A DNA stretch of 64,000 nucleotides, from contig NZ_CP040915.1 in the NCBI RefSeq assembly GCF_006352065.1, positions 744,001-808,000 on the forward strand, written 5' to 3'. How positions within the stretch are numbered: position 1 is the first letter of the stretch; the number at the start of each line of letters is the position of its first letter. The notes under the pieces are model-generated. The model did not search any database, was not told where the DNA came from, and was given only the letters and a program-made list of their open reading frames with translations. Positions 1 through 64,000 of the stretch are shown in pieces. Position numbers and translations under genes: made by a program. The stretch is from Georgenia yuyongxinii. Its GTDB lineage: Bacteria > Actinomycetota > Actinomycetes > Actinomycetales > Actinomycetaceae.

Positions 1-205
1 CGGGAAGTGCCCGCCCAGACGCCAGTTCTCCTCAGGCCGACAGCAGTCGGCGGGCCGCAGCGGCGATGTGCGCCGCGTCGATCCCTGCCCACGCCGGCAA
101 TTCCTGTCCCGAGCCGGAGCCTGGCATGTCGCGCATGGCCGGGTCTCGAGGTGGCCTAAACCAAGCCGGCGGACAGCAACTGCCACGGCGGCCGCGAGGG
201 GAGCA

Positions 206-1924
206 TCATCGTGGGGCCCGACCCACCATGCGCCCGACGAGCGGGAGCTCCGTGAGCCCTTCGGCGTCGGCCATCGCCAAGCCCTGCCCGGCAAGAAGGT
301 CGAGGGTCCCTACGGCGGCGAAGCGCGGCACCCAGCGTGGGCCGTACTTGGCGTTGAAGCGCCACAGCGACTCGATCTGCATGTTGTTCGACGCCCGCCG
401 GAGCAACTGGCGCGCGAGCCGCGCCGTGGCGGTTACGCCGTTGTCGCCGGCGACGATGCGGCGTCCGACCGCGAAGTTGAGGCCGAGCGCGGTGCCACCG
501 GCCTGTCGAACCCACCAGATCGTCTCGACGATAAGGAAGTCCATGATCCCGTTGGGAAGGTCCGGCGCCATGCTGCGGCGCATGACGTCGAGCGACCACC
601 CGGGCAGCTTCGTGGCGGGCACCCACTGGCTGAATGCCTGGGCCCGCCCGGCGGCGTCGCGCGCGACGGCCACCACAACGCCAGTGTCGGCGGGGTCGAA
701 CAGGCGCGAGAGGGTCATCGAGAACCCACGTTCGCCTTCTCCCCTCCGGCTCTGCCCCGCCAGGCCCAGCAGCTCGGCGCGTGTGGCGGGATCGAGGTCG
801 GCGGTGCCGTGGAACGCAATGGTGTAGCCCGCCGCACGGACCCGCCGGTGCGCCCGGCGCACGCTCTGCATCGCGTGCCCCTCGAGCTTGAAGGTGATGC
901 AGTCGACCACCGCCTCGTCGCCCAGATACACGGGGCGCAGACCGCTGGCCTCGTAGATACCGAGCCAATCTTCTGCGGCCCCCAGAACCGCGACGGACCA
1001 GCCCGACCGCTCGGCGTGCGCGGTGAAGTCCGCCCAAGTCTCCCTCGCCTCCTCCGCGGGCCCGATGGGGTCAGGGGAGACGAGGCAGATGCTTCCGCGC
1101 ACCGAGTGGGCGACGACGCTGCTCCCGGTGAAGAACCACTGCTTGTCGTCCCGCAGCGCGAAGTAGTCCAGCGTCCCACCGCCGTAGCGCAGCACCACCG
1201 ACCGTGCCCGCTCCCGTTCGCGACGGTGATCTTCCCCCACGAGCGGCTCCGGGACGCGCGGGCTGAACAGCAGCCATGCGACGCTGCCGAGCAGGGCCAA
1301 ACCCATCGCGGCGAGAACCACGGCCGCGAACCTACCGGTGAAGGGCGGGGGTACGCGTCCAGCCCCGCCCAGATCCCTGAGGACGAGACCGACGAAGTCA
1401 TCCACCTCGCCCACACCACGGGCCATCTGGGCGAGAACGAGCGAGACCACCACCACCGCGACCGTGCCGCAAACGCCGACCACGACCGCCCGTGCCGCGG
1501 CGGCCTGGGAGGGGAGCACGGGGAACGCGCGGCGGCGAAGGCCCAGCCAGATCACGGCCGCGGCCGCCATGGCAGCCTCCTCCACGTCGAGCCCTTTCGT
1601 GACATGGAGCATGACCGAGGCAAACAGCAGCAGCTCCGCCACGACCCACGCCAACCGGTGGCCCCGGCGCAGCCCCAGCGCGGTTAGCAGCAGTGCGAAG
1701 GACACGAAGACCAGAGTCAGGACCGCTGTCGTGGGCACCACCACGGGCACGACGTCGAGCACCGCGGCGAGCCGCCCGCGCAACGGCCGGGACAGCGCTG
1801 ACAGCAGCCCCACGGCACCGATCGCCGCCGCGACGTAGGCCGCCCGCCGGCGCGATCGGTCCCGGCGCAACCACGGGTCCGCACCAGCGGGTATTCGACG
1901 GGGGGATGGGGCGACAGCGCCCAT
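206..1924 (-). CDS. Lysyl-phosphatidylglycerol synthase-like (DUF2156) membrane protein
   Basis: A 572-residue protein with about six hydrophobic segments in the first 215 residues, then a soluble C-terminal domain of the DUF2156/MprF type (GNAT-like fold). Members transfer an amino acid, usually lysine, from tRNA to phosphatidylglycerol at the cytoplasmic membrane and so lower surface charge. Conserved-looking stretches are YFALRDDKQWFF, CLVSPDPIGP and the C-terminal FNAKYGPRWVPR. I chose the ATG at 1924 because it overlaps the stop of the upstream 62-codon frame (TGATG); an in-frame start at 1975 would add 17 residues. The lipid product is inferred. The 205 bases beyond its 3' end hold no confident gene, only a short minus frame ending at 32. 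Confidence 0.85.
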   Translation of the reverse strand: MGAVAPSPRRIPAGADPWLRRDRSRRRAAYVAAAIGAVGLLSALSRPLRGRLAAVLDVVPVVVPTTAVLTLVFVSFALLLTALGLRRGHRLAWVVAELLLFASVMLHVTKGLDVEEAAMAAAAVIWLGLRRRAFPVLPSQAAAARAVVVGVCGTVAVVVVSLVLAQMARGVGEVDDFVGLVLRDLGGAGRVPPPFTGRFAAVVLAAMGLALLGSVAWLLFSPRVPEPLVGEDHRRERERARSVVLRYGGGTLDYFALRDDKQWFFTGSSVVAHSVRGSICLVSPDPIGPAEEARETWADFTAHAERSGWSVAVLGAAEDWLGIYEASGLRPVYLGDEAVVDCITFKLEGHAMQSVRRAHRRVRAAGYTIAFHGTADLDPATRAELLGLAGQSRRGEGERGFSMTLSRLFDPADTGVVVAVARDAAGRAQAFSQWVPATKLPGWSLDVMRRSMAPDLPNGIMDFLIVETIWWVRQAGGTALGLNFAVGRRIVAGDNGVTATARLARQLLRRASNNMQIESLWRFNAKYGPRWVPRFAAVGTLDLLAGQGLAMADAEGLTELPLVGRMVGRAPR

Positions 1925-2112
1925 CACGCCCTCGGGTGGGCGTCGCGACGGATGAGTATGCGGAAGTTCTCCCACGTCATCTCGTAGGCGCCATCAACGA
2001 GCAATGCGCGGTGCAGGGGGATGGCGCCCGCTAGGACGACGTAGCAGGGTCCGCTTGTGTTTGTCCTGATGGCCATACCTTCCCGCCAGGCTCGATCCAC
2101 AACAAAATGCAC
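1924..2112 (-). CDS. Small hypothetical protein coupled to the DUF2156 gene
   Basis: A 62-residue frame whose TGA shares its last base with the ATG of the downstream membrane-protein gene, the usual sign of translational coupling. The product has no membrane segment and no motif I recognise; the middle (CYVVLAGAIPLHRALLV) could form a beta-rich core. It may be a genuine small operon member, or a chance frame helped by the high GC content. Confidence 0.4.
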   Translation of the reverse strand: MHFVVDRAWREGMAIRTNTSGPCYVVLAGAIPLHRALLVDGAYEMTWENFRILIRRDAHPRA

Positions 2113-2154
2113 GCAGCTCGTCAGCTCGTCGAGTCGACCAAGCTCAGAGGTTGC

Positions 2155-2460
2155 TCAGGGATTGCGGTGCTCAACCAGGTCGTAGATGTCGAACTGAGGC
2201 TGTGGCAGCGCGCTGCGCTCGATAGCCTCCTGCACTCGCTGCTCGCCGACCGCAGCGGTCACCGCGTCCGCCGACTCCCAGACGTCGACGACCATCACGC
2301 CGTCCGGCGTCTTGGCGAGGGCGTGCCACACCGCTCCTCGTTGCCGCGCAACCTCATTCATCACCGGGGTGAGGTGCTCGAGGACCTTCTCAGCGAGCTC
2401 GTCGGGGTTCCCTGTCATCCTCGCGACCACAAGCACGGCCATGGTCATCACCTTCGTCAT
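2155..2460 (-). CDS. Dimeric alpha-beta barrel (antibiotic monooxygenase-like) protein
   Basis: A 101-residue protein with the pattern of the dimeric alpha-beta barrel superfamily: an initial hydrophobic strand (MAVLVVARM), a helix (DELAEKVLEHLTPVMNEVA), a strand ending WHALA, and a later strand-helix containing VMVVDVWESADAV. Such proteins are single-domain enzymes or stress proteins of around 100 residues that dimerise to form the active barrel. ATGs at 2448 and 2442 are alternative starts; the latter would begin exactly at the first strand. Substrate cannot be predicted. It stands alone between the 62-residue frame and the ligase fragment. Confidence 0.72.
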   Translation of the reverse strand: MTKVMTMAVLVVARMTGNPDELAEKVLEHLTPVMNEVARQRGAVWHALAKTPDGVMVVDVWESADAVTAAVGEQRVQEAIERSALPQPQFDIYDLVEHRNP

Positions 2461-2599
2461 CGACGCGCCTAGTCCACGCTACGCCTCAGTCCGAAGACGG
2501 GGCCGGGTGAGGCCGTGCAGCAGCCTGCTACTTGGCCTCGACCCACTCATGGGTCATTGCCGGAGCGGTACGAGCAATAGGGCCGGCCGCGGTCGTTGG

Positions 2600-2833
2600 T
2601 CAGCGGGGCGGAATGACGTCGTGATCTTGGAGCTCCGGTCTGGCGCGGACGAAGCGGAGTGGGTGGCGGTAGGAGGTGCCGGACCAGGCGACGTCGGCGG
2701 TGACCTCGACGACGAGGGGTTCGATGGGGTGACGTCGATGGGTTGTTATGTCCCGGGCCAAGCGGTCGACAGCGCCGCGGGGGATGCGGGTGGGCCAGGG
2801 CTGCTCACCGACGGGCGGGTTCGTCCCTTTCAT
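2600..2833 (-). pseudogene. C-terminal fragment of an ATP-dependent DNA ligase
   Basis: A 77-residue frame resembling only the end of the OB-fold domain of small ATP-dependent DNA ligases (LigC/LigD type): WPTRIP, then LVVEVTADVAW, then YRHPLRFVRARPEL. The adenylation domain with its KxDG lysine is absent from the window, so this cannot be a working ligase. Its ATG at 2833 overlaps the stop of the upstream 54-codon frame (ATGA). I read it as the remaining end of a ligase gene cut by the rearrangement that placed the repeated module just upstream. It could instead be a free-standing small domain. Confidence 0.5.
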
Positions 2834-2994
2834 CGCAGCGGTTCGTCGAGCCTGGACAGGCGCAGCAGGTAGCACTGGGGGTAGGTCGGGTCGCACACGA
2901 CGACCGCGGTGAACGCGACGTCGAACTGGTCGGTGACCTCACGGCCTTCCCATATCCCGGCCCGGTGAAGTCGGACTTCCACCAGCTTGTTCAT
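2830..2994 (-). CDS. Hypothetical 54-residue protein with grafted start
   Basis: The first eight codons and everything upstream are identical to the start of the SARP regulator gene at 15075, because the 1.1-kb repeat begins inside both frames. After residue 8 the two proteins are unrelated. The rest (EGREVTDQFDVAFTAVVV, then CYLLRLSRLDEP) looks protein-like but I do not recognise it. The likely history is recombination that joined the SARP promoter and start to a foreign reading frame. Whether the chimera is made is unknown. Confidence 0.35.
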   Translation of the reverse strand: MNKLVEVRLHRAGIWEGREVTDQFDVAFTAVVVCDPTYPQCYLLRLSRLDEPLR

Positions 2995-4092
2995 GCGCGC
3001 ACGGGGGTCGGCCTGCACGCATCAGTTTCCCACGCCCACGCCGCGCGGGTCCAGGTACGAGGCGCGCCAGGACGCTGCTGATGCTTTGCCCCGATGCGCC
3101 GATTCATCGTTCGCCCCCGACGCTGCCCGATCTGCGGCGTGTCCGCGGGCAGTCCGTGCCCGGTCCGAGTCCGGCGACGTGCACCGACGCGCGCGGTGCC
3201 CCCGTGCCAGTGGTGTGGCAGCACGGGCCCCGAGCGTGGCAGCGGTGTGGCAGCGACGGACGAGAGTGTTGATCTGTCAGTCAGTACACACACCAAAGGA
3301 GAAGCACATGGCTGCGATTGAGAACGTGGTGGTCGTTCGGTTCACTGAGCCGAGCAAGGCCTACCAGGCGCTAAGCGCGCTCAAGGACTGCGACGCCGAG
3401 GGTCGGATCGCGCTGCGATCCGCGGCGGTCGTGGAGCGCACCCCTGAGGGATTCCTGCGCACTCCCGAAGCCGCCGACAACATCGGTCTCGTCGGCACTG
3501 CGAGCGGCTCGCTGCTCGGGATGCTCATCGGCGTTCTGGGCGGACCGGTCGGAGTCCTCGTGGGCTGGGGCGCCGGTGCCGTGATGGGCGGAGCGTTCGA
3601 CATCGGTCGTGCCGTGAAGTCGGACGAGGCGCTCACCGAACTGGGCAGGGCGATTCCGCCGGGATCCACGGCGGTGATCGCGACCGCGGCCGAACCGGCG
3701 GTCGAGGTGATCGACGGGGAGATGAGGAAGCTGGAGGGCGAGGTCACGCGCCGTCCCGTCGGCGACGTCATGGACGAACTCGAGGCAGCGGAGGATGCCG
3801 CCGAGGCGGCTGCCCGCGAAGCGCGGCGCGAGCTGCGCGAGAAGCGGAAGACGGAGCTGAGCGCGAGCGTCGACGCGCGCGTCGGAACGCTCAAGGAGAA
3901 GCTCCACATCTCCTGACGGCGATCCGCCGCGCAACGGCGATGTGTTGCGGATGAAGTGATCATCCGGTCAGGACCCGTCGGCCCGAAGGCCGGCGGGTCT
4001 CGACGTGCTCGATGATCAGCCGTACCGACGGCGGACGAGTTCGTGCCACGGTTGTGCCACGGATTCGGCCCCTGCCACGGTTCCGCCACGGG
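2969..4092. repeat. 1.12-kb direct repeat, copy 1
   Basis: About 1124 bp, nearly identical and without gaps to 15050..16173 (constant offset of 12081). It carries the first eight codons and promoter of a leftward gene, a roughly 310-bp divergent intergenic region, a complete rightward DUF1269 gene and its downstream flank. Weaker similarity with small indels continues to the tRNA/tmRNA-like ends at 4284 and 16354. A short frame at 3094..3321 with two Cys pairs (CPIC, CQWC) lies in both copies but its protein changes between them, so I do not call it. Near 4045-4092 the motif GCCACGG occurs four times. Confidence 0.93.
3308..3916 (+). CDS. DUF1269 membrane-associated protein, copy 1
   Basis: A 202-residue protein of the DUF1269 family, whose function is unknown. 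The N-terminal part (MAAIENVVVVRF) forms a ferredoxin-like strand-helix. Residues about 65-100 are a glycine-rich hydrophobic segment (GSLLGMLIGVLGGPVGVLVG), followed by GGAFDIGRAVKSDEALTELG and PPGSTAVIA, typical of the family. The last 50 residues are a charged Glu/Ala/Arg coiled coil. The start is fixed by AAAGGAGAAGCAC just before the ATG. It is almost identical to the gene at 15389. The conserved LGRAIPPGSTAV suggests a role in envelope stress, as proposed for relatives, but nothing here shows it. Confidence 0.85.
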   Translation: MAAIENVVVVRFTEPSKAYQALSALKDCDAEGRIALRSAAVVERTPEGFLRTPEAADNIGLVGTASGSLLGMLIGVLGGPVGVLVGWGAGAVMGGAFDIGRAVKSDEALTELGRAIPPGSTAVIATAAEPAVEVIDGEMRKLEGEVTRRPVGDVMDELEAAEDAAEAAAREARRELREKRKTELSASVDARVGTLKEKLHIS

Positions 4093-4248
4093 CCGATCCA
4101 GCGTTTTTGCGCGGGATTGCGCGTCATCGCGAAGGTCTGCGAAACTCATCACCAGAGCCTCGAGATCCGTGGAATCCAGCGGAGTTCTCGGGGCTCGGTG
4201 AGATCTATCAGCCGTCTTGGCTGGGTGGGGCGGAAGATTCGCCGACCG

Positions 4249-4284
4249 GGAGAAGGTCGGGGGTTCGAATCCCCCTAGCTCCAC
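4249..4284 (+). other. tRNA/tmRNA 3'-end-like sequence, candidate attachment site 1
   Basis: A perfect T-arm: five G (4259-4263), loop TTCGAAT, five C (4271-4275), followed by TAGCTCCA as an acceptor strand ending. AGCTCCA(CCA) is the usual 3' end of tmRNA. The anticodon or tmRNA body is not present upstream, so only the 3' portion exists, as left behind by elements that integrate into tRNA/tmRNA genes. Related sequences occur at 16319 and 53966, each followed by a hairpin. Confidence 0.6.
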
Positions 4285-4290
4285 TCCTTG

Positions 4291-4330
4291 AAGGCCGTTG
4301 GTTCGGGTGAAAGCCCAGATCAGCGGCCTT
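4291..4330 (+). terminator. Hairpin terminator behind the tRNA/tmRNA-like end
   Basis: AAGGCCGTTG and CAGCGGCCTT pair over ten bases with one G-U wobble, around a 20-base loop. It starts seven bases after the acceptor-like end, where a stable-RNA gene would stop. Confidence 0.55.
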
Positions 4331-4332
4331 CG

Positions 4333-4431
4333 GCATTCCCGGGAGTCCTCGATAGGCAGGGCCTGATCATCGACGAGCGGCGCTACTACGACGTCGCGGA
4401 CCAGCTCGAGCAGCTCGGGCTCAGCGAGTAG
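4333..4431 (+). pseudogene. C-terminal fragment of a SnoaL-like/ester cyclase protein
   Basis: A 33-codon frame without a start encodes GLIIDERRYYDVADQLEQLG and a stop at 4429-4431, which matches the usual ending of SnoaL-like polyketide/ester cyclases (a strand, the RRYYD motif, then a leucine-rich helix). The rest of the gene is missing upstream, where the hairpin and tRNA/tmRNA-like end begin. It looks like a gene cut by insertion of the element ending at 4284. The sequence from 4432 to 4834 shows nothing further that I can support. Confidence 0.45.
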
Positions 4432-4834
4432 CCCGTGCCGGCGCTTCGAGTGCAGTTGGCCGAACTCCGACGATGCTCACATCCACCAGATCGGCGACCT
4501 CCAGTCACCCTGGATGGATCAGGACCCCAGTCGTCGATGACCGGAGCCACTTCGTCATCATCGAGTTTGCACACTTCCCTGGCAGGCTCAGCCCACTTCG
4601 CCCGTCTGGTTACCGTCCTGCCCCTCGAGGGCTGCCGTGGGTGTGGGGGCGTGGCGGTAAAGCCACGGGCGGCAGACGCTGCTTGGGCCCGCCCCTGTCA
4701 CGTCATCGCCATGGGCGATGTCATCCGCGTCAGTGGCGCGCACGAGGGGTTGTCCATGGACCCGATGAATGCTCCGATGGGCAGGCTGATGCCGCCGGCG
4801 GCTCAGAGTCGGCGTCAAGCGGCTGGAGGAGCAC

Positions 4835-5287
4835 ATGGACGTGGATCGCAGCGCGCCGGTCCAGAGGCGTGACGCCCTAGAAATCGACGCGTCGCCGGAC
4901 GTCGTATGGTCAGTATTGACCGATCTTGAGTCATGGCCGGACTGGATGCCCGGGGTGAGATCGGTCGAAGTAGAAGGTCCATTCGCGGTGGGGATGCAGT
5001 TCCGGTGGAAGTCGGGTGGGACTCGCCTCGTCTCTACGGTGATGGACGCCAGCCCCGGGCACTCCGCGGGCTGGCGCGGCAAGACGTTGGGGATTGAGGC
5101 GTCGCACGTCTGGCGTCTGCAGAGCCAAGACGGGCGCCGGACGCATGTAGTTACCGAGGAATCGTGGTCCGGAGTGCTGCCGCGCCTGTTCCGGCGCTAC
5201 GCGGAGAGGATCGTGAGCAAGGCCTTGGCCGAGGGTCTCGCCGCGCTAGGAGCCGAGGCCGCGAGGCGTAAAAGGCCTCCGCATTGA
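4835..5287 (+). CDS. SRPBCC-family (polyketide cyclase/dehydrase-like) protein
   Basis: A 150-residue protein with the START/SRPBCC pattern: an N-terminal strand followed by IDASPDVVWSVLTDLESWPDWMPGV, then strands ending in MQFRWKS, and a C-terminal helix from about residue 112 (LPRLFRRYAERIVSKALAEGLAALG). The fold binds hydrophobic ligands in a deep cavity and occurs in small enzymes and lipid-binding stress proteins. GGAGGA lies five bases before the ATG. It is a single gene; the ligand is unknown. The 20 lysine- and arginine-containing C-terminal residues are probably unstructured. Confidence 0.82.
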   Translation: MDVDRSAPVQRRDALEIDASPDVVWSVLTDLESWPDWMPGVRSVEVEGPFAVGMQFRWKSGGTRLVSTVMDASPGHSAGWRGKTLGIEASHVWRLQSQDGRRTHVVTEESWSGVLPRLFRRYAERIVSKALAEGLAALGAEAARRKRPPH

Positions 5288-5297
5288 GTTCCTTCTG

Positions 5298-5345
5298 CAG
5301 CTCACGGGGCAGGTATGACAGCAGCTCACGGGGCAGGTATGACAG
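5298..5345. repeat. Perfect 24-bp tandem duplication
   Basis: Two identical 24-bp units (5298-5321 and 5322-5345), each containing CTCACGGGGCAGGTATGACA, lie ten bases after the SRPBCC stop. They resemble the repeated end sequences of IS21-type elements, but no transposase is attached here. Confidence 0.75.
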
Positions 5346-5390
5346 CCCGACGCAGGGACCCGCTGTCCCCCTGGCTTCCAGGTGTGTCGT

Positions 5391-5436
5391 CGACGGTCGA
5401 AAAGTAGGCCAGGAACGACGGTCGAAGACTAGGCCA
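5391..5436. repeat. Pair of 21-bp imperfect repeats, possible IS end
   Basis: The sequence CGACGGTCGAA followed by TAGGCCA occurs at 5391-5411 and 5416-5436 with three differences. Together with the tandem duplication just upstream it looks like the decayed terminus of an insertion sequence, possibly IS21 family. The assignment to a family is a guess. Confidence 0.4.
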
Positions 5437-5472
5437 CCTGACGGCAGGCGGGAGGTGACCACGAAGGGACGG

Positions 5473-6804
5473 TCAGCCGGCGACGATGGCGCCCAGCCGG
5501 GCGACCGCCGCGGCCTCGGCATCGTGGATCGCCGCGACGTGCGCGCTCATGGTCGCGAGGACTGCGGTGAGGCGCTCGTCGTCCAGTGGCGGGGCGTCGT
5601 CGTGCGCCGCGCGGAGCTGCCACAGTTCTTCGGCGGCCGCTGCCCGGTCGTCGGCTGTCGCGTCGCCCTCGGCGACCGCTCCCGTGACCGTCGCCGTCAG
5701 CTCCCGCAGCCGGGCGATCGCGGGGACGTCGTCCGGCAGGGCGCTCTCGGCGAGGGTATGCCAGCGGTCCGCGATCTCCCGCCACAACGGCGCCTCGGCG
5801 GCGAGCGCCGGCTCGTCGAGCACGACGGCGGCCTGCTCGAGCCCGTCGGCGAACAAGTCGCGCAGGTGACCGCCGTCCATCCCGGCGGGCTCGACGGCTT
5901 CCCACACATCGGCCAGCGCCCGCAGCAGGCCGCGCCCGTCGGCGAACACCGTCGGCCACCCCTTCTCCGCGCGGGAATCGACGAGCAGTCGAGACCATTT
6001 GCGCCAGGCGGGCAGCGCGAAGGACGTCGACGTACCGCCGAGGTGGTCGACGGTGGCCTGCAGCCCAGCGCGCACGGCGGTGCGCAGCTGGTCGGCCGAC
6101 ACCACCGTGTCGGCGGAGCGGACGACGAGCATCGTGTTTTTGTAGCTGCCTACCCGGGCCCGTGCCCGGTCGACGTCGGCCGCCGGCACGGTCAGCGGTG
6201 CGAGCGTCCGGTCGTCGACGTGCACGCGGCCACCGGATCGGTCCTCTGAGAGGGCGTAGGCGACGACCGGGTGGCCGCCTGCGCCGTCGAGCAACGCGGG
6301 CACGTGCCAGTAGCCCATGTGGTAGCGGTCCGGCCACACGATCGCCGGGTCCCCGCCTGCCAGAGCCGACCTCAGTGCTCTCGCTGCGCCCGCCGCGCCA
6401 CCGGTGCGCGACCAGGTCACGTCGAGGCCCAATCGGTCGACCGTGGTGGTCAGGCGCCGGTCGAAGTACTGCCACGAGTGCGCGAACCCGAGGGTGACGA
6501 TGCGGCTGTCGTCGTGGGCGAACTCCCACAGGATGTAGCCGGCCCCGAGACCACCACCGACCACGAAAAGCAGCGGCTCGGTCAACGGCCCGTGCGGTCC
6601 GGTGACGCCGCGGTGCGCGAGCACGTTCGTCAGCGCGGCGGTATCCGGGTCGGCGCCGCCACGCAGCGCCCACCCGGCGTCCACGATCGGGTCACCCGCC
6701 CCGCCGGCGGGGCGGAGTACGTGAGCCCGGGCGACGGCGTACCGCTCGCCGGTGCGAGCCATCCGCGCGCGCACGCGCGTCTTGAGTTGCTTGGCACTGG
6801 TCAT
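5473..6804 (-). CDS. BtrH N-terminal domain (DUF4872-type) protein
   Basis: A 443-residue protein with features of the BtrH_N/DUF4872 family: an early GGGLGAGYILWEF, then a substrate-binding-like region with DRYHMGYWHVP and HPVVAYAL, followed by the second domain with YKNTMLVV. BtrH transfers an acyl side chain from an acyl carrier protein in butirosin synthesis and has a cysteine-protease-like fold. No carrier protein or aminoglycoside gene is nearby, so the substrate here is unknown. The C-terminal 170 residues are helical and Ala/Asp/Glu-rich. The gene is monocistronic and runs leftward. Confidence 0.72.
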   Translation of the reverse strand: MTSAKQLKTRVRARMARTGERYAVARAHVLRPAGGAGDPIVDAGWALRGGADPDTAALTNVLAHRGVTGPHGPLTEPLLFVVGGGLGAGYILWEFAHDDSRIVTLGFAHSWQYFDRRLTTTVDRLGLDVTWSRTGGAAGAARALRSALAGGDPAIVWPDRYHMGYWHVPALLDGAGGHPVVAYALSEDRSGGRVHVDDRTLAPLTVPAADVDRARARVGSYKNTMLVVRSADTVVSADQLRTAVRAGLQATVDHLGGTSTSFALPAWRKWSRLLVDSRAEKGWPTVFADGRGLLRALADVWEAVEPAGMDGGHLRDLFADGLEQAAVVLDEPALAAEAPLWREIADRWHTLAESALPDDVPAIARLRELTATVTGAVAEGDATADDRAAAAEELWQLRAAHDDAPPLDDERLTAVLATMSAHVAAIHDAEAAAVARLGAIVAG

Positions 6805-7266
6805 GGTCGGATTTCCCGACTGCGCACGCGCCGGCCGGGCCCACGCACCGTCCGCCGCCGCAGCCGTAGTGTCCGGTCGTCCGGGACGTCAGGCCGTGCA
6901 ACGCCTCGAGGCTCTCGAAGTCCCCTTTGCCCCGCGTCGCCGGCCCGCGTGGAGGACCGGTCTGGGGTTGGGCGTGAGGCACGCCGGGCTCAGTTTACGA
7001 GGTCCGAGTCTCGTCCGACAACAGCGACATGGGCATGCTCGGCGGGCCATTGCGTGTGGTGACGAGCGTGCGGACCGATCCCATGCGCGGGTCGAGCCGT
7101 TCGCGGGCCTTCGTTAACTTCCTGTGGCGCCCCGGCCAGGCGTCAGGGGGCGAGCCCACCCTGGAGTGCCGGCACAGGACATGCGCGGCTTGTACGAACT
7201 GCCGCCGCCACACATCCACGTCTCCCGGCCGTGCAGGTGCGGAGACCTTGGCGACGCGTTGTGCGG
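6805..7266. other. 462-bp intergenic region without a confident gene
   Basis: Between the BtrH-like and lipid-kinase genes. Open frames on both strands here are short or Arg/Pro-rich and look like GC-driven shadows. A plus-strand stretch near 7150-7220 encodes several Cys residues but has no recognisable fold. I see no convincing hairpin or promoter. Confidence 0.6.
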
Positions 7267-8205
7267 TCACGGCTTCAGCAGCCCGGACGGCGAGACCCCC
7301 GGATGACGCGAGGAGATCCTGACGCGCAGTACCGCAGGACGGATCAGGAGCTTCAGCGGCGGTTGCAGCGTCACCGCCTCGCCGTCGATCCCCAGGTGGA
7401 CCGGCTCCGGAGCGTCGATGACCACGGAGCTGGCAGTCCACGCCCGACCGGCCTGATGCCGGGGCCCATCGGGCAGGTCCAGGATCACGATGCCAAGCTG
7501 CCCGCCGGCCAGCGTGGGGCGGGTCCCAGTCACGAGCGGGCGGTTCAATGCGTAGGGGTTGTTGGACACGAGCACGACGGCCGGACGCGCGTGCTCGCGA
7601 CCCCGGTCATCGACGACCTGTACTGCGGGGGCCGCTCCGCTCGGTCCGAGCACCGCCCGAACCGTCTCCGCGAGGGTCCGCACCTTCGCATCGCGGTACT
7701 CGGAGCGCTGTATCGCGTCGCCGTAGATCCCCAGCGAGACATTGTTGAGGAACAAGCGCTCGTCGACCTGGCCCACGTCGATCCGGCGCTCGACCCCTTC
7801 GGTGAACGCCTCCAGCGCTCCCACGAGGTCGCGCCGATCTACACCGAGATCGAGGGCGAAGTGGTTGCGGGTCCCGGCCGGGATACACACGAAGGCCAGC
7901 CCGTGGGAGACCGCCGCTGTCGCCACGACGGCGAGCGAGCCGTCGCCGCCGGCCACGCCTAAGCCGTCGGCGCCCGCGCGCACCGCGTCGGCGACGAGCT
8001 CATCGAGGCTAGTTTCCGGGCCGAAGGTGAAGATCTCGATCCCAAGCGCTCGTGCGCGCCCGGCGAGGTCGGCCCGCGCCGCCTTTCCCCCGCCCGAGGT
8101 CGGGTTGATGAACAGCACGGGCCGTCGCAACGGGGCGGCCGGAGTCCATCCGTGTCGCAGGGGGCTGGGCCGGGGCAGCTCCGGCGCGCTCATCGGGTCG
8201 CTCAC
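7267..8205 (-). CDS. Diacylglycerol/lipid kinase-family protein
   Basis: About 312 residues, with the DAGK catalytic pattern: RRPVLFINPTSGGGKAARAD, then GLGVAGGDGSLAVVATAA (the GGDG nucleotide-binding loop) and IPAGTRNHFALDLG, followed by the C-terminal beta-sandwich with LFLNNVSLGIYGD. Such enzymes phosphorylate diacylglycerol or related lipids with ATP at the membrane. The GTG at 8205 overlaps the stop of the corA-like gene (GTGA), so the two are probably co-translated; the ATG at 8193 is an alternative. A frame open to 8370 upstream is ignored because it overlaps corA. It differs from the lipid kinase at 61415. Confidence 0.85.
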   Translation of the reverse strand: MSDPMSAPELPRPSPLRHGWTPAAPLRRPVLFINPTSGGGKAARADLAGRARALGIEIFTFGPETSLDELVADAVRAGADGLGVAGGDGSLAVVATAAVSHGLAFVCIPAGTRNHFALDLGVDRRDLVGALEAFTEGVERRIDVGQVDERLFLNNVSLGIYGDAIQRSEYRDAKVRTLAETVRAVLGPSGAAPAVQVVDDRGREHARPAVVLVSNNPYALNRPLVTGTRPTLAGGQLGIVILDLPDGPRHQAGRAWTASSVVIDAPEPVHLGIDGEAVTLQPPLKLLIRPAVLRVRISSRHPGVSPSGLLKP

Positions 8206-9170
8206 AACCAACCGACGCGCCGGAAGTTCCAGTGGAGCGCCCAGACAGCGGCGACCATGACCACCAGCGCGAAGGCGTAGCCAAATGGCCACGTAAGTTC
8301 GGGGATGTGATGGAAGTTCATGCCGTAGATCCCGGTGATGATCGTGGGCGCGGCCGCGATCGCGGCCCATGCCGACACCTTTTGCATGATCTCGTTCTGA
8401 CGGACGGTGACGCGCGACAGGTTCGCACTGAGCAGGCCGTCGAGGCGGCCCGACAGCAGCTCCACCTCCTCGGATAGTCGGCGAGCGTGGTCGCTGGCAT
8501 CACTCAGGAGGGCGCGCACGCCGTCTGGGGACATCACCGGCTCGCCGCGATGGAGGGTGTCGAACACGGCGAGCACGGGATGCACCGCCCGACCGAGCTG
8601 GTCGACGCGGCGGTGGTGGAGGTAGATGGATTCGCTCTGATCGCGATCTCCCTGGAAGACCGCCTGCTCGATCCGCTGAGCCCGATCGAGGAGAAGGTCG
8701 GTCACGCGCTCGGCATCGTCGACCACCGTGTCGAGCACGGCCCACACGGCGGCCATCGGGCCGAGCGCCGTGACCGCCGGATACCCGTCGATGCGCCGGC
8801 GGATGCTGCCGGAGACGTCGCCGGCCGAGCGGCTGACCACGATGGCGTACCGCGCTCCCACGAAGACGTCGAGCTCGCCGATGTCGAGCTGTCCCGTCGC
8901 CTCCTCGTAGCGAACAGTCTTGACGACGATGAAGACGCAGTCACCGTACTGCTCCAGCTTGGGGCGCTGGTGGCCCTCGAGTGCGTCCTTGACGGCGAGC
9001 GCTGGCAGGTCGAAGCATCCGCTGAGCTCGTCGAGTTCCCCGCCGGCGGGCTGGCTCACCGCTACCCACACGAACCCCGGCCCTTGGCGGGACAGGCGAG
9101 CGGCGTCGGCGATGCTTGTCGCCTCCGCGTCGCGAGCGCCGGCGTGGTACCGCGCGGAGTCAACTAGCAA
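8202..9170 (-). CDS. corA: CorA-family magnesium/cobalt channel
   Basis: The C-terminus holds the family signature YGMNF followed by the second membrane helix; the first helix is AWAAIAAAPTIITGI. The long N-terminal cytoplasmic part has the alternating strands and the stalk helix of CorA. It forms a pentameric divalent-cation channel in the inner membrane. The frame is open to 9491, but the added residues are Arg/Ser-rich and unlike the family; I place the start at the TTG at 9170, giving 322 residues, the usual length. No strong ribosome site decides this. It is directly coupled to the lipid-kinase gene downstream. Confidence 0.85.
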   Translation of the reverse strand: MLVDSARYHAGARDAEATSIADAARLSRQGPGFVWVAVSQPAGGELDELSGCFDLPALAVKDALEGHQRPKLEQYGDCVFIVVKTVRYEEATGQLDIGELDVFVGARYAIVVSRSAGDVSGSIRRRIDGYPAVTALGPMAAVWAVLDTVVDDAERVTDLLLDRAQRIEQAVFQGDRDQSESIYLHHRRVDQLGRAVHPVLAVFDTLHRGEPVMSPDGVRALLSDASDHARRLSEEVELLSGRLDGLLSANLSRVTVRQNEIMQKVSAWAAIAAAPTIITGIYGMNFHHIPELTWPFGYAFALVVMVAAVWALHWNFRRVGWL

Positions 9171-9545
9171 GGCCGGTCCAGGCTGACCGGCGGCACTCGC
9201 GCGCTCAGGCTGCCGGTCGGTGGCAAGGGCTCGACGGGTTTGGTCACCTGCTCGCCTCCCAGGATGCCGCCGAAGGAGCCTGCTCCCGAGCCTTGCTGAC
9301 GGAGTCAATTGAACACAGGGTAGTGCGCGCGACGACGCAAACAACAGCACGCGCTGCGTGCGGCTGTAGGCACCATCCGGTCTGCCTCTTGTCCGTGCGC
9401 ACACCGAGCGGGATCGTCTAGATGGTGGATCACGCTCATGCCAGGAGGAGACGACGATGACCCTGACCAGCACGACGGCCCTGACCAGCACGAGCTGCTT
9501 CGGGGAGCCGGTGGACGTCGGCAGCGCAGGCTTGGACGCGGTCCG

Positions 9546-10214
9546 ATGACGAGTCCTGCCGGCGCTGACGCATCGGTGCCACGCACGTCAGCCGCGCGTC
9601 CCGCCGGGCCGCCGTCGGAGCGCCTCGCCGCGCGCCTGGAGGTGCGCGACGCGACGCCGCCGGCCGTGCTCGACGACCTCACACGGCTCGACCTGGCGGC
9701 GTACCGAGCGATCGCCGAGACCCCGACGCCCACGCTCGACGAACCGCTCCGCCGGCTGTCCATCGTCGCGAGCCACTCCAAGCTCTGGATGGGGATCGCC
9801 GCGCTCATCGCGGCGTTCGGCGGGCCTTCGGGTCGTCGCACGGCCGTCACGGCGCTGACGGCGGTGGGGGTGAACTCACTCGTCGTCAACCTCCCGCTGA
9901 AGCTGCTCGGCCGACGCGCCCGGCCGGACCGTGCGGCAGCACGCGTGTCGCCGACCCGCCATGTCCCGATGCCGACGTCGCCCTCGTTTCCTTCCGGTCA
10001 CGCGGCGTCCGCGTTCGCCTTCGTCGCTGCGGTGGCGCGGACGATGCCCGGGGTGGCCCGCTACATGAGGGCATTGGCGTACCTCGTCGGCTACTCCCGT
10101 GTCCACACCGGCGTCCACTATCCCGGCGATGTCATCGTCGGGGCCTTCATCGGCACGGCGATCGGCGAGTCCGTCGCCTACGCCGCGAGCCCTCGCCCGC
10201 GTAGTTGGTTGTAG
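9546..10214 (+). CDS. PAP2-family membrane phosphatase
   Basis: About 222 residues with all three PAP2 phosphatase motifs: KLLGRRARPDR (motif 1), PSFPSGHAAS (motif 2, catalytic His of PSGH) and SRVHTGVHYPGDV (motif 3, with the nucleophilic His). Hydrophobic helices flank each. Such enzymes dephosphorylate phosphatidate, undecaprenyl pyrophosphate or related lipids on the outer side of the membrane. The ATG at 9546 is used; the frame opens at 9438 with an acidic, low-complexity leader that I exclude. It diverges from corA; the 375 bases between them hold no further gene. Confidence 0.88.
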   Translation: MTSPAGADASVPRTSAARPAGPPSERLAARLEVRDATPPAVLDDLTRLDLAAYRAIAETPTPTLDEPLRRLSIVASHSKLWMGIAALIAAFGGPSGRRTAVTALTAVGVNSLVVNLPLKLLGRRARPDRAAARVSPTRHVPMPTSPSFPSGHAASAFAFVAAVARTMPGVARYMRALAYLVGYSRVHTGVHYPGDVIVGAFIGTAIGESVAYAASPRPRSWL

Positions 10215-10250
10215 CGCCGACGGCGGTCCGGGCGACCACGAGCCCGGCAG

Positions 10251-10895
10251 TCAGTGGATCAGCCTCTCGAGCAGCAGCAGCACGACCCCGAGAGCTCCCT
10301 CGACAGCCGCGAACAGGCCTGCGCGCAGCCATGTCGCGCCGGCGCGGCGGCCGGCGACGAATCCCCAGCAGACGATCTGGGCGATCGCTGCGGCCATCGC
10401 GAGCGCCGCGCCGGTCTCGCGCGACCACACACCGACCCACGCGAGCGCGAGCGCGAGCGTGGGGACGACCGCCGCTTCGACCAGTGGCCATTCGCGGCGC
10501 GCGATGACGAGCGCGTCGCGTCGCCGGAACGTCTCACCTGCCGTAATGCGCGCACCGACGACCTCCGACCACCAGTGCGCGAGCCAGAAGACGAGCATCG
10601 ATCCGAAGGCGGAGAGCGTCATCTCCCGCGCGTCGCGTCCGGCCTCGAAGGCGAGCCCAACCACGGACGCGACGAGGAAGGATCCGTAAACGGCGGCGCC
10701 GAACCGCATGCTCGCACGCGAGCCGAACGGGACGTTCTCGCGGCCGCTGTGCGTCGCTCCCTCGTCGGGGAGGACGCCTCGATCAGAGGCATCCTGCCCG
10801 ACCCGCTGATCGCCGCGGCGACGAGCACCGCCGTGAGCGCGCTGCTCCCGCGGTCGGTCCAGCGTCTGCATCGAGGCTTCCTGCTCCTCACCCAT
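10251..10895 (-). CDS. Hypothetical membrane protein
   Basis: A 214-residue protein with a charged N-terminal 60 residues, then about five hydrophobic segments (among them AAVYGSFLVASVVGLAFEAG and LFAAVEGALGVVLLLLERLI). The ATG at 10895 lies inside the end of the HdeD-like gene, overlapping by eight bases, so the two are translationally coupled. No catalytic motif or named family is recognised. It is the last gene of a leftward group that also includes the HdeD-like and coiled-coil genes, possibly an acid or envelope stress unit. Confidence 0.65.
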   Translation of the reverse strand: MGEEQEASMQTLDRPREQRAHGGARRRGDQRVGQDASDRGVLPDEGATHSGRENVPFGSRASMRFGAAVYGSFLVASVVGLAFEAGRDAREMTLSAFGSMLVFWLAHWWSEVVGARITAGETFRRRDALVIARREWPLVEAAVVPTLALALAWVGVWSRETGAALAMAAAIAQIVCWGFVAGRRAGATWLRAGLFAAVEGALGVVLLLLERLIH

Positions 10896-11520
10896 GGGTG
10901 GCCGCCTCCGCCCCGCTCGGGGACCGGAAAAGCTGGTCCAGCTCACCGGCCACGTGCCGAAGCAGGATCGCCAGCGCCACGTCGAACGTGCCGCGGACCA
11001 GTGCGAACGCGGCCACGAGCGCCACGAGCGCCATCGCACCGCCGCTGGGCTCGACGAACATCACGACGCCGAACGCGGCGAAAGCGATCCCGCCCACCGC
11101 TACCAGCACGGTCCGCGGGCCGCTGAGCGGCAGCACGAACGCCCCGACGAGCTCGATGACGCCAACTGCGATGGCCCAGAGGGCGATCGCGTAGAGGAGC
11201 GCCGTTGCCGACAGGTCGGGCCACAGCAGCACCGCTGCTCCGGCCAGGAGCCCGACCACTGCGTGCACGGCCAGCCAGAAGCGGTACCGCTTCGCCGCAC
11301 CAGGCAGCCCGAACGCGGCCGCGGCAGACACGGACCCGCTCGCGATCGCGAGCACGCCCACCGCCGACACGATGGCCGTGAGGCCGACATCGGGCCAGAC
11401 GAGCAGGACGATCCCGAACGCGATCGCGACCACGCCCCGCAGGGCGATCAGCTTCCAGACGCGGGCGAAGATCAGCTCGCCGGCCCGGAGCGCCGGGCCA
11501 GGGTCGTAGGTTGATTCCAT
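10888..11520 (-). CDS. HdeD-family (DUF308) membrane protein
   Basis: A 210-residue protein made almost wholly of six membrane helices in three two-helix repeats; each repeat has the DUF308 pattern of a helix ending in WPD (LLVWPDVGLTA, LLWPDLSATAL) and a small-residue-rich second helix. HdeD of E. coli is a membrane protein linked to acid resistance at high cell density; the molecular role is unknown. The ATG at 11520 has AGGAGG eight bases upstream and is preferred over the ATG at 11526. It sits 16 bases after the coiled-coil gene, so they form one transcription unit. Confidence 0.85.
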   Translation of the reverse strand: MESTYDPGPALRAGELIFARVWKLIALRGVVAIAFGIVLLVWPDVGLTAIVSAVGVLAIASGSVSAAAAFGLPGAAKRYRFWLAVHAVVGLLAGAAVLLWPDLSATALLYAIALWAIAVGVIELVGAFVLPLSGPRTVLVAVGGIAFAAFGVVMFVEPSGGAMALVALVAAFALVRGTFDVALAILLRHVAGELDQLFRSPSGAEAATHG

Positions 11521-11536
11521 CTTCATGTCCTCCTCC

Positions 11537-12061
11537 TCAGTCACGCCACGCCGTGGCGGCCTTGGCATTGAGCTCGTCGAGCTCCGCCAGGGCGTGCGTC
11601 TTCGCGTCGCGCCAGCCGTCGTCCGTTGCCGTGCCGGCGGCGGCGACGCGCGCGCCGATCGCCAGGCGGCGCTGCCGGAGGTCGGCGATCGCCGCCTCGG
11701 CCCGATCCCGCGCAACGCCGGTCTTCGTCGCCGCCTTGGTCTGCATACGGTCTAGGTACGCGTCCCATCGGTGCAGCTCCGCCTCGACTGCGCCTGTGAA
11801 CTGCTCCTCGGTCGCCGCGAGCTCTGCCGCCATCCGGTGCTCGGCAATCTCGAGCGAGATGTCGAGCTGCTCGAGCCTCCCGGCGACGGCGGCCGCCTCC
11901 GTGCGACCCGAGGCCCGCGCGGCCTCCTCGTCGCCGTGCAGGGCGTCGACGTATCGCTGCATCCTGGACCGAGCGTTCGCCGTGCCTTCCTGCGCTCTCA
12001 CCTCGAGACGGGCGATGCGGCGGCGGACGTCACTCAAGCGTTCCTCTGTTGCTGTGGCCAT
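11537..12061 (-). CDS. Hypothetical coiled-coil protein
   Basis: A 174-residue, almost entirely helical protein rich in Ala, Glu and Arg with heptad-like spacing; it has no membrane segment or signal peptide. Typical stretches are ERLSDVRRRIARLEVRAQ and AEAAIADLRQRRLAIG. The ATG at 12061 follows a GGAAGGA ribosome site; a frame open to 12415 overlaps the SARP gene and is ignored. It leads the operon with the HdeD-like and membrane genes, and may be a cytoplasmic partner of one of them. Function unknown. Confidence 0.6.
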   Translation of the reverse strand: MATATEERLSDVRRRIARLEVRAQEGTANARSRMQRYVDALHGDEEAARASGRTEAAAVAGRLEQLDISLEIAEHRMAAELAATEEQFTGAVEAELHRWDAYLDRMQTKAATKTGVARDRAEAAIADLRQRRLAIGARVAAAGTATDDGWRDAKTHALAELDELNAKAATAWRD

Positions 12062-12174
12062 GGGGGTTCCTTCCTCGTGTTTGCGAACACAAGGGAGCGT
12101 GGTCCTCGCCGCTGCCAGACGGCTGCCGCAGACGCAGTCGCGGCTGCCACGCGGGCCCCCGCAGGATCGCCGGC

Positions 12175-15075
12175 TCAGGCAGGCGCGGTCGCGGCCGTTA
12201 TCTCGTCGCGGCCGTCGCCCAGACCGGCCAGGCCGACCGCGGCCGCGGCGGCCGGGTCCTGGGACAGCACCACGAAAAGGCTCTCGCGGGGCCCGTGCGC
12301 CCGCCGGGCCTTGGACCAGGCGAGCACGGTGCGGTACAGCTTCGCGGCCGTCTTGGCGTCGCCGGCCGCCGCGAGGATGCGACCGAGCTCCACACGCGCA
12401 TGGGCGGCGGCCCACGACGCACGCGCCGCCTCGGCCGTCGCCAGCGCGCGTCGCTCGAGCTCCTCGGCCTGGGTCACGTCGCCGCCCGCGAGGGCGCTCG
12501 ACGCGAGCCCGGACAGCGCGAACGCGGCGTGGTCGGCGAAACCTATTCGACCGGCGAGGTCGAGTGTGCGTCGATACGCGACCGTCGCGGCGCTGCTGTC
12601 ATGCCGCCTCTCGGCGACCCACGCCTCGAGCAGCATCGCGGGAACGAGGAACGCGTCGAAACCCGTGGCCTGGGCGTGACGGCGCGCCTCCGCCGCCATG
12701 GCGGCGACCGTGGCCACGTCGCCCGCGGCTGCGGCGACCTGCGCACAGAAGAGGCTGGCCGCTGCGCTCTCCCAGTGGTTCTCGCCGGCGTCGAGCCTCG
12801 CATACCCCCGCCCCGCGAGCGCGGCCCCCCGCTCGACGTCGCCTGCCTCGGCGACGGCGAGGCCGAGCGCTGCTTCCACCAGGCCGAGCTCCGGCACCGC
12901 CGCCTCGGTGGCTTCGCCCGCGAGGGCCCGTTCGCCGATCTCGATCGCCGTGTCGAGGTCGAGCTCCTCGGTCGCGAGGTAGCAGCGGAAGGCGTGGAGC
13001 TCGAGCCGCTCGGCCACCGTCAGATCCCCTGACGTCGCAGCCAGCGCGCGCTCGAGGAAGCGTCGGCCCTCGGCCACGCGTTCGGCAAGGACGAAGTACC
13101 AGGCGAGCGCGGCCAAGCGCGCGGCGATGCCGCTCTCGCGGGCATCGCGCGCGTAGGTGAGCGCAGCCCACACGTTGTCGTTCTCGAGCTCGAGCCGGCG
13201 GACCCAGGCCCGCCAGTCGGCTCCTCGCAGCTCCGCGCGCGCCGCCTCGGCGAGTGCCGCGATGGACTCGGCGTGCGCCCGCCGGGCAGCGGCGAGACGA
13301 CCGCTCTCGGCTAGACGTTCGAGCGCGTACTCCCGCACCGTCTCCAGCATGTCGTAGCGCGCACCTTCGGCGGGGAACGACACGGCCAGGATCGACTTGT
13401 CGACGAGCACGCCCAGCAGGTAGGTCACGGTGGGCTCATCGAGTCCGTCGCTCGCCGCGGCGGCGACCAGCGACGGCACCGACGCGCCGCCCCGATGTAC
13501 CGCCACCTTGTGTAACAGCGACTTTTCGTCCTCGTGCAGCACGTCGTAGCACCACTCCACGAGCGCCTGAAGGCTCGCGCGGTTCGCGTCCGATGCCGGC
13601 ACGTCGCCGAGGAGCTCGAGGCGGTGCTCGACGACGGAGAGGATCTCCACCAGCCCGAGTGCATGGGCGCGCGCGGCGGCAAGCTCGATTGCGAGCGGTA
13701 GCCCGTCAACGTGGCGGCTGATCTTCGCCACGAGCGGCGCGGCCTCCGCCGTCAGCTCGAACCCAGGACGAGCCGCCCGTGCGCGCTCGACGAAGAGCTG
13801 CACCGCCGGTGAGTCGACGCCGTCGCTCCGGCCCGGATCGGGCACTCTGAACGGCTCGACCATCACCCGCACCTCGCCGGGCACATGCAGCACCTCGCGG
13901 CTCGTCGTCAGCACCCGCACGTCCGGACAGCCGGCCACGACCGCTGAGGCGACCCGCGCCGCCTCCCCGACGACACGGCCACAGCCGTCGAGCCACAGGA
14001 TCGCGTCGGCGTCACGCAAGCGGCCAACGACCCGGGCGAGCGGGTCGGCGCCCCGGACGTCCACGGCGTGCGCGACCAGGCGAACGACGTCGTCCTCCCC
14101 GCCGGCACGGGCGAGATCGACGAACCATGCCCCGTCGGCGAACTCATGCTCCACCGAGCGAGCCGCCTCCAACGCGAGCCTGCTCTTGCCGACACCCGGC
14201 AGTCCGGTCAGCGTCACCAGGCGGTGCTCGCGCACCAGCGCGAGCACCTGGGCGAGCGCCTCCTCGCGATCGACGAACGAGGTCGACGGAGCGGGGAGGG
14301 TGCCTCGGCGCCTCCGTGGAGCCGGAAGGGGCGCGATCGCGGGATCGTGCGAAAGGATGGCGTCCTGGAGGCGCCGCAGCTCGGGTCCCGGCTCTAGCGC
14401 CAACTCCTCTGAGAACACGCGCCGCGCCTCACGGAAGGCCTCGAGCGCGTCGGGCTGGCGGCCGCTGCGGTACAGCGCGAGCATCAGCTGGCCCCACAGG
14501 CGCTCCCGGAACGGGTTCTCCTCGAGCGCCGTTCCGAGGGCGGGCACGACGTCGCGGTGCTCTCCTAGGACGAGCGCCGCCTCGAACTGCTCCTCGAGTG
14601 CGTCGACGCGAAGGGACTCGAGCCGCCGCGCCTCGGCGCCGAACCACGCCGTGTCGGTGAGGCCGTGCAGTGCCGGGCCCCGCCAGAGCTCCAGCCCGCG
14701 CGCGACCGACTCCGCCCCCGCGACGGCATCCCCTGCGCGCAGCGCATCACGCGCCTCGTGCAGCAGGTCCTCAAACCGCAGAGCGTCGACCGCCGCGTGG
14801 GCCAGCGCGTAGCCGTCCGGCGTCGCGGCGATGGCCTCCGAACCGAGCGCAGCCCGGAGACGGGCGACGTGGTGCTGGACGGCGTTGCGCGGCGCGGCAG
14901 GCAGGTCGTCTGCCCACAAGGCGTCGATCAGCGAGTCGACGCCGACGACGCGACCGCACCGGAGCGCGAGCAGCGCGAGAAGCCCGCGGCGCTTGCCGCC
15001 GCCTACGTTCGCCGGCTGCCCGCCGGCGAGGACCTCGAACGGGCCGAGCAGTCGGACTTCCACCAGCTTGTTCAT
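12175..15075 (-). CDS. SARP/AfsR-type transcriptional regulator with BTAD and NB-ARC domains
   Basis: A 966-residue regulator. Residues about 5-95 are an OmpR-like winged helix (LLGPFEVL, GKRRGLLALLALR, AVQHHVARLRAALG); 98-242 are the bacterial transcriptional activation domain; from about 265 an NB-ARC ATPase follows with Walker A GLPGVGKS at 291-298 and a Walker B-like ILWLDGC at 359-365. The C-terminal 400 residues are TPR-like helical repeats. Such proteins activate secondary-metabolite or stress genes. The ATG at 15075 is favoured; the sequence up to and including codon 8 belongs to the repeated module. No antibiotic cluster is present, so the target is unknown; the adjacent duplicated promoter is a candidate. 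Confidence 0.9.
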   Translation of the reverse strand: MNKLVEVRLLGPFEVLAGGQPANVGGGKRRGLLALLALRCGRVVGVDSLIDALWADDLPAAPRNAVQHHVARLRAALGSEAIAATPDGYALAHAAVDALRFEDLLHEARDALRAGDAVAGAESVARGLELWRGPALHGLTDTAWFGAEARRLESLRVDALEEQFEAALVLGEHRDVVPALGTALEENPFRERLWGQLMLALYRSGRQPDALEAFREARRVFSEELALEPGPELRRLQDAILSHDPAIAPLPAPRRRRGTLPAPSTSFVDREEALAQVLALVREHRLVTLTGLPGVGKSRLALEAARSVEHEFADGAWFVDLARAGGEDDVVRLVAHAVDVRGADPLARVVGRLRDADAILWLDGCGRVVGEAARVASAVVAGCPDVRVLTTSREVLHVPGEVRVMVEPFRVPDPGRSDGVDSPAVQLFVERARAARPGFELTAEAAPLVAKISRHVDGLPLAIELAAARAHALGLVEILSVVEHRLELLGDVPASDANRASLQALVEWCYDVLHEDEKSLLHKVAVHRGGASVPSLVAAAASDGLDEPTVTYLLGVLVDKSILAVSFPAEGARYDMLETVREYALERLAESGRLAAARRAHAESIAALAEAARAELRGADWRAWVRRLELENDNVWAALTYARDARESGIAARLAALAWYFVLAERVAEGRRFLERALAATSGDLTVAERLELHAFRCYLATEELDLDTAIEIGERALAGEATEAAVPELGLVEAALGLAVAEAGDVERGAALAGRGYARLDAGENHWESAAASLFCAQVAAAAGDVATVAAMAAEARRHAQATGFDAFLVPAMLLEAWVAERRHDSSAATVAYRRTLDLAGRIGFADHAAFALSGLASSALAGGDVTQAEELERRALATAEAARASWAAAHARVELGRILAAAGDAKTAAKLYRTVLAWSKARRAHGPRESLFVVLSQDPAAAAAVGLAGLGDGRDEITAATAPA

Positions 15076-16173
15076 GCGCGCACGGGGGTCGGCCTGCACG
15101 CATCAGTTTCCCACGCCCACGCCGCGCGGGTCCAGGTACGAGGCGCGCCTGGACGCTAGTGCTGCTTTGCCCCGATGCGCCGATTCATCGTTCGCCCCCG
15201 ACGCTGCCCGATCTGCGGCGTGTCCGCGGGCAGTCCGTGCCCGGGCCGAGCCTGGCGACGTGCACCGACGCGCGCGGTGCCCCCGTGCCAGTGGTGTGGC
15301 AGCACGGGCCCCGAGCGTGGCAGCGGTGTGGCAGCGACGGACGAGAGTGTTGATCTGTCAGTCAGTACACACACCAAAGGAGAAGCACATGGCTGCGATT
15401 GAGAACGTGGTGGTCGTTCGGTTCACTGAGCCGAGCAAGGCCTACCAGGCGCTAAGCGCGCTCAAGGACTGCGACGCCGAGGGTCGGATCGCGCTGCGAT
15501 CCGCGGCGGTCGTGGAGCGCACATCTGAGGGATATCTGCGCACTCCCGAAGCCGCCGACAACATCGGTCTCGTCGGCACTGCGAGCGGCTCGCTGCTCGG
15601 GATGCTCATCGGCGTTCTGGGCGGGCCGGTCGGAGTCCTCGTGGGCTGGGGCGCCGGTGCCGTGATGGGCGGAGCTTTCGACATCGGTCGTGCCGTGAAG
15701 TCGGACGAGGCGCTCACCGAACTGGGCAGGGCGATTCCGCCGGGATCCACTGCGGTGATCGCGACCGCGGCCGAACCGGCGGTCGAGGTGATCGACGGGG
15801 AGATGCGGAAGCTGGAGGGCGAGGTCACGCGCCGTTCCGTCGGCGACGTCATGGACGAGCTCGAGGCAGCGGAGGATGCCGCCGAGGCGGCTGCCCGCGA
15901 AGCGCGGCGAGAGCTGCGCGAGAAGCGGAAGACGGAGCTGAGCGCGAGCGTCGACGCGCGCGTCGGAACGCTCAAGGAGAAACTCCACATCTCCTGACGG
16001 CGATCCGCCGCGCAACGGCGATGTGTTGCGGATGAAGTGATCATCCGGTCAGGACCCGTCGGCCCGAAGGCCGGCGGGTCTCGACGTGCTCGATGATCAC
16101 GCGTACCGACGGCGGACGAGTTCGTGCCACGGTTGTGCCACGGATTCGGCCCCTGCCACGGTTCCGCCACGGG
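15050..16173. repeat. 1.12-kb direct repeat, copy 2
   Basis: The partner of 2969..4092 in the same orientation. Here its left edge is continuous with a complete SARP gene, so this copy probably keeps the original gene order and copy 1 is the rearranged one. The two copies bracket 12 kb; recombination between them would delete or invert nothing essential-looking but would remove the SARP-to-SRPBCC block. Confidence 0.93.
15389..15997 (+). CDS. DUF1269 membrane-associated protein, copy 2
   Basis: A 202-residue paralogue that differs from the gene at 3308 at only a few residues (TSEGYL for TPEGFL, SVGD for PVGD). Most other changes between the copies are silent third-position changes, which suggests both have been under selection since the duplication, or that the duplication is recent. 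It diverges from the SARP gene with a 313-bp intergenic region that may hold promoters for both. Confidence 0.85.
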   Translation: MAAIENVVVVRFTEPSKAYQALSALKDCDAEGRIALRSAAVVERTSEGYLRTPEAADNIGLVGTASGSLLGMLIGVLGGPVGVLVGWGAGAVMGGAFDIGRAVKSDEALTELGRAIPPGSTAVIATAAEPAVEVIDGEMRKLEGEVTRRSVGDVMDELEAAEDAAEAAAREARRELREKRKTELSASVDARVGTLKEKLHIS

Positions 16174-16318
16174 TCAAACCAGTAGAATCACGCGCGATTG
16201 CGACGGTCTGCGAAACTGAATGCCAAGGCTTTAGATCCGCGGAATCGCGCGGGTTTCGGGCTCGGCCAGACAGTCAGATCAGCCGTCTTGGCGGGTAGGG
16301 GAGAGGTCCCGCCGACCG

Positions 16319-16354
16319 TGAGAAGGTCGGGGTTCGATCCCCCTAGCTCCACCA
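16319..16354 (+). other. tRNA/tmRNA 3'-end-like sequence, candidate attachment site 2
   Basis: Contains GAGAAGGTCGGGG, loop TTCGATC, then CCCC and TAGCTCCACCA. It matches site 1 apart from a lost base in the T-arm, and here the full CCA end is present. The preceding 30 bases (hairpin CCGACC/GGTCGG) are also shared with site 1. Confidence 0.58.
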
Positions 16355-16380
16355 TTGTGATGTCGCAGGACATCCCGGAC

Positions 16381-16413
16381 AGCCCGGACCCACGTTTGTG
16401 GATCCGGGCTTTG
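16381..16413 (+). terminator. Strong hairpin terminator
   Basis: AGCCCGGACCCAC (16381-16393) pairs with GTGGATCCGGGCT (16398-16410), 12 of 13 bases, across a four-base loop and followed by TTT. It closes the copy-2 module 26 bases after the tRNA/tmRNA-like end. Confidence 0.75.
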
Positions 16414-17107
16414 TGGTTAGCGGGGTTGGTAGTGGCGTGTGAGATCGAGGTGCGCTCGCGCAGGATCTCGCCGGTCGTGGCGTCGTCGATGGTGCTGTGC
16501 AGGTCCTGGAGACCATCACGACGGGGGGTGTGTCCGGGATGTCGTGAACCAGCACAGCTCTCGATCCACCGCATGGCCACTGGCCCGCGAGAACGCAGAC
16601 AGCGGCCATTCGTTTGTCCCGAATTCGTTCGCAATGTGCCGAGCTCCACGGTGGTCAAGTCTCCTCCGTAGAGGAGGAGGATCGCCTAGCCGTCCGGGGC
16701 GCCCTGCTCGGCGCAGTGCTAGGCGCGGACCGGTACCAGGGGCGTCATCAGAACCGGTGTGCCCAGCCGGACCTGCCGCAGGTGTCTCGGGCCCGCCGAG
16801 CAAGAGGGTGCGGCGCTCCGCGAGGCCCTCCATGCCGAACGGTAGCCGGGGCCCGAACTGACACGCCAGGGTCGGCCAACGGTGGCGCCACTGACTCTGC
16901 GCCAGAGCCGGCGCATCTCAGATTGAGGTGGAGCAGCGCAGCGGCGAAAGACAGGTAGCCGAGGGTCACGCCCACATAGCTCGCTACGGGCGTCGGTCGG
17001 CCGAACGGCAGAGGCCTTGATCGCCGTCGAGCTGGTGGTCGCCATGAAATGGCGACCGGTGCGGCCCGCTACCAGGCCGTCTCGTCTCTGGCCGCTGTGG
17101 TGCCAAG
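16414..17107. other. Non-coding or decayed region
   Basis: No intact gene. On the minus strand, about 16430-16530, a frame reads HSTIDDATTGEILRER, similar to the tail of IS481-type transposases, and may be a relic of one. Near 16940-16980 a minus-strand stretch encodes a short hydrophobic segment (GYLSFAAALLHLNL) without a recognisable gene around it. Both are tentative. Confidence 0.4.
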
Positions 17108-17947
17108 TCAGACGAGGAAGATCGGTAGCGCGCCGGGGTTGTGGGCGTGCACGATCGCGAGGAAGACGAAGACGTCGAAAAGCAGGTGGACGATCAGCAC
17201 GTACGTGAGGGAGCCGGTCCTCGAGAAGATCCACCCCTGCAGGAGCGCGAACGGGGCGGTGAGGAACGGGCCCCACTCGCGGTAGCCGAGTTCCCACAGG
17301 AAAGAGACGAAGATGACGGCTTGAAGCACGTTCGCCTGCCACATCCCGAAGTGTCGGCGCAGCAGCGCGAAGCACGTGCAGATGAAGAACAGCTCGTCCC
17401 ACGTGCCCACGAAGTTGACCCCCACGAAGAACCGGGCGAGCTCGCTCCGGTCGGTGATGTTCGGCCAGTTCAGGTACGCGCCTGAGGTGATGAAGTAGTA
17501 CGGCAGGATCAGCCACCCGAGTACCGGGACGGCGACGAGGTAGCCCTTCTCGAGCCGGGTCCACCGCTGGCCGGTGCGCCACGGGAACCGGATGGCCTCG
17601 CGGCGGTACACGAACCGGTCCACGAGGTACGGCAGCCCCACGGCGGACAGGAGCACCGTGCCGATCGTGAAGAACCTGTCCCAGCTGACGTCCGCCTCGA
17701 CCGAGGTCGTCGAGACGATCGTGATGCCGATCCCGACGAGCGCGAGGTCCTTGACTAGCTCGCGCGAGACCGCCCACGCTCCCAGCAGACTGACAACGAG
17801 CAGCGCGTGGCCCCAGCCGGCGAGCTGGAGGGCGAACAGGAGGAACGCGGACAGCGAGACCCCCGCCGTCGGCAGCAGCCCGATCAGCGGCGTGTCGTGA
17901 ACGCGTGGGGCAGCGCTCGTGACCATGCGCGACAGCATGCCAGGCAC
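17108..17947 (-). CDS. CPBP-like membrane protein (intramembrane protease family)
   Basis: A 279-residue protein with about eight membrane helices. The region TWDELFFICTCFALLRRHF and the later HLLFDVFVF recall motifs 1 and 3 of CPBP/Abi intramembrane proteases, but motif 1 has DE in place of the usual EE and lacks the following Arg, so proteolytic activity is doubtful. Two ATGs at the start (17947 and 17926) are possible. Relatives process prenylated or bacteriocin-like proteins or confer immunity to them. It stands alone between debris regions. Confidence 0.68.
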   Translation of the reverse strand: MPGMLSRMVTSAAPRVHDTPLIGLLPTAGVSLSAFLLFALQLAGWGHALLVVSLLGAWAVSRELVKDLALVGIGITIVSTTSVEADVSWDRFFTIGTVLLSAVGLPYLVDRFVYRREAIRFPWRTGQRWTRLEKGYLVAVPVLGWLILPYYFITSGAYLNWPNITDRSELARFFVGVNFVGTWDELFFICTCFALLRRHFGMWQANVLQAVIFVSFLWELGYREWGPFLTAPFALLQGWIFSRTGSLTYVLIVHLLFDVFVFLAIVHAHNPGALPIFLV

Positions 17948-18084
17948 CGTCGGCAGCGCCCCGGGCGGCGACCGAAGCGCCGGCGGGACCGGCCGGTGCT
18001 AATGGTTGCGTGACGAAGCTCGGCTCTCGCGCCGACCCGCGCCGACACCGCGCTGACACCGCGCGCGTCATCAACGCCGCTCAG

Positions 18085-18360
18085 GGCACCCTGGTCATCG
18101 GCAGCAGCAACTATCCCAACGCCACGGAGCATCGACAGCGACGCGCAGGACTGGGAGCTCGAGCTGGCGGCGGTGATCGGAAGCGGACGTTCCGCGTCAG
18201 CCCTGACGACGCGCTCGGACACGTCTTCGGCTGCACGATGGTGGACGACATCACCACGCGCGACTCGTCTTCCTCAAGGACATGGCCGCGATCGGCTCGA
18301 ACCGGTAACGGGCGAAGAAGGGCTCCGGGCTTCCTGCCCGCCGGCATTGGATGCTCGGCG
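18085..18360 (+). pseudogene. Relic of a fumarylacetoacetate hydrolase-family gene
   Basis: Fragments in different frames follow the FAH order: SNYPN, then DWELELAAVIG, then VSPDDALGHVFGCTMVDDIT (with TRD after it), then DMAAIGSN, and finally PGFLPAG. At least two frameshifts and a stop interrupt them, and the metal-binding N-terminal part is missing. FAH enzymes cleave acylpyruvates in aromatic and sugar-acid catabolism. Confidence 0.6.
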
Positions 18361-18378
18361 CGCTGGCCGAGCGTCCAA

Positions 18379-18417
18379 CTGTGATATTCACCGGTGACTG
18401 TGATATTCACCGGTGAA
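18379..18417. promoter_or_regulatory. Tandem 19-bp operator-like repeat with palindrome
   Basis: The unit CTGTGATATTCACCGGTGA occurs twice in direct contact (18379-18397, 18398-18416). Each contains TTCACCGGTGA; the second completes the perfect palindrome TTCACCGGTGAA (18406-18417). Spacing of 19 bp puts the two palindromes on nearly the same helix face. It lies between two gene relics, so its regulated gene may be lost. Confidence 0.55.
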
Positions 18418-18431
18418 CCGGAGACGCCATA

Positions 18432-18506
18432 AGCACGGGCGAACGTGAGGGCGACGGCGCGGCCGTTGCCGATGCCTTGCCCTTCTGTCTGACCGCTGCC
18501 GACGTC
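18432..18506 (-). pseudogene. N-terminal fragment of a short-chain dehydrogenase
   Basis: Twenty-five codons read DVGSGQTEGQGIGNGRAVAL then TFARA, matching the Rossmann nucleotide-binding loop of a subgroup of SDR enzymes (TGAGQ..GIGNGRA). The catalytic part is absent: the frame runs out into the tandem operator-like repeat. It probably belonged to the same lost catabolic cluster as the FAH relic. Confidence 0.5.
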
Positions 18507-18614
18507 CAGTGCGTGCGGCCTTGGGGCCGGCCGCTCCTGGACGGACGAACTGGTGCATGGTGGGCGCTTGGCGTGAGGCACACCCTGCGCGCAGCCCTAC
18601 GTGCGCTACACCGG

Positions 18615-19067
18615 TCAGAGGAGCGCCGCGTCGTTCGTCACGTCGGTGACGCCGACGTGCACGGGAACGTCTCGCAGCTGTTCGGGCGAAAGGCCAAGCA
18701 CCTGTACCAGCAGTTCGGCGGCGCGGTGCCGAATCATTTCGGCCAGCGGGACCAGCCGGGCGCGGTAGAGGGCGATGATCTCGACAGTGACGGCCTCAAG
18801 GTTGTGGTCGGCGTCCGTGGTGCAGGTGATGCGGCTGACGCCGGCCCGGGGGATGGCGTCGAGCGCGTCCCGCAGGTGGGCGACCAGGACGTCGGCCGCG
18901 AGGAAGAACTCACCCGCGCCATGGACGCCCCGCACGGGCGCGGAGGGGCGGAACATGGCAAGGGCGTGCGAGAAGACGTCGGCCCGAATGGCCATCCAGC
19001 CCCGGTCGGTGTGCTGGCGCAGCGTCGACGCCGCCTTTTCCAGGGGGTTCGTGGTGTTCATCGCCAT
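18615..19067 (-). CDS. Asp23/Gls24-like protein coupled to an ECF sigma factor
   Basis: A 150-residue protein (149 if the ATG at 19061 is used, which overlaps the sigma-factor TGA as ATGA). The C-terminal half has the alternating strands and helix of Asp23-like proteins: ISRITCTTDADHNLEAVTVEI-type strands with VPVHVGVTDV at the end. No zinc-binding or transmembrane anti-sigma feature is visible, so it is not an obvious anti-sigma factor. Its position and similarity in style to the divergent operon at 19828 suggest it works with that envelope-stress system. Confidence 0.6.
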   Translation of the reverse strand: MAMNTTNPLEKAASTLRQHTDRGWMAIRADVFSHALAMFRPSAPVRGVHGAGEFFLAADVLVAHLRDALDAIPRAGVSRITCTTDADHNLEAVTVEIIALYRARLVPLAEMIRHRAAELLVQVLGLSPEQLRDVPVHVGVTDVTNDAALL

Positions 19068-19624
19068 CCTTCCAGCTTTGTCTCCAGGCTGTGGCGCGCC
19101 CGGTGGAGCTGGCCGCGCACGGCGTCGATGGTGGTGTGCCGGATGTCGGCGACGTCGGCGTAGCTCAAACCTTCGATCTCGACCAGGAGCCAGGTCGAGC
19201 GCTGGGAGAGTGGGAGTTCTCGCAAAGCCCGGTCGAGGGCGGACAGCAGGTCGGCTGCCAGGGCCTGCTGCTCCGGGTCGAAGCGTCCGGGTGCGGCGAT
19301 CTGTAGCGAATCCACGGGCAGGGTAGATGGAGGACGGCGGCGCAGGAAGGTCCGCACCTGGTTGATGGTCAGGGCGAAGAGCCAGGTCCGCAGCGCGGCG
19401 TCGCCGCGGAAGGCGGGCAGGCCGCGCCAGGCTGCCACCATGACGTCCTGCAGGCAGTCCTGGGTATCGCTGTGGTGCTGGAGCATGCGGTAGCTGTACC
19501 GGTACAGCGCCGGACCGTGCCGATCGACGATGACGCCGAAGGCCGCGTGGTCGCGCAGCGCTGCCCGGCGCGCCAGCACGGCGTCGGGCAGGTCGGACAA
19601 AGAGGGCACGAACGGTTTGATCAC
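19058..19624 (-). CDS. ECF-type RNA polymerase sigma factor
   Basis: About 188 residues. Region 2 includes ALYRYSYRMLQHHSDTQDCL then QDVMVAAWRG (core-binding and -10 recognition), with the usual WLFALTINQVRTFLRRR after it; region 4 includes LRELPLSQRSTWLLVEIEG then LSYADVADI and the recognition helix TTIDAVRGQLHRARHSL. The GTG at 19624 follows a GGGGGAAG stretch; an in-frame GTG at 19645 would add seven residues. It is co-transcribed with the Asp23-like gene downstream and diverges from the six-gene envelope operon, which it may control. Confidence 0.88.
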   Translation of the reverse strand: MIKPFVPSLSDLPDAVLARRAALRDHAAFGVIVDRHGPALYRYSYRMLQHHSDTQDCLQDVMVAAWRGLPAFRGDAALRTWLFALTINQVRTFLRRRPPSTLPVDSLQIAAPGRFDPEQQALAADLLSALDRALRELPLSQRSTWLLVEIEGLSYADVADIRHTTIDAVRGQLHRARHSLETKLEGWR

Positions 19625-19703
19625 TGGCTTCCCCCGCCGGGTCACACTTCGCGGCCACCAGCCGCCCCGTCGTCACGACTGCGATGAACTACTTCCCCGC
19701 CAA

Positions 19704-19719
19704 TGTGATGCACATCACA
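19704..19719. promoter_or_regulatory. Crp/GlxR-type binding site
   Basis: TGTGATGCACATCACA fits the Crp-family consensus TGTGA-N6-TCACA exactly, with seven-base arms. It sits in the 203-bp region between the sigma-factor gene and the Asp23 operon, so cAMP-type control of one or both is likely. Confidence 0.7.
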
Positions 19720-19761
19720 TGCCAGGGATCGTGAGGATCGCCGGACGGCAGCGTCTCACTA

Positions 19762-19781
19762 GGTGTCACGACGCTGACACC
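19762..19781. promoter_or_regulatory. Perfect 7-6-7 inverted repeat upstream of the Asp23 operon
   Basis: GGTGTCACGACGCTGACACC is a perfect inverted repeat with seven-base arms, ending 46 bases before the first ATG of the operon. It could be an operator, or a short hairpin in the leader RNA. Confidence 0.5.
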
Positions 19782-19827
19782 CACGCTGTGTGGCGGCAAG
19801 TCGTAGCGACAAGCGAGAGGAGCTCCC

Positions 19828-20313
19828 GTGAGCGAGCAGTCCGTGGTCCCGTCCGGTGGTGCAATGACCAGCCGTCCTACTGGCGCCACAAACGTCGGCA
19901 CCGCCACCGTCGTTTCCGCCCTGAGCAGCAGCAAGGGAACCACGACGATCAACGATGTGGTGGTCAGCAAGATCGCCGGCATCGCCACCAATGAGGTCGA
20001 CGGCGTGCACGCGATGGGCTCGGGTGCGGCCCGCGCGATGGGCTCGTTGCGCGAGCGCATCCCCGGCAGCACCACGAACCAGTCCCGGGGTGTCACGGTG
20101 GAGGTCGGAGAGACCCAGGCGGCGATCGACCTCAGCATCGTCGCCCAGTACGGGGTGGCGATCGCTGACCTGGCGGAGGGTATCCGCCGCAACGTGATTG
20201 CCTCCGTCGAGCGGATGACCGGCCTGGAGGTGGTCGAGGTCAACATCAACGTCACCGACGTGCACCTGCCTGAGGACGACGTGGCTCCCGAGCAGGAGCA
20301 ACGGGTCCAATGA
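19828..20313 (+). CDS. Asp23/Gls24-family envelope stress protein
   Basis: A 161-residue protein with a variable 35-residue leader and then the complete Asp23 domain: TTTINDVVVSKIAGIATNEV then DGVHAMGSG, then RGVTVEVGETQAAIDLSIVA, and the terminal VEVNINVTDVHLP. In Staphylococcus aureus Asp23 is a cytoplasmic protein anchored at the membrane by AmaP, and loss triggers a cell-wall stress response. GAGAGGAGCTCCC supplies the ribosome site before the GTG-rich start region. It leads six tightly overlapping genes. Confidence 0.9.
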   Translation: MSEQSVVPSGGAMTSRPTGATNVGTATVVSALSSSKGTTTINDVVVSKIAGIATNEVDGVHAMGSGAARAMGSLRERIPGSTTNQSRGVTVEVGETQAAIDLSIVAQYGVAIADLAEGIRRNVIASVERMTGLEVVEVNINVTDVHLPEDDVAPEQEQRVQ

Positions 20314-20702
20314 CCACCGACCGCGAGCCCGCGGCGACTGCCGTATCGACGGGGCAAGAGCTCGCGGACGCGGTGGCCGCGGCGGTCCTCGCCGTCCCGG
20401 GGGTGGCCCGCCTGCACTCGGGCGCGCTCGGCGAGGCGGCGACTTACCTGCCCGGTCGCCGCGTGCCCGGGGTGCGCATCCGCCCCGGCGGCGTCGAGGT
20501 CCACGTGGTGGTGGACCGGGCGGTGATGGACTGGCGGGTACCCCTTCCCGAGGTGGCCGAGCACGTCCACCGCGCGGTAGCCGCGCTGGTGCCGGCCAGG
20601 GTGCACGTCTACATCGACGACTTGGCTACCGAGCCGTCTCCCATGATCCCTTCACCCGATCGTCCCGGCCCGGCCGGAACGATCCGCACCCACCTGGAGT
20701 GA
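20310..20702 (+). CDS. Asp23/Gls24-like protein, second paralogue
   Basis: A 130-residue protein whose ATG overlaps the previous stop (ATGA). It keeps the shortened Asp23 pattern: ELADAVAAAVLAVPGVARLH, GVRIRPGGVEVHVVVD, and VPARVHVYIDDLA near the end, then a Pro-rich tail. It lacks the leader of the first paralogue. Several Asp23-like proteins of different length in one operon are common in actinobacteria; division of work between them is unknown. Confidence 0.8.
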   Translation: MTTDREPAATAVSTGQELADAVAAAVLAVPGVARLHSGALGEAATYLPGRRVPGVRIRPGGVEVHVVVDRAVMDWRVPLPEVAEHVHRAVAALVPARVHVYIDDLATEPSPMIPSPDRPGPAGTIRTHLE

Positions 20703-20884
20703 GGATGTCCGCTTCCCAGACCGGTCTGCTCGCGGGCCTGCTGCTTGCCCTCGCCGCCATCCTGGGCGGGTTCAACGGCTTCCTGCTCGCGCTCGTCCTC
20801 GGTGCGCTGGGCTGGCTGGTCGGCGCCGTGGTCTCCGGCCAGCTCGACCTGTCCGGGCTGCTCGCCGGCCGCGGCCGTGGCTAG
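20699..20884 (+). CDS. DUF2273-like small membrane protein
   Basis: A 61-residue protein with two hydrophobic helices (TGLLAGLLLALAAILGGFNG and FLLALVLGALGWLVGAVVSG) separated by a short turn, the DUF2273 architecture found between asp23 and amaP genes. The GTG at 20699 overlaps the previous TGA; an ATG lies two codons later. Probably acts with AmaP as a membrane platform for the Asp23 proteins. Confidence 0.75.
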   Translation: MRMSASQTGLLAGLLLALAAILGGFNGFLLALVLGALGWLVGAVVSGQLDLSGLLAGRGRG

Positions 20885-21254
20885 CCTCGACACCCGCGAC
20901 ACCCGTGCACGCGGGACGGTGGAGGTCGCGGACCGCGCGATCGAGCGGATCGCCCGCGCGGCGGTCCTGGCCGTCGACGGCGTCGCGCCCGCCGCCAGCA
21001 CCGCCGGCGGGCTCGGCACCGCCCTGGGCCGCACCTACCCCCGGCTAGACTGTGAGATCGCCGGTGACCACGTGCGCGCCTCGGTCGAGATTGCCATCCG
21101 CTGGCCGGCCTCGGCCCGGCAGGTGGGGGAGAAGGTCCAGGCCGCCGTCACCACCCAGTTGCACCACCTGGCCGGTCTGCACGTCGACTCCGTGCGCGTA
21201 GTCGTGGCACAGGTCGTGCGCCACGTCGCGGACGAGCCCAGGAGGGTGCGATGA
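20877..21254 (+). CDS. Asp23/Gls24-like protein, third paralogue
   Basis: A 125-residue protein starting at the GTG at 20877, eight bases inside the previous gene. The domain reads VEVADRAIERIARAAVLAVD then GVAPA, then DHVRASVEIAIRWPASA, and a closing VDSVRVVVAQVV. It follows the family order without the leader. The overlap and lack of spacing mean its translation depends on the DUF2273-like gene. Confidence 0.78.
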   Translation: MASLDTRDTRARGTVEVADRAIERIARAAVLAVDGVAPAASTAGGLGTALGRTYPRLDCEIAGDHVRASVEIAIRWPASARQVGEKVQAAVTTQLHHLAGLHVDSVRVVVAQVVRHVADEPRRVR

Positions 21255-21928
21255 CCGCCCACCCGCCCCAGGACGTGTCAACGCCCGGCGCCCGCAAGGC
21301 CGCCGCCGGAAGTCTTGTCGACGACCCCGAGCAGGGAAGCTGGTCCAGTCCGGCCGAGCCTGACCGGGAGGCGTGGCGGCCGATGCTCGCGGCCAGCCTG
21401 CCCACGCGAAGCGGCGCGATCGGCGTCCTCGGTCCGGTCCTGGCCACCTTGCTCCTGGCCGCCGGCATCGTGCTGGTGATCGAGGCCCTGGTCGCGAGCG
21501 GTGTACTCGCCGGCACAGGGCTGGTCGCGACGGGCCTCGCCACGCTCAACGGGCTACCACCCGGTCCATGGTTCCTCGTCGGCGGCATCGTCGCGGCCCT
21601 GCTGGGCGTGTGGCTGATCGTCGTCGCCGTCAGCCGCCGGGTCCGCTCCCGGGTCACCGTCACCTCCCGCACCGGGATCTACCTCGGCGTCGGTGACGTC
21701 GCCCGCCTGGCCAGCGCGGCCGCCGAGGAGGTCGGCGGCGTCATCTCCGCCTCGACCGTCGCCACCCGCCGCAGGGTCACCACCACCATCCGCTCCACCG
21801 GCGACGCGGGCATCGCCGACGCCGTCCGCCAGGCCGTGGCCGACCGGCTCACCATGCTCGACCCTGCCCCACGCATCGTGGTGGCCGTGCGCGGCAAGGG
21901 ACGTACCACCGACGGGGGGACGCCATGA
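21251..21928 (+). CDS. DUF6286-type membrane protein of the Asp23 operon
   Basis: A 225-residue protein: a polar 45-residue N-terminus, two membrane helices (about residues 57-80 and 103-127), and a cytoplasmic C-terminal domain with VTSRTGIYLGVGDVARLASA and RRRVTTTIRSTG that resembles Asp23-like strands. The architecture is that of proteins annotated DUF6286 next to AmaP. Its ATG overlaps the previous stop. It probably anchors or contacts Asp23 proteins at the membrane. Confidence 0.75.
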   Translation: MTAHPPQDVSTPGARKAAAGSLVDDPEQGSWSSPAEPDREAWRPMLAASLPTRSGAIGVLGPVLATLLLAAGIVLVIEALVASGVLAGTGLVATGLATLNGLPPGPWFLVGGIVAALLGVWLIVVAVSRRVRSRVTVTSRTGIYLGVGDVARLASAAAEEVGGVISASTVATRRRVTTTIRSTGDAGIADAVRQAVADRLTMLDPAPRIVVAVRGKGRTTDGGTP

Positions 21929-22506
21929 GCCGCGCAGTGCTCGCCCTCGACCGCACCCTCGCCTTCCTGCTCGGTCTGCTGCTGCTGGCCGTGGGCGCGG
22001 CCGCCGTGGCCTGGTGGGCCGGCGAGCTCGACCGCGTGTGGCCCACCGTCCCAGACACCCTCCGCCTGGGCGACGCGTCCTCCGCGGTCGGTGCCCCGTG
22101 GTGGCCCTGGGCCGCGGGGGTGGCCGGGGTGCTCGCCATGCTCCTGGGACTGCGGTGGCTGATCGCCCACGTCCCCCGGCGCAACGTCGGCACCCTCGCC
22201 CTGCCCGGTACGCCCGGTCGCGGAAGCCTCCGGATCGATCCGGGCGCGGCCGCGACCACCGCTGCCCAGGTCCTGGCGGAAACCCCCGGCGTACGGTCCG
22301 TCCGCGGCACCATGCACGACGACCGCGGGGAGCTCGTCGCCGCCCTCAGCGCGACCATCGAGCCCACCGCCGACCTCGCCACCGTCGTCGACCGCGCAGA
22401 ACGCGTCAGCGCCGAACTGGGCCACGTCCTCGGCATCGACGCCGCCCGCTGCCGGGTGCAGCTCTCCGTCGCCCGCCGCGGCCGGCGCCTACCCCGGGCC
22501 GAGTAG
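21925..22506 (+). CDS. amaP: Alkaline shock response membrane anchor protein AmaP
   Basis: A 193-residue protein with one helix at residues 11-32 (LAFLLGLLLLAVGAAAVAWW) and another at about 62-80, then a cytoplasmic domain with GSLRIDPGAAATTAAQVLAE and RVQLSVARRGRR, the AmaP pattern. It is the last of the six overlapping genes. In firmicutes AmaP holds Asp23 at the membrane; the same role is likely here. The assignment rests on topology, domain order and operon context. Confidence 0.78.
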   Translation: MSRAVLALDRTLAFLLGLLLLAVGAAAVAWWAGELDRVWPTVPDTLRLGDASSAVGAPWWPWAAGVAGVLAMLLGLRWLIAHVPRRNVGTLALPGTPGRGSLRIDPGAAATTAAQVLAETPGVRSVRGTMHDDRGELVAALSATIEPTADLATVVDRAERVSAELGHVLGIDAARCRVQLSVARRGRRLPRAE

Positions 22507-22721
22507 CGCTCGACCAGGCTTTCAAGGGGCGACGTGCGCAAGCGACGAATCCGATGAACGCTGGCGAGCCTCTCTTCTGCGTTGTCTGCGTAGGGCTCGG
22601 CTCGCCGCGGGAGGCCCTTGACTACGAAATTGTGGGCGCTCACGCTGAGCGGGGCTGCGCGAGTTGGGCCCGACAAGGTGCGGCTAGGGCAACGCGGCGG
22701 TGGACTGACGTTCCGACAGGC

Positions 22722-23199
22722 GGCGCTAGCGTTGCTTGGGTGAGCCTGCCGTGAGGTCGGGGCTGTGGTCGGGTTGGTGGACGCATAGCCATAGTGCTGC
22801 GGGTCGGACGATGACCGCGAGGGTGCGGCGTGGGTCGATGACGTCGCCGTCGAGCTGGCAGGGTTGGTTGCGGTCGCTGGTGACGGTGACGCGTGCGCCG
22901 CGCAGCACCTCTATCCGGGGCACGTGCTCGTGTCGGCGGAGGATGCCCCAGGCGAGGGCAGCCCAGTGGGCGAGGTGGCGGGGGGCGAGGATGGCGACGT
23001 CGAGCTGGCCGTTGTCCGGTTTGGCGTCGGCGAGGAGTTGGACGTCGCCTTGGAGGCGGCCGACGTTGCCGATGACGACGGTGCGTGCGCGCCGGCGGAG
23101 CGGTGGGTCGTCGTCGATCTGGATCTGGACGCGCATCGGGCGGTCGCGGAGGTGCTTGAGGGCGGAGAGCACGTAGGCCAGTGAGCCGATGCGCGCCTT
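22722..23199. repeat. 478-bp repeat shared with 61411..61888 (fragment copy)
   Basis: The same strand and frame as the 3' end of the complete lipid-kinase gene at 61415, with a constant offset of 38689 and roughly nine in ten bases equal. The match stops abruptly at 23199, about 170 bases before the IS256 end. Confidence 0.85.
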
Positions 23200-23208
23200 C
23201 GTCCCCAC
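22726..23208 (-). pseudogene. Truncated diacylglycerol/lipid kinase (C-terminal half)
   Basis: Encodes the last 160 residues of a lipid kinase (RIGSLAYVLSALKHLRDRPM onward to the stop), closely matching the C-terminal domain of the full gene at 61415. The nucleotide-binding N-terminal half with GGDGT is absent, so the product cannot phosphorylate lipids. In-frame codons continue upstream to about 23270 but share nothing with the family. Loss of the N-terminal half next to the IS256 element suggests an IS-driven deletion. Confidence 0.8.
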
Positions 23209-23372
23209 GCCGACCTTGAGGTGATGGCTGTCGATCGTCGCGCCGTCGTCCCGGAGCTGGACCGGACCTCGAGGTCGTACAGGTAGCCGTCGCCTGGAGC
23301 CCAGCGGTGGACGTCGGGCGCAACTGTGCGGCGAGGTCGGGCGACCTCGCCCGCATCGTCGGCCGCGAGCTT

Positions 23373-24905
23373 GTCAAGTTTTCTGTGTAAGACGGGTTCC
23401 GTCCGGTTTTAGTTGATGTGGCCGGCGAGCCGGTCGGGATAGAGATAGAGCAGGGCGAGGTGGTTCAGGGCGGCGTTCCACCCTTCGGTGGTGGCGCCAT
23501 CGACGAAGTGGCCTTGGCCCTGCGCTTGGAGGCCGGCAGGCCTGCCTCCTTGGCCCGTTCGCGGGCGCGTTTGTCCTCGATGGCGCGGATGGACAGCCAG
23601 AGCAGCTTCACCACCGCGTCGTCGTTGGGGAAGTGGCCGCGGTTCTTGATGATCTTGCGCGCCTGGTAGTTCAGCGACTCGATGGTGTTGGTGGTGTAAA
23701 TGACCTTGCGGACCGCGGGCGGGAAGGCCAGGAACGGGGTGAAACGTTCCCGGGCCCGCTGCCACACCGCGATCGCGGCGGGGTACTTCTTCCCCAGCGG
23801 GTGCTCGGCGAGCTCGAGCAGGGCCGTCTCGGCGGCATCGGCGTCCGCGGCGGTGTAGACCCTGCGCAGCCCGGCGGAGAAGGCCTTGCGGTCGCTGTAG
23901 GAGACGTACCGGTTCGCGGCCCGGATCAGGTGGACCCACGCAGGTCTGGACCACGGTGCGCGGGAAGGTGGCCTCGATCGCCTCGGGCAGGCCCTCCAGC
24001 CCGTCACAGCACGCGATCAGGATGTCCCTCACGCCGCGGTTGGCGAGCTGGGCACACACGGCCGCCCAGAACTTCGCGCCCTCGGCCGCCTGGACCCAGA
24101 TGCCCAGCACATGCTTGACCCCGTCGGTATCGACCCCGATGACCAGGTGGGCGGCGCGGTTGACCACGTGCCCACCGTCGCGGACCTTGACCACGAGCGC
24201 GTCGAGGAAGACCACCGGGTAGACCGGGTCCAGCGGCCGGGACTGCCAGGTGGCGACCTCTTCGAGGACGGCGTCGGTGATGTTCGCGATCGTCTCGTGG
24301 GACAGCTCGGTGCCCAGGGTGCGGGCCAGGTGGGCCTGGATGTCACGGATCGTCATCCCGCCGGCGAACAGCGAGATGATCATCTCGTCCAGCCCGCCCA
24401 GGCGCCGTTGCCCCTTGGGCACCAGGCGCGGGACGAAGCTGCCGTCCCGGTCCCGCGGGCTCGCGATCGGCACCGGCCCGACCTCGGTCTGGACCGTCTT
24501 CGGCATCGAGCCGTTGCGCGAGTTCGGCGTCCCGCGCCCCGCCGGATCGCCCTTGTCGTAGCCGAGGTGATCGCTCAGCTCCACGGCCAGGCCACGCTCC
24601 AGGACCGAACGGACCAGCTCGGGCAAAAACCCGCCCTCCCCGGTCAACGGCACCCCGCCGGTGCTGGCCCGGGCCACGAGCCGGTCGATCAGCTCATCGC
24701 CGAGCAGCTCCTTACGCAGCTTCCTCGCGGTCGTCTCCGACCCGTCCGAGCCAGGCTGCCCGTCGGCCATACGTTCAGTCTCGGCACCCGCCTCGGCGAC
24801 GTCCACCGCGTCGAGCTCAGTCCACTGCGTCGTGGTCATGATGGTCTCCTCACGCTGACGTGGCCGTCAGCATCCAGGAACCCCTACTTACACAGACCAT
24901 CTGAC
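23373..24905 (-). mobile_element. IS256-family insertion sequence, defective
   Basis: About 1533 bp bounded by related inverted ends: GTCAAGTTTTCTGTGTAAG at the left and, on the other strand, GTCAGATGGTCTGTGTAAG at the right. It holds a single transposase gene. The eight bases flanking each side do not match, so the target duplication is lost, consistent with a later deletion at one side. Confidence 0.8.
23409..24839 (-). pseudogene. IS256-family transposase with two frameshifts
   Basis: The first 300 residues are intact and typical: GDELIDRLVARASTGGVPLT, LSHETIANITDAVLEEVATW, the DDE aspartates in VFLDALVVKVRD and ILIACCDGLEGLPEAI. Near 23935 an extra G (in GTGGGTCC) shifts the frame; the following part (HLIRAANRYVSYSDRKAF to TTNTIESLN) is read in another frame, and a second shift near 23520 restores the original frame for the last 35 codons (FVDGATTEGWNAALNHLALL). 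The product would be cut short after the second aspartate. Sequencing error at both sites is the alternative. Confidence 0.85.
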
Positions 24906-25015
24906 ACGCCCGCGCGGCGTCGACGTCATTCTTCACGGGGTAGCTCGCCCCCCAACCAACTAACCGAGCCTCCACCAAACCCGCGGCGGTTCAACCATCT
25001 ACTCGCTCAACTGGG

Positions 25016-25786
25016 TCAGAGTGAGGTCATCCCTCCGTCGACGACGAACAGCGACCCCGTCGCATAAGATGACTCGTCGCTCGCCAGGTACTCCATGATC
25101 CCTACGACGTCCTCGGGCCTCCCGGCTCGACCGAGCGGCACGCGGGAGACAGCGGCGGCTCGTTTGCTGGTGTCGTTGGCGATGTCCGCCACGAGCGGCG
25201 TCATCGTGAATCCTGGGACCACGGTGTTGAACCGGATGCCCGTGCCGGCGTAGTCCGCCGCGGCGACGCGGACCATGCCATGGATGCCTGCCTTCGAGGT
25301 GGCGTAGGCGGTGAAGCCGGCGCCCTCTCCGTTGATCGCGGTGGGGCTGCCCGTGACGATGACCGAGGAACCCGGCCGGCGGACGGTGCGGACGGCGTGC
25401 TTGAGCGTCAGGAACGTACCGGTGAGGTTGATGTCGATCGTCCGCCGCCAGGACCCGAGCGTCAGCTCACCGATCGGACCGTCGGCCCGGAAGTCCTGGA
25501 TACCGGCGTTCGCCACCACGACGTCGGGCGGCCCTGCCACGGCCAGCACCTCGGCGAATGCGGCCTCGACCGACTGCTCATCGGCGATGTCCAAAACTAC
25601 GGGCGACGCGCCCGTCGAGCGTGTTGCGCGTGCCGCCGTGCTCGCGCCTTCGCCGTCGCGGTCCGCAAAGAAGACCACTGCGCCGCTCCGAACAAAGCGA
25701 GTCGCCACCGCACGCCCGATCCCGGACGCGGCTCCGGTGACGAGGCACACCTTGCCTTCGAGGACTCTTCCTGGGTGTTCCGTCAC
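25016..25786 (-). CDS. SDR-family NAD(P)-dependent oxidoreductase
   Basis: A 256-residue classical short-chain dehydrogenase: TGAASGIG at 17-24, NAG at 93-95, Ser at 147 and YATSK with Tyr161 and Lys165. It ends with the usual YATGSLFVVDGGMTSL. Its gene overlaps the GntR regulator gene by four bases (ATGA), so the two are one leftward transcript, divergent from the importer operon. In a D-apiose pathway the first step oxidises the sugar to its lactone; known D-apiose dehydrogenases are of another family, so this SDR filling that role is only a hypothesis. Confidence 0.85.
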   Translation of the reverse strand: MTEHPGRVLEGKVCLVTGAASGIGRAVATRFVRSGAVVFFADRDGEGASTAARATRSTGASPVVLDIADEQSVEAAFAEVLAVAGPPDVVVANAGIQDFRADGPIGELTLGSWRRTIDINLTGTFLTLKHAVRTVRRPGSSVIVTGSPTAINGEGAGFTAYATSKAGIHGMVRVAAADYAGTGIRFNTVVPGFTMTPLVADIANDTSKRAAAVSRVPLGRAGRPEDVVGIMEYLASDESSYATGSLFVVDGGMTSL

Positions 25787-26610
25787 GATGCCTCCGATGC
25801 TGTCCGTCGTCTCGTCCGATCCGCCTTGCTCGTCGATGCACCCTGGGCGTCCAGCCTGCTCCTCGTCCTTTTACCCCGGTGGTCCGGTCCTCCGCCGTGA
25901 CCGTCGGCGTAGTAGTGCCGGGAATCCTCCAGGTGCTCGAGCATGGCTGCACGCGCCACCCGGGCGTCACCGCTGCGTATCCCGTCAAGCACCACCTCGT
26001 GCTCCTCCGCGGCGACCTCGAGCCGCCCTTCGACCGAGAGGCTGCGGACCCTGATCTGCCGGATGGTGGCATTGATCGAGTCGAGGAGAGTGACGAACAG
26101 GGCGTTGTGTGTGGCCGCCGCGACGAGACGGTGAAACTCCTCGTCATGGGTCGCGGCGTCCTCAGGCGTGCGGGACGCCCGCATCGCCTCTAGCTCGACG
26201 GCGACCGCGTCGAGATCCTGCGGCTCGGCACGCTCGGCGGCCAGCTCGACGATGGTGAGCTCGAGGACTGCGCGGACCTCGGCGATGTCGGTCGGGGTGA
26301 GGAGGTGCTGGGACTGTGCGGACCGGACGTAGAGCTTGAGCGTCTCTGCGACCCGCGAGGACGAGACGGCGGTGACGACGGCGCCCCGGCCGGTTGCTGC
26401 CTCGAGCACACCCTTGGCCTGCAGGCTCCGGACTGCCTCACGGATGACCGTTCTGGAGACCCCGAACTGTTCGCTGAGTGCCCGCTCTGTCGGGAGGGCG
26501 GTGCCCGGGCGCAGGGCGCCCGACGAGATCGCCTCCAGCAGCTCCTCGCTGACCGTGTGGGCGAGCGACGGTGGGCGCCGGATCGTGTCGAACGAAGTCA
26601 CAGGGGTCAC
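25783..26610 (-). CDS. GntR-family (FCD/FadR-type) transcriptional regulator
   Basis: About 275 residues from the GTG at 26610 (another GTG lies at 26601). The N-terminal winged helix reads LPTERALSEQFGVSRTVIRE then AVRSLQAKGVLE; from about residue 100 the all-helical FCD ligand domain follows, with THDEEFHRLVAAATHN supplying the metal-binding His/Asp residues. FCD regulators usually bind sugar acids or carboxylates. Translated frames extend upstream to 26811 but run over the operator. The C-terminal 40 residues are Arg/Ser-rich. It most likely controls the divergent sugar-acid operon through the TGGCATACCA sites. Confidence 0.88.
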   Translation of the reverse strand: MTPVTSFDTIRRPPSLAHTVSEELLEAISSGALRPGTALPTERALSEQFGVSRTVIREAVRSLQAKGVLEAATGRGAVVTAVSSSRVAETLKLYVRSAQSQHLLTPTDIAEVRAVLELTIVELAAERAEPQDLDAVAVELEAMRASRTPEDAATHDEEFHRLVAAATHNALFVTLLDSINATIRQIRVRSLSVEGRLEVAAEEHEVVLDGIRSGDARVARAAMLEHLEDSRHYYADGHGGGPDHRGKRTRSRLDAQGASTSKADRTRRRTASEAS

Positions 26611-26662
26611 TTTCTCGCTGCTTCGTTGGGGGAGGAAACACCGGCCATCATACTCGGGGCTT

Positions 26663-26672
26663 TGGCATACCA
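26663..26672. promoter_or_regulatory. Candidate GntR operator 1 (TGGCATACCA)
   Basis: TGGCATACCA, near-palindromic and of the FadR-like TGG..CCA type, lies 53 bases upstream of the regulator's GTG. An identical ten-base site lies 120 bp away at 26783. Confidence 0.6.
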
Positions 26673-26752
26673 CCAGACCGTCCGCTATCTCGACTTGCGG
26701 GTGACGCCAATGATCATCCCGATCAGTGTCCACATCAAGCGATAATCCGCCC

Positions 26753-26781
26753 TTGTCAGATGCCAGGACTAGTTCTATGGT
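26753..26781 (+). promoter_or_regulatory. Promoter of the importer/catabolic operon
   Basis: TTGTCA (26753-26758) and TATGGT (26776-26781) with a 17-base spacer, close to the sigma-70 consensus. The second operator copy begins two bases after the -10 box, where a repressor would block the start site. The leader to the GTG at 26940 is about 150 bases and contains no gene. Confidence 0.5.
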
Positions 26782-26782
26782 C

Positions 26783-26792
26783 TGGCATACCA
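26783..26792. promoter_or_regulatory. Candidate GntR operator 2 (TGGCATACCA)
   Basis: The second exact copy of TGGCATACCA, preceded by GGTC, at the expected transcription start of the rightward operon. With site 1 it could allow looping or separate control of the two divergent transcripts. Confidence 0.6.
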
Positions 26793-26939
26793 AGTGCCGC
26801 AACGCGTCCAACTTCCACTGCCAGCCGAGGGGATCAGCGGGTCACAAAGGGACGCGGCACGCAGCGCGGCGGCGGCAAACCGTCGTTCCGGCACGCTGCG
26901 TCGCGGCACGACGTCGCAGCAACGAGTCAAGGAGGCCTC

Positions 26940-28019
26940 GTGTCACTTCTACGCGCGCACCCTGCCCGCAAGCCCGTCCTCGTGGGCGCCATGATGCTCG
27001 CCGCAGCGACGGCGCTGGCCGCCTGCGGCACCACCGCCGGCCGTTCCGCCGCAGAGCCCACGGCGCAGGACGTCGCGGTCGACGTCGGCGCCGACCTGAC
27101 CGGCACGAAGATCTGCTTTGGGTTCTCCGGCAGCGAGACGGAGTTCTGGGCCGCCGGTATCAAGTCGATCAACGACTCTCTGAGCGCGAGCGGAGCCACC
27201 GTCATCGAGCACAACTCCAACGAGGATCCCAACAAGCAGCTCGAGCAGGTCCGCGACTGCATCACCCAAGGCGTGGACGGCATCGTCGTCATCCCCGAGG
27301 ACGGCTCGAGCGCGCTCACCATCATCGGTGAGGCCAACGATGCGGACGTGCCCATCGGCATCTTCAACCGCCCGCCGGCCGACGACACCGGCGCCGCCCT
27401 GGTCTCCGTCGCGGACAACCGCGACATCGCGCGCCAGACGGTCGAGTACCTCGCCGCCGAGGCCGAGGGGATCGGTCGCAAGGTTCAGCCGCTCATCATG
27501 GTCGGTAACCTCAGCGACCAGAACGCCGTCGAACGGCGGAACGGCTTCTTCGACGCGATCGACGCGAACCCAGACCTCTTCGCGGAGCCGATCGAGGTGC
27601 AGACCAATTGGGATGCCGCAACGGGCCAGGCAAATCTCGAGGCCGCCATGCAGGCGAACCCCGACATCGACGTCCTCTTCACGTCCAGCGACTTCCTGTT
27701 CCCACAGATCCAGGCCGTGCTGGAGCCGCTCGGCAAGTGGAAGCCGGCGGGCGAGGAGGGCCACGTCATCATGGGTGGCCTCGATGGTGACAACCGCGCC
27801 TGCAACCTCATCCGGGACGGCTACGTCGACGCGACCGGCGTGCAAGACCTGTTCCTGGAGGCGGAGTCGCTCCTCGCCGCGCTCGGCAAGGCGATCACCG
27901 ACGGTCAGACGCAGCCCGACGAGCAGCTCGTCGACGCGGGCTTCGCGCTGACCCAGGCGAACTTTGCCGACCGGGAGCAGGACATGTGGGGCTGCGTCAT
28001 CACCCCGCCCGGCAGCTGA
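26940..28019 (+). CDS. ABC importer substrate-binding lipoprotein (ribose/pentose type)
   Basis: A 359-residue protein starting at a GTG nine bases after AAGGAGG. The signal peptide is lipoprotein-type, with lipobox LAAC giving the mature N-terminal Cys. The mature part is a two-lobed Peripla_BP_4 (LacI-like) sugar-binding fold: KICFGFSGSETEFWAAGIKS, ITQGVDGIVVIPEDG, and DIDVLFTSSDFLFPQIQAVL. It is the first gene of the rightward operon with two permeases and a double-domain ATPase. Given the downstream enzymes the ligand is probably D-apiose, D-apionate or its lactone; this is inference. Confidence 0.88.
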   Translation: MSLLRAHPARKPVLVGAMMLAAATALAACGTTAGRSAAEPTAQDVAVDVGADLTGTKICFGFSGSETEFWAAGIKSINDSLSASGATVIEHNSNEDPNKQLEQVRDCITQGVDGIVVIPEDGSSALTIIGEANDADVPIGIFNRPPADDTGAALVSVADNRDIARQTVEYLAAEAEGIGRKVQPLIMVGNLSDQNAVERRNGFFDAIDANPDLFAEPIEVQTNWDAATGQANLEAAMQANPDIDVLFTSSDFLFPQIQAVLEPLGKWKPAGEEGHVIMGGLDGDNRACNLIRDGYVDATGVQDLFLEAESLLAALGKAITDGQTQPDEQLVDAGFALTQANFADREQDMWGCVITPPGS

Positions 28020-28084
28020 CCTGACCGACCGGCCGCTCTGCGAGCAGCCCTCGCAGAGCGGCCCTGACCCCGGAAGGAGCCACT

Positions 28085-29170
28085 TTGTCCATCGCCCAGG
28101 CCCGCCGGCGCGTGATCGAACGACCGCCCGACAGTCAACGCGTCGACGCGTTCCGCCGGTTCTTCGCCGGGGAGGGGTTCGTCGCCGCGCTCATCGTGGT
28201 CTACGTCGTCGTGGTCTCCCAGTTCGCGGACGGGATGCTTACCTCTCGCAACCTGCTCAACGTTCTGAGCAATCTTTGGCCGCTCGCCATCATCGTCATC
28301 GGACAGGCGTTCGTCCTGATCCTGGGCGGCATCGACCTGGCCCAGACCGCGGTTGCCAACATCACCAACACGTTCGGGGCGCTGCTGCTCGCCCAGTCCC
28401 TTTCCCCCGCGCTGTTCGGCGACACCGTCTTCTGGGGCTCGTTGGTCGGCGAGAGCGGTGGCGTCCTGCGCGACGGCGGCGTCGCCCCGGCGGTCGTCAT
28501 CGTGCTGGTGCTGGGTCTCGGCCTTGGCGCGCTCAATGGCCTGGCGGTCGCGCGTCTTCACATGCCGCCCTTCATGGTGACGCTGGGCGCCATGCTGCTG
28601 CTTGGTGCCGTCGCCGTGTGGATGACCCGCAGCGAGAACGTCGCGTCCCTCCCCGAGGCATATCTCGCCATCGGGAACAAGGGCCTCGGTGGGCCGTTCA
28701 CGTACGCCATGGTGATCGCGGTCGTAGTCGGGCTGGCCTCGCACTATCTGCTCGCCCGCACTCCCTTCGGGGCGTGGCTCTACGCGGCCGGCACCAACCG
28801 GCAGACCTCGATCGTCTCCGGCGTGCCGCACGACCGCACCGTAGTCATCGCATATGCCCTGAGCGGCCTGCTCGCGACTGTCGGCGGCATCCTCTACTCG
28901 ACGCGGCTCCAGGCCGGCCGCCCCACGCTCGCTGACGACATGCTCCTCGACATCATCGGGGCCGCCGTGATCGGCGGGCTGTCGCTGTTCGGCGGCAAGG
29001 GGACGATCCTGGGTGCCTTCCTCGGTGCGGTCTTCTTCGTCGTGCTCTCCAACAGCCTGAACCTCCTCAACCTGCCGTTCACCGTCGTGTTCATCGTCAA
29101 GGGCCTCGTCATCGTCGCAGCCGCCCTGCTCGACGTCGCCCGGGCACGTCTCACGGGAGCAGATCGATGA
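28085..29170 (+). CDS. ABC importer permease 1 (RbsC-like)
   Basis: A 361-residue permease with eight to ten membrane helices of the ribose/branched-chain class. The conserved loops include LWPLAIIVIGQAFVLILGGI then DLAQ near the N-terminus and the cytoplasmic coupling loop GTNRQTSIVSGVP. The start is a TTG five bases after GGAAGGAG. Its stop overlaps the ATG of the ATPase gene. With the second permease at 30693 it forms the heterodimeric channel. Confidence 0.9.
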   Translation: MSIAQARRRVIERPPDSQRVDAFRRFFAGEGFVAALIVVYVVVVSQFADGMLTSRNLLNVLSNLWPLAIIVIGQAFVLILGGIDLAQTAVANITNTFGALLLAQSLSPALFGDTVFWGSLVGESGGVLRDGGVAPAVVIVLVLGLGLGALNGLAVARLHMPPFMVTLGAMLLLGAVAVWMTRSENVASLPEAYLAIGNKGLGGPFTYAMVIAVVVGLASHYLLARTPFGAWLYAAGTNRQTSIVSGVPHDRTVVIAYALSGLLATVGGILYSTRLQAGRPTLADDMLLDIIGAAVIGGLSLFGGKGTILGAFLGAVFFVVLSNSLNLLNLPFTVVFIVKGLVIVAAALLDVARARLTGADR

Positions 29171-30690
29171 CCCCACCACGCCTCGAGCTACGCTCGATCT
29201 CCCACAACTTCTTCAATGTCCCGGTCAACAAGGACATCTCCCTGTCCGTGGCTCCGGGCGAGGTGCTCGGGCTCGTCGGTGAGAACGGCGCCGGCAAGTC
29301 GACCCTGATGAACGTCGTCGGTGGGGTTATGCAACCGACGGAGGGTGAGCTCTTCGTCGACGGCGAGCCCTACGCGCCCAGCTCGCCGGCCGAGGCAGCC
29401 CGGCGCGGCATCGCGCACGTGCACCAGGAACTCAATCTCTTTGCCAACCTCTCCATCGCAGACAACATCTTCCTCACGAACTACCCGCGACGTGCCGGCA
29501 TCTTCACCGATCGGCGCGCGGCCCGTGAGCGGTCGCGCCGGGCGCTGGACCTCATGGCGCTCCCGTTCTCCCCCGACACCCGGGTCGAGCGGCTCAGCCC
29601 CGGCCAGCGGCAGATGCTCGAGATCGCCAAGGCCGCAGTCGGCGAACCGGGCCTGATCATCCTCGACGAGCCGACGACGTCGCTCACCTCTCGGGAGACC
29701 GAACGCCTTTTCCAGCTCATCGCCGACCTCACGGCGAGCGGGACGTCCGTCGTTTACGTCTCGCACATCCTCGAGGACGTCAAGGCACTCTCCGACCGGG
29801 TCGCGGTGATGCGCGACGGAAACCTCGTCGACGTCCGTGCCGCGTCGGACGCCCCGATCGGCGAGATCATCACGCTCATGGTCGGGCGCAGGTTCGACCA
29901 GAGATTCCCCGACCGCGACGGCGCACCCACGTCCGAGCCGGTGCTGACGCTCGACGGCGTGTGCGCGACAGGGCTTGTCGACGACGTCTCGCTGACGGTG
30001 CACCGCGGAGAGGTCGTGGGTCTGTTCGGGCTCATGGGCGCTGGGCGCACCGAGCTAGCCCGCATCATCGCAGGGCTCGAGACGGCTGACGCCGGCACGA
30101 TCACCCTCAACGGCGCCGACGTCGGGTCCACCTCACCGCGTCAACGGATCGCCGCCGGGCTCGCGCTCGTGACCGAGGACCGGCGCGGTGACGGCCTTCT
30201 CATGGACTTCCCGGTGATCACGAACGCCGCGCTGCCCTCGCTGGGCCGCTGGAGCCGTCACCCCGTCGCCCCCGTCCAGCGACGCCGGCTCCGACGCGAC
30301 GTCGCCGCCATCGCGGAGGAGCTGCGGATCAAGACGAGCAGCCTCCGGGAGGCACCGGTGCGCTCACTCTCGGGTGGCAACCAGCAGAAGGTCGTCCTGG
30401 CCAAGTGGCTCCTGACGGAGCCCAGCCTGCTCATCCTCGATGAGCCGACCCGCGGCGTCGACGTCGGCGCCCAGTTCGAGGTGTACCGCACAGCCCTCGC
30501 CCTGGCCGACCGCGGCGCAGGCATCCTCGCCATCTCCTCGGAGCTTCCCGAGCTCCTCGGCATGTGCGACCGCATCGGCGTCATGCGCCAGGGCCGTCTC
30601 GTCGCGGAGTTCGCCAAGGCGGACTTCGACTCCCGGGCCATCCTCGGGGCGGCGTTTGGCGAGGCCCTCGTTCCCGGAAAGGTCGGCTGA
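29167..30690 (+). CDS. ABC importer ATPase with two nucleotide-binding domains (RbsA-like)
   Basis: A 507-residue tandem ATPase. The N-terminal domain has Walker A GENGAGKST (38-46), signature LSPGQRQMLEIAKA and Walker B LIILDEPTTSL. The C-terminal domain has the degenerate Walker A GLMGAGRTEL usual for this class, signature LSGGNQQKVVLAKW and Walker B LLILDEPTRGVD. This arrangement is that of sugar importers such as RbsA and XylG. It overlaps permease 1 (ATGA) and lies three bases before permease 2, so all are co-translated. Confidence 0.92.
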   Translation: MTPPRLELRSISHNFFNVPVNKDISLSVAPGEVLGLVGENGAGKSTLMNVVGGVMQPTEGELFVDGEPYAPSSPAEAARRGIAHVHQELNLFANLSIADNIFLTNYPRRAGIFTDRRAARERSRRALDLMALPFSPDTRVERLSPGQRQMLEIAKAAVGEPGLIILDEPTTSLTSRETERLFQLIADLTASGTSVVYVSHILEDVKALSDRVAVMRDGNLVDVRAASDAPIGEIITLMVGRRFDQRFPDRDGAPTSEPVLTLDGVCATGLVDDVSLTVHRGEVVGLFGLMGAGRTELARIIAGLETADAGTITLNGADVGSTSPRQRIAAGLALVTEDRRGDGLLMDFPVITNAALPSLGRWSRHPVAPVQRRRLRRDVAAIAEELRIKTSSLREAPVRSLSGGNQQKVVLAKWLLTEPSLLILDEPTRGVDVGAQFEVYRTALALADRGAGILAISSELPELLGMCDRIGVMRQGRLVAEFAKADFDSRAILGAAFGEALVPGKVG

Positions 30691-30692
30691 CC

Positions 30693-31682
30693 GTGCGATC
30701 TGTGCGGAGTCTCGCGCTCAACAACACCCCGGTGCTGCTGCTCGTCGTCGTGTTCCTCGTCTTCTCGGTCGCCGACGCAAGGTTCTTCGACGTCCACACC
30801 CTGACCAACGTCGCACGCAGCGCCGCCTATATCGGCATCCTCGCCGTCGGCATGACGCTCGTCCTCATGACCGCGGGCATCGACCTGTCGGTGGGGTCGA
30901 TGATGTACCTCGTCGCCGTCGTCGTCGGCCAAGTCGCCAACAGCTACGCGCTGCCGGTCTTCCTCGTGCCCGTCCTGGCGATGGCGGTCGGTCTGACGTT
31001 CGGGGCGCTCAACGGCTTCGCCATCTCGGTTCTGCGGGTCGTGCCCTTCATCGTGACGCTAGCGATGCTCACCGCGTACCGGGGCCTCGGGCTGGAGCTG
31101 TCCGAATCGCGCGAGGTGAACTATCCCGACGTCATCGGGCAGCTGGGCGCCCAGCCGATCCTCGGCGTCCCGTTGCCCGTGTGGGTATTCGTGGTCGTCG
31201 TCGTCCTGGCCCACGTGCTCGTCACCCGCACCCCGTTCGGCCGGCAGCTCCTCGCCACCGGGGAGGACCGGCGGGCCGCGGAGCGGGCCGGCATCCCGGT
31301 CCGGCGGATCCTCTTCACGGTCTATGTGGTCGCGGGCGCGCTGGCCGGTCTCGCCGCGTTCGTCGCCATGACACAGCTACGCACCGCAGCCCCCGGGTTC
31401 GGCACCGCTGACGAGTTCGACGCTATCGCCGCGGCGGTCCTTGGCGGCACCAGCCTCTTCGGCGGCCGGGGCTCCGTGTTTCCTGGCACGGTCGTCGGCG
31501 TGCTGCTCATCCAGCTCATCCAGACCGGTCTGCAGTTCATGCAGGTCGACCTCTACATCACCCCGATGGTGCAGGCCGCCATCATCCTCCTCGCCGTGTT
31601 CGTCGACAGCGCTCGGACCGGGCGTCTCGAGCGCCTCGGCCGTAGACACATCACCTCGAGCCGGATGGAGACCGCGGCATGA
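30693..31682 (+). CDS. ABC importer permease 2 (RbsC-like)
   Basis: A 329-residue permease starting at the GTG three bases after the ATPase stop. Hallmarks are VGMTLVLMTAGIDLSVGSMM (the most conserved loop of RbsC-type permeases), NGFAISVLRVVPFIVTLAML and the coupling loop TGEDRRAAERAGIPV. It has about nine helices. Two different permeases in one importer indicate a heterodimeric channel, unlike RbsC, which is a homodimer. Its stop overlaps the start of the kinase gene. Confidence 0.9.
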   Translation: MRSVRSLALNNTPVLLLVVVFLVFSVADARFFDVHTLTNVARSAAYIGILAVGMTLVLMTAGIDLSVGSMMYLVAVVVGQVANSYALPVFLVPVLAMAVGLTFGALNGFAISVLRVVPFIVTLAMLTAYRGLGLELSESREVNYPDVIGQLGAQPILGVPLPVWVFVVVVVLAHVLVTRTPFGRQLLATGEDRRAAERAGIPVRRILFTVYVVAGALAGLAAFVAMTQLRTAAPGFGTADEFDAIAAAVLGGTSLFGGRGSVFPGTVVGVLLIQLIQTGLQFMQVDLYITPMVQAAIILLAVFVDSARTGRLERLGRRHITSSRMETAA

Positions 31683-33040
31683 CTCCGCCCGACGTGCCGA
31701 CCGGTCACCACGGCCTCGCACTGACCTTCTACGGCGACGACTTCACCGGCTCAACCGACGTGATGGAGGCGCTCACCCTCGCCGGCATCCCGACCGTCCT
31801 CTTCCTCGACGCCCCGACTCCCGAGCTCGTCGCCGTGCACCGAGACGCGCTTGCGGTCGGTGTCGCCGGGATCAGCCGGACGATGTCGCCAGAGGAGATG
31901 GACGCAACCCTGCCGGGCATCTTCACCCGACTCGCCGGCCTACGGGCGCCGCTGTTCCACTACAAGATCTGTTCCACGTTCGACTCCTCACCGCACATCG
32001 GCAGCATCGGCCGGGCAGCGGAGATCCTCCGGCGGATCTTCCCCGGCTACCCCATGCCACTCCTCGTCGCCGTGCCCCAGCTGGGCCGGTATACCGCGTT
32101 CGGCCATCTCTTCGCCACTGCCGGCAGGGACGTGCACCGACTCGACCGGCATCCCGTGATGAGCCGGCACCCGGTGACCCCGATGAGTGAGAGCGACCTC
32201 CTGGTCCACCTCGCCGCCCAGACCGACCTGCCGACCGCGCTCGTCGACCTTCGCGCCCTCGGTGGTCCCGACGCCGCCGTCGACGAGCGGGTCGACGCGG
32301 TCCTGGCCTCCGGCGCGCAGATCGTCCACTTCGACACGGTCGACGCCGCCACGCAGCGGCAGGTCGGCCGCACGCTGACCCGTCTCGCCGAAGGTCGACC
32401 CGACGGCCAACCGCTTGTGGTGATCGGGTCCTCCGGCGTCGAGTACGCGCTCGACCTGGCCTGGCCAGAGGGTCGGCGGGCATCTGTCGGGCAGCCGGAC
32501 GAGCCCGCCGACGTCGACCAGACGCTCGCGATCGCCGGATCCCGCGCCCGTGAGACGGACGAACAGGTCGCCTTGGCGATCGAGAACGGGTTCGCCGAGG
32601 TTCGGGTCGATCCGGCAGCCGCGACCGGCCCCGACGCCGCCGCGTACGCGACCGCCGTCGTCGAGCGTGCGGCGGCCGCGTGGCGCCGAGGCGGCCACGT
32701 CCTGGTCCGGACGCCGCCGAAGTCCGGGACGTCCGATGTCGACGGCAACCTGCTCGGCGCCGCACTGGGGCGAATCGCCAGCGAGCTCGGCCTCCTGGTC
32801 GACGTGCGACGGCTCGTCGTCGCCGGCGGGGACACCTCGGGCTTCGTCGCTCGCGCGCTGGGTATCGAGACGCTTCGTCTCGTCCGGCAGCTTGCCCCCG
32901 GCGCCCCGCTGTGCCGGGCGACGAGCCGGAACGGCCGGTTCGACGGGCTCGAGATCTGCCTCAAGGGCGGGAAGAACGGCACGCCCGACTACTTCGTCCG
33001 GATCGCCGCCCTCGCGTCCTCGCGTCTGCTCAACCTCTAA
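31679..33040 (+). CDS. oiaK: Four-carbon acid sugar kinase (DUF1537), probable 3-oxo-isoapionate kinase OiaK
   Basis: A 453-residue protein of the DUF1537/four-carbon acid sugar kinase family. N-terminal domain: FYGDDFTGSTDVMEALTLAG, the family's substrate loop. C-terminal nucleotide-binding domain: VVAGGDTSGFVARALGIETL and the Gly-rich LKGGKNGTPDYFVRI at the end. Family members phosphorylate tetronates, erythronates and, in D-apionate catabolism, 3-oxo-isoapionate. The specific role is inferred from the neighbours: an ApnO-like oxidoreductase, an ApnL-like protein and a RuBisCO-like protein follow directly. The ATG overlaps the permease stop. Confidence 0.78.
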   Translation: MTPPDVPTGHHGLALTFYGDDFTGSTDVMEALTLAGIPTVLFLDAPTPELVAVHRDALAVGVAGISRTMSPEEMDATLPGIFTRLAGLRAPLFHYKICSTFDSSPHIGSIGRAAEILRRIFPGYPMPLLVAVPQLGRYTAFGHLFATAGRDVHRLDRHPVMSRHPVTPMSESDLLVHLAAQTDLPTALVDLRALGGPDAAVDERVDAVLASGAQIVHFDTVDAATQRQVGRTLTRLAEGRPDGQPLVVIGSSGVEYALDLAWPEGRRASVGQPDEPADVDQTLAIAGSRARETDEQVALAIENGFAEVRVDPAAATGPDAAAYATAVVERAAAAWRRGGHVLVRTPPKSGTSDVDGNLLGAALGRIASELGLLVDVRRLVVAGGDTSGFVARALGIETLRLVRQLAPGAPLCRATSRNGRFDGLEICLKGGKNGTPDYFVRIAALASSRLLNL

Positions 33041-33054
33041 GAAAGGGAACTGAC

Positions 33055-33903
33055 ATGACCACGATCGCTCTCATCGGCGCCGGGGGAAAGATGGGCACTC
33101 GGCTCGGGGACAACCTCGCCAAGACCGACCACGAGGTCCTCCACGTCGAACCGGGTGAGGCGGGCCGGGCACGGCTCGCCGAGCGGGGCGCCACCGCCGT
33201 CCCCGCCGACGAGGCCGTGCCCCGTGCCGACGTCGTCGTCCTCGCGGTGCCGGACAACGCCATCGGGCAGGTCTCCGCCGACCTCATACCGCGGATGAAG
33301 GCCGGCGCCACCCTCATCGTGCTCGACGCCGCCGCGCCGTATGCGGGGCAGGTAGCAACACGCGAGGACATCAGCTTCGTCGCGACCCACCCGTGCCACC
33401 CGTCGGTGTTCAACCGCGCGGAGACGACGCCGGAGGCGCAGACGGACTACTTCGGCGGCGTTGCGGGACGGCAGGACGTGGTCATCGCGCTGATCTCTGG
33501 CACCGACGCCGACTACGAGCGCGCCGAGCAGGTCATCCGCGCGTTCTTCGCCCCGGTCGTCAACGCGCACCGGATCACGGTCGAACACATGGCGCTCCTC
33601 GAGCCGGTGCTGGCCGAGACCACGGCCGCCACCTGCATCACGATCATCCGCGAGGCGATGGACGAGGCGGTGCGCCGCGGCGTCCCGGCGGACGCCGCGC
33701 GCGCGTTCATCCTCGGTCACATCGGCATCGAGCTCGCCATCATCTTCGGCGAGATCGACTCGCCGTTCTCGGATGGTGCACTCAAGGCCATCGCCGGGGC
33801 GCGCAGCATCCTGTTCAAGGACGACTGGAAGCGGGTCTTCGACTCCGACGTCATCGACGCGAGCATCGCCGAGATCGTCGGTGCGCAGTCGCTGACGCAC
33901 TGA
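33055..33903 (+). CDS. apnO: 6PGDH-like oxidoreductase, probable D-apionate oxidoisomerase ApnO
   Basis: A 282-residue protein with an N-terminal Rossmann domain (MTTIALIGAGGKMGTRLGDN, with the GxGGxMG loop at 8-14), a middle THPCHPSVFNR motif and an all-helical C-terminal domain typed as phosphogluconate-dehydrogenase C-terminal. D-apionate oxidoisomerase (ApnO) is of this kind; it oxidises D-apionate with NAD+ and moves the carboxymethyl branch to give 3-oxo-isoapionate, the substrate of the kinase encoded just upstream. AAGGGAACTGAC precedes the ATG. The assignment depends on family plus context. Confidence 0.75.
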   Translation: MTTIALIGAGGKMGTRLGDNLAKTDHEVLHVEPGEAGRARLAERGATAVPADEAVPRADVVVLAVPDNAIGQVSADLIPRMKAGATLIVLDAAAPYAGQVATREDISFVATHPCHPSVFNRAETTPEAQTDYFGGVAGRQDVVIALISGTDADYERAEQVIRAFFAPVVNAHRITVEHMALLEPVLAETTAATCITIIREAMDEAVRRGVPADAARAFILGHIGIELAIIFGEIDSPFSDGALKAIAGARSILFKDDWKRVFDSDVIDASIAEIVGAQSLTH

Positions 33904-33913
33904 GGGATCAGCT

Positions 33914-35752
33914 GTGACAGAGCGAGGCGGCCCGCTGAACCTTGTCGCCGGAGCATGGACGGCGACGTTGAACCCGGACGGGGTGCTGGCGGACATCAGG
34001 TTCGGCGGCCATCTCGTGCTCAAGGCACTCATGGTCGTCGTCCGTGACGAGGCGTGGGGAACGGTGCCCGGCACGGTGACGGTCGCGCCGCACCACACTG
34101 ATGACGGCTTCGACGTGCGGCTCGCGGGCGAGCACGTCTACGGGCCGGTGGACTTCGTCTGGGACGGGCACGTGGTCGGCGGGCCGGAGGGCCTGGAGTA
34201 CCGCTTCGACGGGCGGGCGCGAACCGCGTTCGACTCGAACCGCATCGGTTTCGTCGCGCTGCACCCCCTCGAGCCTGCCGGGCGGCCGGTCGGCGTCTTG
34301 CGGGTCGACGACGCCTGGGTCCAGGGCCAAGAGGGTGACGTCGTCGTGACCGAGAGCCGGTTCCCGGCCGACGTCGTCCCACATCAGCCCTTCGTGGGTG
34401 TCGCCGGGTTCGTCGAGCACACCCCGCACGGGGACGTCACCATCCGATTCCGGGGTGACACCTTCGAGACCGAGGACCAGCGCAACTGGTCCGACGCGTC
34501 GTTCAAGACCTACTCCCGGCCCTTGGCACAGCCCTGTCCGGTGCACTGGCAGGCGGGCGACGAGACCGCCCAGGCGGTCCGGCTCACCGCCGCGGCTCCG
34601 GGTGCCTTCTCACCATGGCCCGCCAGCTCGGCTTCGACACAGCCGTACCCAGCCACGGCGACCGTCGTCGTTGACGACGTACCCGCCAGGCTGCCCCACG
34701 TGGGGGTGACCGTCGGACCGGAGGACAACCCCGCGCTCCTGGGGGCCGAGATCGCCGCCTTGAGACCGCATCACCTCCGGGTCGACGTTCATGCCGGCCC
34801 CGGCGCCCTTCGCGGTGGTGAGGTCCTCACGGCCGCGGGGCGCGCGGGCATCCCGTTGCAGGTCGCGGTCCACGTCGATACCGACCCGGCCCGCGCGCTC
34901 GGCGACCTTCGACAACGCCTGGCCGGGGTCGACGTCGCGAGCGTGGCAGTCTTCGACGCCACCGCGCCGTCCACCACCACCCGCGCGATTGACGCCGTTC
35001 GCGGTGTCCTCGGCACGGCGCTCGGCGCCGTCTTAATTCTCGTGGGCACGGACGACAACTTCGCCGAGCTCAACCGGAACCGCCTGTCCCTGGACGACTT
35101 CGAGGCGTCGGCAGCCGTCTTCAGCCTCAACCCGGGAGTGCACGACATCCGTTCCGCGGCGGTCCTCGAGACAGTCGAGGCGGTGCCCGTCATGCTCGCC
35201 ACCGCGCGCTCCTTCGTCGGTGGACCGGTCGCTGTCGGGCCGGTGAGCCTACGGCCGCGCCGGAACATCTACCGGGCGGGTGTGGCGATCGACCGGACCG
35301 GCCGTGACGACGGCTCGGTGGACGAGCGTCAGCACGCTGCGTTTGCGGCCACTTGGCTGATCGCCACGCTCGCCTCTCTCATCGCCGCCGGTGCACAGGA
35401 GGTCACCGTCTTCGAGCTGAGCGGACCGCGCGGACTCGTGGACCGGCCCGGCGGTCGTCGCAGCCCCGCGTTCGAGGTGGTCCGCGCGGTGACCGCCGGC
35501 ACCGGCGCCCTGACCTGCAAGACCGACGACACTCGCCTGGCTGTGGTGGCGCTCACCTCCCGGCGTGACGGGGACGGGCGTTCCACCACGACGGCGCCGC
35601 CGACCACGACCGTTCTGCTGGCCAACCGCTCGACCGACACCGTCGATGTCCGGATCGAGCCAGCCGGCGTCAGCGTCATCCTGCTGCCGCACGGTTACGC
35701 CGTCGCCGATCTGCCAGGCGCGCCATCCGCACATCTCGAGGAGCTCCCGTGA
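33914..35752 (+). CDS. apnL: Large protein of the apionate cluster, probable D-apionate lactonase ApnL
   Basis: A 612-residue protein without signal peptide or membrane helix. The N-terminal 200 residues are beta-rich (LADIRFGGHLVLKALMVVVR, EYRFDGRARTAFDSNRIGFV); from about 250 a TIM-barrel-like series follows (VAVFDATAPSTTT, VLILVGTDDNFAELNRNR, EVTVFELSGPRGLVDR), and a C-terminal beta domain ends VSVILLPHGYAVADLPG. This glycoside-hydrolase-like build and the gene order fit ApnL, the lactonase that opens D-apionolactone. I recognise the family mainly through context and size. The GTG start lies ten bases after the apnO stop; the end overlaps the RuBisCO-like gene. Confidence 0.6.
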   Translation: MTERGGPLNLVAGAWTATLNPDGVLADIRFGGHLVLKALMVVVRDEAWGTVPGTVTVAPHHTDDGFDVRLAGEHVYGPVDFVWDGHVVGGPEGLEYRFDGRARTAFDSNRIGFVALHPLEPAGRPVGVLRVDDAWVQGQEGDVVVTESRFPADVVPHQPFVGVAGFVEHTPHGDVTIRFRGDTFETEDQRNWSDASFKTYSRPLAQPCPVHWQAGDETAQAVRLTAAAPGAFSPWPASSASTQPYPATATVVVDDVPARLPHVGVTVGPEDNPALLGAEIAALRPHHLRVDVHAGPGALRGGEVLTAAGRAGIPLQVAVHVDTDPARALGDLRQRLAGVDVASVAVFDATAPSTTTRAIDAVRGVLGTALGAVLILVGTDDNFAELNRNRLSLDDFEASAAVFSLNPGVHDIRSAAVLETVEAVPVMLATARSFVGGPVAVGPVSLRPRRNIYRAGVAIDRTGRDDGSVDERQHAAFAATWLIATLASLIAAGAQEVTVFELSGPRGLVDRPGGRRSPAFEVVRAVTAGTGALTCKTDDTRLAVVALTSRRDGDGRSTTTAPPTTTVLLANRSTDTVDVRIEPAGVSVILLPHGYAVADLPGAPSAHLEELP

Positions 35753-37005
35753 CCGACCGCATCCGCGCCCGCTACCTCATCGAGACGCCCGCCTCGCCGG
35801 CACGCGCCGCAGCGGCCATGGCGGGCGAACAGTCGACCGGCACGTTCATCGCCGTCCCCGGCGAAACACCGGAGATCCATCGCCGGCATGCGGCCCGGGT
35901 CGAGGACGTCGTCGAGCTGGACGAGCACGACGAGCCCGCCCTGCCGGGTAGCCGCGGTGGCTCCCCATTTCACCGCGCCGAGGTCGAGCTGTCCTGGCCG
36001 CTGGAGAACGTCGGGACTTCCCTGCCCAACCTGCTCGCCACCGTGGCCGGGAACCTGTTCGAGCTTCAGCAGCTCTCCGGCATCCGCCTGGAGGCCCTGG
36101 GTCTGCCGGCAGAGCTCAGCCGGGCCCACCCGGGTCCGCAGTTCGCCATCGACGGCACCCGCCGGATCGCGGACGTGTGGGAGCGGCCGATCATCGGCAC
36201 GATCATCAAGCCCAGTGTGGGGCTCACACCGGAGGAGACCGGTGTGCTCGCCGGTGCACTCTCCCGCGCGGGGCTCGACTTCATCAAGGATGACGAGCTC
36301 ATGGCGAACTCGCCGCACTCGCCGCTCGAGCCCAGGCTGGCCGCCGTGCTCGCCGCGCTCGACGACGCAGCGTCGGAGACGGGTCGCATGCCTCTCTACG
36401 CGGTCAACGTCACCGGCGAGATCGACGAGATGCTCGCCAACGTCGACAGGGTCGCCGAGATGGGCGGCAACTGCGTCATGGTCAGCGTCAACGCGGTCGG
36501 GATCGCGGGGCTGCGGGCGGTCCGTCAGCACAGCGCCCTGCCGATCCACGCGCACCGCAATGGCTGGGGGGCCCTGACGCGGGACCCGATGCTCGGGTAC
36601 TCCTACGACGTCTGGCAGCAGCTGTGGCGTCTCGCCGGGGCCGACCACCTCCACGTCAACGGTTTGCGGAACAAGTTCTGGGAGCCTGACGACTCCGTCC
36701 TTGCTTCTGCCAGGGCCGTGCTCGCTCCGATCAACGGCGGGCCGCCCGTGATGCCGGTCTTCTCCTCCGCGCAGAGCGCCGAGCAGGTCGCTGACACCTA
36801 TCAGGCCTTGGGGTCCACCGACCTCATGTACATCTGCGGCGGCGGGATCCTGGCCCACCCCGACGGCGTGGCCGCTGGCGTCGCGAGCATTCGCCAGGCG
36901 TGGGATGCCGCTCTCGGTGGGGTCGACCTGGACGAGCACGCCAGCACCCACCCCGAGCTGGCGACGGCACTCGCCACGTTCCGGAACCGGCATGAACTTT
37001 CCTGA
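35749..37005 (+). CDS. oiaX: RuBisCO-like protein, probable 3-oxo-isoapionate-4-phosphate decarboxylase OiaX
   Basis: A 418-residue member of the RuBisCO large-subunit family. Conserved residues seen: Lys154 in GTIIKPSVGL; FIKDDE with Lys180, Asp182 and Glu183 in the place of the carbamylated Lys201 and the metal ligands Asp203/Glu204; HAHR (269-270) matching His294/Arg295; and a His at 302 followed seven residues later by Lys309, the spacing of His327 and loop-6 Lys334. GGG at 364-366 closes the phosphate site. No small subunit or phosphoribulokinase is present, so carbon fixation is unlikely. With OiaK upstream, decarboxylation to L-erythrulose 1-phosphate is the best prediction. Confidence 0.82.
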   Translation: MTDRIRARYLIETPASPARAAAAMAGEQSTGTFIAVPGETPEIHRRHAARVEDVVELDEHDEPALPGSRGGSPFHRAEVELSWPLENVGTSLPNLLATVAGNLFELQQLSGIRLEALGLPAELSRAHPGPQFAIDGTRRIADVWERPIIGTIIKPSVGLTPEETGVLAGALSRAGLDFIKDDELMANSPHSPLEPRLAAVLAALDDAASETGRMPLYAVNVTGEIDEMLANVDRVAEMGGNCVMVSVNAVGIAGLRAVRQHSALPIHAHRNGWGALTRDPMLGYSYDVWQQLWRLAGADHLHVNGLRNKFWEPDDSVLASARAVLAPINGGPPVMPVFSSAQSAEQVADTYQALGSTDLMYICGGGILAHPDGVAAGVASIRQAWDAALGGVDLDEHASTHPELATALATFRNRHELS

Positions 37006-37090
37006 TGGCAAGGACGCGCCTGCCGTCCTCCTGGGCCATCCCGCGACATCTACCGAGGCGATACCGTCACCATGTACCGGAGGTCTCTCT

Positions 37091-38164
37091 ATGCCATCCA
37101 CGCACGAGAAGCGTGTGCTCGTCACGGGTGCTAGCGGGTTCATCGCCTCGTGGACCCAGCGCCTGTTGGTCGAACAGGGCCACGACGTCATCGGCACCAG
37201 CCGGTACGAGCATCGCCCGGAGTCGCGCTTTGTTCTCGGCCAGTTCGACCCGCCGCTCATCCAGGCCGACAGCCACCACGCGACCGTCCTCCGGAAGGTG
37301 GTGAGAACTCACAAGCCGGACGTGGTGATCCACCTCGACGCCTACGTCAACCCGGTCGCGCTCAGGCAAGATCCCCGGCGTGCTATCCGGCAGAACTTCC
37401 TGCAGACCGTCGATGTGCTCGACGCCTGCCGCGACTACGGCGTCGCTCGTGTCGTCTTCGCCTCGTCGGTGGCGGTGCTACCGGCAATCCGCTACCAGCC
37501 GATCGACGCCGCGCACCCTCTCGTGACGCACACCGAGGGCCCCTCCGGTGGCTTTTACGGGGCCGCGAAGGCGGCGTCGGAGGTATTTGGTCTCACCTAC
37601 GCCGATTCCTTCGGTCTGGACTTCCGGGTGGTCCGCGCGAGCGCCGTCTTCGGCTTCGGCATGCAATGGCCGATCGGCATCAAACCGCTCGTCGAAGGCG
37701 TCGTGCGCGGCGAAGAGGTCACCGTTGCCGTCCACGCGCCACCCCGGGACTACACACCCGTCCAGGATGCCGCGGCGATCTTCGCTGCTGTCGCCGTCGA
37801 GGACGACGTTGCCGACCGCGTGTTCTACGCAGCGACGGGCCGGCCCCTGACCGACGGGCATACGTTGCTCGATGCCATGTGGGCGGCGTTTCCGCAAGCG
37901 CGCCTACGTGTGAGTGACGAGCCGCTCGATCCCACCGGGATCGAGAGTCGGTACCGCGGGGTCATCGACATCGAGCCCGTGCGGGAGCAGCTCCGGGTGC
38001 GGCCAACCTTCTCGAGCCTCGAGGACGCGCTGGTGGCGTACGCGGACCACTACCGCTCGTTCACCTCCGCCCGGAGCGGACCGGCGGAGCGGAAGCTGAC
38101 TGAGGGGGCCAGGTTCGGGAACTCCAGGTCGTTCAGCCACCTGCTGAACGAGCCACAGATGTGA
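37091..38164 (+). CDS. NAD-dependent epimerase/dehydratase (extended SDR)
   Basis: A 357-residue extended SDR. Nucleotide loop TGASGFIA at 12-19 (last Gly replaced by Ala), Ser125/Ser126 in VVFASSVAVL, and catalytic YGAAK with Tyr156 and Lys160. GGAGG lies eight bases before the ATG at 37091. It is the next gene after the RuBisCO-like protein, 86 bases downstream in the same direction, and may be transcribed with it. It could supply the oxidation of D-apiose or process a branched sugar; the substrate is not evident. The C-terminal 40 residues are polar and unusual for the family. Confidence 0.82.
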   Translation: MPSTHEKRVLVTGASGFIASWTQRLLVEQGHDVIGTSRYEHRPESRFVLGQFDPPLIQADSHHATVLRKVVRTHKPDVVIHLDAYVNPVALRQDPRRAIRQNFLQTVDVLDACRDYGVARVVFASSVAVLPAIRYQPIDAAHPLVTHTEGPSGGFYGAAKAASEVFGLTYADSFGLDFRVVRASAVFGFGMQWPIGIKPLVEGVVRGEEVTVAVHAPPRDYTPVQDAAAIFAAVAVEDDVADRVFYAATGRPLTDGHTLLDAMWAAFPQARLRVSDEPLDPTGIESRYRGVIDIEPVREQLRVRPTFSSLEDALVAYADHYRSFTSARSGPAERKLTEGARFGNSRSFSHLLNEPQM

Positions 38165-38183
38165 AGAGATTGACGAGGCCACC

Positions 38184-39071
38184 ATGCGCGTAGCACTGTT
38201 CGCGACCTGCCTGAACGATGCGATGTTCCCGCAGGCCGCGGCGGCGACCGTGCGGCTGCTTGAGCGGCTCGGCCACGAGGTTGCCTTCCCAACCGGCCAA
38301 GCCTGCTGCGGGCAGATGCATGTCAACACCGGCTACTACGCCCAGGCGCTGCCAGTGATCCGCAACCACGTCGAGACGTTCGCCCCGGTGCTGGACGGCG
38401 AGTGGGACGCCATCGTGGCGCCGTCCGGCTCCTGTGTGGGCTCGGCGCGCCACCAGCAGGCCATGGTCGCCGAGCGGGAGGGCGACCGAGTACTGGCCCG
38501 GGCCGCGTCGCTGGTGGCGGAGCGGACCTACGAGCTCTCCGAGCTGGTCGTCGATGTTCTCGGCGTCACCGACGTCGGTGCCTGGTTCCCCCACCGGGTC
38601 ACCTACCACCCCACCTGCCACTCCCTGCGACTACTCAAGGTGGGCGACCGGCCGCTGCGCCTGCTGCGCGCCGTCGCCGGCATCGACCTCGCCGAGCTTC
38701 CCGAGGCGGCGTCGTGCTGTGGCTTCGGCGGCACGTTCTCGCTCAAGAACGCCGAGACGTCCACCGCGATGGTCTTCGAGAAGGTCCGCAACGTCGTCGC
38801 CACCGGCGCGGAAGTGCTGACTGCGGGCGACTACTCGTGCCTCATGAATATCGCCGGCGCCCTCTCCCGAGCGCGCACGGGCGTGCACGTCGCCCACCTG
38901 GCCGAGATCCTCGCCGCCACCCGCGAGGAGCCATGGACTCCGACCGTGCTGCCGGCAGACCGGGCCCGGCAGGGCCCGTCCGGTCACGAGGGCCCACCCG
39001 AATGCACGGCGGGAACGACGGCGGCGGTCGGCGACCCCGCGCCGGAGAACCGCCCGGAGGGATCCCAATGA
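38184..39071 (+). CDS. lutA: L-lactate dehydrogenase complex protein LutA (Fe-S)
   Basis: A 295-residue protein with the two CCG domains of LutA/YkgE: QACCGQMHVNTGYY in the first half and EAASCCGFGGTF in the second, with Cys9 and TYHPTCHSLRLL completing the iron-sulfur/heterodisulfide-type sites. With LutB and LutC it oxidises L-lactate to pyruvate. The last 45 residues are Pro/Gly-rich and overlap the start of lutB (ATGA). It follows the epimerase by 19 bases; the ribosome site is weak (GACGAGGCC). Confidence 0.88.
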   Translation: MRVALFATCLNDAMFPQAAAATVRLLERLGHEVAFPTGQACCGQMHVNTGYYAQALPVIRNHVETFAPVLDGEWDAIVAPSGSCVGSARHQQAMVAEREGDRVLARAASLVAERTYELSELVVDVLGVTDVGAWFPHRVTYHPTCHSLRLLKVGDRPLRLLRAVAGIDLAELPEAASCCGFGGTFSLKNAETSTAMVFEKVRNVVATGAEVLTAGDYSCLMNIAGALSRARTGVHVAHLAEILAATREEPWTPTVLPADRARQGPSGHEGPPECTAGTTAAVGDPAPENRPEGSQ

Positions 39072-40633
39072 GCGCCACCTTCCTGGGTATGCCGGCGGTG
39101 CGGCCGCTTCCGTCCCAGCACCCGGAGAACCCGCTGCGGTGGGGGGCGACGTTCCCCGACGCCGCCCGCGAGACGCTGGGAAACCCGCAGATGCGGGCCA
39201 ACCTCGGCCACGCCACCCGGACTATCCGGGAGAAGCGGCTGCGAGTGACGGCGGAGCTGCCCGACTGGGAGGCGCTGCGCGACGCCGGCGCGGCCATCAA
39301 GGCCGAGGCGATGGCGCGCCTGCCCGAGCTGCTGGTCGAGCTCGAGGAGCAGGTGACCGCGCGGGGCGGGGTGGTGCACTGGGCCCGCGACGCCGCCGAG
39401 GCGAACCGGGTCGTCACCGACCTGGTGAGGACGACCGGCGAGACGGAGGTGGTCAAGGTCAAGTCGATGGCCACGCAGGAGATCGGCCTGAACGAGCACC
39501 TTGCAGCGCACGGGATCACGGCCACCGAGACCGACCTCGCCGAGCTGATCGTCCAGCTCGCCGGGGACATGCCGTCCCACATCCTCGTCCCGGCAATCCA
39601 CCGCAACCGCGCGGAGATCCGGCAGATCTTCGCCGAGCACATGGACGACGCGCCGTCGGACCTGACGGACGACCCGCGAGCGTTGGCGATGGCCGCGCGG
39701 GCGCACCTGCGGGCAAAGTTCCTCACCGCCAAGGTCGCGGTCTCCGGGGCCAACCTCGCGGTGGCCGAGACCGGCACCGTGGCGGTGTTCGAGTCGGAGG
39801 GCAACGGGCGGATGTGCCTCACCCTTCCCGACACCCTCATCACCGTCATGGGCATCGAGAAGGTGCTGCCCCGGTTCCAGGACATCGAGGTCTTCGCCCA
39901 GCTGCTGCCGCGCTCGTCCACCGGGGAGCGGATGAACCCGTACACGACCATGTGGTCGGGGATCACCCCCGGGGACGGGCCGCAGCAATTCCACCTGGTG
40001 CTCCTGGACAACGGCCGCACCAAGGCGCTCGCCGACGACGTCGGCCGGCAGGCCCTCCACTGCATCCGCTGTTCGGCCTGCCTGAACGTCTGCCCGGTCT
40101 ACGAGCACGCCGGCGGGCACGCCTACGGGTCGGTCTACCCCGGTCCCATCGGGGCGATCCTCACCCCGCTGCTGCGCGGGACCGGCACCGCACCCGGGCC
40201 GCTGGATCTCCATGACCCGACGGCGTCGCTGCCGTTCGCGTCCTCGCTGTGCGGGGCGTGCTTCGAGGCTTGCCCGGTCAAGATCGACATCCCGACCGTG
40301 CTCGTCCACCTGCGCAACCGGGTCAACGAGGCTCAGCAGCGGCGGGCGCTGCCCACCGGCTGGCAGGCCGCGATGGGCGCCACCTCGGCCCTGATGGCCT
40401 CCGGACGCCGCTTCGGTCCGGCGGCCGCCACCGCCCGGGCCGGTCGGCTGCTCGCCGGGGACGGGCGGATCGGGCACCTGCCCTTCCCGGGCTCGCTGTG
40501 GACCGACAGCCGCGACCTGCCCGCCCCGCCGCACGAGACGTTCCGGTCCTGGTGGGCCTCGCACGAGAAGGCCCGCAAGCCCAGAGGGGACGGCGGCGGG
40601 GAGAACGGGGGACGTGGCGCGGGGGAGTCATGA
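39068..40633 (+). CDS. lutB: L-lactate oxidation Fe-S/LUD protein LutB
   Basis: A 521-residue protein: an N-terminal LUD domain (VKSMATQEIGLNEHL, VSGANLAVAETGTVAVFESE then GNGRM) followed from about 325 by two ferredoxin-like clusters, CIRCSACLNVCPVYE and CGACFEACPVKIDIP, and a 100-residue helical tail. This is the complete LutB architecture. It joins LutA and LutC in one complex on the cytoplasmic side. Its ATG overlaps the lutA stop and its stop overlaps the lutC start. Confidence 0.93.
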   Translation: MSATFLGMPAVRPLPSQHPENPLRWGATFPDAARETLGNPQMRANLGHATRTIREKRLRVTAELPDWEALRDAGAAIKAEAMARLPELLVELEEQVTARGGVVHWARDAAEANRVVTDLVRTTGETEVVKVKSMATQEIGLNEHLAAHGITATETDLAELIVQLAGDMPSHILVPAIHRNRAEIRQIFAEHMDDAPSDLTDDPRALAMAARAHLRAKFLTAKVAVSGANLAVAETGTVAVFESEGNGRMCLTLPDTLITVMGIEKVLPRFQDIEVFAQLLPRSSTGERMNPYTTMWSGITPGDGPQQFHLVLLDNGRTKALADDVGRQALHCIRCSACLNVCPVYEHAGGHAYGSVYPGPIGAILTPLLRGTGTAPGPLDLHDPTASLPFASSLCGACFEACPVKIDIPTVLVHLRNRVNEAQQRRALPTGWQAAMGATSALMASGRRFGPAAATARAGRLLAGDGRIGHLPFPGSLWTDSRDLPAPPHETFRSWWASHEKARKPRGDGGGENGGRGAGES

Positions 40634-41292
40634 GCGACGCCCGCGAGGCCGTCCTGGCCCGCATCCGCGACGCCCTCGGCCGCACGCCGGCCGCCCCGCT
40701 GTCGCCCGTGCCGCGCGCGTACCGCTCAAGGTCGGACCTCGCCCCCGGCTCTGTGGAGGCGGTGGACGGGCTCGTTGACCGGCTCGAGGACTACCGCGCC
40801 CGGGTGCGCCGGTGCACGGAGGCCGACCTCGCGCCCACCCTCGCCGCCCTGCTCGCCGACGCCGGGTCCGTCGTCGTCCCACCTGCCCTGCCCGCGGCCT
40901 GGCTCGCCGGGCTCCCGGGCGGCGCCACGGTGCGCACCGACAGCCCGGACGCCCCGCTGACCAACACCGAGCTCGACGGCGTCGGCGCCGTGCTCACCGG
41001 AGCTCGGGTGGCGATCGCCGAGACCGGCACGATCGTCCTCGACGGCGAGCCGGACCAGGGGCGCCGCGTCCTCACGCTGGTGCCGGACCGGCACGTGTGC
41101 GTTGTCGCGGCCCAGCAGGTTGTGGCCACCGTGCCCGAGGCGATCGCAATCCTTGGCGCCCACCCCGCCCGACCGCTGACCTGGATCGCGGGCCCCTCTG
41201 CCACCAGCGACATCGAGCTACAGCGCGTCGAGGGGGTCCACGGCCCGCGCACCCTTGACGTCGTTATCGTTGGGCTCGAAGGAAGCCGTTGA
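40630..41292 (+). CDS. lutC: L-lactate oxidation LUD protein LutC
   Basis: A 220-residue LUD-domain protein with ARVAIAETGTIVLDG near residue 125, HVCVVAAQQVVATVP and the terminal GPSATSDIELQRVEGVHGPR then TLDVVIVG, all hallmarks of LutC/YkgG. The start ATG at 40630 overlaps lutB (ATGA). The last 75 bases overlap the 3' end of the convergent DUF2306 gene, so no separate terminator lies between them. Confidence 0.92.
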   Translation: MSDAREAVLARIRDALGRTPAAPLSPVPRAYRSRSDLAPGSVEAVDGLVDRLEDYRARVRRCTEADLAPTLAALLADAGSVVVPPALPAAWLAGLPGGATVRTDSPDAPLTNTELDGVGAVLTGARVAIAETGTIVLDGEPDQGRRVLTLVPDRHVCVVAAQQVVATVPEAIAILGAHPARPLTWIAGPSATSDIELQRVEGVHGPRTLDVVIVGLEGSR

Positions 41293-41988
41293 CGACTCCA
41301 CTGAACAAGTTGCCGGCTGTTCCGGTCCAGAGCGGGAACGCACGTGACCACGGCGGTGGATGACGTGCTCGGCCACGGCGACGTTGATGATCCACGCCGC
41401 TACCGTGATCGCCGCCTGGAACGTGGTATTTGGCGGTCTGGCAAGAATCTCGGGTCCGATGATGATGAGAGCCTCGGTGCCGGCGGCTGCGCCAATTGCG
41501 TAGGCACGGGTCATCCACGCACTGTGTCGGACGAGGTCGCGACGCCGGACGACGTAGAAGACACCGAGGGCGATGCTCAGCACCATTGATGAGCCGATGA
41601 TCAGCCGCGGAACAAGCATGATGACACCGCTATGTGCCGGGTGGTTGTAGAGGACCGCCATCCATAGGCCGGAAAGCGCGGCGACCAGCCCGGCGGGCAC
41701 GAGAACGCGTCCAGCGACCCGGTGCCAGCCCCGGCCACGCAGCGAGGGGACGAACTGGAACGCGCCGAGCAGCGAGTACACGGTGACACTGAGGATGTGA
41801 AAGGACAGCGGGAGAGGGGAATCGAAGAACCGCTCGTTCTGCGGTGTGACCTCCGCACCGCCCGCCAGCTCGGTGAGACGCACAGCCCCGCCCAGTATCG
41901 GGATGAGGCTGAGCAGTACCAGCCCGGTGGGCACACGCCAGAGCGCAGGTTCGTGCCTCGTTCGACGGCGGGTCGCCTCGGTCGTCAT
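41218..41988 (-). CDS. DUF2306-type membrane protein
   Basis: A 256-residue protein with about seven membrane helices (for instance WRVPTGLVLLSLIPILGGAV, FHILSVTVYSLLGAFQFVP, AGLVAALSGLWMAVLYN). Conserved His residues follow helix 2 (SFHIL) and in RGWHRVAGR, as in DUF2306 proteins, which may bind heme or metal. The ATG at 41988 is used; the frame is open further upstream. The C-terminal 45 residues are polar and overlap lutC on the other strand; if a shorter end were real the overlap would vanish, but no earlier stop exists. Confidence 0.72.
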   Translation of the reverse strand: MTTEATRRRTRHEPALWRVPTGLVLLSLIPILGGAVRLTELAGGAEVTPQNERFFDSPLPLSFHILSVTVYSLLGAFQFVPSLRGRGWHRVAGRVLVPAGLVAALSGLWMAVLYNHPAHSGVIMLVPRLIIGSSMVLSIALGVFYVVRRRDLVRHSAWMTRAYAIGAAAGTEALIIIGPEILARPPNTTFQAAITVAAWIINVAVAEHVIHRRGHVRSRSGPEQPATCSVESSTASFEPNDNDVKGARAVDPLDAL

Positions 41989-42031
41989 TGGCTGCACGAC
42001 TGATCCGGGCCGGCGTGGGGAGCGATGGCCA

Positions 42032-42499
42032 TCATCGCCATGTAGCGCCCGCCGCCGTGACGTACCGCCGCCACGTGTATGCCCAGGGGATGACGGCGAT
42101 GATGACGACGACGAAGGAGCAGTTGAAGAGCACCTCACCGGCCGCGGCGTCCAGGCCGTCGGAGAAGGCGAGGGGGAGGGCGACCGCAGCGAGCCAGATG
42201 AGCTTCCATGCCACCTCGAACAGCAGGATCGGCAGCATCGTGACGGGGTACCGAAGGCCGAGCAGCGCCAGGAGCGACATCCCCGTCAGGAGGCAGGCCA
42301 CGACTCCCTCCATCAGAGGGAGAGAATGGACCCCCTGGACGAACAGCGGCCACTTCACGACAGCCAGCCCCACCCCCATGAACGCGTAGCCGAGGCGCAT
42401 CACGTTCAGACGGCGAGTGGACAGCCCGCCGTCGCCGGCGCGCTGGGCGGCGGGGAGAGCTGTGTCGCCGGCATTGCCGGCGATCCGGGTAGTGAGCAT
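42032..42499 (-). CDS. Hypothetical four-helix membrane protein
   Basis: A 155-residue protein with a polar 30-residue N-terminus and four membrane helices; GYAFMGVGLAVVKWPLFVQG and FEVAWKLIWLAAVALPLAFS are characteristic. It has the size of DoxX-like proteins without a clear motif. AGGAG lies seven bases before the ATG at 42499. It lies 44 bases upstream of the DUF2306 gene and is probably co-transcribed with it. Function unknown. Confidence 0.62.
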   Translation of the reverse strand: MLTTRIAGNAGDTALPAAQRAGDGGLSTRRLNVMRLGYAFMGVGLAVVKWPLFVQGVHSLPLMEGVVACLLTGMSLLALLGLRYPVTMLPILLFEVAWKLIWLAAVALPLAFSDGLDAAAGEVLFNCSFVVVIIAVIPWAYTWRRYVTAAGATWR

Positions 42500-42715
42500 G
42501 ACGTTCTCCTCCGGTAGATGACACCGCTGGCCGGATGACCCCGGGGCGGCCGCTGCGTCTGCTGGCTGTTCGTCCACCGGCTTCGGCGTGAAGCGGGAGA
42601 TCCGAACGCCCGCCCCTTCCGATCTGCTGACCGGTGGGGGCGTTCACGAACGTAGGCGCGCCGGGCGCGGGTGGGATCAGTGGAACGACGGAGCCGGCAC
42701 TGAACCGGGCACGTC

Positions 42716-44998
42716 TCAGCTGCTGTGGGCCGCCGCCCAGGCCGCTATCTGGGCCCGCTTGCTGAAGCCGAGCTTGTTCAGCGAGTTCCGCACGTGGCTC
42801 TCCACCGTGCGTTCGGAGAGGAAGAGCCGGGCGCCGATCTCCTTGTTGGTGCACCCTTCCGCGACGAGGCGAGCCACCTCCAGCTCACGTCGGCCCAGGG
42901 GCGCCGCACCGGTGGCAGCCGACGGGGCGGGCGGGTGAGCCTGCTCTCGTAGGGCGAGCTGGACCGCCGCGGCGCGCCCGAGCGAGCGCCCAACGGTCGT
43001 TTCCGCAGCGAACCGAGCCGGCCCGAGCGCCGCTGACGCCGTCGCCATGGCCGGCGTCAGGGCGCGACGGATCCCGGCGTTCAGGGTGGCCCCGGCTTCC
43101 TCGCGCAACGTCTCCATGGCGCCGAAGAGCCGGGCGGCCAGCTGCGGCTCGCGGCGCCGTGCGGCGCAGCATCCCAGGCCGCCCAGGAGGTAGCACTGGG
43201 CCACCCGGTCGTCGAGGTCCCGGGCGATGGCGAGTGCCTCCAGGAAGTGGTGCTCGGCGTCGGGGGTCCGGCCGAGCTGCAGGGCGCCGATGCCGAGGTT
43301 CATCAGCATCATCACCAGGCTGTACTGGTCGCCGAGCTCGCGACTCAGGGCGGCCCCTGGCCTGGCCGAGGCCATGACCGTCGACGGGTCACCGTCGAGG
43401 ACGCCGTTCAGGGCGGACGCTTGATGCACCATCAGGGTGGCGCCCACCTCGTCGATCCCTGCGGCAATGGCCCTGGCTTCGTCGAGCTGACGGCGGGCAG
43501 CGCCCGGGTCTGCCGACATGGTCGAGGCGATGGAGGCCATCGCCAGCAGCCGCGCGAGGAGAGCGGGCGGCCCTTCCCCGCGGGCCGTCGCGATTCCCTC
43601 GGACAGGCTGCGGGTGGCCACCGCCGGGTCGTTCTGCAGCACGGCCAGGAAGCCGCGGGCGAAGTGCGCCACCGGGGGGATCTCACCGTCCCTGCCGTCG
43701 AGGAGACGGTCGAGACGCCGCGCACCTTCGCTGGTCGCCCGCGTGATCCAGAAGTAGGTCAGGCTGACGGTCAGGTGCACGGCGGCCGGGTCGCCGGCAA
43801 GCGTGAGCCGGTCGAGAACGGCGCGGACGTTCTCGGCCTCGAGCTCCATCCAGGACAGCCATGGCAGGAGCCGGCGGCGGCCTTCGGTGGCGAGCTGGCC
43901 GCACCTGCGGGAGAAGTGGTCGGCGAGCCGGTTCTGCATGAGGTCCCTCTCGCCGGCGTCGACCAGGCGGAGGTGGCTGAACTCGCGCATGGACTCGTGG
44001 AGGCGGTAGCAGGGGCTGGGCGCGGCGAGGTCGCGGACGACGAGCGACTTGTCCACGAGCGAGGACAGCAGGTCGGTGGCCGCAGACGCGGAGTCGGGGT
44101 CGAGGCAGACCGCCTCGACGTCGTCGATCTGGAACCGTCCGGCGAAGGCGCTGAGCCGCCGCAGCAGCCGGGCTTCCTGCTCGTCGAGCAGCGCGTAGCT
44201 CCACTCGATCGCCGCCTGGAGCGTCTGGTGCCTCGGGAGGGCTGCGGGGGAGCCGCCGGTGAGCAGCGAGAACCGGTACCCGAGCCGCCCACAGATCTGA
44301 TCGGGTGTCAGGGCCCGGGTCCTGACCGCTGCCAGCTCGATGGCCAGGGGAATCCCGTCCAGCCGGCGGCAGAGCTCGACGACCGACGGCAGGTTGTCAT
44401 CCGTGAGCGCGAAGTCGCCCGAGGCCGCGGCGGCACGTTCCTCGAAGAGCTGGACGGCTTCGTTCAGACGGACTAGTCCGAGGTTCGCGGTCTCGAGGGA
44501 CGGCAGGTCCAGGGGCGGCAGCGCAACGACATGCTCCTCGACCAGACCCAACGGCTCTCGGCTGGTGGCCACGATGCGCACCTCGGGCCCGGCCTTGAGC
44601 ACCTTGCTGGCCAGCTGCGCAGCTGGCTCGGTCAGGTGCTCGCAGTTGTCGAGCACGAGCAAGAGCCGCTTGCCCTTGACATGCGCGCACAAGGTCGCGA
44701 GCGGGTCACCGGTGCCATGCTCGCGCAGGTCCAGGGCGGCAAGTGCCGCGCTGGCGACAGACGTGCGGTCACGGACCTCAGCGAGCTCAACGAACCAGAC
44801 CCCGTCCGGAAAGTTCCGGCTCAGCTGCCCGGCGAGCCGAACGGCCAAGCGAGTCTTGCCCACGCCCCCTGGACCCACCAGAGAGACCAGGCGAGCAGCC
44901 TGAAACTTCTTCTTGGCCTCACCCAGCTCCCGTCGGCGCCCGACAAAACTGCTGGTCTCCGCCGGTAGGTTTCCCACCGGCTCGCTCGGCGTCGCCAT
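42716..44998 (-). CDS. LuxR-family regulator with NB-ARC ATPase domain
   Basis: A 760-residue regulator: Walker A GPGGVGKT at 42-49 and Walker B LLLVLDNCEH at about 112-121 of an NB-ARC/AAA-type ATPase, then AP-ATPase helical repeats, and a C-terminal LuxR HTH with RRELEVARLVAEGCTNKEIG and LFLSERTVESHVRNSLNKLG. The ATG at 44998 is used because upstream codons in the same frame are Cys-rich and unlike the family. Such large ATPase regulators respond to an unknown inducer and activate nearby genes; the membrane genes downstream at 42032-42499 and 41218 are candidates. Confidence 0.88.
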   Translation of the reverse strand: MATPSEPVGNLPAETSSFVGRRRELGEAKKKFQAARLVSLVGPGGVGKTRLAVRLAGQLSRNFPDGVWFVELAEVRDRTSVASAALAALDLREHGTGDPLATLCAHVKGKRLLLVLDNCEHLTEPAAQLASKVLKAGPEVRIVATSREPLGLVEEHVVALPPLDLPSLETANLGLVRLNEAVQLFEERAAAASGDFALTDDNLPSVVELCRRLDGIPLAIELAAVRTRALTPDQICGRLGYRFSLLTGGSPAALPRHQTLQAAIEWSYALLDEQEARLLRRLSAFAGRFQIDDVEAVCLDPDSASAATDLLSSLVDKSLVVRDLAAPSPCYRLHESMREFSHLRLVDAGERDLMQNRLADHFSRRCGQLATEGRRRLLPWLSWMELEAENVRAVLDRLTLAGDPAAVHLTVSLTYFWITRATSEGARRLDRLLDGRDGEIPPVAHFARGFLAVLQNDPAVATRSLSEGIATARGEGPPALLARLLAMASIASTMSADPGAARRQLDEARAIAAGIDEVGATLMVHQASALNGVLDGDPSTVMASARPGAALSRELGDQYSLVMMLMNLGIGALQLGRTPDAEHHFLEALAIARDLDDRVAQCYLLGGLGCCAARRREPQLAARLFGAMETLREEAGATLNAGIRRALTPAMATASAALGPARFAAETTVGRSLGRAAAVQLALREQAHPPAPSAATGAAPLGRRELEVARLVAEGCTNKEIGARLFLSERTVESHVRNSLNKLGFSKRAQIAAWAAAHSS

Positions 44999-45109
44999 TC
45001 GCCGACAGTATCGCCGGCACCCGAACGGTGCGGGGATCCCCGCACATTCAGTGGTCACTGAGTTATTTGCCGCACCCGCTGCGCAGCCACGGCACATACC
45101 GTCCGTAGG

Positions 45110-45367
45110 ATGAATGACGAAGTGATCAGCTCTCGAGTCGAAATCCATCTCACACGAAAGCCACCGGCCGTGCGTGTGGCGCGGGCCGCCGGGGTGAGTG
45201 AAGTCAACGTCTGGGGGACGGTCCTCACGTGCCTGGTCTGCGGCAGCTTCCAGCCGCTACTGGAATCGCTGCAGGGATACGAGGTGGTCTGCCTGTGGTC
45301 CTCACCCGCAGATTCCTCTCGCAGCCCGAGCATCGGCGAAGACAGGCGCCCGGCCCCGCTCGAATAG
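45110..45367 (+). CDS. Possible small protein divergent from the LuxR gene
   Basis: An 85-codon frame starting 112 bases upstream of the LuxR-type gene on the other strand. The middle part (VNVWGTVLTCLVCGSFQPLL, with third positions mostly G or C) looks protein-like; the last 20 residues do not. It has a CLVC pair but no known family. No good ribosome site is visible. Confidence 0.3.
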   Translation: MNDEVISSRVEIHLTRKPPAVRVARAAGVSEVNVWGTVLTCLVCGSFQPLLESLQGYEVVCLWSSPADSSRSPSIGEDRRPAPLE

Positions 45368-45449
45368 GAGCACAAACCGCGTCAGGGGTGCGCGGGTGTC
45401 CTAGCCGGCCGGCTGATGCAAGTGGGGCCGGCCTGCGGACCGCTCGTCC

Positions 45450-46639
45450 GCCCATGACTCGGTGGCCAAGCTCGTCGCCCGGTTGCGCACCACCGGAGCA
45501 TCAACGTCGAGCAGCCGGTGCTCGTGGTCCGGTAGCCGCGGACATGTGCTGCAAACGGCACCGGTTTCGACAGGATCGGGCCACTTCCCTCAACCGGGGC
45601 ATCCGTGGCCAGCCGGGAGTGGCAATCAGTCCAACGGGGCAAGCGCTCCACCGCGGAGCACCTCCCCAGACCCTCTTTCGACGCCACCCTCCCGAACCAA
45701 CCGGGGATGACCATGCAACCCTGGAACCCCGACGACGTGGTGGCCCCACGCCGCCGATGTCCGATCCCCGGTCCGAACGTGCCGTGCGCCGGCACGGCCG
45801 CCGCGCGGACCGGCGATGGGGCACCGCATGGAGCCCGGAGCAGATCTCCAACCGGCTCAAAGTCGACTTCCCCGCCGATGAATCGAGCGGATCTCGCACG
45901 AGGCGATCTACCAGGCCCTGTACCGCCAGGGCCGCGGCGGGCTGCGTCGGGAGCTGACGGCGTGCCTGCGCACCGGGCGAGCGCTCCGGACGAGCGCTCC
46001 GGGTACCGCAGGCGCGCACCCGTCGTCGCGGAAAGCACTTCGTCACCGAGGAAGTGATGATCAGTCAGCGGCCTGCCGAGGTCACCGACCGGGCCGTCCC
46101 TGGGCACTGGGAGGGTGCCTGATGATCGGGCTGAACGCCTCGGCCATCGGCACGCTCGCGGAGCGCAGCACGCGGTTCACGATGCTGCTGCACCTGCCAC
46201 GAATGGCAGAGTTCGCCTTCACGGACCGGGTCAAGAACGAGCTACCGCTGGCCGGCCACGGCGCCGAGGCCGTCCGCTACGCCATCGTCGAGCAGCTCGG
46301 CGCGCTGCCCGAACAGTTGCGCCGGTCGCTGACCTGGGACCAAGGAGCGGAGAGATAGCTCAACACGCCCTTCTGCGCATCGACCTCGACCTGGCCGTCT
46401 ACTTCTGCGATCCCCACTCACCCTGGCAGCGCGGAACGAACGAGAACACCAACGGCCTGCTGCGCGAGTACTTCCCCAATGTCACCGACCTCACCAGACA
46501 CACACCCGGCGACCTGCAGGCCATCGCAGCGGCCCTCAACTCCCGACCCCGCAAGATCCTCCAGAGGAGAACACCCGCCGAAATCATGGACGAGCACCTA
46601 CGATCAGGCGGTCAAGCCGGTGTTGCATCGACCCGTTGA
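45450..46639 (+). pseudogene. IS30-family transposase relic
   Basis: IS30 transposase pieces lie in order but in several frames: WSPEQISNRLKVDFPADES (45830-45890), a frameshifted ISHEAIYQAL-like stretch, [19 protein letters not shown] near 46030, GLNASAIGTLAERSTRFTML then LHLPRM (46128-46205), LPEQLRRSLTWDQGAE, and finally FCDPHSPWQRGTNENTNGLL through to QAGVAST at 46639. At least four frameshifts and several losses rule out activity. The left end is uncertain; the right end is immediately followed by the IS3 relic. Confidence 0.75.
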
Positions 46640-47310
46640 ACCTCAGCAGCGAGCCGGCATCGGAGTGGTGGATCAGCCCGGCGTTGATGGGGTGGCCGTC
46701 GCGGTCGCGGCGCCAGGTGGCCGTCGTCACGGCCGTGAGGACCAGGTCGGTGTGCTTGGTCGTCATTGCGTGCCAACCCACGATCGCCTGGGAGAAGAGA
46801 TCCACGGCGAAGGTGACGTAGACAAACCCCGCCCAGGTGCGCACGTAGGTGAAGTCGGCCACCCAGGCCAGGTTCGGGGCCGGGGCGGTGAAGTCCCGGT
46901 TGAGCTTGTCCCCGGCCCGCTTCTGTCCTTGCCGGCACCGTGGTGCGGACCTTGCCGGACCGGATGACCCCGTGCTTGCCGTGCTCACGCATCAGCCGCT
47001 CGACGGTGCACCGGGTCACCGCGACGCCCTTGGCGCACAGGGCGTGCCAGGTTTGCGGTACCCGTACAGGCTCTCCGCCGTGGCCTTGCCGGCCACATCG
47101 AGACGCAGCGAGCGGATCTCGTTGAGGACCACCGCGTCGGTCACTGTGCGCTTCGCCGGCTTCGCCGGCTTGCGGGAGCGGTGGGCGTAGTGGGTGCTCG
47201 GGGCGATCTTGCACCCGTGCTCGGTCAGCACGGTGCAGACCGGCTCGACCCCGAACCGGTCCTTGTTCTCGTCGATGAACCGGCAGACCAGCGGCGTGGC
47301 GGGTCGGGCT
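46640..47310 (-). pseudogene. IS3-family orfB relic, 3' end truncated
   Basis: Reading leftward: FIDENKDRFGVEPVCTVLTE, then AESLYGYRK, a frameshift near 47060, HALCAKGVAVTRCTVERLMR then EHGKHG, another shift near 46930, and LAWVADFTYVRTWAGFVYVT with LIHHSDAGS. These are the parts of an IS3-group integrase including the first DDE aspartate (WVADFT) and the second (HHSDAGS). The segment with the catalytic Glu is missing: the frame stops matching at about 46650, exactly where the IS30 relic ends, so IS30 insertion probably split it. Confidence 0.8.
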
Positions 47311-47602
47311 CCCGCGCGAAGAAAGACGCTGCTGCCTTCAAGATCTCATTCGCTCGCCGCAGTTCCTTGACCTCGCGCTCGAGCTCCTTCACGCGCGCGT
47401 ATTCCTCACTGGTCACGCCCGGCCGCTTGCCGGTATCAACCTCACTCTTTCGCACCCACAGGCGCAGGCTCTCGGCGCCGATGTCGAGTTTGGCTGCCAC
47501 CGCTTTGATCGCGGCGTACTGCGAGGCGTAGTCGCTCTGGTGATCCAGCACCATCCGGACCGCGCGGTCTTTCAAATCGTCGGGGCAACGCTTCGTTGAC
47601 AC
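47225..47602 (-). CDS. IS3-family orfA (helix-turn-helix subunit)
   Basis: A frame of about 125 codons from the GTG at 47602: STKRCPDDLKDRAVRMVLDH then the HTH AAIKAVAAKLDIGAESLRLW and a leucine-zipper-like helix VKELEREVKELRRANEILKA ending AASFFARE, which is complete for OrfA. The remaining codons are the normal overlap where a -1 shift would produce OrfAB. Because orfB is broken, no transposition is expected. Confidence 0.8.
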   Translation of the reverse strand: MSTKRCPDDLKDRAVRMVLDHQSDYASQYAAIKAVAAKLDIGAESLRLWVRKSEVDTGKRPGVTSEEYARVKELEREVKELRRANEILKAAASFFAREPDPPRRWSAGSSTRTRTGSGSSRSAPC

Positions 47603-47669
47603 GGTAGGGATCCTCCAATGAAGGAGCCCTCCACGAAACCCGGGGCGGTTCACCGGGCGCGGAATCGCT

Positions 47670-48401
47670 CTACAGGGCGGCGAGGCCGTCCAGCATCGTC
47701 CACACCGCTCCCAGCGCGGCCACCGTGTTGATCGCCATCCCGATGGTCCTGGCCGACAGTCGCCGGGTCACCTCATCACCGAGCGCCACACCCAGCACAA
47801 TGGCAAGCACCATCGCCAGCCAGCCCCAGCCCAGGTCCGGCCACGCCCCCGGGTTGGCCCCCACCCGGGCGAACACCGTGACGATGGACGCACCGATGAA
47901 GAACGGCTGCAAGGTGGCGGCGAAACTCACGTGCTCCCAGCGGGTCAGCGTGCGCAGGACCGCCATGGCAGGGCCACCGATCCCGGCCAGCGAGGCCATC
48001 ATCCCGGACGCCGCGCCGGCCACCGCTGTGATCCCCGGCCCGCGCTCGATATGGCGCCCCCGCGCTACCAGTGCTGATGCCAGCATCGCCCCGAGCAAGA
48101 GCACACCGATGCCGATCTGCGCCCAAGCCGTCGGCAGCTGCTCCGCGAGCAGGGTGCCGAGGGCGACGCCCACCAACGCGGGCGGCAGCATGATCCACAG
48201 CATCCGCCACTCCACGAATTGGCGGGTTTGCACGAACACCAGCGCACTGGCGAGGAGCCCGAGGAGGTTGCCGACCACCACACCGGACGCCGGCCCGAGG
48301 GCTACGACGATGAACGGTGCAGAGACCAACACGAGCCCCATACCGGTGGCCCGTTGCGCCAGGCCGCCGAGGAGAACGGCGATCAGCAGGGGGACGGTCA
48401 T
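47670..48401 (-). CDS. TSUP (TauE/SafE)-family membrane transporter
   Basis: A 243-residue protein with about eight helices in two repeats, the TauE/SafE pattern: LLGGLAQRATGMGLVLVSAP in the first and AGAASGMMASLAGIGGPAMA in the second, each with the Gly-rich GxGGG-like turn. Family members move sulfite, sulfonates or related organic anions across the membrane. The ATG at 48401 is taken; an earlier frame start at 48473 has no support. No sulfur gene is adjacent. Confidence 0.82.
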   Translation of the reverse strand: MTVPLLIAVLLGGLAQRATGMGLVLVSAPFIVVALGPASGVVVGNLLGLLASALVFVQTRQFVEWRMLWIMLPPALVGVALGTLLAEQLPTAWAQIGIGVLLLGAMLASALVARGRHIERGPGITAVAGAASGMMASLAGIGGPAMAVLRTLTRWEHVSFAATLQPFFIGASIVTVFARVGANPGAWPDLGWGWLAMVLAIVLGVALGDEVTRRLSARTIGMAINTVAALGAVWTMLDGLAAL

Positions 48402-48439
48402 CGCAGGTTGGTCTTCCCATTCCGCCACTTGGGCTTGAA

Positions 48440-48735
48440 GTGCTGCGCCCCGCAGTCGGCAGTACGCCGACATCCGTCGTTCTGACCGGGATGACGATGG
48501 GGGCCGCGGATGCGCTGGCGCTCGGACTTGTGGATGGGGTGGTCGACCAGGCGGACGTGGTATCGATGGCCATCGATCACGCTACCGCTTGGAGCCCGAT
48601 CCCCGCTGCGACTTTCGCACTGCGAAGACAATGCTCCGCGCTCCCGCGCTGGAGGCCATCGACAATGCCTGTCGCACCTTCCAGTGCGAGGCGGAGTCCA
48701 TGTGGCTCAACGAGGGAGCACCCCAATTCGCGTGA
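48440..48735 (+). pseudogene. C-terminal relic of an enoyl-CoA hydratase (crotonase) gene
   Basis: Begins with LTGMTMGAADALALGLVDGV, which is the conserved crotonase stretch after the active site, and continues in a second frame after a shift near 48610 with TAKTMLRAPALEAIDNACRT and AESMWLNEGA to a TGA at 48733-48735. The oxyanion-hole and catalytic parts are absent. It is a decayed remnant, probably of a CoA-dependent catabolic cluster. The region from 48736 to 48987 shows no further gene. Confidence 0.6.
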
Positions 48736-48987
48736 CGATATCTCGAGAGCCTGAAGTCGGGCTGAGCCGCCGTTCCCACGTTCCTTCGAAACCCTGTCGA
48801 CGAGCGAAGAACCCTTGCATTCTCTCGTAATCCGAGGCCCTGATAGCCGTCCGGCCGCAGAACGCCGGGCCATGACGTGGCCGCTGAGCCGGCGAGAGGA
48901 CCGCACCGCGGTCGATGGGGCGGCGTGGCTGCGACCTCCGTCGCCGAGGCGGTCACCAGCACCGACGTCGTTACCCATGGTCCCCGA

Positions 48988-49674
48988 TCAGTGGGCGGAA
49001 ATGAGCTCGACCCGGATCTGCTGCGCGACGTCCTGGAGGACCGGCACGGCCTTCTCGCCGAACTCGTATGTCACACGGGCGATAGGGCCGGAGACTGAGA
49101 CTGCGGTCCGTGTCGGGGCCCCGGGCACGGGGACGGCAAAGCACCGGACCCCCACGTCCTGCTCGCCGTCGTCCATCGCGAACCCCCTCTCTCGGATCCG
49201 CTCCATCTCGGCGATGAGTTCGTCAACATCCGTGATCGTGGCCTCCGTGGCGGGCGGCATGCCCACGCGGCCCACGATCTCTCGGATCGTCGTGTCGGGC
49301 AGCGGGGCCAGAACTGCCTTGCCGACGCCGGTGCTATGGCAGAAGACACGCCGGCCTACCTCCGTAAACATCCGCACGGAATGGGTCGATGAGGCCTGCG
49401 CGACGTAGACCGCCATGTCGCGGTCGATCATGGCAAGATTGGCCGACTCACCGAGCTCACCGACGAGCCGCTGAAGGTATGGTTTGGCGCCAGCGCCGAG
49501 CTGGCTGCCGACACTCTCACCGAGCCGGATTAGACGTGGACCGAGGGTGTATCGGCGCGAGGGCAGCTGGCGGGCGTAGCCGCGGAGAACAAGGGTTCGC
49601 ATGAGCCGGTGGATGGTCGGCAGCGGCAGAGCGGAGCTGGCGGCAAGCTCGCTGAGGGCCGCGTCGCCGCCCAA
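48988..49674 (-). CDS. IclR-family transcriptional regulator, N-terminus disrupted
   Basis: The 228-residue frame from a TTG contains part of the winged helix (ALSELAASSALPLPTIHRLM) and the complete IclR effector domain (VFCHSTGVGKAVLAPLPD, EQDVGVRCFAVPVPG). The missing first helix is encoded just upstream as VQSVDRAIDLLETLTDLGGD but without a start codon in frame. A fine ribosome site and ATG at 49735 (AAGGAG-N7-ATG) are one base out of frame. So either a one-base deletion near 49710-49735 has damaged the gene or the base is a sequence error. IclR proteins often control glyoxylate genes such as the malate synthase ahead. Confidence 0.75.
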   Translation of the reverse strand: MGGDAALSELAASSALPLPTIHRLMRTLVLRGYARQLPSRRYTLGPRLIRLGESVGSQLGAGAKPYLQRLVGELGESANLAMIDRDMAVYVAQASSTHSVRMFTEVGRRVFCHSTGVGKAVLAPLPDTTIREIVGRVGMPPATEATITDVDELIAEMERIRERGFAMDDGEQDVGVRCFAVPVPGAPTRTAVSVSGPIARVTYEFGEKAVPVLQDVAQQIRVELISAH

Positions 49675-49735
49675 GTCCGTCAGGGTCTCGAGCAGGTCGA
49701 TGGCACGGTCTACGGATTGAACTCCGCCACGTCAT

Positions 49736-51187
49736 GCGAACGCTCCTTCTCATTGACGGGTAGGCCTGACTGCCACTAGGCAGAAGTATTGTTTCACGTT
49801 TGAAATGCCAGGCGAGGGAGGAGGCTGGCGATTCGCAGACCCAGCGACACGATCGGATTGCGGGTGGAGGTGCCGGCGTTGCCGTCGCGACATCGACGTT
49901 GGTCTGTGCGGTGGCGGGGGCCGGTGGCGCGGTGATGGGAAGACGTCGCGCACTCGACGACGACGCAGCCTATCGCGGACCTAACGTGCGACAAGTATCG
50001 GCGACGAGCAGGGGAGTGGGGCCGTGCGGGGCTGAACGCCGTGGACGCTGTTCAGGTCCTGAGGTGTCGGACCCGACTCTCCTGAAGCGCCCGGGCGTAA
50101 CGCTTGAAGTGGCACCGATGGTGGCAATCAGACTCCGACACGACCTCCCGGCCGTGCACGCTGGGGATGGCACGGGTGTGTCCGGCGATCCCACAGAAGC
50201 GGGCAGGGTGCGACGGCTGATGCCAGCGCAACTCGTTGGCGGTGGTCACCGGTGGCACCGCGGTGCTGGACTGAGGGCACTGGGTCGGCAGCCTCATTGC
50301 CAGTGAGGGAGGGCAAAGCGGCGCTCTTCAAGCACTTCGCGAACCCGGACGCGTGGCCGGTATACCTCGACACGAGGGATGTCGAAAAGGCCGTCTCCAT
50401 CGTCATGGCGCTCGCCGGTGTACGGCGGCAGTTCGAGGACGTGACGATGTCGCCTCCGGCGTCGGGGTGGCCGGCTCGGCGATCATCCGGCTGTTCAAGG
50501 TCGAGGGTGCCTGGCCCGCCGTCGTTTCTGGCCTTCATTTCGACCGGCGTCGACACCCTGGAATGCCCGCTGTGCCGGTGGGGCGCACACGCGCCAGGGT
50601 GAGCTCTCCCATGCCACTCGAGGCGTCGCATCGCTCCCAACCCGCGAACCGGCCTGATTTGAGGTCATGTGACCGAGGCTGACGAGTGCAGGGTAGCCCC
50701 GCCGTCATGCTCGAAGAGCGCGAGCGACCGCGGCCCCGGACATCAGTGCCATTCTCGGATGGCGCTCATACCGCGGCTTCCGTCCACATCCCGTGATCTC
50801 TCTCGCGGATCGGCCAACGGTGCGATCGCTGCCGTGGGGCTGCGCGGTCCCAGCGCGAACGACCGAATACAACTTTGAGGATTGACCTACGCCACTTGGG
50901 ACAGCTAGCCTTTCACAGTAAGGAAGCGGCATTCCGCATGGTGGAAGTGAGATCAACGGGGGCTCATTGCGTCGTGTAAGGGAATTCGGATCTTCCGGGA
51001 CGTGGACCGGCTGGTGCTGGTCCACGGATGGGGCTGGATCTAAGTGGTCGAGAAGGCGGCGACCGTGCCGCCGTTGGCGCTTGCGCCGCTCGGCCGGGCG
51101 ATCCCGCTCATGGCCGGCTCCCAACCTTGATCAACCAGCCAGCGGTGGCAGTCGGGTTGAACAAACGAGATACGAGAAGGGGTCGAG
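49736..51187. other. 1.45-kb region with a malic-enzyme relic and no intact gene
   Basis: Apart from the relic at 50160-50455, frames on both strands are short or low in coding character. The 250 bases before malate synthase contain TTCC (50932-50935) and GGAA (50943-50946) as a weak inverted repeat of the type IclR proteins bind; this is only suggestive. No hairpin terminator is obvious. Confidence 0.45.
50160..50455 (+). pseudogene. Relic of an NAD(P)-dependent malic enzyme gene
   Basis: Reading through frames gives MARVCPAIPQ, NSLAVVTGGTAVLD, then EGKAALFKHFANPDAWPVYL then DTRDVEKAVSIVMALAGV and FEDVT, in the order of malic enzymes (VTDGSAVLGLGDIGP, EGKAALFK, DTQD, LEDI). Stops and at least two shifts interrupt it, and both the N-terminal Tyr region and the NAD-binding domain are gone. 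Confidence 0.6.
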
Positions 51188-53371
51188 ATGATGACCGCAC
51201 GGGTGACGGTGAGTGGTCTGCAGGTTGCGGAGGTCCTCCACCGGTTCATCACCGAAGAGGCTCTGCCCGGGGTCGGCGTCAGCGCCGACGAATTCTGGGC
51301 CGGCCTGGAGGCCGCGGTGACCGAGCTGACGCCGCGGCTCGACGCCCTCCTGGCACGGCGCGTGGAGCTCCAGGACGCGGTGTCGGCATACCACCGGAAC
51401 CACCCCGGCCAGGTGGATGCGGCCGCGTACGAGCAGTTCCTGCGGTCGATCGGCTACCTGGTCGACGAGCCGGACGACTTCCAGGTCACCACCGAAAGCG
51501 TGGACCCCGAGGTCAGCCAGCAGGCCGGCCCGCAGCTGGTGGTCCCGCTGCTCAACGCCCGGTTCGCCATCAACGCCGCCAACGCACGGTGGGGCTCGTT
51601 GTACGACGCGCTGTACGGCACCGACGTCATTCCCGAGACAGCGGGGCGCGAGCGGGGCGGCTCGTACAACGCGTTGCGCGGTCAGGAAGTCATCGCTCGT
51701 GGCCGGGCCTACCTTGACCGCCACTTCCCGCTGGCCGACGACGGCTCCCACGCCGACGTCACCGCCTACGCCGTCGACGGGGAGGGTCTCGCAGCAACCG
51801 TCGCGGGCGTCGTCGCACGCCTGGCGGATCCGGCCCAGCTGTTGGGGTACCGCGGCGACGCTGCGGCGCCGGAGGCCTTGGTGCTCACCAACCACGGTCT
51901 CCACGTGGAGATCGTGGTCGACCGGGACCACCCCATCGGCTCCACCGACGCCGCAGGCGTGAAGGACCTCCTGCTGGAAGCGGCCGTCTCGACGATCATG
52001 GACCTCGAGGACTCCGTCGCCGCCGTCGACGCCGAGGACAAGGTGCTGGGGTACCGCAACTGGCTCGGCCTGATGCGCGGCACCCTGACCGCGGACCTGA
52101 CCAAGGAGGGCCGCACCTTCACCCGGCGCCTCGCGCCGGACCGCACCTGCACCACCACGACTGGGGAGCAGGTGACCCTGCCGGGCCGGTCGCTGATGTT
52201 CATCCGCCACACCGGGCACGCGATGTTCACCGACGCGGTGCTCGATGCCGCCGGCCGGGAAATCCCCGAAGGGATGCTCGACGCCTTCGTCACCGCGCTC
52301 GGCGGCCTCCACGAGCTGCGCGGGCCGCGTCAGCTGGTCAATTCCCGGGCGGGGTCGATCTACGTGGTCAAGCCCAAGATGCACGGGCCGGACGAGGTCA
52401 CGCTGACGTGCGAGATCTTCGGCCGGGTGGAGCAGACCCTGGGGCTGCCCGCGGGCACGATCAAGGTCGGCATCATGGACGAGGAGCGACGGACGTCCGC
52501 CAATCTCAAGGCCTGCATCTACGCGGCCCGCGATCGGGTGGCTTTCATCAACACCGGCTTCCTCGACCGTACGGGCGATGAGATCCACACGATCAGCGCC
52601 GCCGGGCCGATGGTGCGCAAGGCCGACATGAAGGCCGAGCGCTGGATCCAGGCGTACGAGAACGCCAACGTGGACGTCGGCCTGGCCTGCGGTCTGCAGG
52701 GACGCGCACAGATCGGCAAGGGGATGTGGGCCGCCCCGGACAGCATGGCGGCCATGGTCGAGCAGAAGATCGGCCACCCACGTGCCGGTGCGACCTGCGC
52801 CTGGGTGCCGTCACCGACCGCGGCGACCCTGCACGCCATGCATTATCACGAGGTCGACGTGCTCGAGCGGCAGCGGCAGCTCACCGGGGGACGGCGCAGC
52901 ACGCTCGCCGACCTGCTCACCTTGCCGCTGGGCGATCCGGCGAGCTGGTCGGCCGAGGACCGCCAGGCCGAGATCGACAACAACGTCCAGGGTGTGCTGG
53001 GGTACGTCGTCCGCTGGATCGACGCCGGTGTGGGCTGCTCGAAGGTTCCCGACCTGCAGGGGGAGCCGCTCATGGAGGACCGCGCGACCTGCCGCATCTC
53101 CTCTCAGCACCTCGCCAACTGGCTGGCACACGGGGTGGTGAGCGTCGAAGAGGTCGAGGAGAGCCTGCGGCGGATGGCCGTCGTGGTCGACGGCCAGAAC
53201 GCCGCCGATCCCGGCTACATCCCCATGGCGCCCGAGTTCGACGGCGAGGCCTTCCAAGCTGCCCGGGAGCTCGCCCTGGACGGGGCTGCCCAGCCCAACG
53301 GCTACACCGAGCCGGTCCTGCACCGGCACCGACGCGCGCAGAAGGCGCACAGTGAAAGGAGTTTCGCTTGA
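51188..53371 (+). CDS. glcB: Malate synthase G
   Basis: A 727-residue protein of the normal length for malate synthase G, which condenses acetyl-CoA and glyoxylate to malate. Seen: the N-terminal clasp, [59 protein letters not shown] (catalytic Arg region), [11 protein letters not shown], the metal/glyoxylate segment [13 protein letters not shown] and the acetyl-CoA segment [20 protein letters not shown] followed by HPRAGA. GAAGGGGTCGAG precedes two adjacent ATGs (51188, 51191). The stop overlaps the GlcG-like gene. No isocitrate lyase is near, so glyoxylate may come from glycolate or purines. Confidence 0.95.
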
Positions 53372-53796
53372 GCATCGACCTCAAGACCGCCCGCACCCTC
53401 GTCGCCGGCGCCCTCGCGGCGGGGCAAGAGCGTGGCCTGAAGCCGCTCACCGTCGTCGTCCTGGACGCCGGCGGCCACCTGGTGGCGGCCGAACGTCAGG
53501 ACGGCTCGTCCAACAAGCGCTTCGAGATCGCGCACGGCAAAGCGCACGGGGCGCTTTCGCTGGGCATGGGATCGCGGGCGCTGATGACCCGGGCCGAGCA
53601 GCAGCCCTTCTTCATCGCCGCCGCGACCTCCGCTATCGGCGGTGCGCTGGTGCCTGTCCCGGGCGGGGTGCTGGTGCGTGACGCCGCCGGCGGGCTGCGG
53701 GGCGCTGTCGGAATCTCCGGGGACACCTCCGATAACGACGAGGCGGCGGCAGTCGCCGGAATCGACGCTGTGGGGATGATCGCCCAGGTCGATTGA
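53368..53796 (+). CDS. GlcG/HbpS-family protein
   Basis: A 142-residue single-domain protein of the GlcG/HbpS fold: [52 protein letters not shown] and [19 protein letters not shown] at the end. GlcG is often encoded with glycolate/glyoxylate genes; HbpS binds heme in streptomycetes. The TTG start overlaps the glcB stop and AAAGGAG lies before it, so it is the second gene of this operon. Its biochemical role is unsettled. Confidence 0.87.
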
Positions 53797-53965
53797 ATCC
53801 TCCCGCCGTTTTGGGGGCCGAGCGAGAAGTCGTCTGCATGGGGGGGTGCGACCCCGTGTCGGCCCGCTGGGAAACGTTCACACCCACCGTTTGTCGAGGT
53901 CGCAAAGTCGCCGATGAGCGTTCGTGGCAGCGGGCTCCGGGGAGTGCCGGGAGTTGTAGACCTCC

Positions 53966-54003
53966 GGGAGAAGGTCGGGGTTTGGAATCCCTTCAGCTCC
54001 ACC
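53966..54003 (+). other. tRNA/tmRNA 3'-end-like sequence, candidate attachment site 3
   Basis: GGGAGAAGGTCGGGGTTTGG followed by AATCCC and CAGCTCCACC closely resembles the sites at 4249 and 16319, but the T-arm has mismatches. GACCT/AGGTC can pair just before the T-arm as in the other two. No integrase is next to it. Confidence 0.5.
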
Positions 54004-54009
54004 CGGTGG

Positions 54010-54050
54010 AGGCCGCTGAACCGCACGAGAGTGCAGGTCAGCGGCTTTCT
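54010..54050 (+). terminator. Hairpin behind site 3
   Basis: AGGCCGCTGA and TCAGCGGCTT pair over nine of ten bases, with an inner GCAC/GTGC stem and a T-rich tail. It has the same position and similar sequence as the hairpin after site 1. Confidence 0.6.
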
Positions 54051-54369
54051 GCTTTCCAGCCAGGACGCCGACATCGTGGATGGTGACCTGCAAATTCCAC
54101 GCTTTGTGCCACGGAATGGTCCGCGCCGCGGGCGCGCGGAAAGGCATGGCCGTCAGGTGTGCCACGCACACCTGACGGGCGGGACCCAGCACATCGAGAC
54201 CCCAGAGCCCTGCCCCACACGCCCTTGTGGATGCTCGAGGAACTGTGCGCCAAGCTGCACTTCTCCCCGCGCAGCCGTCCACGGGTGGGACGGTGAGGGC
54301 GTGGTCGGGCAGTGGAAGGGACGCCGGGTCGTGCTGACCCAGGACGCCCATGCCTTCCGCGGCCCTCGC

Positions 54370-54909
54370 CTCGCCGGAGGACTTCAACACCCAGCTGGCG
54401 GGGAGGCTGCAGGTCGCCAACCCGCGCCGTAAACGCGTCCTAGGGTGTGCCCCGGCCGAGCGGGTCGGCGCGGACCGCCAGGCAATGATGGCCCTGCCGC
54501 CGGTGCCCCCGACGGTGGGCTGGGCGGACGCCTCCCGGCTGCCGCGCGATCACTACATCCGGCTGGACTCCAACGACTACTCCGTTCACCCGGGCGTGAT
54601 CGGCCGGCGTATCGAGGCGCGCGCGGACCTGGTCCGGGTCTGCGTCCTCTCCGACGGGCAAGTCGTCGCCGACCACCCCCGGTGCTGGGCGAGGCACCAG
54701 ACGCTGACCAACCAGAGCACGCAGCCGCCGCGAAGGCGTTGCGCGAGCAGCGCGCCACCGTGCTGCGCCGCGGCGCCGAACCCGAGGTAGAGGTCCGCGC
54801 GCTGGCCGACTACGACACCGCGCTCGGCTCCCGGTCAGAACTGTTGGTCGTAGAGGGGGGAGCGACGGCCGGGCCACGCCTCGAGCCCGGGCAAGAGATC
54901 ACCACATGA
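54370..54909 (+). pseudogene. IS21-family IstA transposase, C-terminal relic
   Basis: FNTQLAGRLQVANPRRKRVL, LPRDHYIRLDSNDYSVHPGV then IGRRIEARADLVRV match the end of the IS21 integrase core and its C-terminal beta domain. Near 54715 a frameshift passes the reading to AAAKALREQRATVL and VEVRALADYDTAL, ending at 54909. The helix-turn-helix and DDE core and the IstB ATPase are missing. About 40 bases after the stop contain repeated CACCACTTCT motifs, as at IS21 ends. The region 54004-54370 holds only debris of the same element. Confidence 0.75.
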
Positions 54910-55320
54910 ATCACCACTTCTGGTGATGTCCGCTCACCACTTCTCCTTCTACGTTCCGGATTGAAGGAAAGCTTGGCGCCGTCGGGGCCGAGATCAGCCA
55001 GGCGCAGTTGAAGGGTGATGAACGCGATGTCGGTTAGCGAGATCCGCTCCTCGCTCGGTACGAGACCCGCGTCAGGCGCCACCTAAAGCGCGACGGGCGG
55101 CCTGGTTCGAAGGACTGACCCCGACCCGAGAAATATGCGATCACCCTCATCGAGGGCCCAGCCCTTCGACCCCAGACAGCGCTGCAACGGCGCGCTTCAC
55201 AAGCTGCGTGACGTCGGCCTTCCCCCTGGTCTCGGAAGCGCAGGCCGACCGCCCCGACACGCCCAACGAGCAAGCCCCGCTGACCCACACCTCCCCACGA
55301 CTCCACGAAAGAAGACGGAC

Positions 55321-56106
55321 TTGGCCACCACCGCGCAAACCGCAATGACGACGAGTGCCCCGATGAGCTCGCTGAGGAAGATCGCGCTGACCGCGGGCGC
55401 GCTCTACCTGCTCACGTTCCTGGCATCGATTCCCGCGGTCTTCCTCCTCGACCCTGTCCTGAGCGACCCGAGCTACATCATCGGGCCGGGCGACGACGCG
55501 CGCGTCCTCTTCGGTGGCGTCCTCGACATCACCAACGCCCTCGCCTGCATCGGCACCGCGGTCGTGCTGTTCCCGGTGGTCAAGCGACAGAACGAGGCCC
55601 TCGCCCTGGGCTTCGTGGCAGCTCGCGTGCTCGAGGCCGCGATCATCTTCGTCGGCGTCGTCAGCCTCCTCGCCGTCGTGACCCTGCGGCAGGACCTGGG
55701 CGGTGCTGCCGGAGCAGACGCGGACGCGCTGGTCGCCGTCGGCGCGGCCCTCGTCGCGGTCCGCGACTGGACGTTCCTGTTCGGACCAGGCCTCGCCGTC
55801 GCCAACGCGCTACTGCTCGGCACCCTGATGTACCGGTCCCGGCTCGTGCCCCGCGCGATCCCGCTGATGGGACTCGTCGGAGCACCGCTGCTCCTCGCGT
55901 CGAACACCGCAACGATGTTCGGCGTCAACGACCAATTCTCCGTGCTGTCGCTGATAGCACTGCCCGGGATCTTCTTCTGGGAGCTGTCGCTCGGCGTCTA
56001 CCTGATGGTCAAGGGCTTCAAGCCCTCGCCCATCACAGCGGGACTGGTAACCGCCGGCAGCCCCGCATCGGCACCCGATGTCGTCGCCGTCGCGGGCCGG
56101 GCATGA
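55321..56106 (+). CDS. DUF4386-type membrane protein
   Basis: About 261 residues with six membrane helices; the conserved N-terminal helix reads LRKIALTAGALYLLTFLASI then PAVFLLDPVL, and later RVLFGGVLDITNALACIGTA and VPRAIPLMGLVGAPLLLAS are typical of DUF4386. The TTG at 55321 or the ATG at 55345 may start it; neither has a strong ribosome site. The frame is open much further upstream without protein character. Function unknown. It overlaps the small gene at 56103. Between 54910 and 55320 I see only a minus-strand frame of about 50 coherent residues without a start. Confidence 0.75.
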   Translation: MATTAQTAMTTSAPMSSLRKIALTAGALYLLTFLASIPAVFLLDPVLSDPSYIIGPGDDARVLFGGVLDITNALACIGTAVVLFPVVKRQNEALALGFVAARVLEAAIIFVGVVSLLAVVTLRQDLGGAAGADADALVAVGAALVAVRDWTFLFGPGLAVANALLLGTLMYRSRLVPRAIPLMGLVGAPLLLASNTATMFGVNDQFSVLSLIALPGIFFWELSLGVYLMVKGFKPSPITAGLVTAGSPASAPDVVAVAGRA

Positions 56107-56312
56107 CTACCCCGTCGACGCGGCGCCGTCCCGAGAACCTCATCGTCTGGGGCGCGATTTTCATCGTGTTCGGCGCGATCATCCAGTTGGTCCTCACCGA
56201 TTTCCCCGGCTGGGGCTTCATTGCCGGCGGCACACTTGCCACGGTGGTGGGCATTGCCTGGTCGCACTACCGGAGGCGCCCGGCGAACGGGCGCACCGGC
56301 GACGTCCCGTGA
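56103..56312 (+). CDS. Small two-helix membrane protein
   Basis: A 69-residue protein whose ATG overlaps the previous stop (ATGA). It has two hydrophobic helices (LIVWGAIFIVFGAIIQLVL and GWGFIAGGTLATVVGIAW) and basic ends. No family recognised; the overlap supports it as a real partner of the DUF4386 gene. The 200 bases after it contain nothing I can support. Confidence 0.55.
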   Translation: MTTPSTRRRPENLIVWGAIFIVFGAIIQLVLTDFPGWGFIAGGTLATVVGIAWSHYRRRPANGRTGDVP

Positions 56313-56521
56313 TCAAGTACACCCCCGGTCGGCACCTGAAGCAGCGCGCGTCCACGCGTGGTCGGTCTCGGCACCCGCGGACGCGATGGGAGCAGGCGAC
56401 CACTGCACATGAGGTTCCGCCCACCCTTCTGGACTTGCTGTACCTGCGGTCTGGCAGCGGGTTTGACCGGCTCGAGACTCAGCTTCCATTCACTCAGGAG
56501 CGCAGTGTCGACGGCGCTTAG

Positions 56522-56731
56522 TCAGCGCTCAGCGTGGTGCCGTCTGCGAGGTGGATCGCCCAGCGGAGTGCGCCGCTCTGGAGCACCGATCACCGGGCCG
56601 CCTGTGACTACCCCAACGACGAGCAGGAAGGAGAGGACGTCGAGCACGGGGCGGCCGAGCTCGACGACGTTGCGCAGCAGCACCGCGCCGGCCAGCAAGA
56701 CGATCAGCGACAGCGCGCCGAACACCCACAT
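56522..56731 (-). CDS. Possible small membrane protein
   Basis: A 69-codon frame whose first 45 residues are convincingly hydrophobic with two helices (MWVFGALSLIVLLAGAVLLR then NVVELGRPVLDVLSFLLVVG). It diverges from the CBS-domain gene with 55 bases between the starts. The rest is Arg/Pro-rich. There is no clear ribosome site, so it remains tentative. Confidence 0.4.
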   Translation of the reverse strand: MWVFGALSLIVLLAGAVLLRNVVELGRPVLDVLSFLLVVGVVTGGPVIGAPERRTPLGDPPRRRHHAER

Positions 56732-56786
56732 CAGGGTCGTCCAAGGAGTCTGACACGGCACGGTCGACCGCGCTTCTCCGTACGCG

Positions 56787-57503
56787 ATGACCACCCTCGG
56801 CCTCGAGAACGGATCCGATCTGCTGGGCGCCTCGACCCTCGGCTTCCGCGGCGCTGCCGCGCTGGTCGCCCTCACCTCGGTGATCGGCATCATCCTCGCC
56901 TTCGCAGCCACGAGGGCCGCCCGCGCGGCCCGTGCCGCCGAGGCCGAGGCCGAGGAGACCATCGAGTCTGGCCGCGCGCGCACCGTCGTGGACCTGATGA
57001 AGTCCGACGTCTACGCGCTGAGCACCGAGCAGAATGTGCTCGAGGCCCTGCAGATGTTCACCGAGCGCGGGATCTCCGGCGCCCCCGTGCGGCACCCCAA
57101 CGGGTCGTTGGCCGGCTTCCTCTCCGACGGCGACGTCATGCGGTACCTGTCGGCCGAGCACCCCAGCTCGACCAACATCTACTCCTTCGCGATCGGCGAG
57201 TCCGACGATCTCGAGGACGCGCTGGCGGACCTGGTGTCCCTGCCCGTGATGCGCCTGGCAACCCGCGAGGTCGTCACGGTGGACGCGAACGCCTCGATCG
57301 CCGACGCCGTCGCCGTGCTGTCCGACAAGCACCTCAAGAAGGTGCCGGTGGTCCGCGGCGAGAACGGCCCGGTTATCGGCATCGTCAGCCGCTCCGCGGT
57401 GAACCGATTGGCCATCTCCTCCTACCTCGCCTCCCGCGAGGGGCAGGTCCAGCCCGCCGACGACGAGACCAGCACCGCCGAGCGCGAGCCGCAGTTCGTC
57501 TAA
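56787..57503 (+). CDS. Membrane-anchored CBS-pair protein
   Basis: A 238-residue protein: one helix at about residues 20-42 (FRGAAALVALTSVIGIILAF), a short charged helix (ARAARAAEAEAEETIESG), then two CBS domains with VVDLMKSDVYALSTEQNVLE, GAPVRHPNGSLAGFLSDGDV and the second REVVTVDANASIADAVAVLS with KKVPVVRGENGPVIGIVSRS. CBS pairs bind adenine nucleotides and sense energy state. No transporter or enzyme domain is attached. A strong hairpin terminator follows the stop. Confidence 0.85.
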   Translation: MTTLGLENGSDLLGASTLGFRGAAALVALTSVIGIILAFAATRAARAARAAEAEAEETIESGRARTVVDLMKSDVYALSTEQNVLEALQMFTERGISGAPVRHPNGSLAGFLSDGDVMRYLSAEHPSSTNIYSFAIGESDDLEDALADLVSLPVMRLATREVVTVDANASIADAVAVLSDKHLKKVPVVRGENGPVIGIVSRSAVNRLAISSYLASREGQVQPADDETSTAEREPQFV

Positions 57504-57531
57504 GCCGGGCGGACGTCTCGTAGGTCACGAC

Positions 57532-57569
57532 GAAGCGGGTGGGGTGCCGAGCGGCGCCCCACCCGCTTC
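57532..57569 (+). terminator. Rho-independent terminator of the CBS gene
   Basis: GAAGCGGGTGGGG and CCCCACCCGCTTC are perfectly complementary over 13 bases with a 12-base loop and TTCC tail, 29 bases after the CBS stop. Confidence 0.85.
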
Positions 57570-58165
57570 TTCCTTCCGGCATCGATGCAGGTCACCGGCT
57601 GGAATGAGCGAGTCACCGTCCGCGTCCTACGGCGCAGGGCCGCGCGGACGGCATCGCGGTCGAAGACCTGCATACCGTGCGCGACAGGGCATCCATCGGG
57701 TCCTTCGGCGCGACGGTGACCGCCTCCACCGCAGCGTTGGCGCGGCTCGGTCGGGAAGTGGCTCAACGCGCTCGGCACGATCGGGCACGGTACAACACGC
57801 TCGAGGGTCCGAACGTTCGCGACCTCAACTGCCCGGTCTGCCAGGCGCTCGACGTCGTCACCGAGAGGATCGGCCGATCTGCGACGCAGCACGTCGCTGG
57901 CCCCGTCGCACCCCCTGGAAGCACTCAGATCTCACCGCACCAGGCACTTGCCAGGCCATGAAGGTTTCATCTCCGCCCGCCAGGCACCTTCCAGAGGTCC
58001 TCCCGAGGAGGGGTTGCGAGCACCGGTCATCGCGTGCGCTGCCCGGCGCTAGACGACTCGCTTCTCGCTGGCATGGAAGGCCGCCTCAGGCCTGTTGTGC
58101 GGGCGGTGCTCAGTGTTACTATCTAGCGGTACCTAGCAACGCTGAGTAGGTCAGGGAAACGTCCC
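57570..58165. other. Intergenic region upstream of the PadR operon
   Basis: No confident gene. A plus-strand frame at 57677-57961 contains DLNCPVCQALDVVTERIG, which has a CxxC and looks slightly protein-like, but lacks a ribosome site and a family. The promoter and operator of the PadR operon occupy the right end. Confidence 0.5.
58095..58136 (+). promoter_or_regulatory. Promoter and operator of the PadR-ABC operon
   Basis: TTGTGC (58095-58100) and TACTAT (58117-58122) with a 16-base spacer form a reasonable promoter. Directly after it CTAGCGGTACCTAG (58123-58136) holds CTAG arms around a GGTACC palindrome, a plausible PadR autoregulation site at the transcription start. Confidence 0.5.
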
Positions 58166-58516
58166 ATGGGTAAGCAGACGACCGAGATGCTCAAGGGCAC
58201 GCTAGAGGGCATCGTCCTCGCGATCCTGGCTGTGCAGCCGGCGTACGGGTATGAGATCACGGCACGGCTGCGTGAGCAGGGTTTCACCGACATCGTCGAG
58301 GGCACCATCTATGCGCTGCTGGTCAGGATCGAGCAGCGCGACCTCGTCGACGTGGCGAAGGTCCCGTCCGAGAAGGGGCCGCCGCGCAAGGTGTACACGC
58401 TGAACGCGCAGGGGCAGGCGCACCTCGCGGAGTTCTGGAGGACATGGGGCTTCCTCTCAGAACGAATCGGACAGCTCCGCCACCGCATCGAATCGCCGAC
58501 GGGTGAAGGAGAGTAG
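58166..58516 (+). CDS. PadR-family transcriptional regulator
   Basis: A 116-residue protein with the PadR winged helix: MLKGTLEGIVLAILAVQPAY then GYEIT, then GFTDIVEGTIYALLVRIEQR, and the wing KGPPRKVYTLNAQGQAHL. PadR proteins are small repressors that release DNA on binding a toxic compound and typically control an adjacent exporter. Here it leads an operon with DUF1048 and a drug-exporter-type ABC pair, and a palindromic site overlaps the promoter upstream. Confidence 0.9.
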   Translation: MGKQTTEMLKGTLEGIVLAILAVQPAYGYEITARLREQGFTDIVEGTIYALLVRIEQRDLVDVAKVPSEKGPPRKVYTLNAQGQAHLAEFWRTWGFLSERIGQLRHRIESPTGEGE

Positions 58517-58518
58517 CC

Positions 58519-58899
58519 ATGGTCGCAAAGTGGATCGAGACCCTCACGGGGTCGCTCGAGCAGAAGAAGCAGTACAAGCAGTACAAGGCGCGCATCGAGG
58601 CTCTCCATGAGCCGTACCGATCCACAGCGAGGGCTTTCGAGCGGTACTTCATGTACTTCGGGGGCGTCATAGATGGCGACACCCTCATCACGATGTTCGG
58701 CGACTTCGCCGACCTCTGGGAGCGTGCCGCCGTCGACGGCACGCCGGTGCGCGCCATCGTTGGTGACAACCCGGTCGAGTTCGCCGAGGACTTCGCAAGG
58801 GCTTACAGCGGCACCCAGTGGATCGATAAGGAGCGCGCACGCCTCACGAAGGCGATTGACGACGCGACCGGTGGCGGCGGAAGGGGGGCGGGCGCATGA
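58519..58899 (+). CDS. DUF1048-family protein
   Basis: A 126-residue helical protein two bases after padR. It has the DUF1048 pattern: MVAKWIETLTGSLEQKKQYK then QYKARIEALHEPYRST near the start and TMFGDFADLWERAA later, then NPVEFAEDFARAYSG. DUF1048 genes commonly lie between padR and ABC exporter genes, and the protein may modulate PadR. The end overlaps the ATPase start (ATGA). Confidence 0.85.
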   Translation: MVAKWIETLTGSLEQKKQYKQYKARIEALHEPYRSTARAFERYFMYFGGVIDGDTLITMFGDFADLWERAAVDGTPVRAIVGDNPVEFAEDFARAYSGTQWIDKERARLTKAIDDATGGGGRGAGA

Positions 58900-59725
58900 C
58901 CAGCGAACAGTCGCTCGAACCCGCGATCCGGGTGCAGGGCATCGAGAAGTCGTTCAAGGACCTGCACGTGCTGCGGGGCGTCGACTTCGACGTGAGGGCG
59001 GGGAGCATCTTCGCGCTGCTCGGCTCAAATGGTGCGGGCAAGACCACGCTGGTGCGGATCCTGCCCTGCTGAGAGCCGACGCGGGCACCGCCACGGTCCA
59101 CGGGTTCGACATCGCCGCGAACCCCGGCGACGTGCGCGAGTCGATCAGCATGACCGGCCAGTTCGCCGCGGTCGATGATCTGCTCACCGGCCGGGAGAAC
59201 CTCGTGCTGGTCGCCAAGTTGCGTCACCTGAAGAACCCCGGTGTGATCGCCCACGACCTGCTCGCGCGCTTTTCGCTCACCGAAGCAGGGAACCGCCGGG
59301 CGTCGACGTACTCGGGCGGCATGCGCCGCCGACTCGACATCGCGATGAGCCTGATCGGGAACCCGCCGATCATCTTCCTCGACGAACCGACGACGGGGCT
59401 CGACCCTCAGGCGCGCATCGAGGTGTGGCAGACCATCAAGCGGCTCGCCGGTCAGGGCACGACGGTGCTGCTCACGACGCAGCACCTCGACGAGGCTGAG
59501 CAGCTCGCCGACCGCATCGCGATCTTGCACAAAGGCACGATCATCTAGAAACGGACTCTCATCGAACTCAAGCAGCTCCTCCCGCCCGGCAAGGTCGAGT
59601 ACGTCGCGAGGCAGCCCACGCTCGAGGACGTCTTCCTCGCCCTCGTCGGTGACACCGACGAGATCGAGACCGCCGACGACGACCGCACCGACGGCACGGC
59701 GATGGCACGAAAGCAACCCCGATGA
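58896..59725 (+). pseudogene. Drug-exporter-type ABC ATPase with frameshift and nonsense codon
   Basis: The gene starts normally (IRVQGIEKSFKDLHVLRGVD, Walker A GSNGAGKTT) but reaches a stop at 59071 because of a small deletion near 59065: RIL is followed by PC-stop instead of STLLRADAG. In the next frame the rest is intact (YSGGMRRRLDIAMSLIGNPP with signature, then IIFLDEPTTGLD). A TAG at 59546-59548 then interrupts the C-terminal domain, which continues in frame as LIELKQLLPPGKVEYVARQP to the stop at 59725. Two independent lesions argue that it is a true pseudogene rather than a read error. Confidence 0.85.
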
Positions 59726-60492
59726 GCGCCCACGTCCTCGGCGACACCGGCGCTCTGACCGGTCGCTCGCTGCGCCACATCCTCCGCAGCCCCGACACGA
59801 TCATGACCACCGCGGTCACCCCGGTCGCGCTGATGCTGCTGTTCGTCTACGTGTTCGGTGGCGCGATCACCACCGGATCCGAGGAGTCGTACGTCAACTA
59901 CATGCTCCCCGGCATCCTCCTCATCACGATCGCATCCGGCGTCGCCTACACCGCGTACCGGCTGTTCCTCGACATGCAGGGCGGCATCTTCGATCGTTTC
60001 CAGTCCATGCCGATCGCGAGGTCGAGCGTGCTCTGGGCGCATGTGCTCACCTCCCTGGCCGCGAACCTGGTCGCGGTCGCGGTCGCGATCGTCATCGGCG
60101 TCGCGCTGATCATGGGGTTCCGCACTGGAACATCCGTGGTCGCCTGGCTCGCCGTCGTCGGCCTGCTGATCCTGTTCACCCTCACACTGACCTGGATCGC
60201 CGTGATCGCGGGACTCTCGGCGAAGTCCGTCGACGGCGCGAGCGCGTTCAGCTACCCGCTGATCTTCCTGCCGTTCATCAGCTCGGCGTTCGTGCCCACC
60301 GACTCGATGTCCGGCCCGGTCGCATGGTTCGCCGAGAACCAACCCGTGACCTCGTTGGTGAACACCATCCGAGCCCTGTTCGCGCAGGAACCAGTCGGTG
60401 GTGACATCTGGATGACCCTCGCCTGGCTCGTCGGCATCCTCGTGGTCGCCTACGCCTTCGCGATCGCCCTCTACCGCCACAAGATTAGCTGA
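59722..60492 (+). CDS. ABC-2 type exporter permease (drug-resistance type)
   Basis: A 256-residue permease with six membrane helices of the ABC-2/DrrB class: ALTGRSLRHILRSPDTIMTT at the cytoplasmic start, MLPGILLITIASGVAYTAYR and SYPLIFLPFISSAFVPTDSM then the conserved WFAENQPVTSLVNTIRAL. Its ATG overlaps the stop of the ATPase pseudogene. The permease itself is intact although its ATPase partner is broken, so it needs an ATPase from elsewhere or is decaying more slowly. Confidence 0.88.
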   Translation: MSAHVLGDTGALTGRSLRHILRSPDTIMTTAVTPVALMLLFVYVFGGAITTGSEESYVNYMLPGILLITIASGVAYTAYRLFLDMQGGIFDRFQSMPIARSSVLWAHVLTSLAANLVAVAVAIVIGVALIMGFRTGTSVVAWLAVVGLLILFTLTLTWIAVIAGLSAKSVDGASAFSYPLIFLPFISSAFVPTDSMSGPVAWFAENQPVTSLVNTIRALFAQEPVGGDIWMTLAWLVGILVVAYAFAIALYRHKIS

Positions 60493-60730
60493 GGCCGACG
60501 TCGGTCGGGCAGCGGCACTCGCCGTCGAACGACGGTACGCGTGCCCCAGGCCGTACTCGCCGCTATCGGCACGTCTCGTACCTGACATGTGTCGGCACGC
60601 GGTCGACGATGGCTGCCAGGTGAATCCCTTAGGCCGGTCACGCGTGAACGGCACTTCGGTGACGAAGCCAGGCGGAGTGGCACGGGTGCGCAGCTGGCCG
60701 AACAGGCCGACCACCGCTGGTTATAGCTCT

Positions 60731-60785
60731 CTACGTGGTCTCGAACAGGTAGCCCATCCCGGGCTGGGTGACGATGTGCCGCAGG
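60731..60785 (-). pseudogene. Last residues of an OmpR/KdpE-type response regulator
   Basis: Read leftward: LRHIVTQPGMGYLFETT then a stop at 60731. This is the characteristic end of the winged-helix domain of OmpR-type response regulators (TEPGVGYRF). Nothing upstream remains: the IS481 relic begins immediately. The 238 bases between it and the permease hold no gene. Confidence 0.5.
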
Positions 60786-61284
60786 TTAGGTGACGAAGGC
60801 GTCGAGCTGCGCTTGTAGCTGCTCGAGGGTGGTGGCCGCGAGGCGGAAGTGGGTGAAGTCGGGATGCCAGCACTCGTTCGGGACGTCGGCTTCGAAGCGA
60901 ATGTAGGAGGACTTCGGGCGCTTCTTCGGATCGGGGACGATCAAGCCGTGGCGGTGCAGGGTCCGCCATACCGTCGCCTCGGAGACCGTGACGCAGTCAC
61001 GGGCGAGGTGTGCGGCGATGGTGACCGGCCCGTTGCCGTGACCGGCGGTGGTCAGCTGTGCCCTCAGTGTGAGGATCGCGGCGACGGTGTCGTGGCCGTG
61101 TGCCTGCGGGTTGGTCTTCGGGCGGCGTGAGCGGGGCTCGAGGGCCTACTCGCCCTCGGCGCGGTACCGGGCGAGGAGCTCGTAGACCCAGGACCTGGAG
61201 ACGTTGTAGGTCGCGGTGACCTCGCGGACGGGACGCTTCTGGACGATGACGGCGGTGATGACAAGCCGGGCGAGGGAAGACATG
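60786..61284 (-). pseudogene. IS481-family transposase relic
   Basis: The N-terminal half of an IS481-type transposase: SLARLVITAVIVQKRPVREV with the HTH TYNVSRSWVYELLARYRAEG, an in-frame TAG (61144-61146) where relatives have an amino acid, then LEPRSRRPKTNPQAHGHDT, VTVSEATVWRTLHRHGLIVP and KRPKSSYIRFEADVPNECWH. After PDFTHF the sequence departs from the family, before the rest of the DDE catalytic core. Both the stop and the truncation inactivate it. Confidence 0.8.
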
Positions 61285-61410
61285 CCCACTGGTTAGGGCC
61301 AGGGATGTCCGCGATGTCGCGCGACTGGGCCGGTCACTGGTGCACCGAGCCCCGGCACCGCTCGCGCAGCCCTCTAGTCGAGCGGTGATGGAGTGGTGTT
61401 TCGACCGGCC

Positions 61411-61888
61411 GGCGCTAGCGTTTGTTGGGGGAGCCTTCGGCTAGGTCGGGGCTGCGATCGGGCTGGTAGACGCACAGCCATAGCGCTGCGGGTCGGACGG
61501 TCGCCGCGAGAACCCGGCGTGGGTCGATGACGTCGCCGTCGAGTTGGCAGGGCTGGTCGCGGTCGCTGGTGATGGTGATGCGTGAGCCGCGCAGCACCTC
61601 CATCCGGGGCACGTGCTCGTGTCGGCGGAGGATGCCCCAGGCCAGCGCCACCCAGTCGGTGAGGTGGCGGGGGGCGAGGATGGCGACGTCGAGCTGACCG
61701 TTGTCCGGTTCGGCGTCGGCGAGGAGTCTGACGCCACCTTGCAGGCGGCCGACGTTGCCGACGACGACGGTGCGTGCGCGCCGGCGCAGGGGCGGGTCGT
61801 CATCAATCTGGATTTGGACGCGCATCGGGCGGTCGCGGAGGTGCTTGAGAGCAGAGAGCACGTACGCCAGCGAGCCGACACGGGCCTT
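61411..61888. repeat. 478-bp repeat shared with 22722..23199 (parent copy)
   Basis: Covers the 3' 474 bases of the complete lipid-kinase gene. The same strand as the partner; the region between the copies is 38 kb. Confidence 0.85.
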
Positions 61889-62443
61889 CAGGGTGGTCGA
61901 GGCGTCCTCGAGCAGCTTGGCGTCGAAGCCCATGCCGGCCATGACGGCGAAGGCCTGGCCGTCGACCTCGCCGATGTCGAGGAGGTGACGTCCGCGGTCG
62001 ACGGCGAGCCGTACACCCTCGGTGGGGTCGTCGGGCAGGCCGAGGTTGGTCGCCAGGAGGTTGCCGGTGCCGGCGGGCAGCACGGCCAGGGCGGCCTCGC
62101 TACCGGCCAGGCCCTGGACGCACGAGCGAACGGTGCCGTCCCCGCCGCTGACGAAGACGACCTCGGCGCCCTCTGCGACCGCCTGGCGGGCCTGGCCGGC
62201 GCCGGGGTCCTCCGGCGTGGTCTCGAACCACAGCGGGACCGGCCAGCCCGCCGCGGCCAGGGTCTCTTCGATGGTGGCGCGAAGCTCGTCCAGGCCCTCG
62301 ACCCGTGCGGGATTGACCACGACCGCGGTGCGCAGGGGGCCGTCGTGCTTGACGCGCTGGCGGTCGGCGGGCTCGGGGTGCTCGCCCACCGCGCCAGTAC
62401 CGGCGGTGGCGGGCGTCGCGACTGCCTTTTGGTTCGTGTCCAC
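61415..62443 (-). CDS. Diacylglycerol/lipid kinase-family protein (full length)
   Basis: A 342-residue protein from the GTG at 62443. Residues about 38-170 are the DAGK catalytic domain: LRTAVVVNPARVEGLDELRA, VVFVSGGDGTVRSCVQGLAG (GGDGT nucleotide loop) and LAVLPAGTGNLLATNLGLPD. The C-terminal domain has FAVMAGMGFDAKLLEDAS and the block duplicated at 22.7 kb. It phosphorylates diacylglycerol or a sphingoid/glycolipid at the membrane. Compared with the lipid kinase at 7267 it is clearly a different subfamily. The 40 N-terminal residues are low complexity. Confidence 0.88.
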   Translation of the reverse strand: MDTNQKAVATPATAGTGAVGEHPEPADRQRVKHDGPLRTAVVVNPARVEGLDELRATIEETLAAAGWPVPLWFETTPEDPGAGQARQAVAEGAEVVFVSGGDGTVRSCVQGLAGSEAALAVLPAGTGNLLATNLGLPDDPTEGVRLAVDRGRHLLDIGEVDGQAFAVMAGMGFDAKLLEDASTTLKARVGSLAYVLSALKHLRDRPMRVQIQIDDDPPLRRRARTVVVGNVGRLQGGVRLLADAEPDNGQLDVAILAPRHLTDWVALAWGILRRHEHVPRMEVLRGSRITITSDRDQPCQLDGDVIDPRRVLAATVRPAALWLCVYQPDRSPDLAEGSPNKR

Positions 62444-62560
62444 GTGGGCCCTTTCTAGGGTTGGTGCTGCTGGCGCTGGCTCGGGCGGCGAAAGCTGAGG
62501 CGAGCGGCCGTTGCTGCCGCTCGCCTCAGCTGGGGGCCGTGGTGAGGCGGCCCTCATCTG

Positions 62561-63064
62561 TCAGTCGTTGTGGGCGTCGTCGCGGGTGTAGTTCTCGGTG
62601 CGCTCGTCGTCGTCGCCCTCGATCTCCTTGGCGAGCATGGCGGCGCCGACGGCCCAGATCGCGGCGCCGATGAGGCCGATCCACACGCCGATGTCGGAGG
62701 AGAGGTCGTCGCCGCGCTCGAGGCCGCCCATCGGGTTGATGGCGAAGGCGAGGCACTGCAGGGTCGCGGCGATGCCGACGGCCATGGTGACGAGGGTGAG
62801 GCCGCGGTGCTGGCCACGGCGTGCGCGCTTGGTGGCGTAGACCAGGGCGAGGAGCAGGCCCAGGCCGAGGTAGGCGATGAAGGGCACGAGGGAGTCGGTC
62901 TCGTACCCGGTTCGGGGGTCGGCGCCGTCGGCCGGGTTCACCCAGTTCATGAACGGGGAGATGTTGAAGACGAGGATGCCGGCGGCCGCTGCGGCGAGCC
63001 CGGTGGTCCTGGCCCGTCGGGTGTCGCGGGTCGCGGAGGTGGCGTTCGTGCGCGGTGCAGTCAT
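62561..63064 (-). CDS. Hypothetical four-helix membrane protein
   Basis: A 167-residue protein with a basic N-terminus, four membrane helices (TTGLAAAAAGILVFNISPFM, PFIAYLGLGLLLALVYATK, LTLVTMAVGIAATLQCLAFA, IGVWIGLIGAAIWAVGAAML) and an acidic tail. The ATG at 63064 is taken; the open frame extends upstream into Arg/Ser-rich sequence. No family recognised; similar proteins occur widely in Micrococcales as uncharacterised. It lies 117 bases from the lipid kinase, possibly co-transcribed. Confidence 0.65.
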   Translation of the reverse strand: MTAPRTNATSATRDTRRARTTGLAAAAAGILVFNISPFMNWVNPADGADPRTGYETDSLVPFIAYLGLGLLLALVYATKRARRGQHRGLTLVTMAVGIAATLQCLAFAINPMGGLERGDDLSSDIGVWIGLIGAAIWAVGAAMLAKEIEGDDDERTENYTRDDAHND

Positions 63065-63259
63065 GTGAGATCCGTTCTGGGGAAGTGAGAAGGCGGCACG
63101 GGGGACGGTCGGCTGGACCGGGTGTGCGCCACGGGAGGTAGCAGCCTGACCTGTGCGACCGGAGGCCGCATCTTGGGCTGAGCCACTCGCAGCCGTCGTC
63201 GTAGGCGCGACCATGCCGGAGAGGCGCGCCGGGCCCGGCCGAGACCGGCCGGTGCGGGC

Positions 63260-63649
63260 TCAAGCTGATGTGGTGACCGACGCCTGGTGGACGGCGGTGG
63301 CGGCGGGAAGGGCCCCGTCGTGGTCGACGACGTCGACCAGCTCGCCGATCATGGTGACGTCGAGCAGGAACCGGACCACGTCGGACGGGCTGATGAAGAT
63401 GGGGCGCTGGTCGGTGTGCTGGGTGAGCCGGCTCAACGTAGCGATCGCCGACGAGTCCATGAAGGTGACGTGGCGGGTATCGACCTCGACCGGCTGGTCG
63501 TACCGCACGGCCTCCCGGACGGCGTGGAGCAGGTCTGCCTTGGTGGCCAGGTCGAGCTCGCCGGAGAGCACCAGGCGGACGCGATCCTCCATGGCGAACA
63601 GCGCGACGGTGCCGGGCTCGGGCTCGGGGAGCGGGGAGTGGGCAGCCAT
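63260..63649 (-). CDS. STAS-domain anti-sigma factor antagonist-like protein
   Basis: A 129-residue protein with the STAS pattern: RVRLVLSGELDLATKADLLH, VEVDTRHVTFMDSSAIATLS (DSSAI contains the serine phosphorylated by anti-sigma kinases) and RPIFISPSDVVRFLLDVTMI. Such proteins bind an anti-sigma kinase to free a sigma factor. The ATG at 63649 is chosen; the frame is open to 63829. No anti-sigma kinase is adjacent, so the partner is elsewhere. The longer tail after the domain may be unstructured. Confidence 0.85.
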   Translation of the reverse strand: MAAHSPLPEPEPGTVALFAMEDRVRLVLSGELDLATKADLLHAVREAVRYDQPVEVDTRHVTFMDSSAIATLSRLTQHTDQRPIFISPSDVVRFLLDVTMIGELVDVVDHDGALPAATAVHQASVTTSA

Positions 63650-63843
63650 GGTGGCCTCTTCTCCCGAGGTGGGTAACCACTTCGGTTGGTATGGGCGATG
63701 GACGAGAGGCCATGCCGCGGTAAGAACTCGATCCGCTGGTCCGTTCCGGCAGGGGCCGAGGCGCAACGCGGAGCCTTGAGTGGTGCTGAGCGGGTCGGTA
63801 CCCGCTGGCGGTGCGTGGGCCTCACGCACCGTCTACAGTGTAA

Positions 63844-63858
63844 GTGTACGGTGTACAC
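63844..63858. promoter_or_regulatory. TetR-type palindromic operator
   Basis: GTGTACGGTGTACAC is a perfect 6-3-6 inverted repeat, 57 bases upstream of the GTG of the gene at the window edge. The position suits autoregulation by that TetR-like protein. Confidence 0.6.
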
Positions 63859-63915
63859 GTACGCAAGTCCTGCCGCAGCCTGTGGTGGCTATGGAGCAAT
63901 CAGCTGAGGAGTGCA

Positions 63916-64000
63916 GTGCCCACAACACGAAAGCCCGCCGAGGGGGAAGCGTCGCAGCACGGCGGCGCGGGACGTCGTCGTGAGCCGTTGAGCCGGGAGC
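63916..64000 (+). CDS. Start of a probable TetR-family regulator (cut by window end)
   Basis: Only 28 codons are present: VPTTRKPAEGEASQHGGAGR then RREPLSRE. A GTG start follows GAGGAG by four bases. The ending PLSRE is the usual lead into the TetR helix-turn-helix (PLSRERVL..A). With the palindrome upstream, a TetR/AcrR regulator is the best guess; the rest lies outside the window. Confidence 0.5.
   Translation, partial: MPTTRKPAEGEASQHGGAGRRREPLSRE

Follow-up and report, generated by a model that had tools for sequence, protein, structure and literature searches.

Two nearly identical 1.1-kb segments, each carrying a DUF1269 gene, lie about 12 kb apart in the chromosome of Georgenia yuyongxinii, and the genome holds these two copies only. 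They raise the questions of what kind of unit was duplicated, which copy keeps the ancestral order, and how the start of a SARP regulatory gene came to be joined to the tail of another gene. The window analyzed here is a stretch of 64,000 nucleotides (genome positions 744001-808000) within a genome of one contig of 4,171,640 bases; coordinates are those of the window unless given as genome positions. The repeat and the features that define its limits are:

2969-4092, plus strand: repeat copy 1, the duplicated right-end segment, 98.1% identical to copy 2
15050-16173, plus strand: repeat copy 2, in its ancestral context, adjoining the intact SARP gene
2830-2994, minus strand: chimeric frame that opens with SARP codons 1-9 and continues, in phase, with the final 45 codons of another gene
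3308-3916, plus strand: DUF1269 gene copy 1, 202 amino acids, glycine-rich membrane-hairpin type
15389-15997, plus strand: DUF1269 gene copy 2, 202 amino acids, protein 99% identical to that of copy 1
12175-15075, minus strand: intact large SARP gene, 966 amino acids from its ATG, with Trans_reg_C, BTAD, ATPase-like and TPR-like parts (Pfam)
7256-16085: block syntenic with Georgenia sp. SYP-B2076 (genome G004), about 89% identical and single copy there

Extent, ancestral order and left joint of the repeat

Base-by-base alignment of 2969-4092 with 15050-16173 gives 1103 identical positions of 1124 and no gap, confirming the near-identity claimed in an earlier sequence-only reading. Comparison of the two copies also bears out that the duplication took with it the DUF1269 gene together with a start codon and the divergent promoter linked to SARP. 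The flanks are unlike: ungapped identity is 28% over the 100 bases that precede the copies and, to the right of 4092, 50% and then 27%. An assembly artefact, to which near-identical copies 12 kb apart and the adjacent doublets among their differences might point, is very improbable because the 21 differences are scattered and include copy-specific changes on both sides relative to G004, dS between the copies is 0.058, the flanks differ, and the genome is a single contig.

A search of relatives for a single-copy ancestral order, which the same reading had called for, leads to G004, where SARP and DUF1269 occur once and in the order of copy 2; copy 2 thus represents the ancestral order. A 1.2-kb piece with a DUF308/HdeD-like gene (10738-11972) is missing from the otherwise syntenic block of G004. 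Judged from synonymous divergence (dS 0.058 between the DUF1269 copies versus 0.29-0.30 from either copy to G004), the duplication is younger than the split from G004, yet not very recent. With dN at 0.007 between the copies, both DUF1269 proteins look conserved, on small counts. The block in G004 adjoins relatives of the cargo of the neighboring element (GH15 trehalase-like and lysyl-PG synthase genes), and the SARP-DUF1269 element and its neighbor may therefore descend from one composite stress-type island.

The left edge of the repeat falls inside codon 9 of the SARP gene, after eight full codons and two bases counted from the ATG at 15075 on the minus strand (a GTG at 15099 is also a possible start), in agreement with the codon 8-9 boundary first proposed. 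The frame that follows from the same start in copy 1 had been described as an unrelated frame of 54 codons and its product as a chimeric gene. The frame is present, and the predicted chimera with it; its nature is now clear, as nine SARP codons run into the 45 codons with which a now truncated gene natively ends. That gene is intact in genome G001 (235 amino acids, L080:931-1638), the tail keeps its native reading frame, and no Pfam, NCBIfam, or PHROG family matches it. DNA of G001 matches the left flank of copy 1 at 90%, ending at 2967, one base before the repeat, and 2600-2820 has relatives in genome G003 at 88% DNA identity that end at 2820; the flank is a pile of gene ends. A ligase fragment reported beside copy 1 is not borne out by Pfam, no family of which matches the minus-strand frame at 2600-2938. 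Homology at the left joint amounts to one or two bases at most, and the joint is therefore illegitimate. The 54-codon chimeric frame is probably a by-product, which may be expressed.

The tandem array on tRNA-Ala(CGC)

The DNA beyond the right edge of each copy leads to a remnant of a tRNA gene, and the window contains the following parts of a larger array:

4250-4284, plus strand: att, a tRNA-Ala(CGC) 3'-end remnant, 158 bp after repeat copy 1
16320-16353, plus strand: att, a tRNA-Ala(CGC) 3' remnant with two single-base losses, 147 bp after repeat copy 2
53968-54003, plus strand: fifth att, the next after 16320-16353
54052-54288: excisionase pseudogene following the fifth att
4285-16353: integrase-less element of about 12 kb with BtrH-like, DAGK, CorA, PAP2, DUF308/HdeD-like, SARP and DUF1269 genes
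4029-4092, plus strand: right-end integrase-arm-like block of the element with copy 1, made up of four TGCCACGG-type repeats
16110-16173, plus strand: right-end integrase-arm-like block of the element with copy 2, made up of four TGCCACGG-type repeats

An intact tRNA-Ala(CGC) gene lies at genome positions 696180-696256 (G000:C1; ARAGORN), 48 kb to the left of the window, and BLAST places 3' remnants of it at genome positions 724729, 748250, 760320, and 797968. An intact tRNA gene thus stands at one end, and its 3' end recurs as a direct repeat at every junction, as in a tandem array. A tmRNA gene was considered as the integration target on the strength of a weak Rfam tmRNA match at the att, and was rejected when ARAGORN resolved the match to the tRNA-Ala(CGC) at 696180. 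Tyrosine integrases that are 69% identical are encoded just after the first two sites (genome 696690-698066 and 725199-726551), each adjoining an att and preceded by an excisionase-like gene; a search of the third and fourth elements for an integrase gave no match. The element at 4285-16353, which has no integrase match and retains an att on both sides (the right one with the two base losses), is a candidate CIME; the check for transfer genes covered its Pfam-scanned proteins.

Relatives have a shorter site or a single element. The distance from the tRNA gene to the conserved chromosomal block is 138 kb here versus 5.5 kb in G001 (blastn), G006 carries one smaller element at the same tRNA site, and relatives of the integrases adjoin tRNA-Ala-matching sites in G002, G006, G007, and G008. 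On the basis of the tRNA remnants, the integrases, and the 138-kb versus 5.5-kb spacing, the first base of the window falls within a tandem array of tRNA-Ala(CGC) elements, and the whole window belongs to the 138-kb inserted region. The elements themselves are presumably mobile.

The last 64 bases of the repeat are the arm-like block, which precedes the att remnant in all 10 of 10 right ends from five genomes. Identity between the copies drops from 98% to 50% at its edge, so the right breakpoint coincides with homology common to element ends. The position, repeat structure, and conservation of the TGCCACGG repeats suggest that they serve as integrase arm sites. Over the whole aligned stretch, the end with copy 1 is 82-84% identical to the end at the second att and to G004_24996, and 76% identical to the end with copy 2. 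The earlier description of the repeat as a duplicated module thus survives in part: the segment is duplicated, but it is not free-standing, as the copies are the right ends of two neighboring tRNA-Ala(CGC) elements, and each of these integrative elements has a DUF1269 copy as its right-end cargo. A small transposable element, as a discrete 1.1-kb unit in two copies might suggest, is highly unlikely: DUF1269 is the sole gene recognized inside the repeat (Pfam), the whole genome has two copies only, the right edge belongs to a conserved stretch of the host element, and the single ancestral copy is embedded in a longer syntenic block. Terminal inverted repeats and a transposase were sought in the repeat and neither was found, for which reason an insertion sequence or transposon was rejected.

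Several other features lie in or near the array. A pyruvate carboxylase gene (genome 721039-724494; L006:1040-4495) is the right-end cargo of the first element and ends just before the att at 724729, a malate synthase G gene (51188-53371) lies close to the left of the fifth att, and an Rfam ALIL pseudoknot (RF01497), of a kind met in insertion sequences that use frameshifting, lies at 47199-47330 on the minus strand. The region at 561-590k of G004 (G004:C1; L048, L118), a few kilobases to the left of a tRNA cluster, is a mosaic stress-type region with relatives of two neighboring elements of the present array and an integrase remnant.

DUF1269, the SARP regulator and its predicted operator

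The PF06897 (DUF1269) profile matches residues 65-151 of the protein with 36.7 bits, above the curated cut-off of 26.9 (Pfam), as in other DUF1269 proteins; unlike these, the protein has a long C-terminal helical tail and an N-terminal beta-alpha-beta region. The fold is predicted, at low confidence (mean pLDDT 65.7, below 50 in the membrane part), to place a glycine-rich hairpin between two beta-alpha parts followed by the long C-terminal helix. A search for a related solved structure found none; the weak matches of the model to the PDB (best E 0.04, several of them CutA-like) carry no weight as evidence. DUF1269 relatives were found in only two of nine genus genomes, this one and G004, and none of 10 distant DUF1269 loci compared has an adjacent SARP gene. 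A PADLOC scan of four proteins gave no match. The neighboring genes, namely CorA, PAP2, and DUF308/HdeD-like genes together with the FtsH, trehalase-like, and lysyl-PG synthase genes that the adjoining element carries, suggest a role for DUF1269 in the envelope or in stress tolerance.

The regulator encoded beside copy 2 is a SARP by virtue of an N-terminal winged-helix domain (PF00486) and a BTAD domain (PF03704), both above cut-off (Pfam). The elements through which it may act are:

3216-3253, plus strand: triple-heptamer, SARP-type predicted operator before DUF1269 copy 1
15297-15334, plus strand: triple-heptamer predicted operator 54 bp ahead of the ATG of DUF1269 copy 2
12112-12149, minus strand: triple-heptamer predicted operator 50 bp ahead of the ATG of the gene lying downstream of SARP, conserved in G004
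11537-12061, minus strand: predicted coiled-coil protein gene (no Pfam match to its product), second predicted SARP target

The DUF1269 promoter region contains three direct repeats, TGGCAG-N15-TGGCAG-N5-TGGCAG, which are identical between the copies and also conserved in G004. The predicted operator of the coiled-coil gene has the same arrangement and the same orientation relative to its gene, at 50 rather than 54 bases from the ATG. A search of nine genus genomes (about 38 Mb) for TGGCAG-N15-YGGCAG-N5-TGGCAG, with one mismatch allowed, returned five places, three here and two in G004, all beside predicted SARP targets within the two SARP clusters; the pattern is absent from the seven genus genomes in which no DUF1269 relative was found. 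A sigma-70-like promoter was sought in 14950-16200 and not found. We infer from this distribution, in which the pattern occurs across nine genomes only beside the predicted targets of this SARP, that the one intact SARP would control both DUF1269 copies, in trans, as well as the coiled-coil gene. The suggestion that the two paralogues share a SARP-linked promoter accordingly stands in the form of an identical, conserved, predicted SARP-type operator at both.

The operators of the SARPs PimR, SanG, and PolR consist of GGCA-type direct heptamers (TGGCAAG, CGGCAGG) with 4-bp spacers, forming 11-bp units, and lie in the promoter that serves the divergently oriented neighbor of the SARP gene (PMC3367932, PMC5930380). 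The present pattern is alike in its GGCA-type direct heptamers and in its place before the gene divergent from SARP. It is unlike them in spacing, the last pair of repeats lying 11 bp apart but the first pair 21 bp, at odds with the classical SARP period of 11, and in its predicted targets, which are membrane and coiled-coil genes and not those of an antibiotic pathway.

Routes to the duplication and its meaning

The repeat is likely to be a duplicated segment from the right terminus of integrative elements arrayed one behind another on tRNA-Ala(CGC), with exchange between the elements and control by the SARP as the accompanying parts of the proposal. Homologous element ends would have recombined at the arm-like block, and one illegitimate joint, arising either from a deletion after accretion or from a one-sided copy, would have closed the other side. 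The outcome would be a SARP promoter and DUF1269 gene at the end of the neighboring element and a SARP start fused to the tail of a truncated gene. The intact SARP would then bind TGGCAG-N15-YGGCAG-N5-TGGCAG and activate both DUF1269 copies and the coiled-coil gene, and the duplication would increase the dosage of a membrane protein of the envelope or stress type.

Tandem integration with deletion and ectopic copying fit about equally, and both need one illegitimate joint. In the former, which has close to an even chance of being right, a second complete SARP-DUF1269 element entered the array in tandem, after which only its right end survived a deletion reaching from 2968 to SARP codon 9. A left joint without long homology agrees with this, as do a left flank that was already a pile of gene ends (the 88% match of G003 to 2820 and the 90% match of G001 to 2967) and the description of tandem arrays as unstable and recombining (PMC3218068). 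However, the copies have very different DNA from 4092 to the att (ungapped identity 50% and then 27%; 76% across the full aligned end), so the two would not be the same element end unless exchange also took place at the arm-like block. Ectopic copying, a reasonable though somewhat less than even prospect, would have repaired a break starting in the arm-like block by copying 1.1 kb leftward, with illegitimate joining in SARP codon 9; it is consistent with the right breakpoint, which falls where a 64-bp block common to element ends stops, and with the differing att-side sequence beyond that block, but its end product is the same as that of the deletion.

Tandem accretion at tRNA genes, decay to integrase-less CIMEs, and within-array recombination have been described (PMC5704250, PMC3218068). 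ICESt1-type islands and AICE tandem arrays resemble the present array in stacking at one tRNA 3' end, repeated att, and tyrosine integrases, as well as in a decayed element with att but without an integrase and in recombination between array members (PMC5704250; PMC3218068). The present array is unlike them in that the piece held in common is a 1.1-kb cargo-plus-arm end segment, and in that the array sits on tRNA-Ala(CGC) in a Georgenia relative. A literature search pairing Georgenia with integrase returned only titles on other subjects, and the mobile elements of Georgenia seem little described. Accretion and decay of tRNA islands being already known, the present case is a well-resolved instance. 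It is a doubtful proposition that the arm-like block serves these tRNA-Ala elements as a general point of exchange, through which stacked islands swap their end cargo, and that the SARP, with a private operator of its own, constitutes a mobile, dosage-tunable stress regulon.

The locus offers a readable case of stacked tRNA islands exchanging end cargo: one can see the ancestral order, the two breakpoints, and the site-specific setting. It also provides a precise predicted operator for a SARP whose targets seem to be membrane-associated genes and not antibiotic genes.
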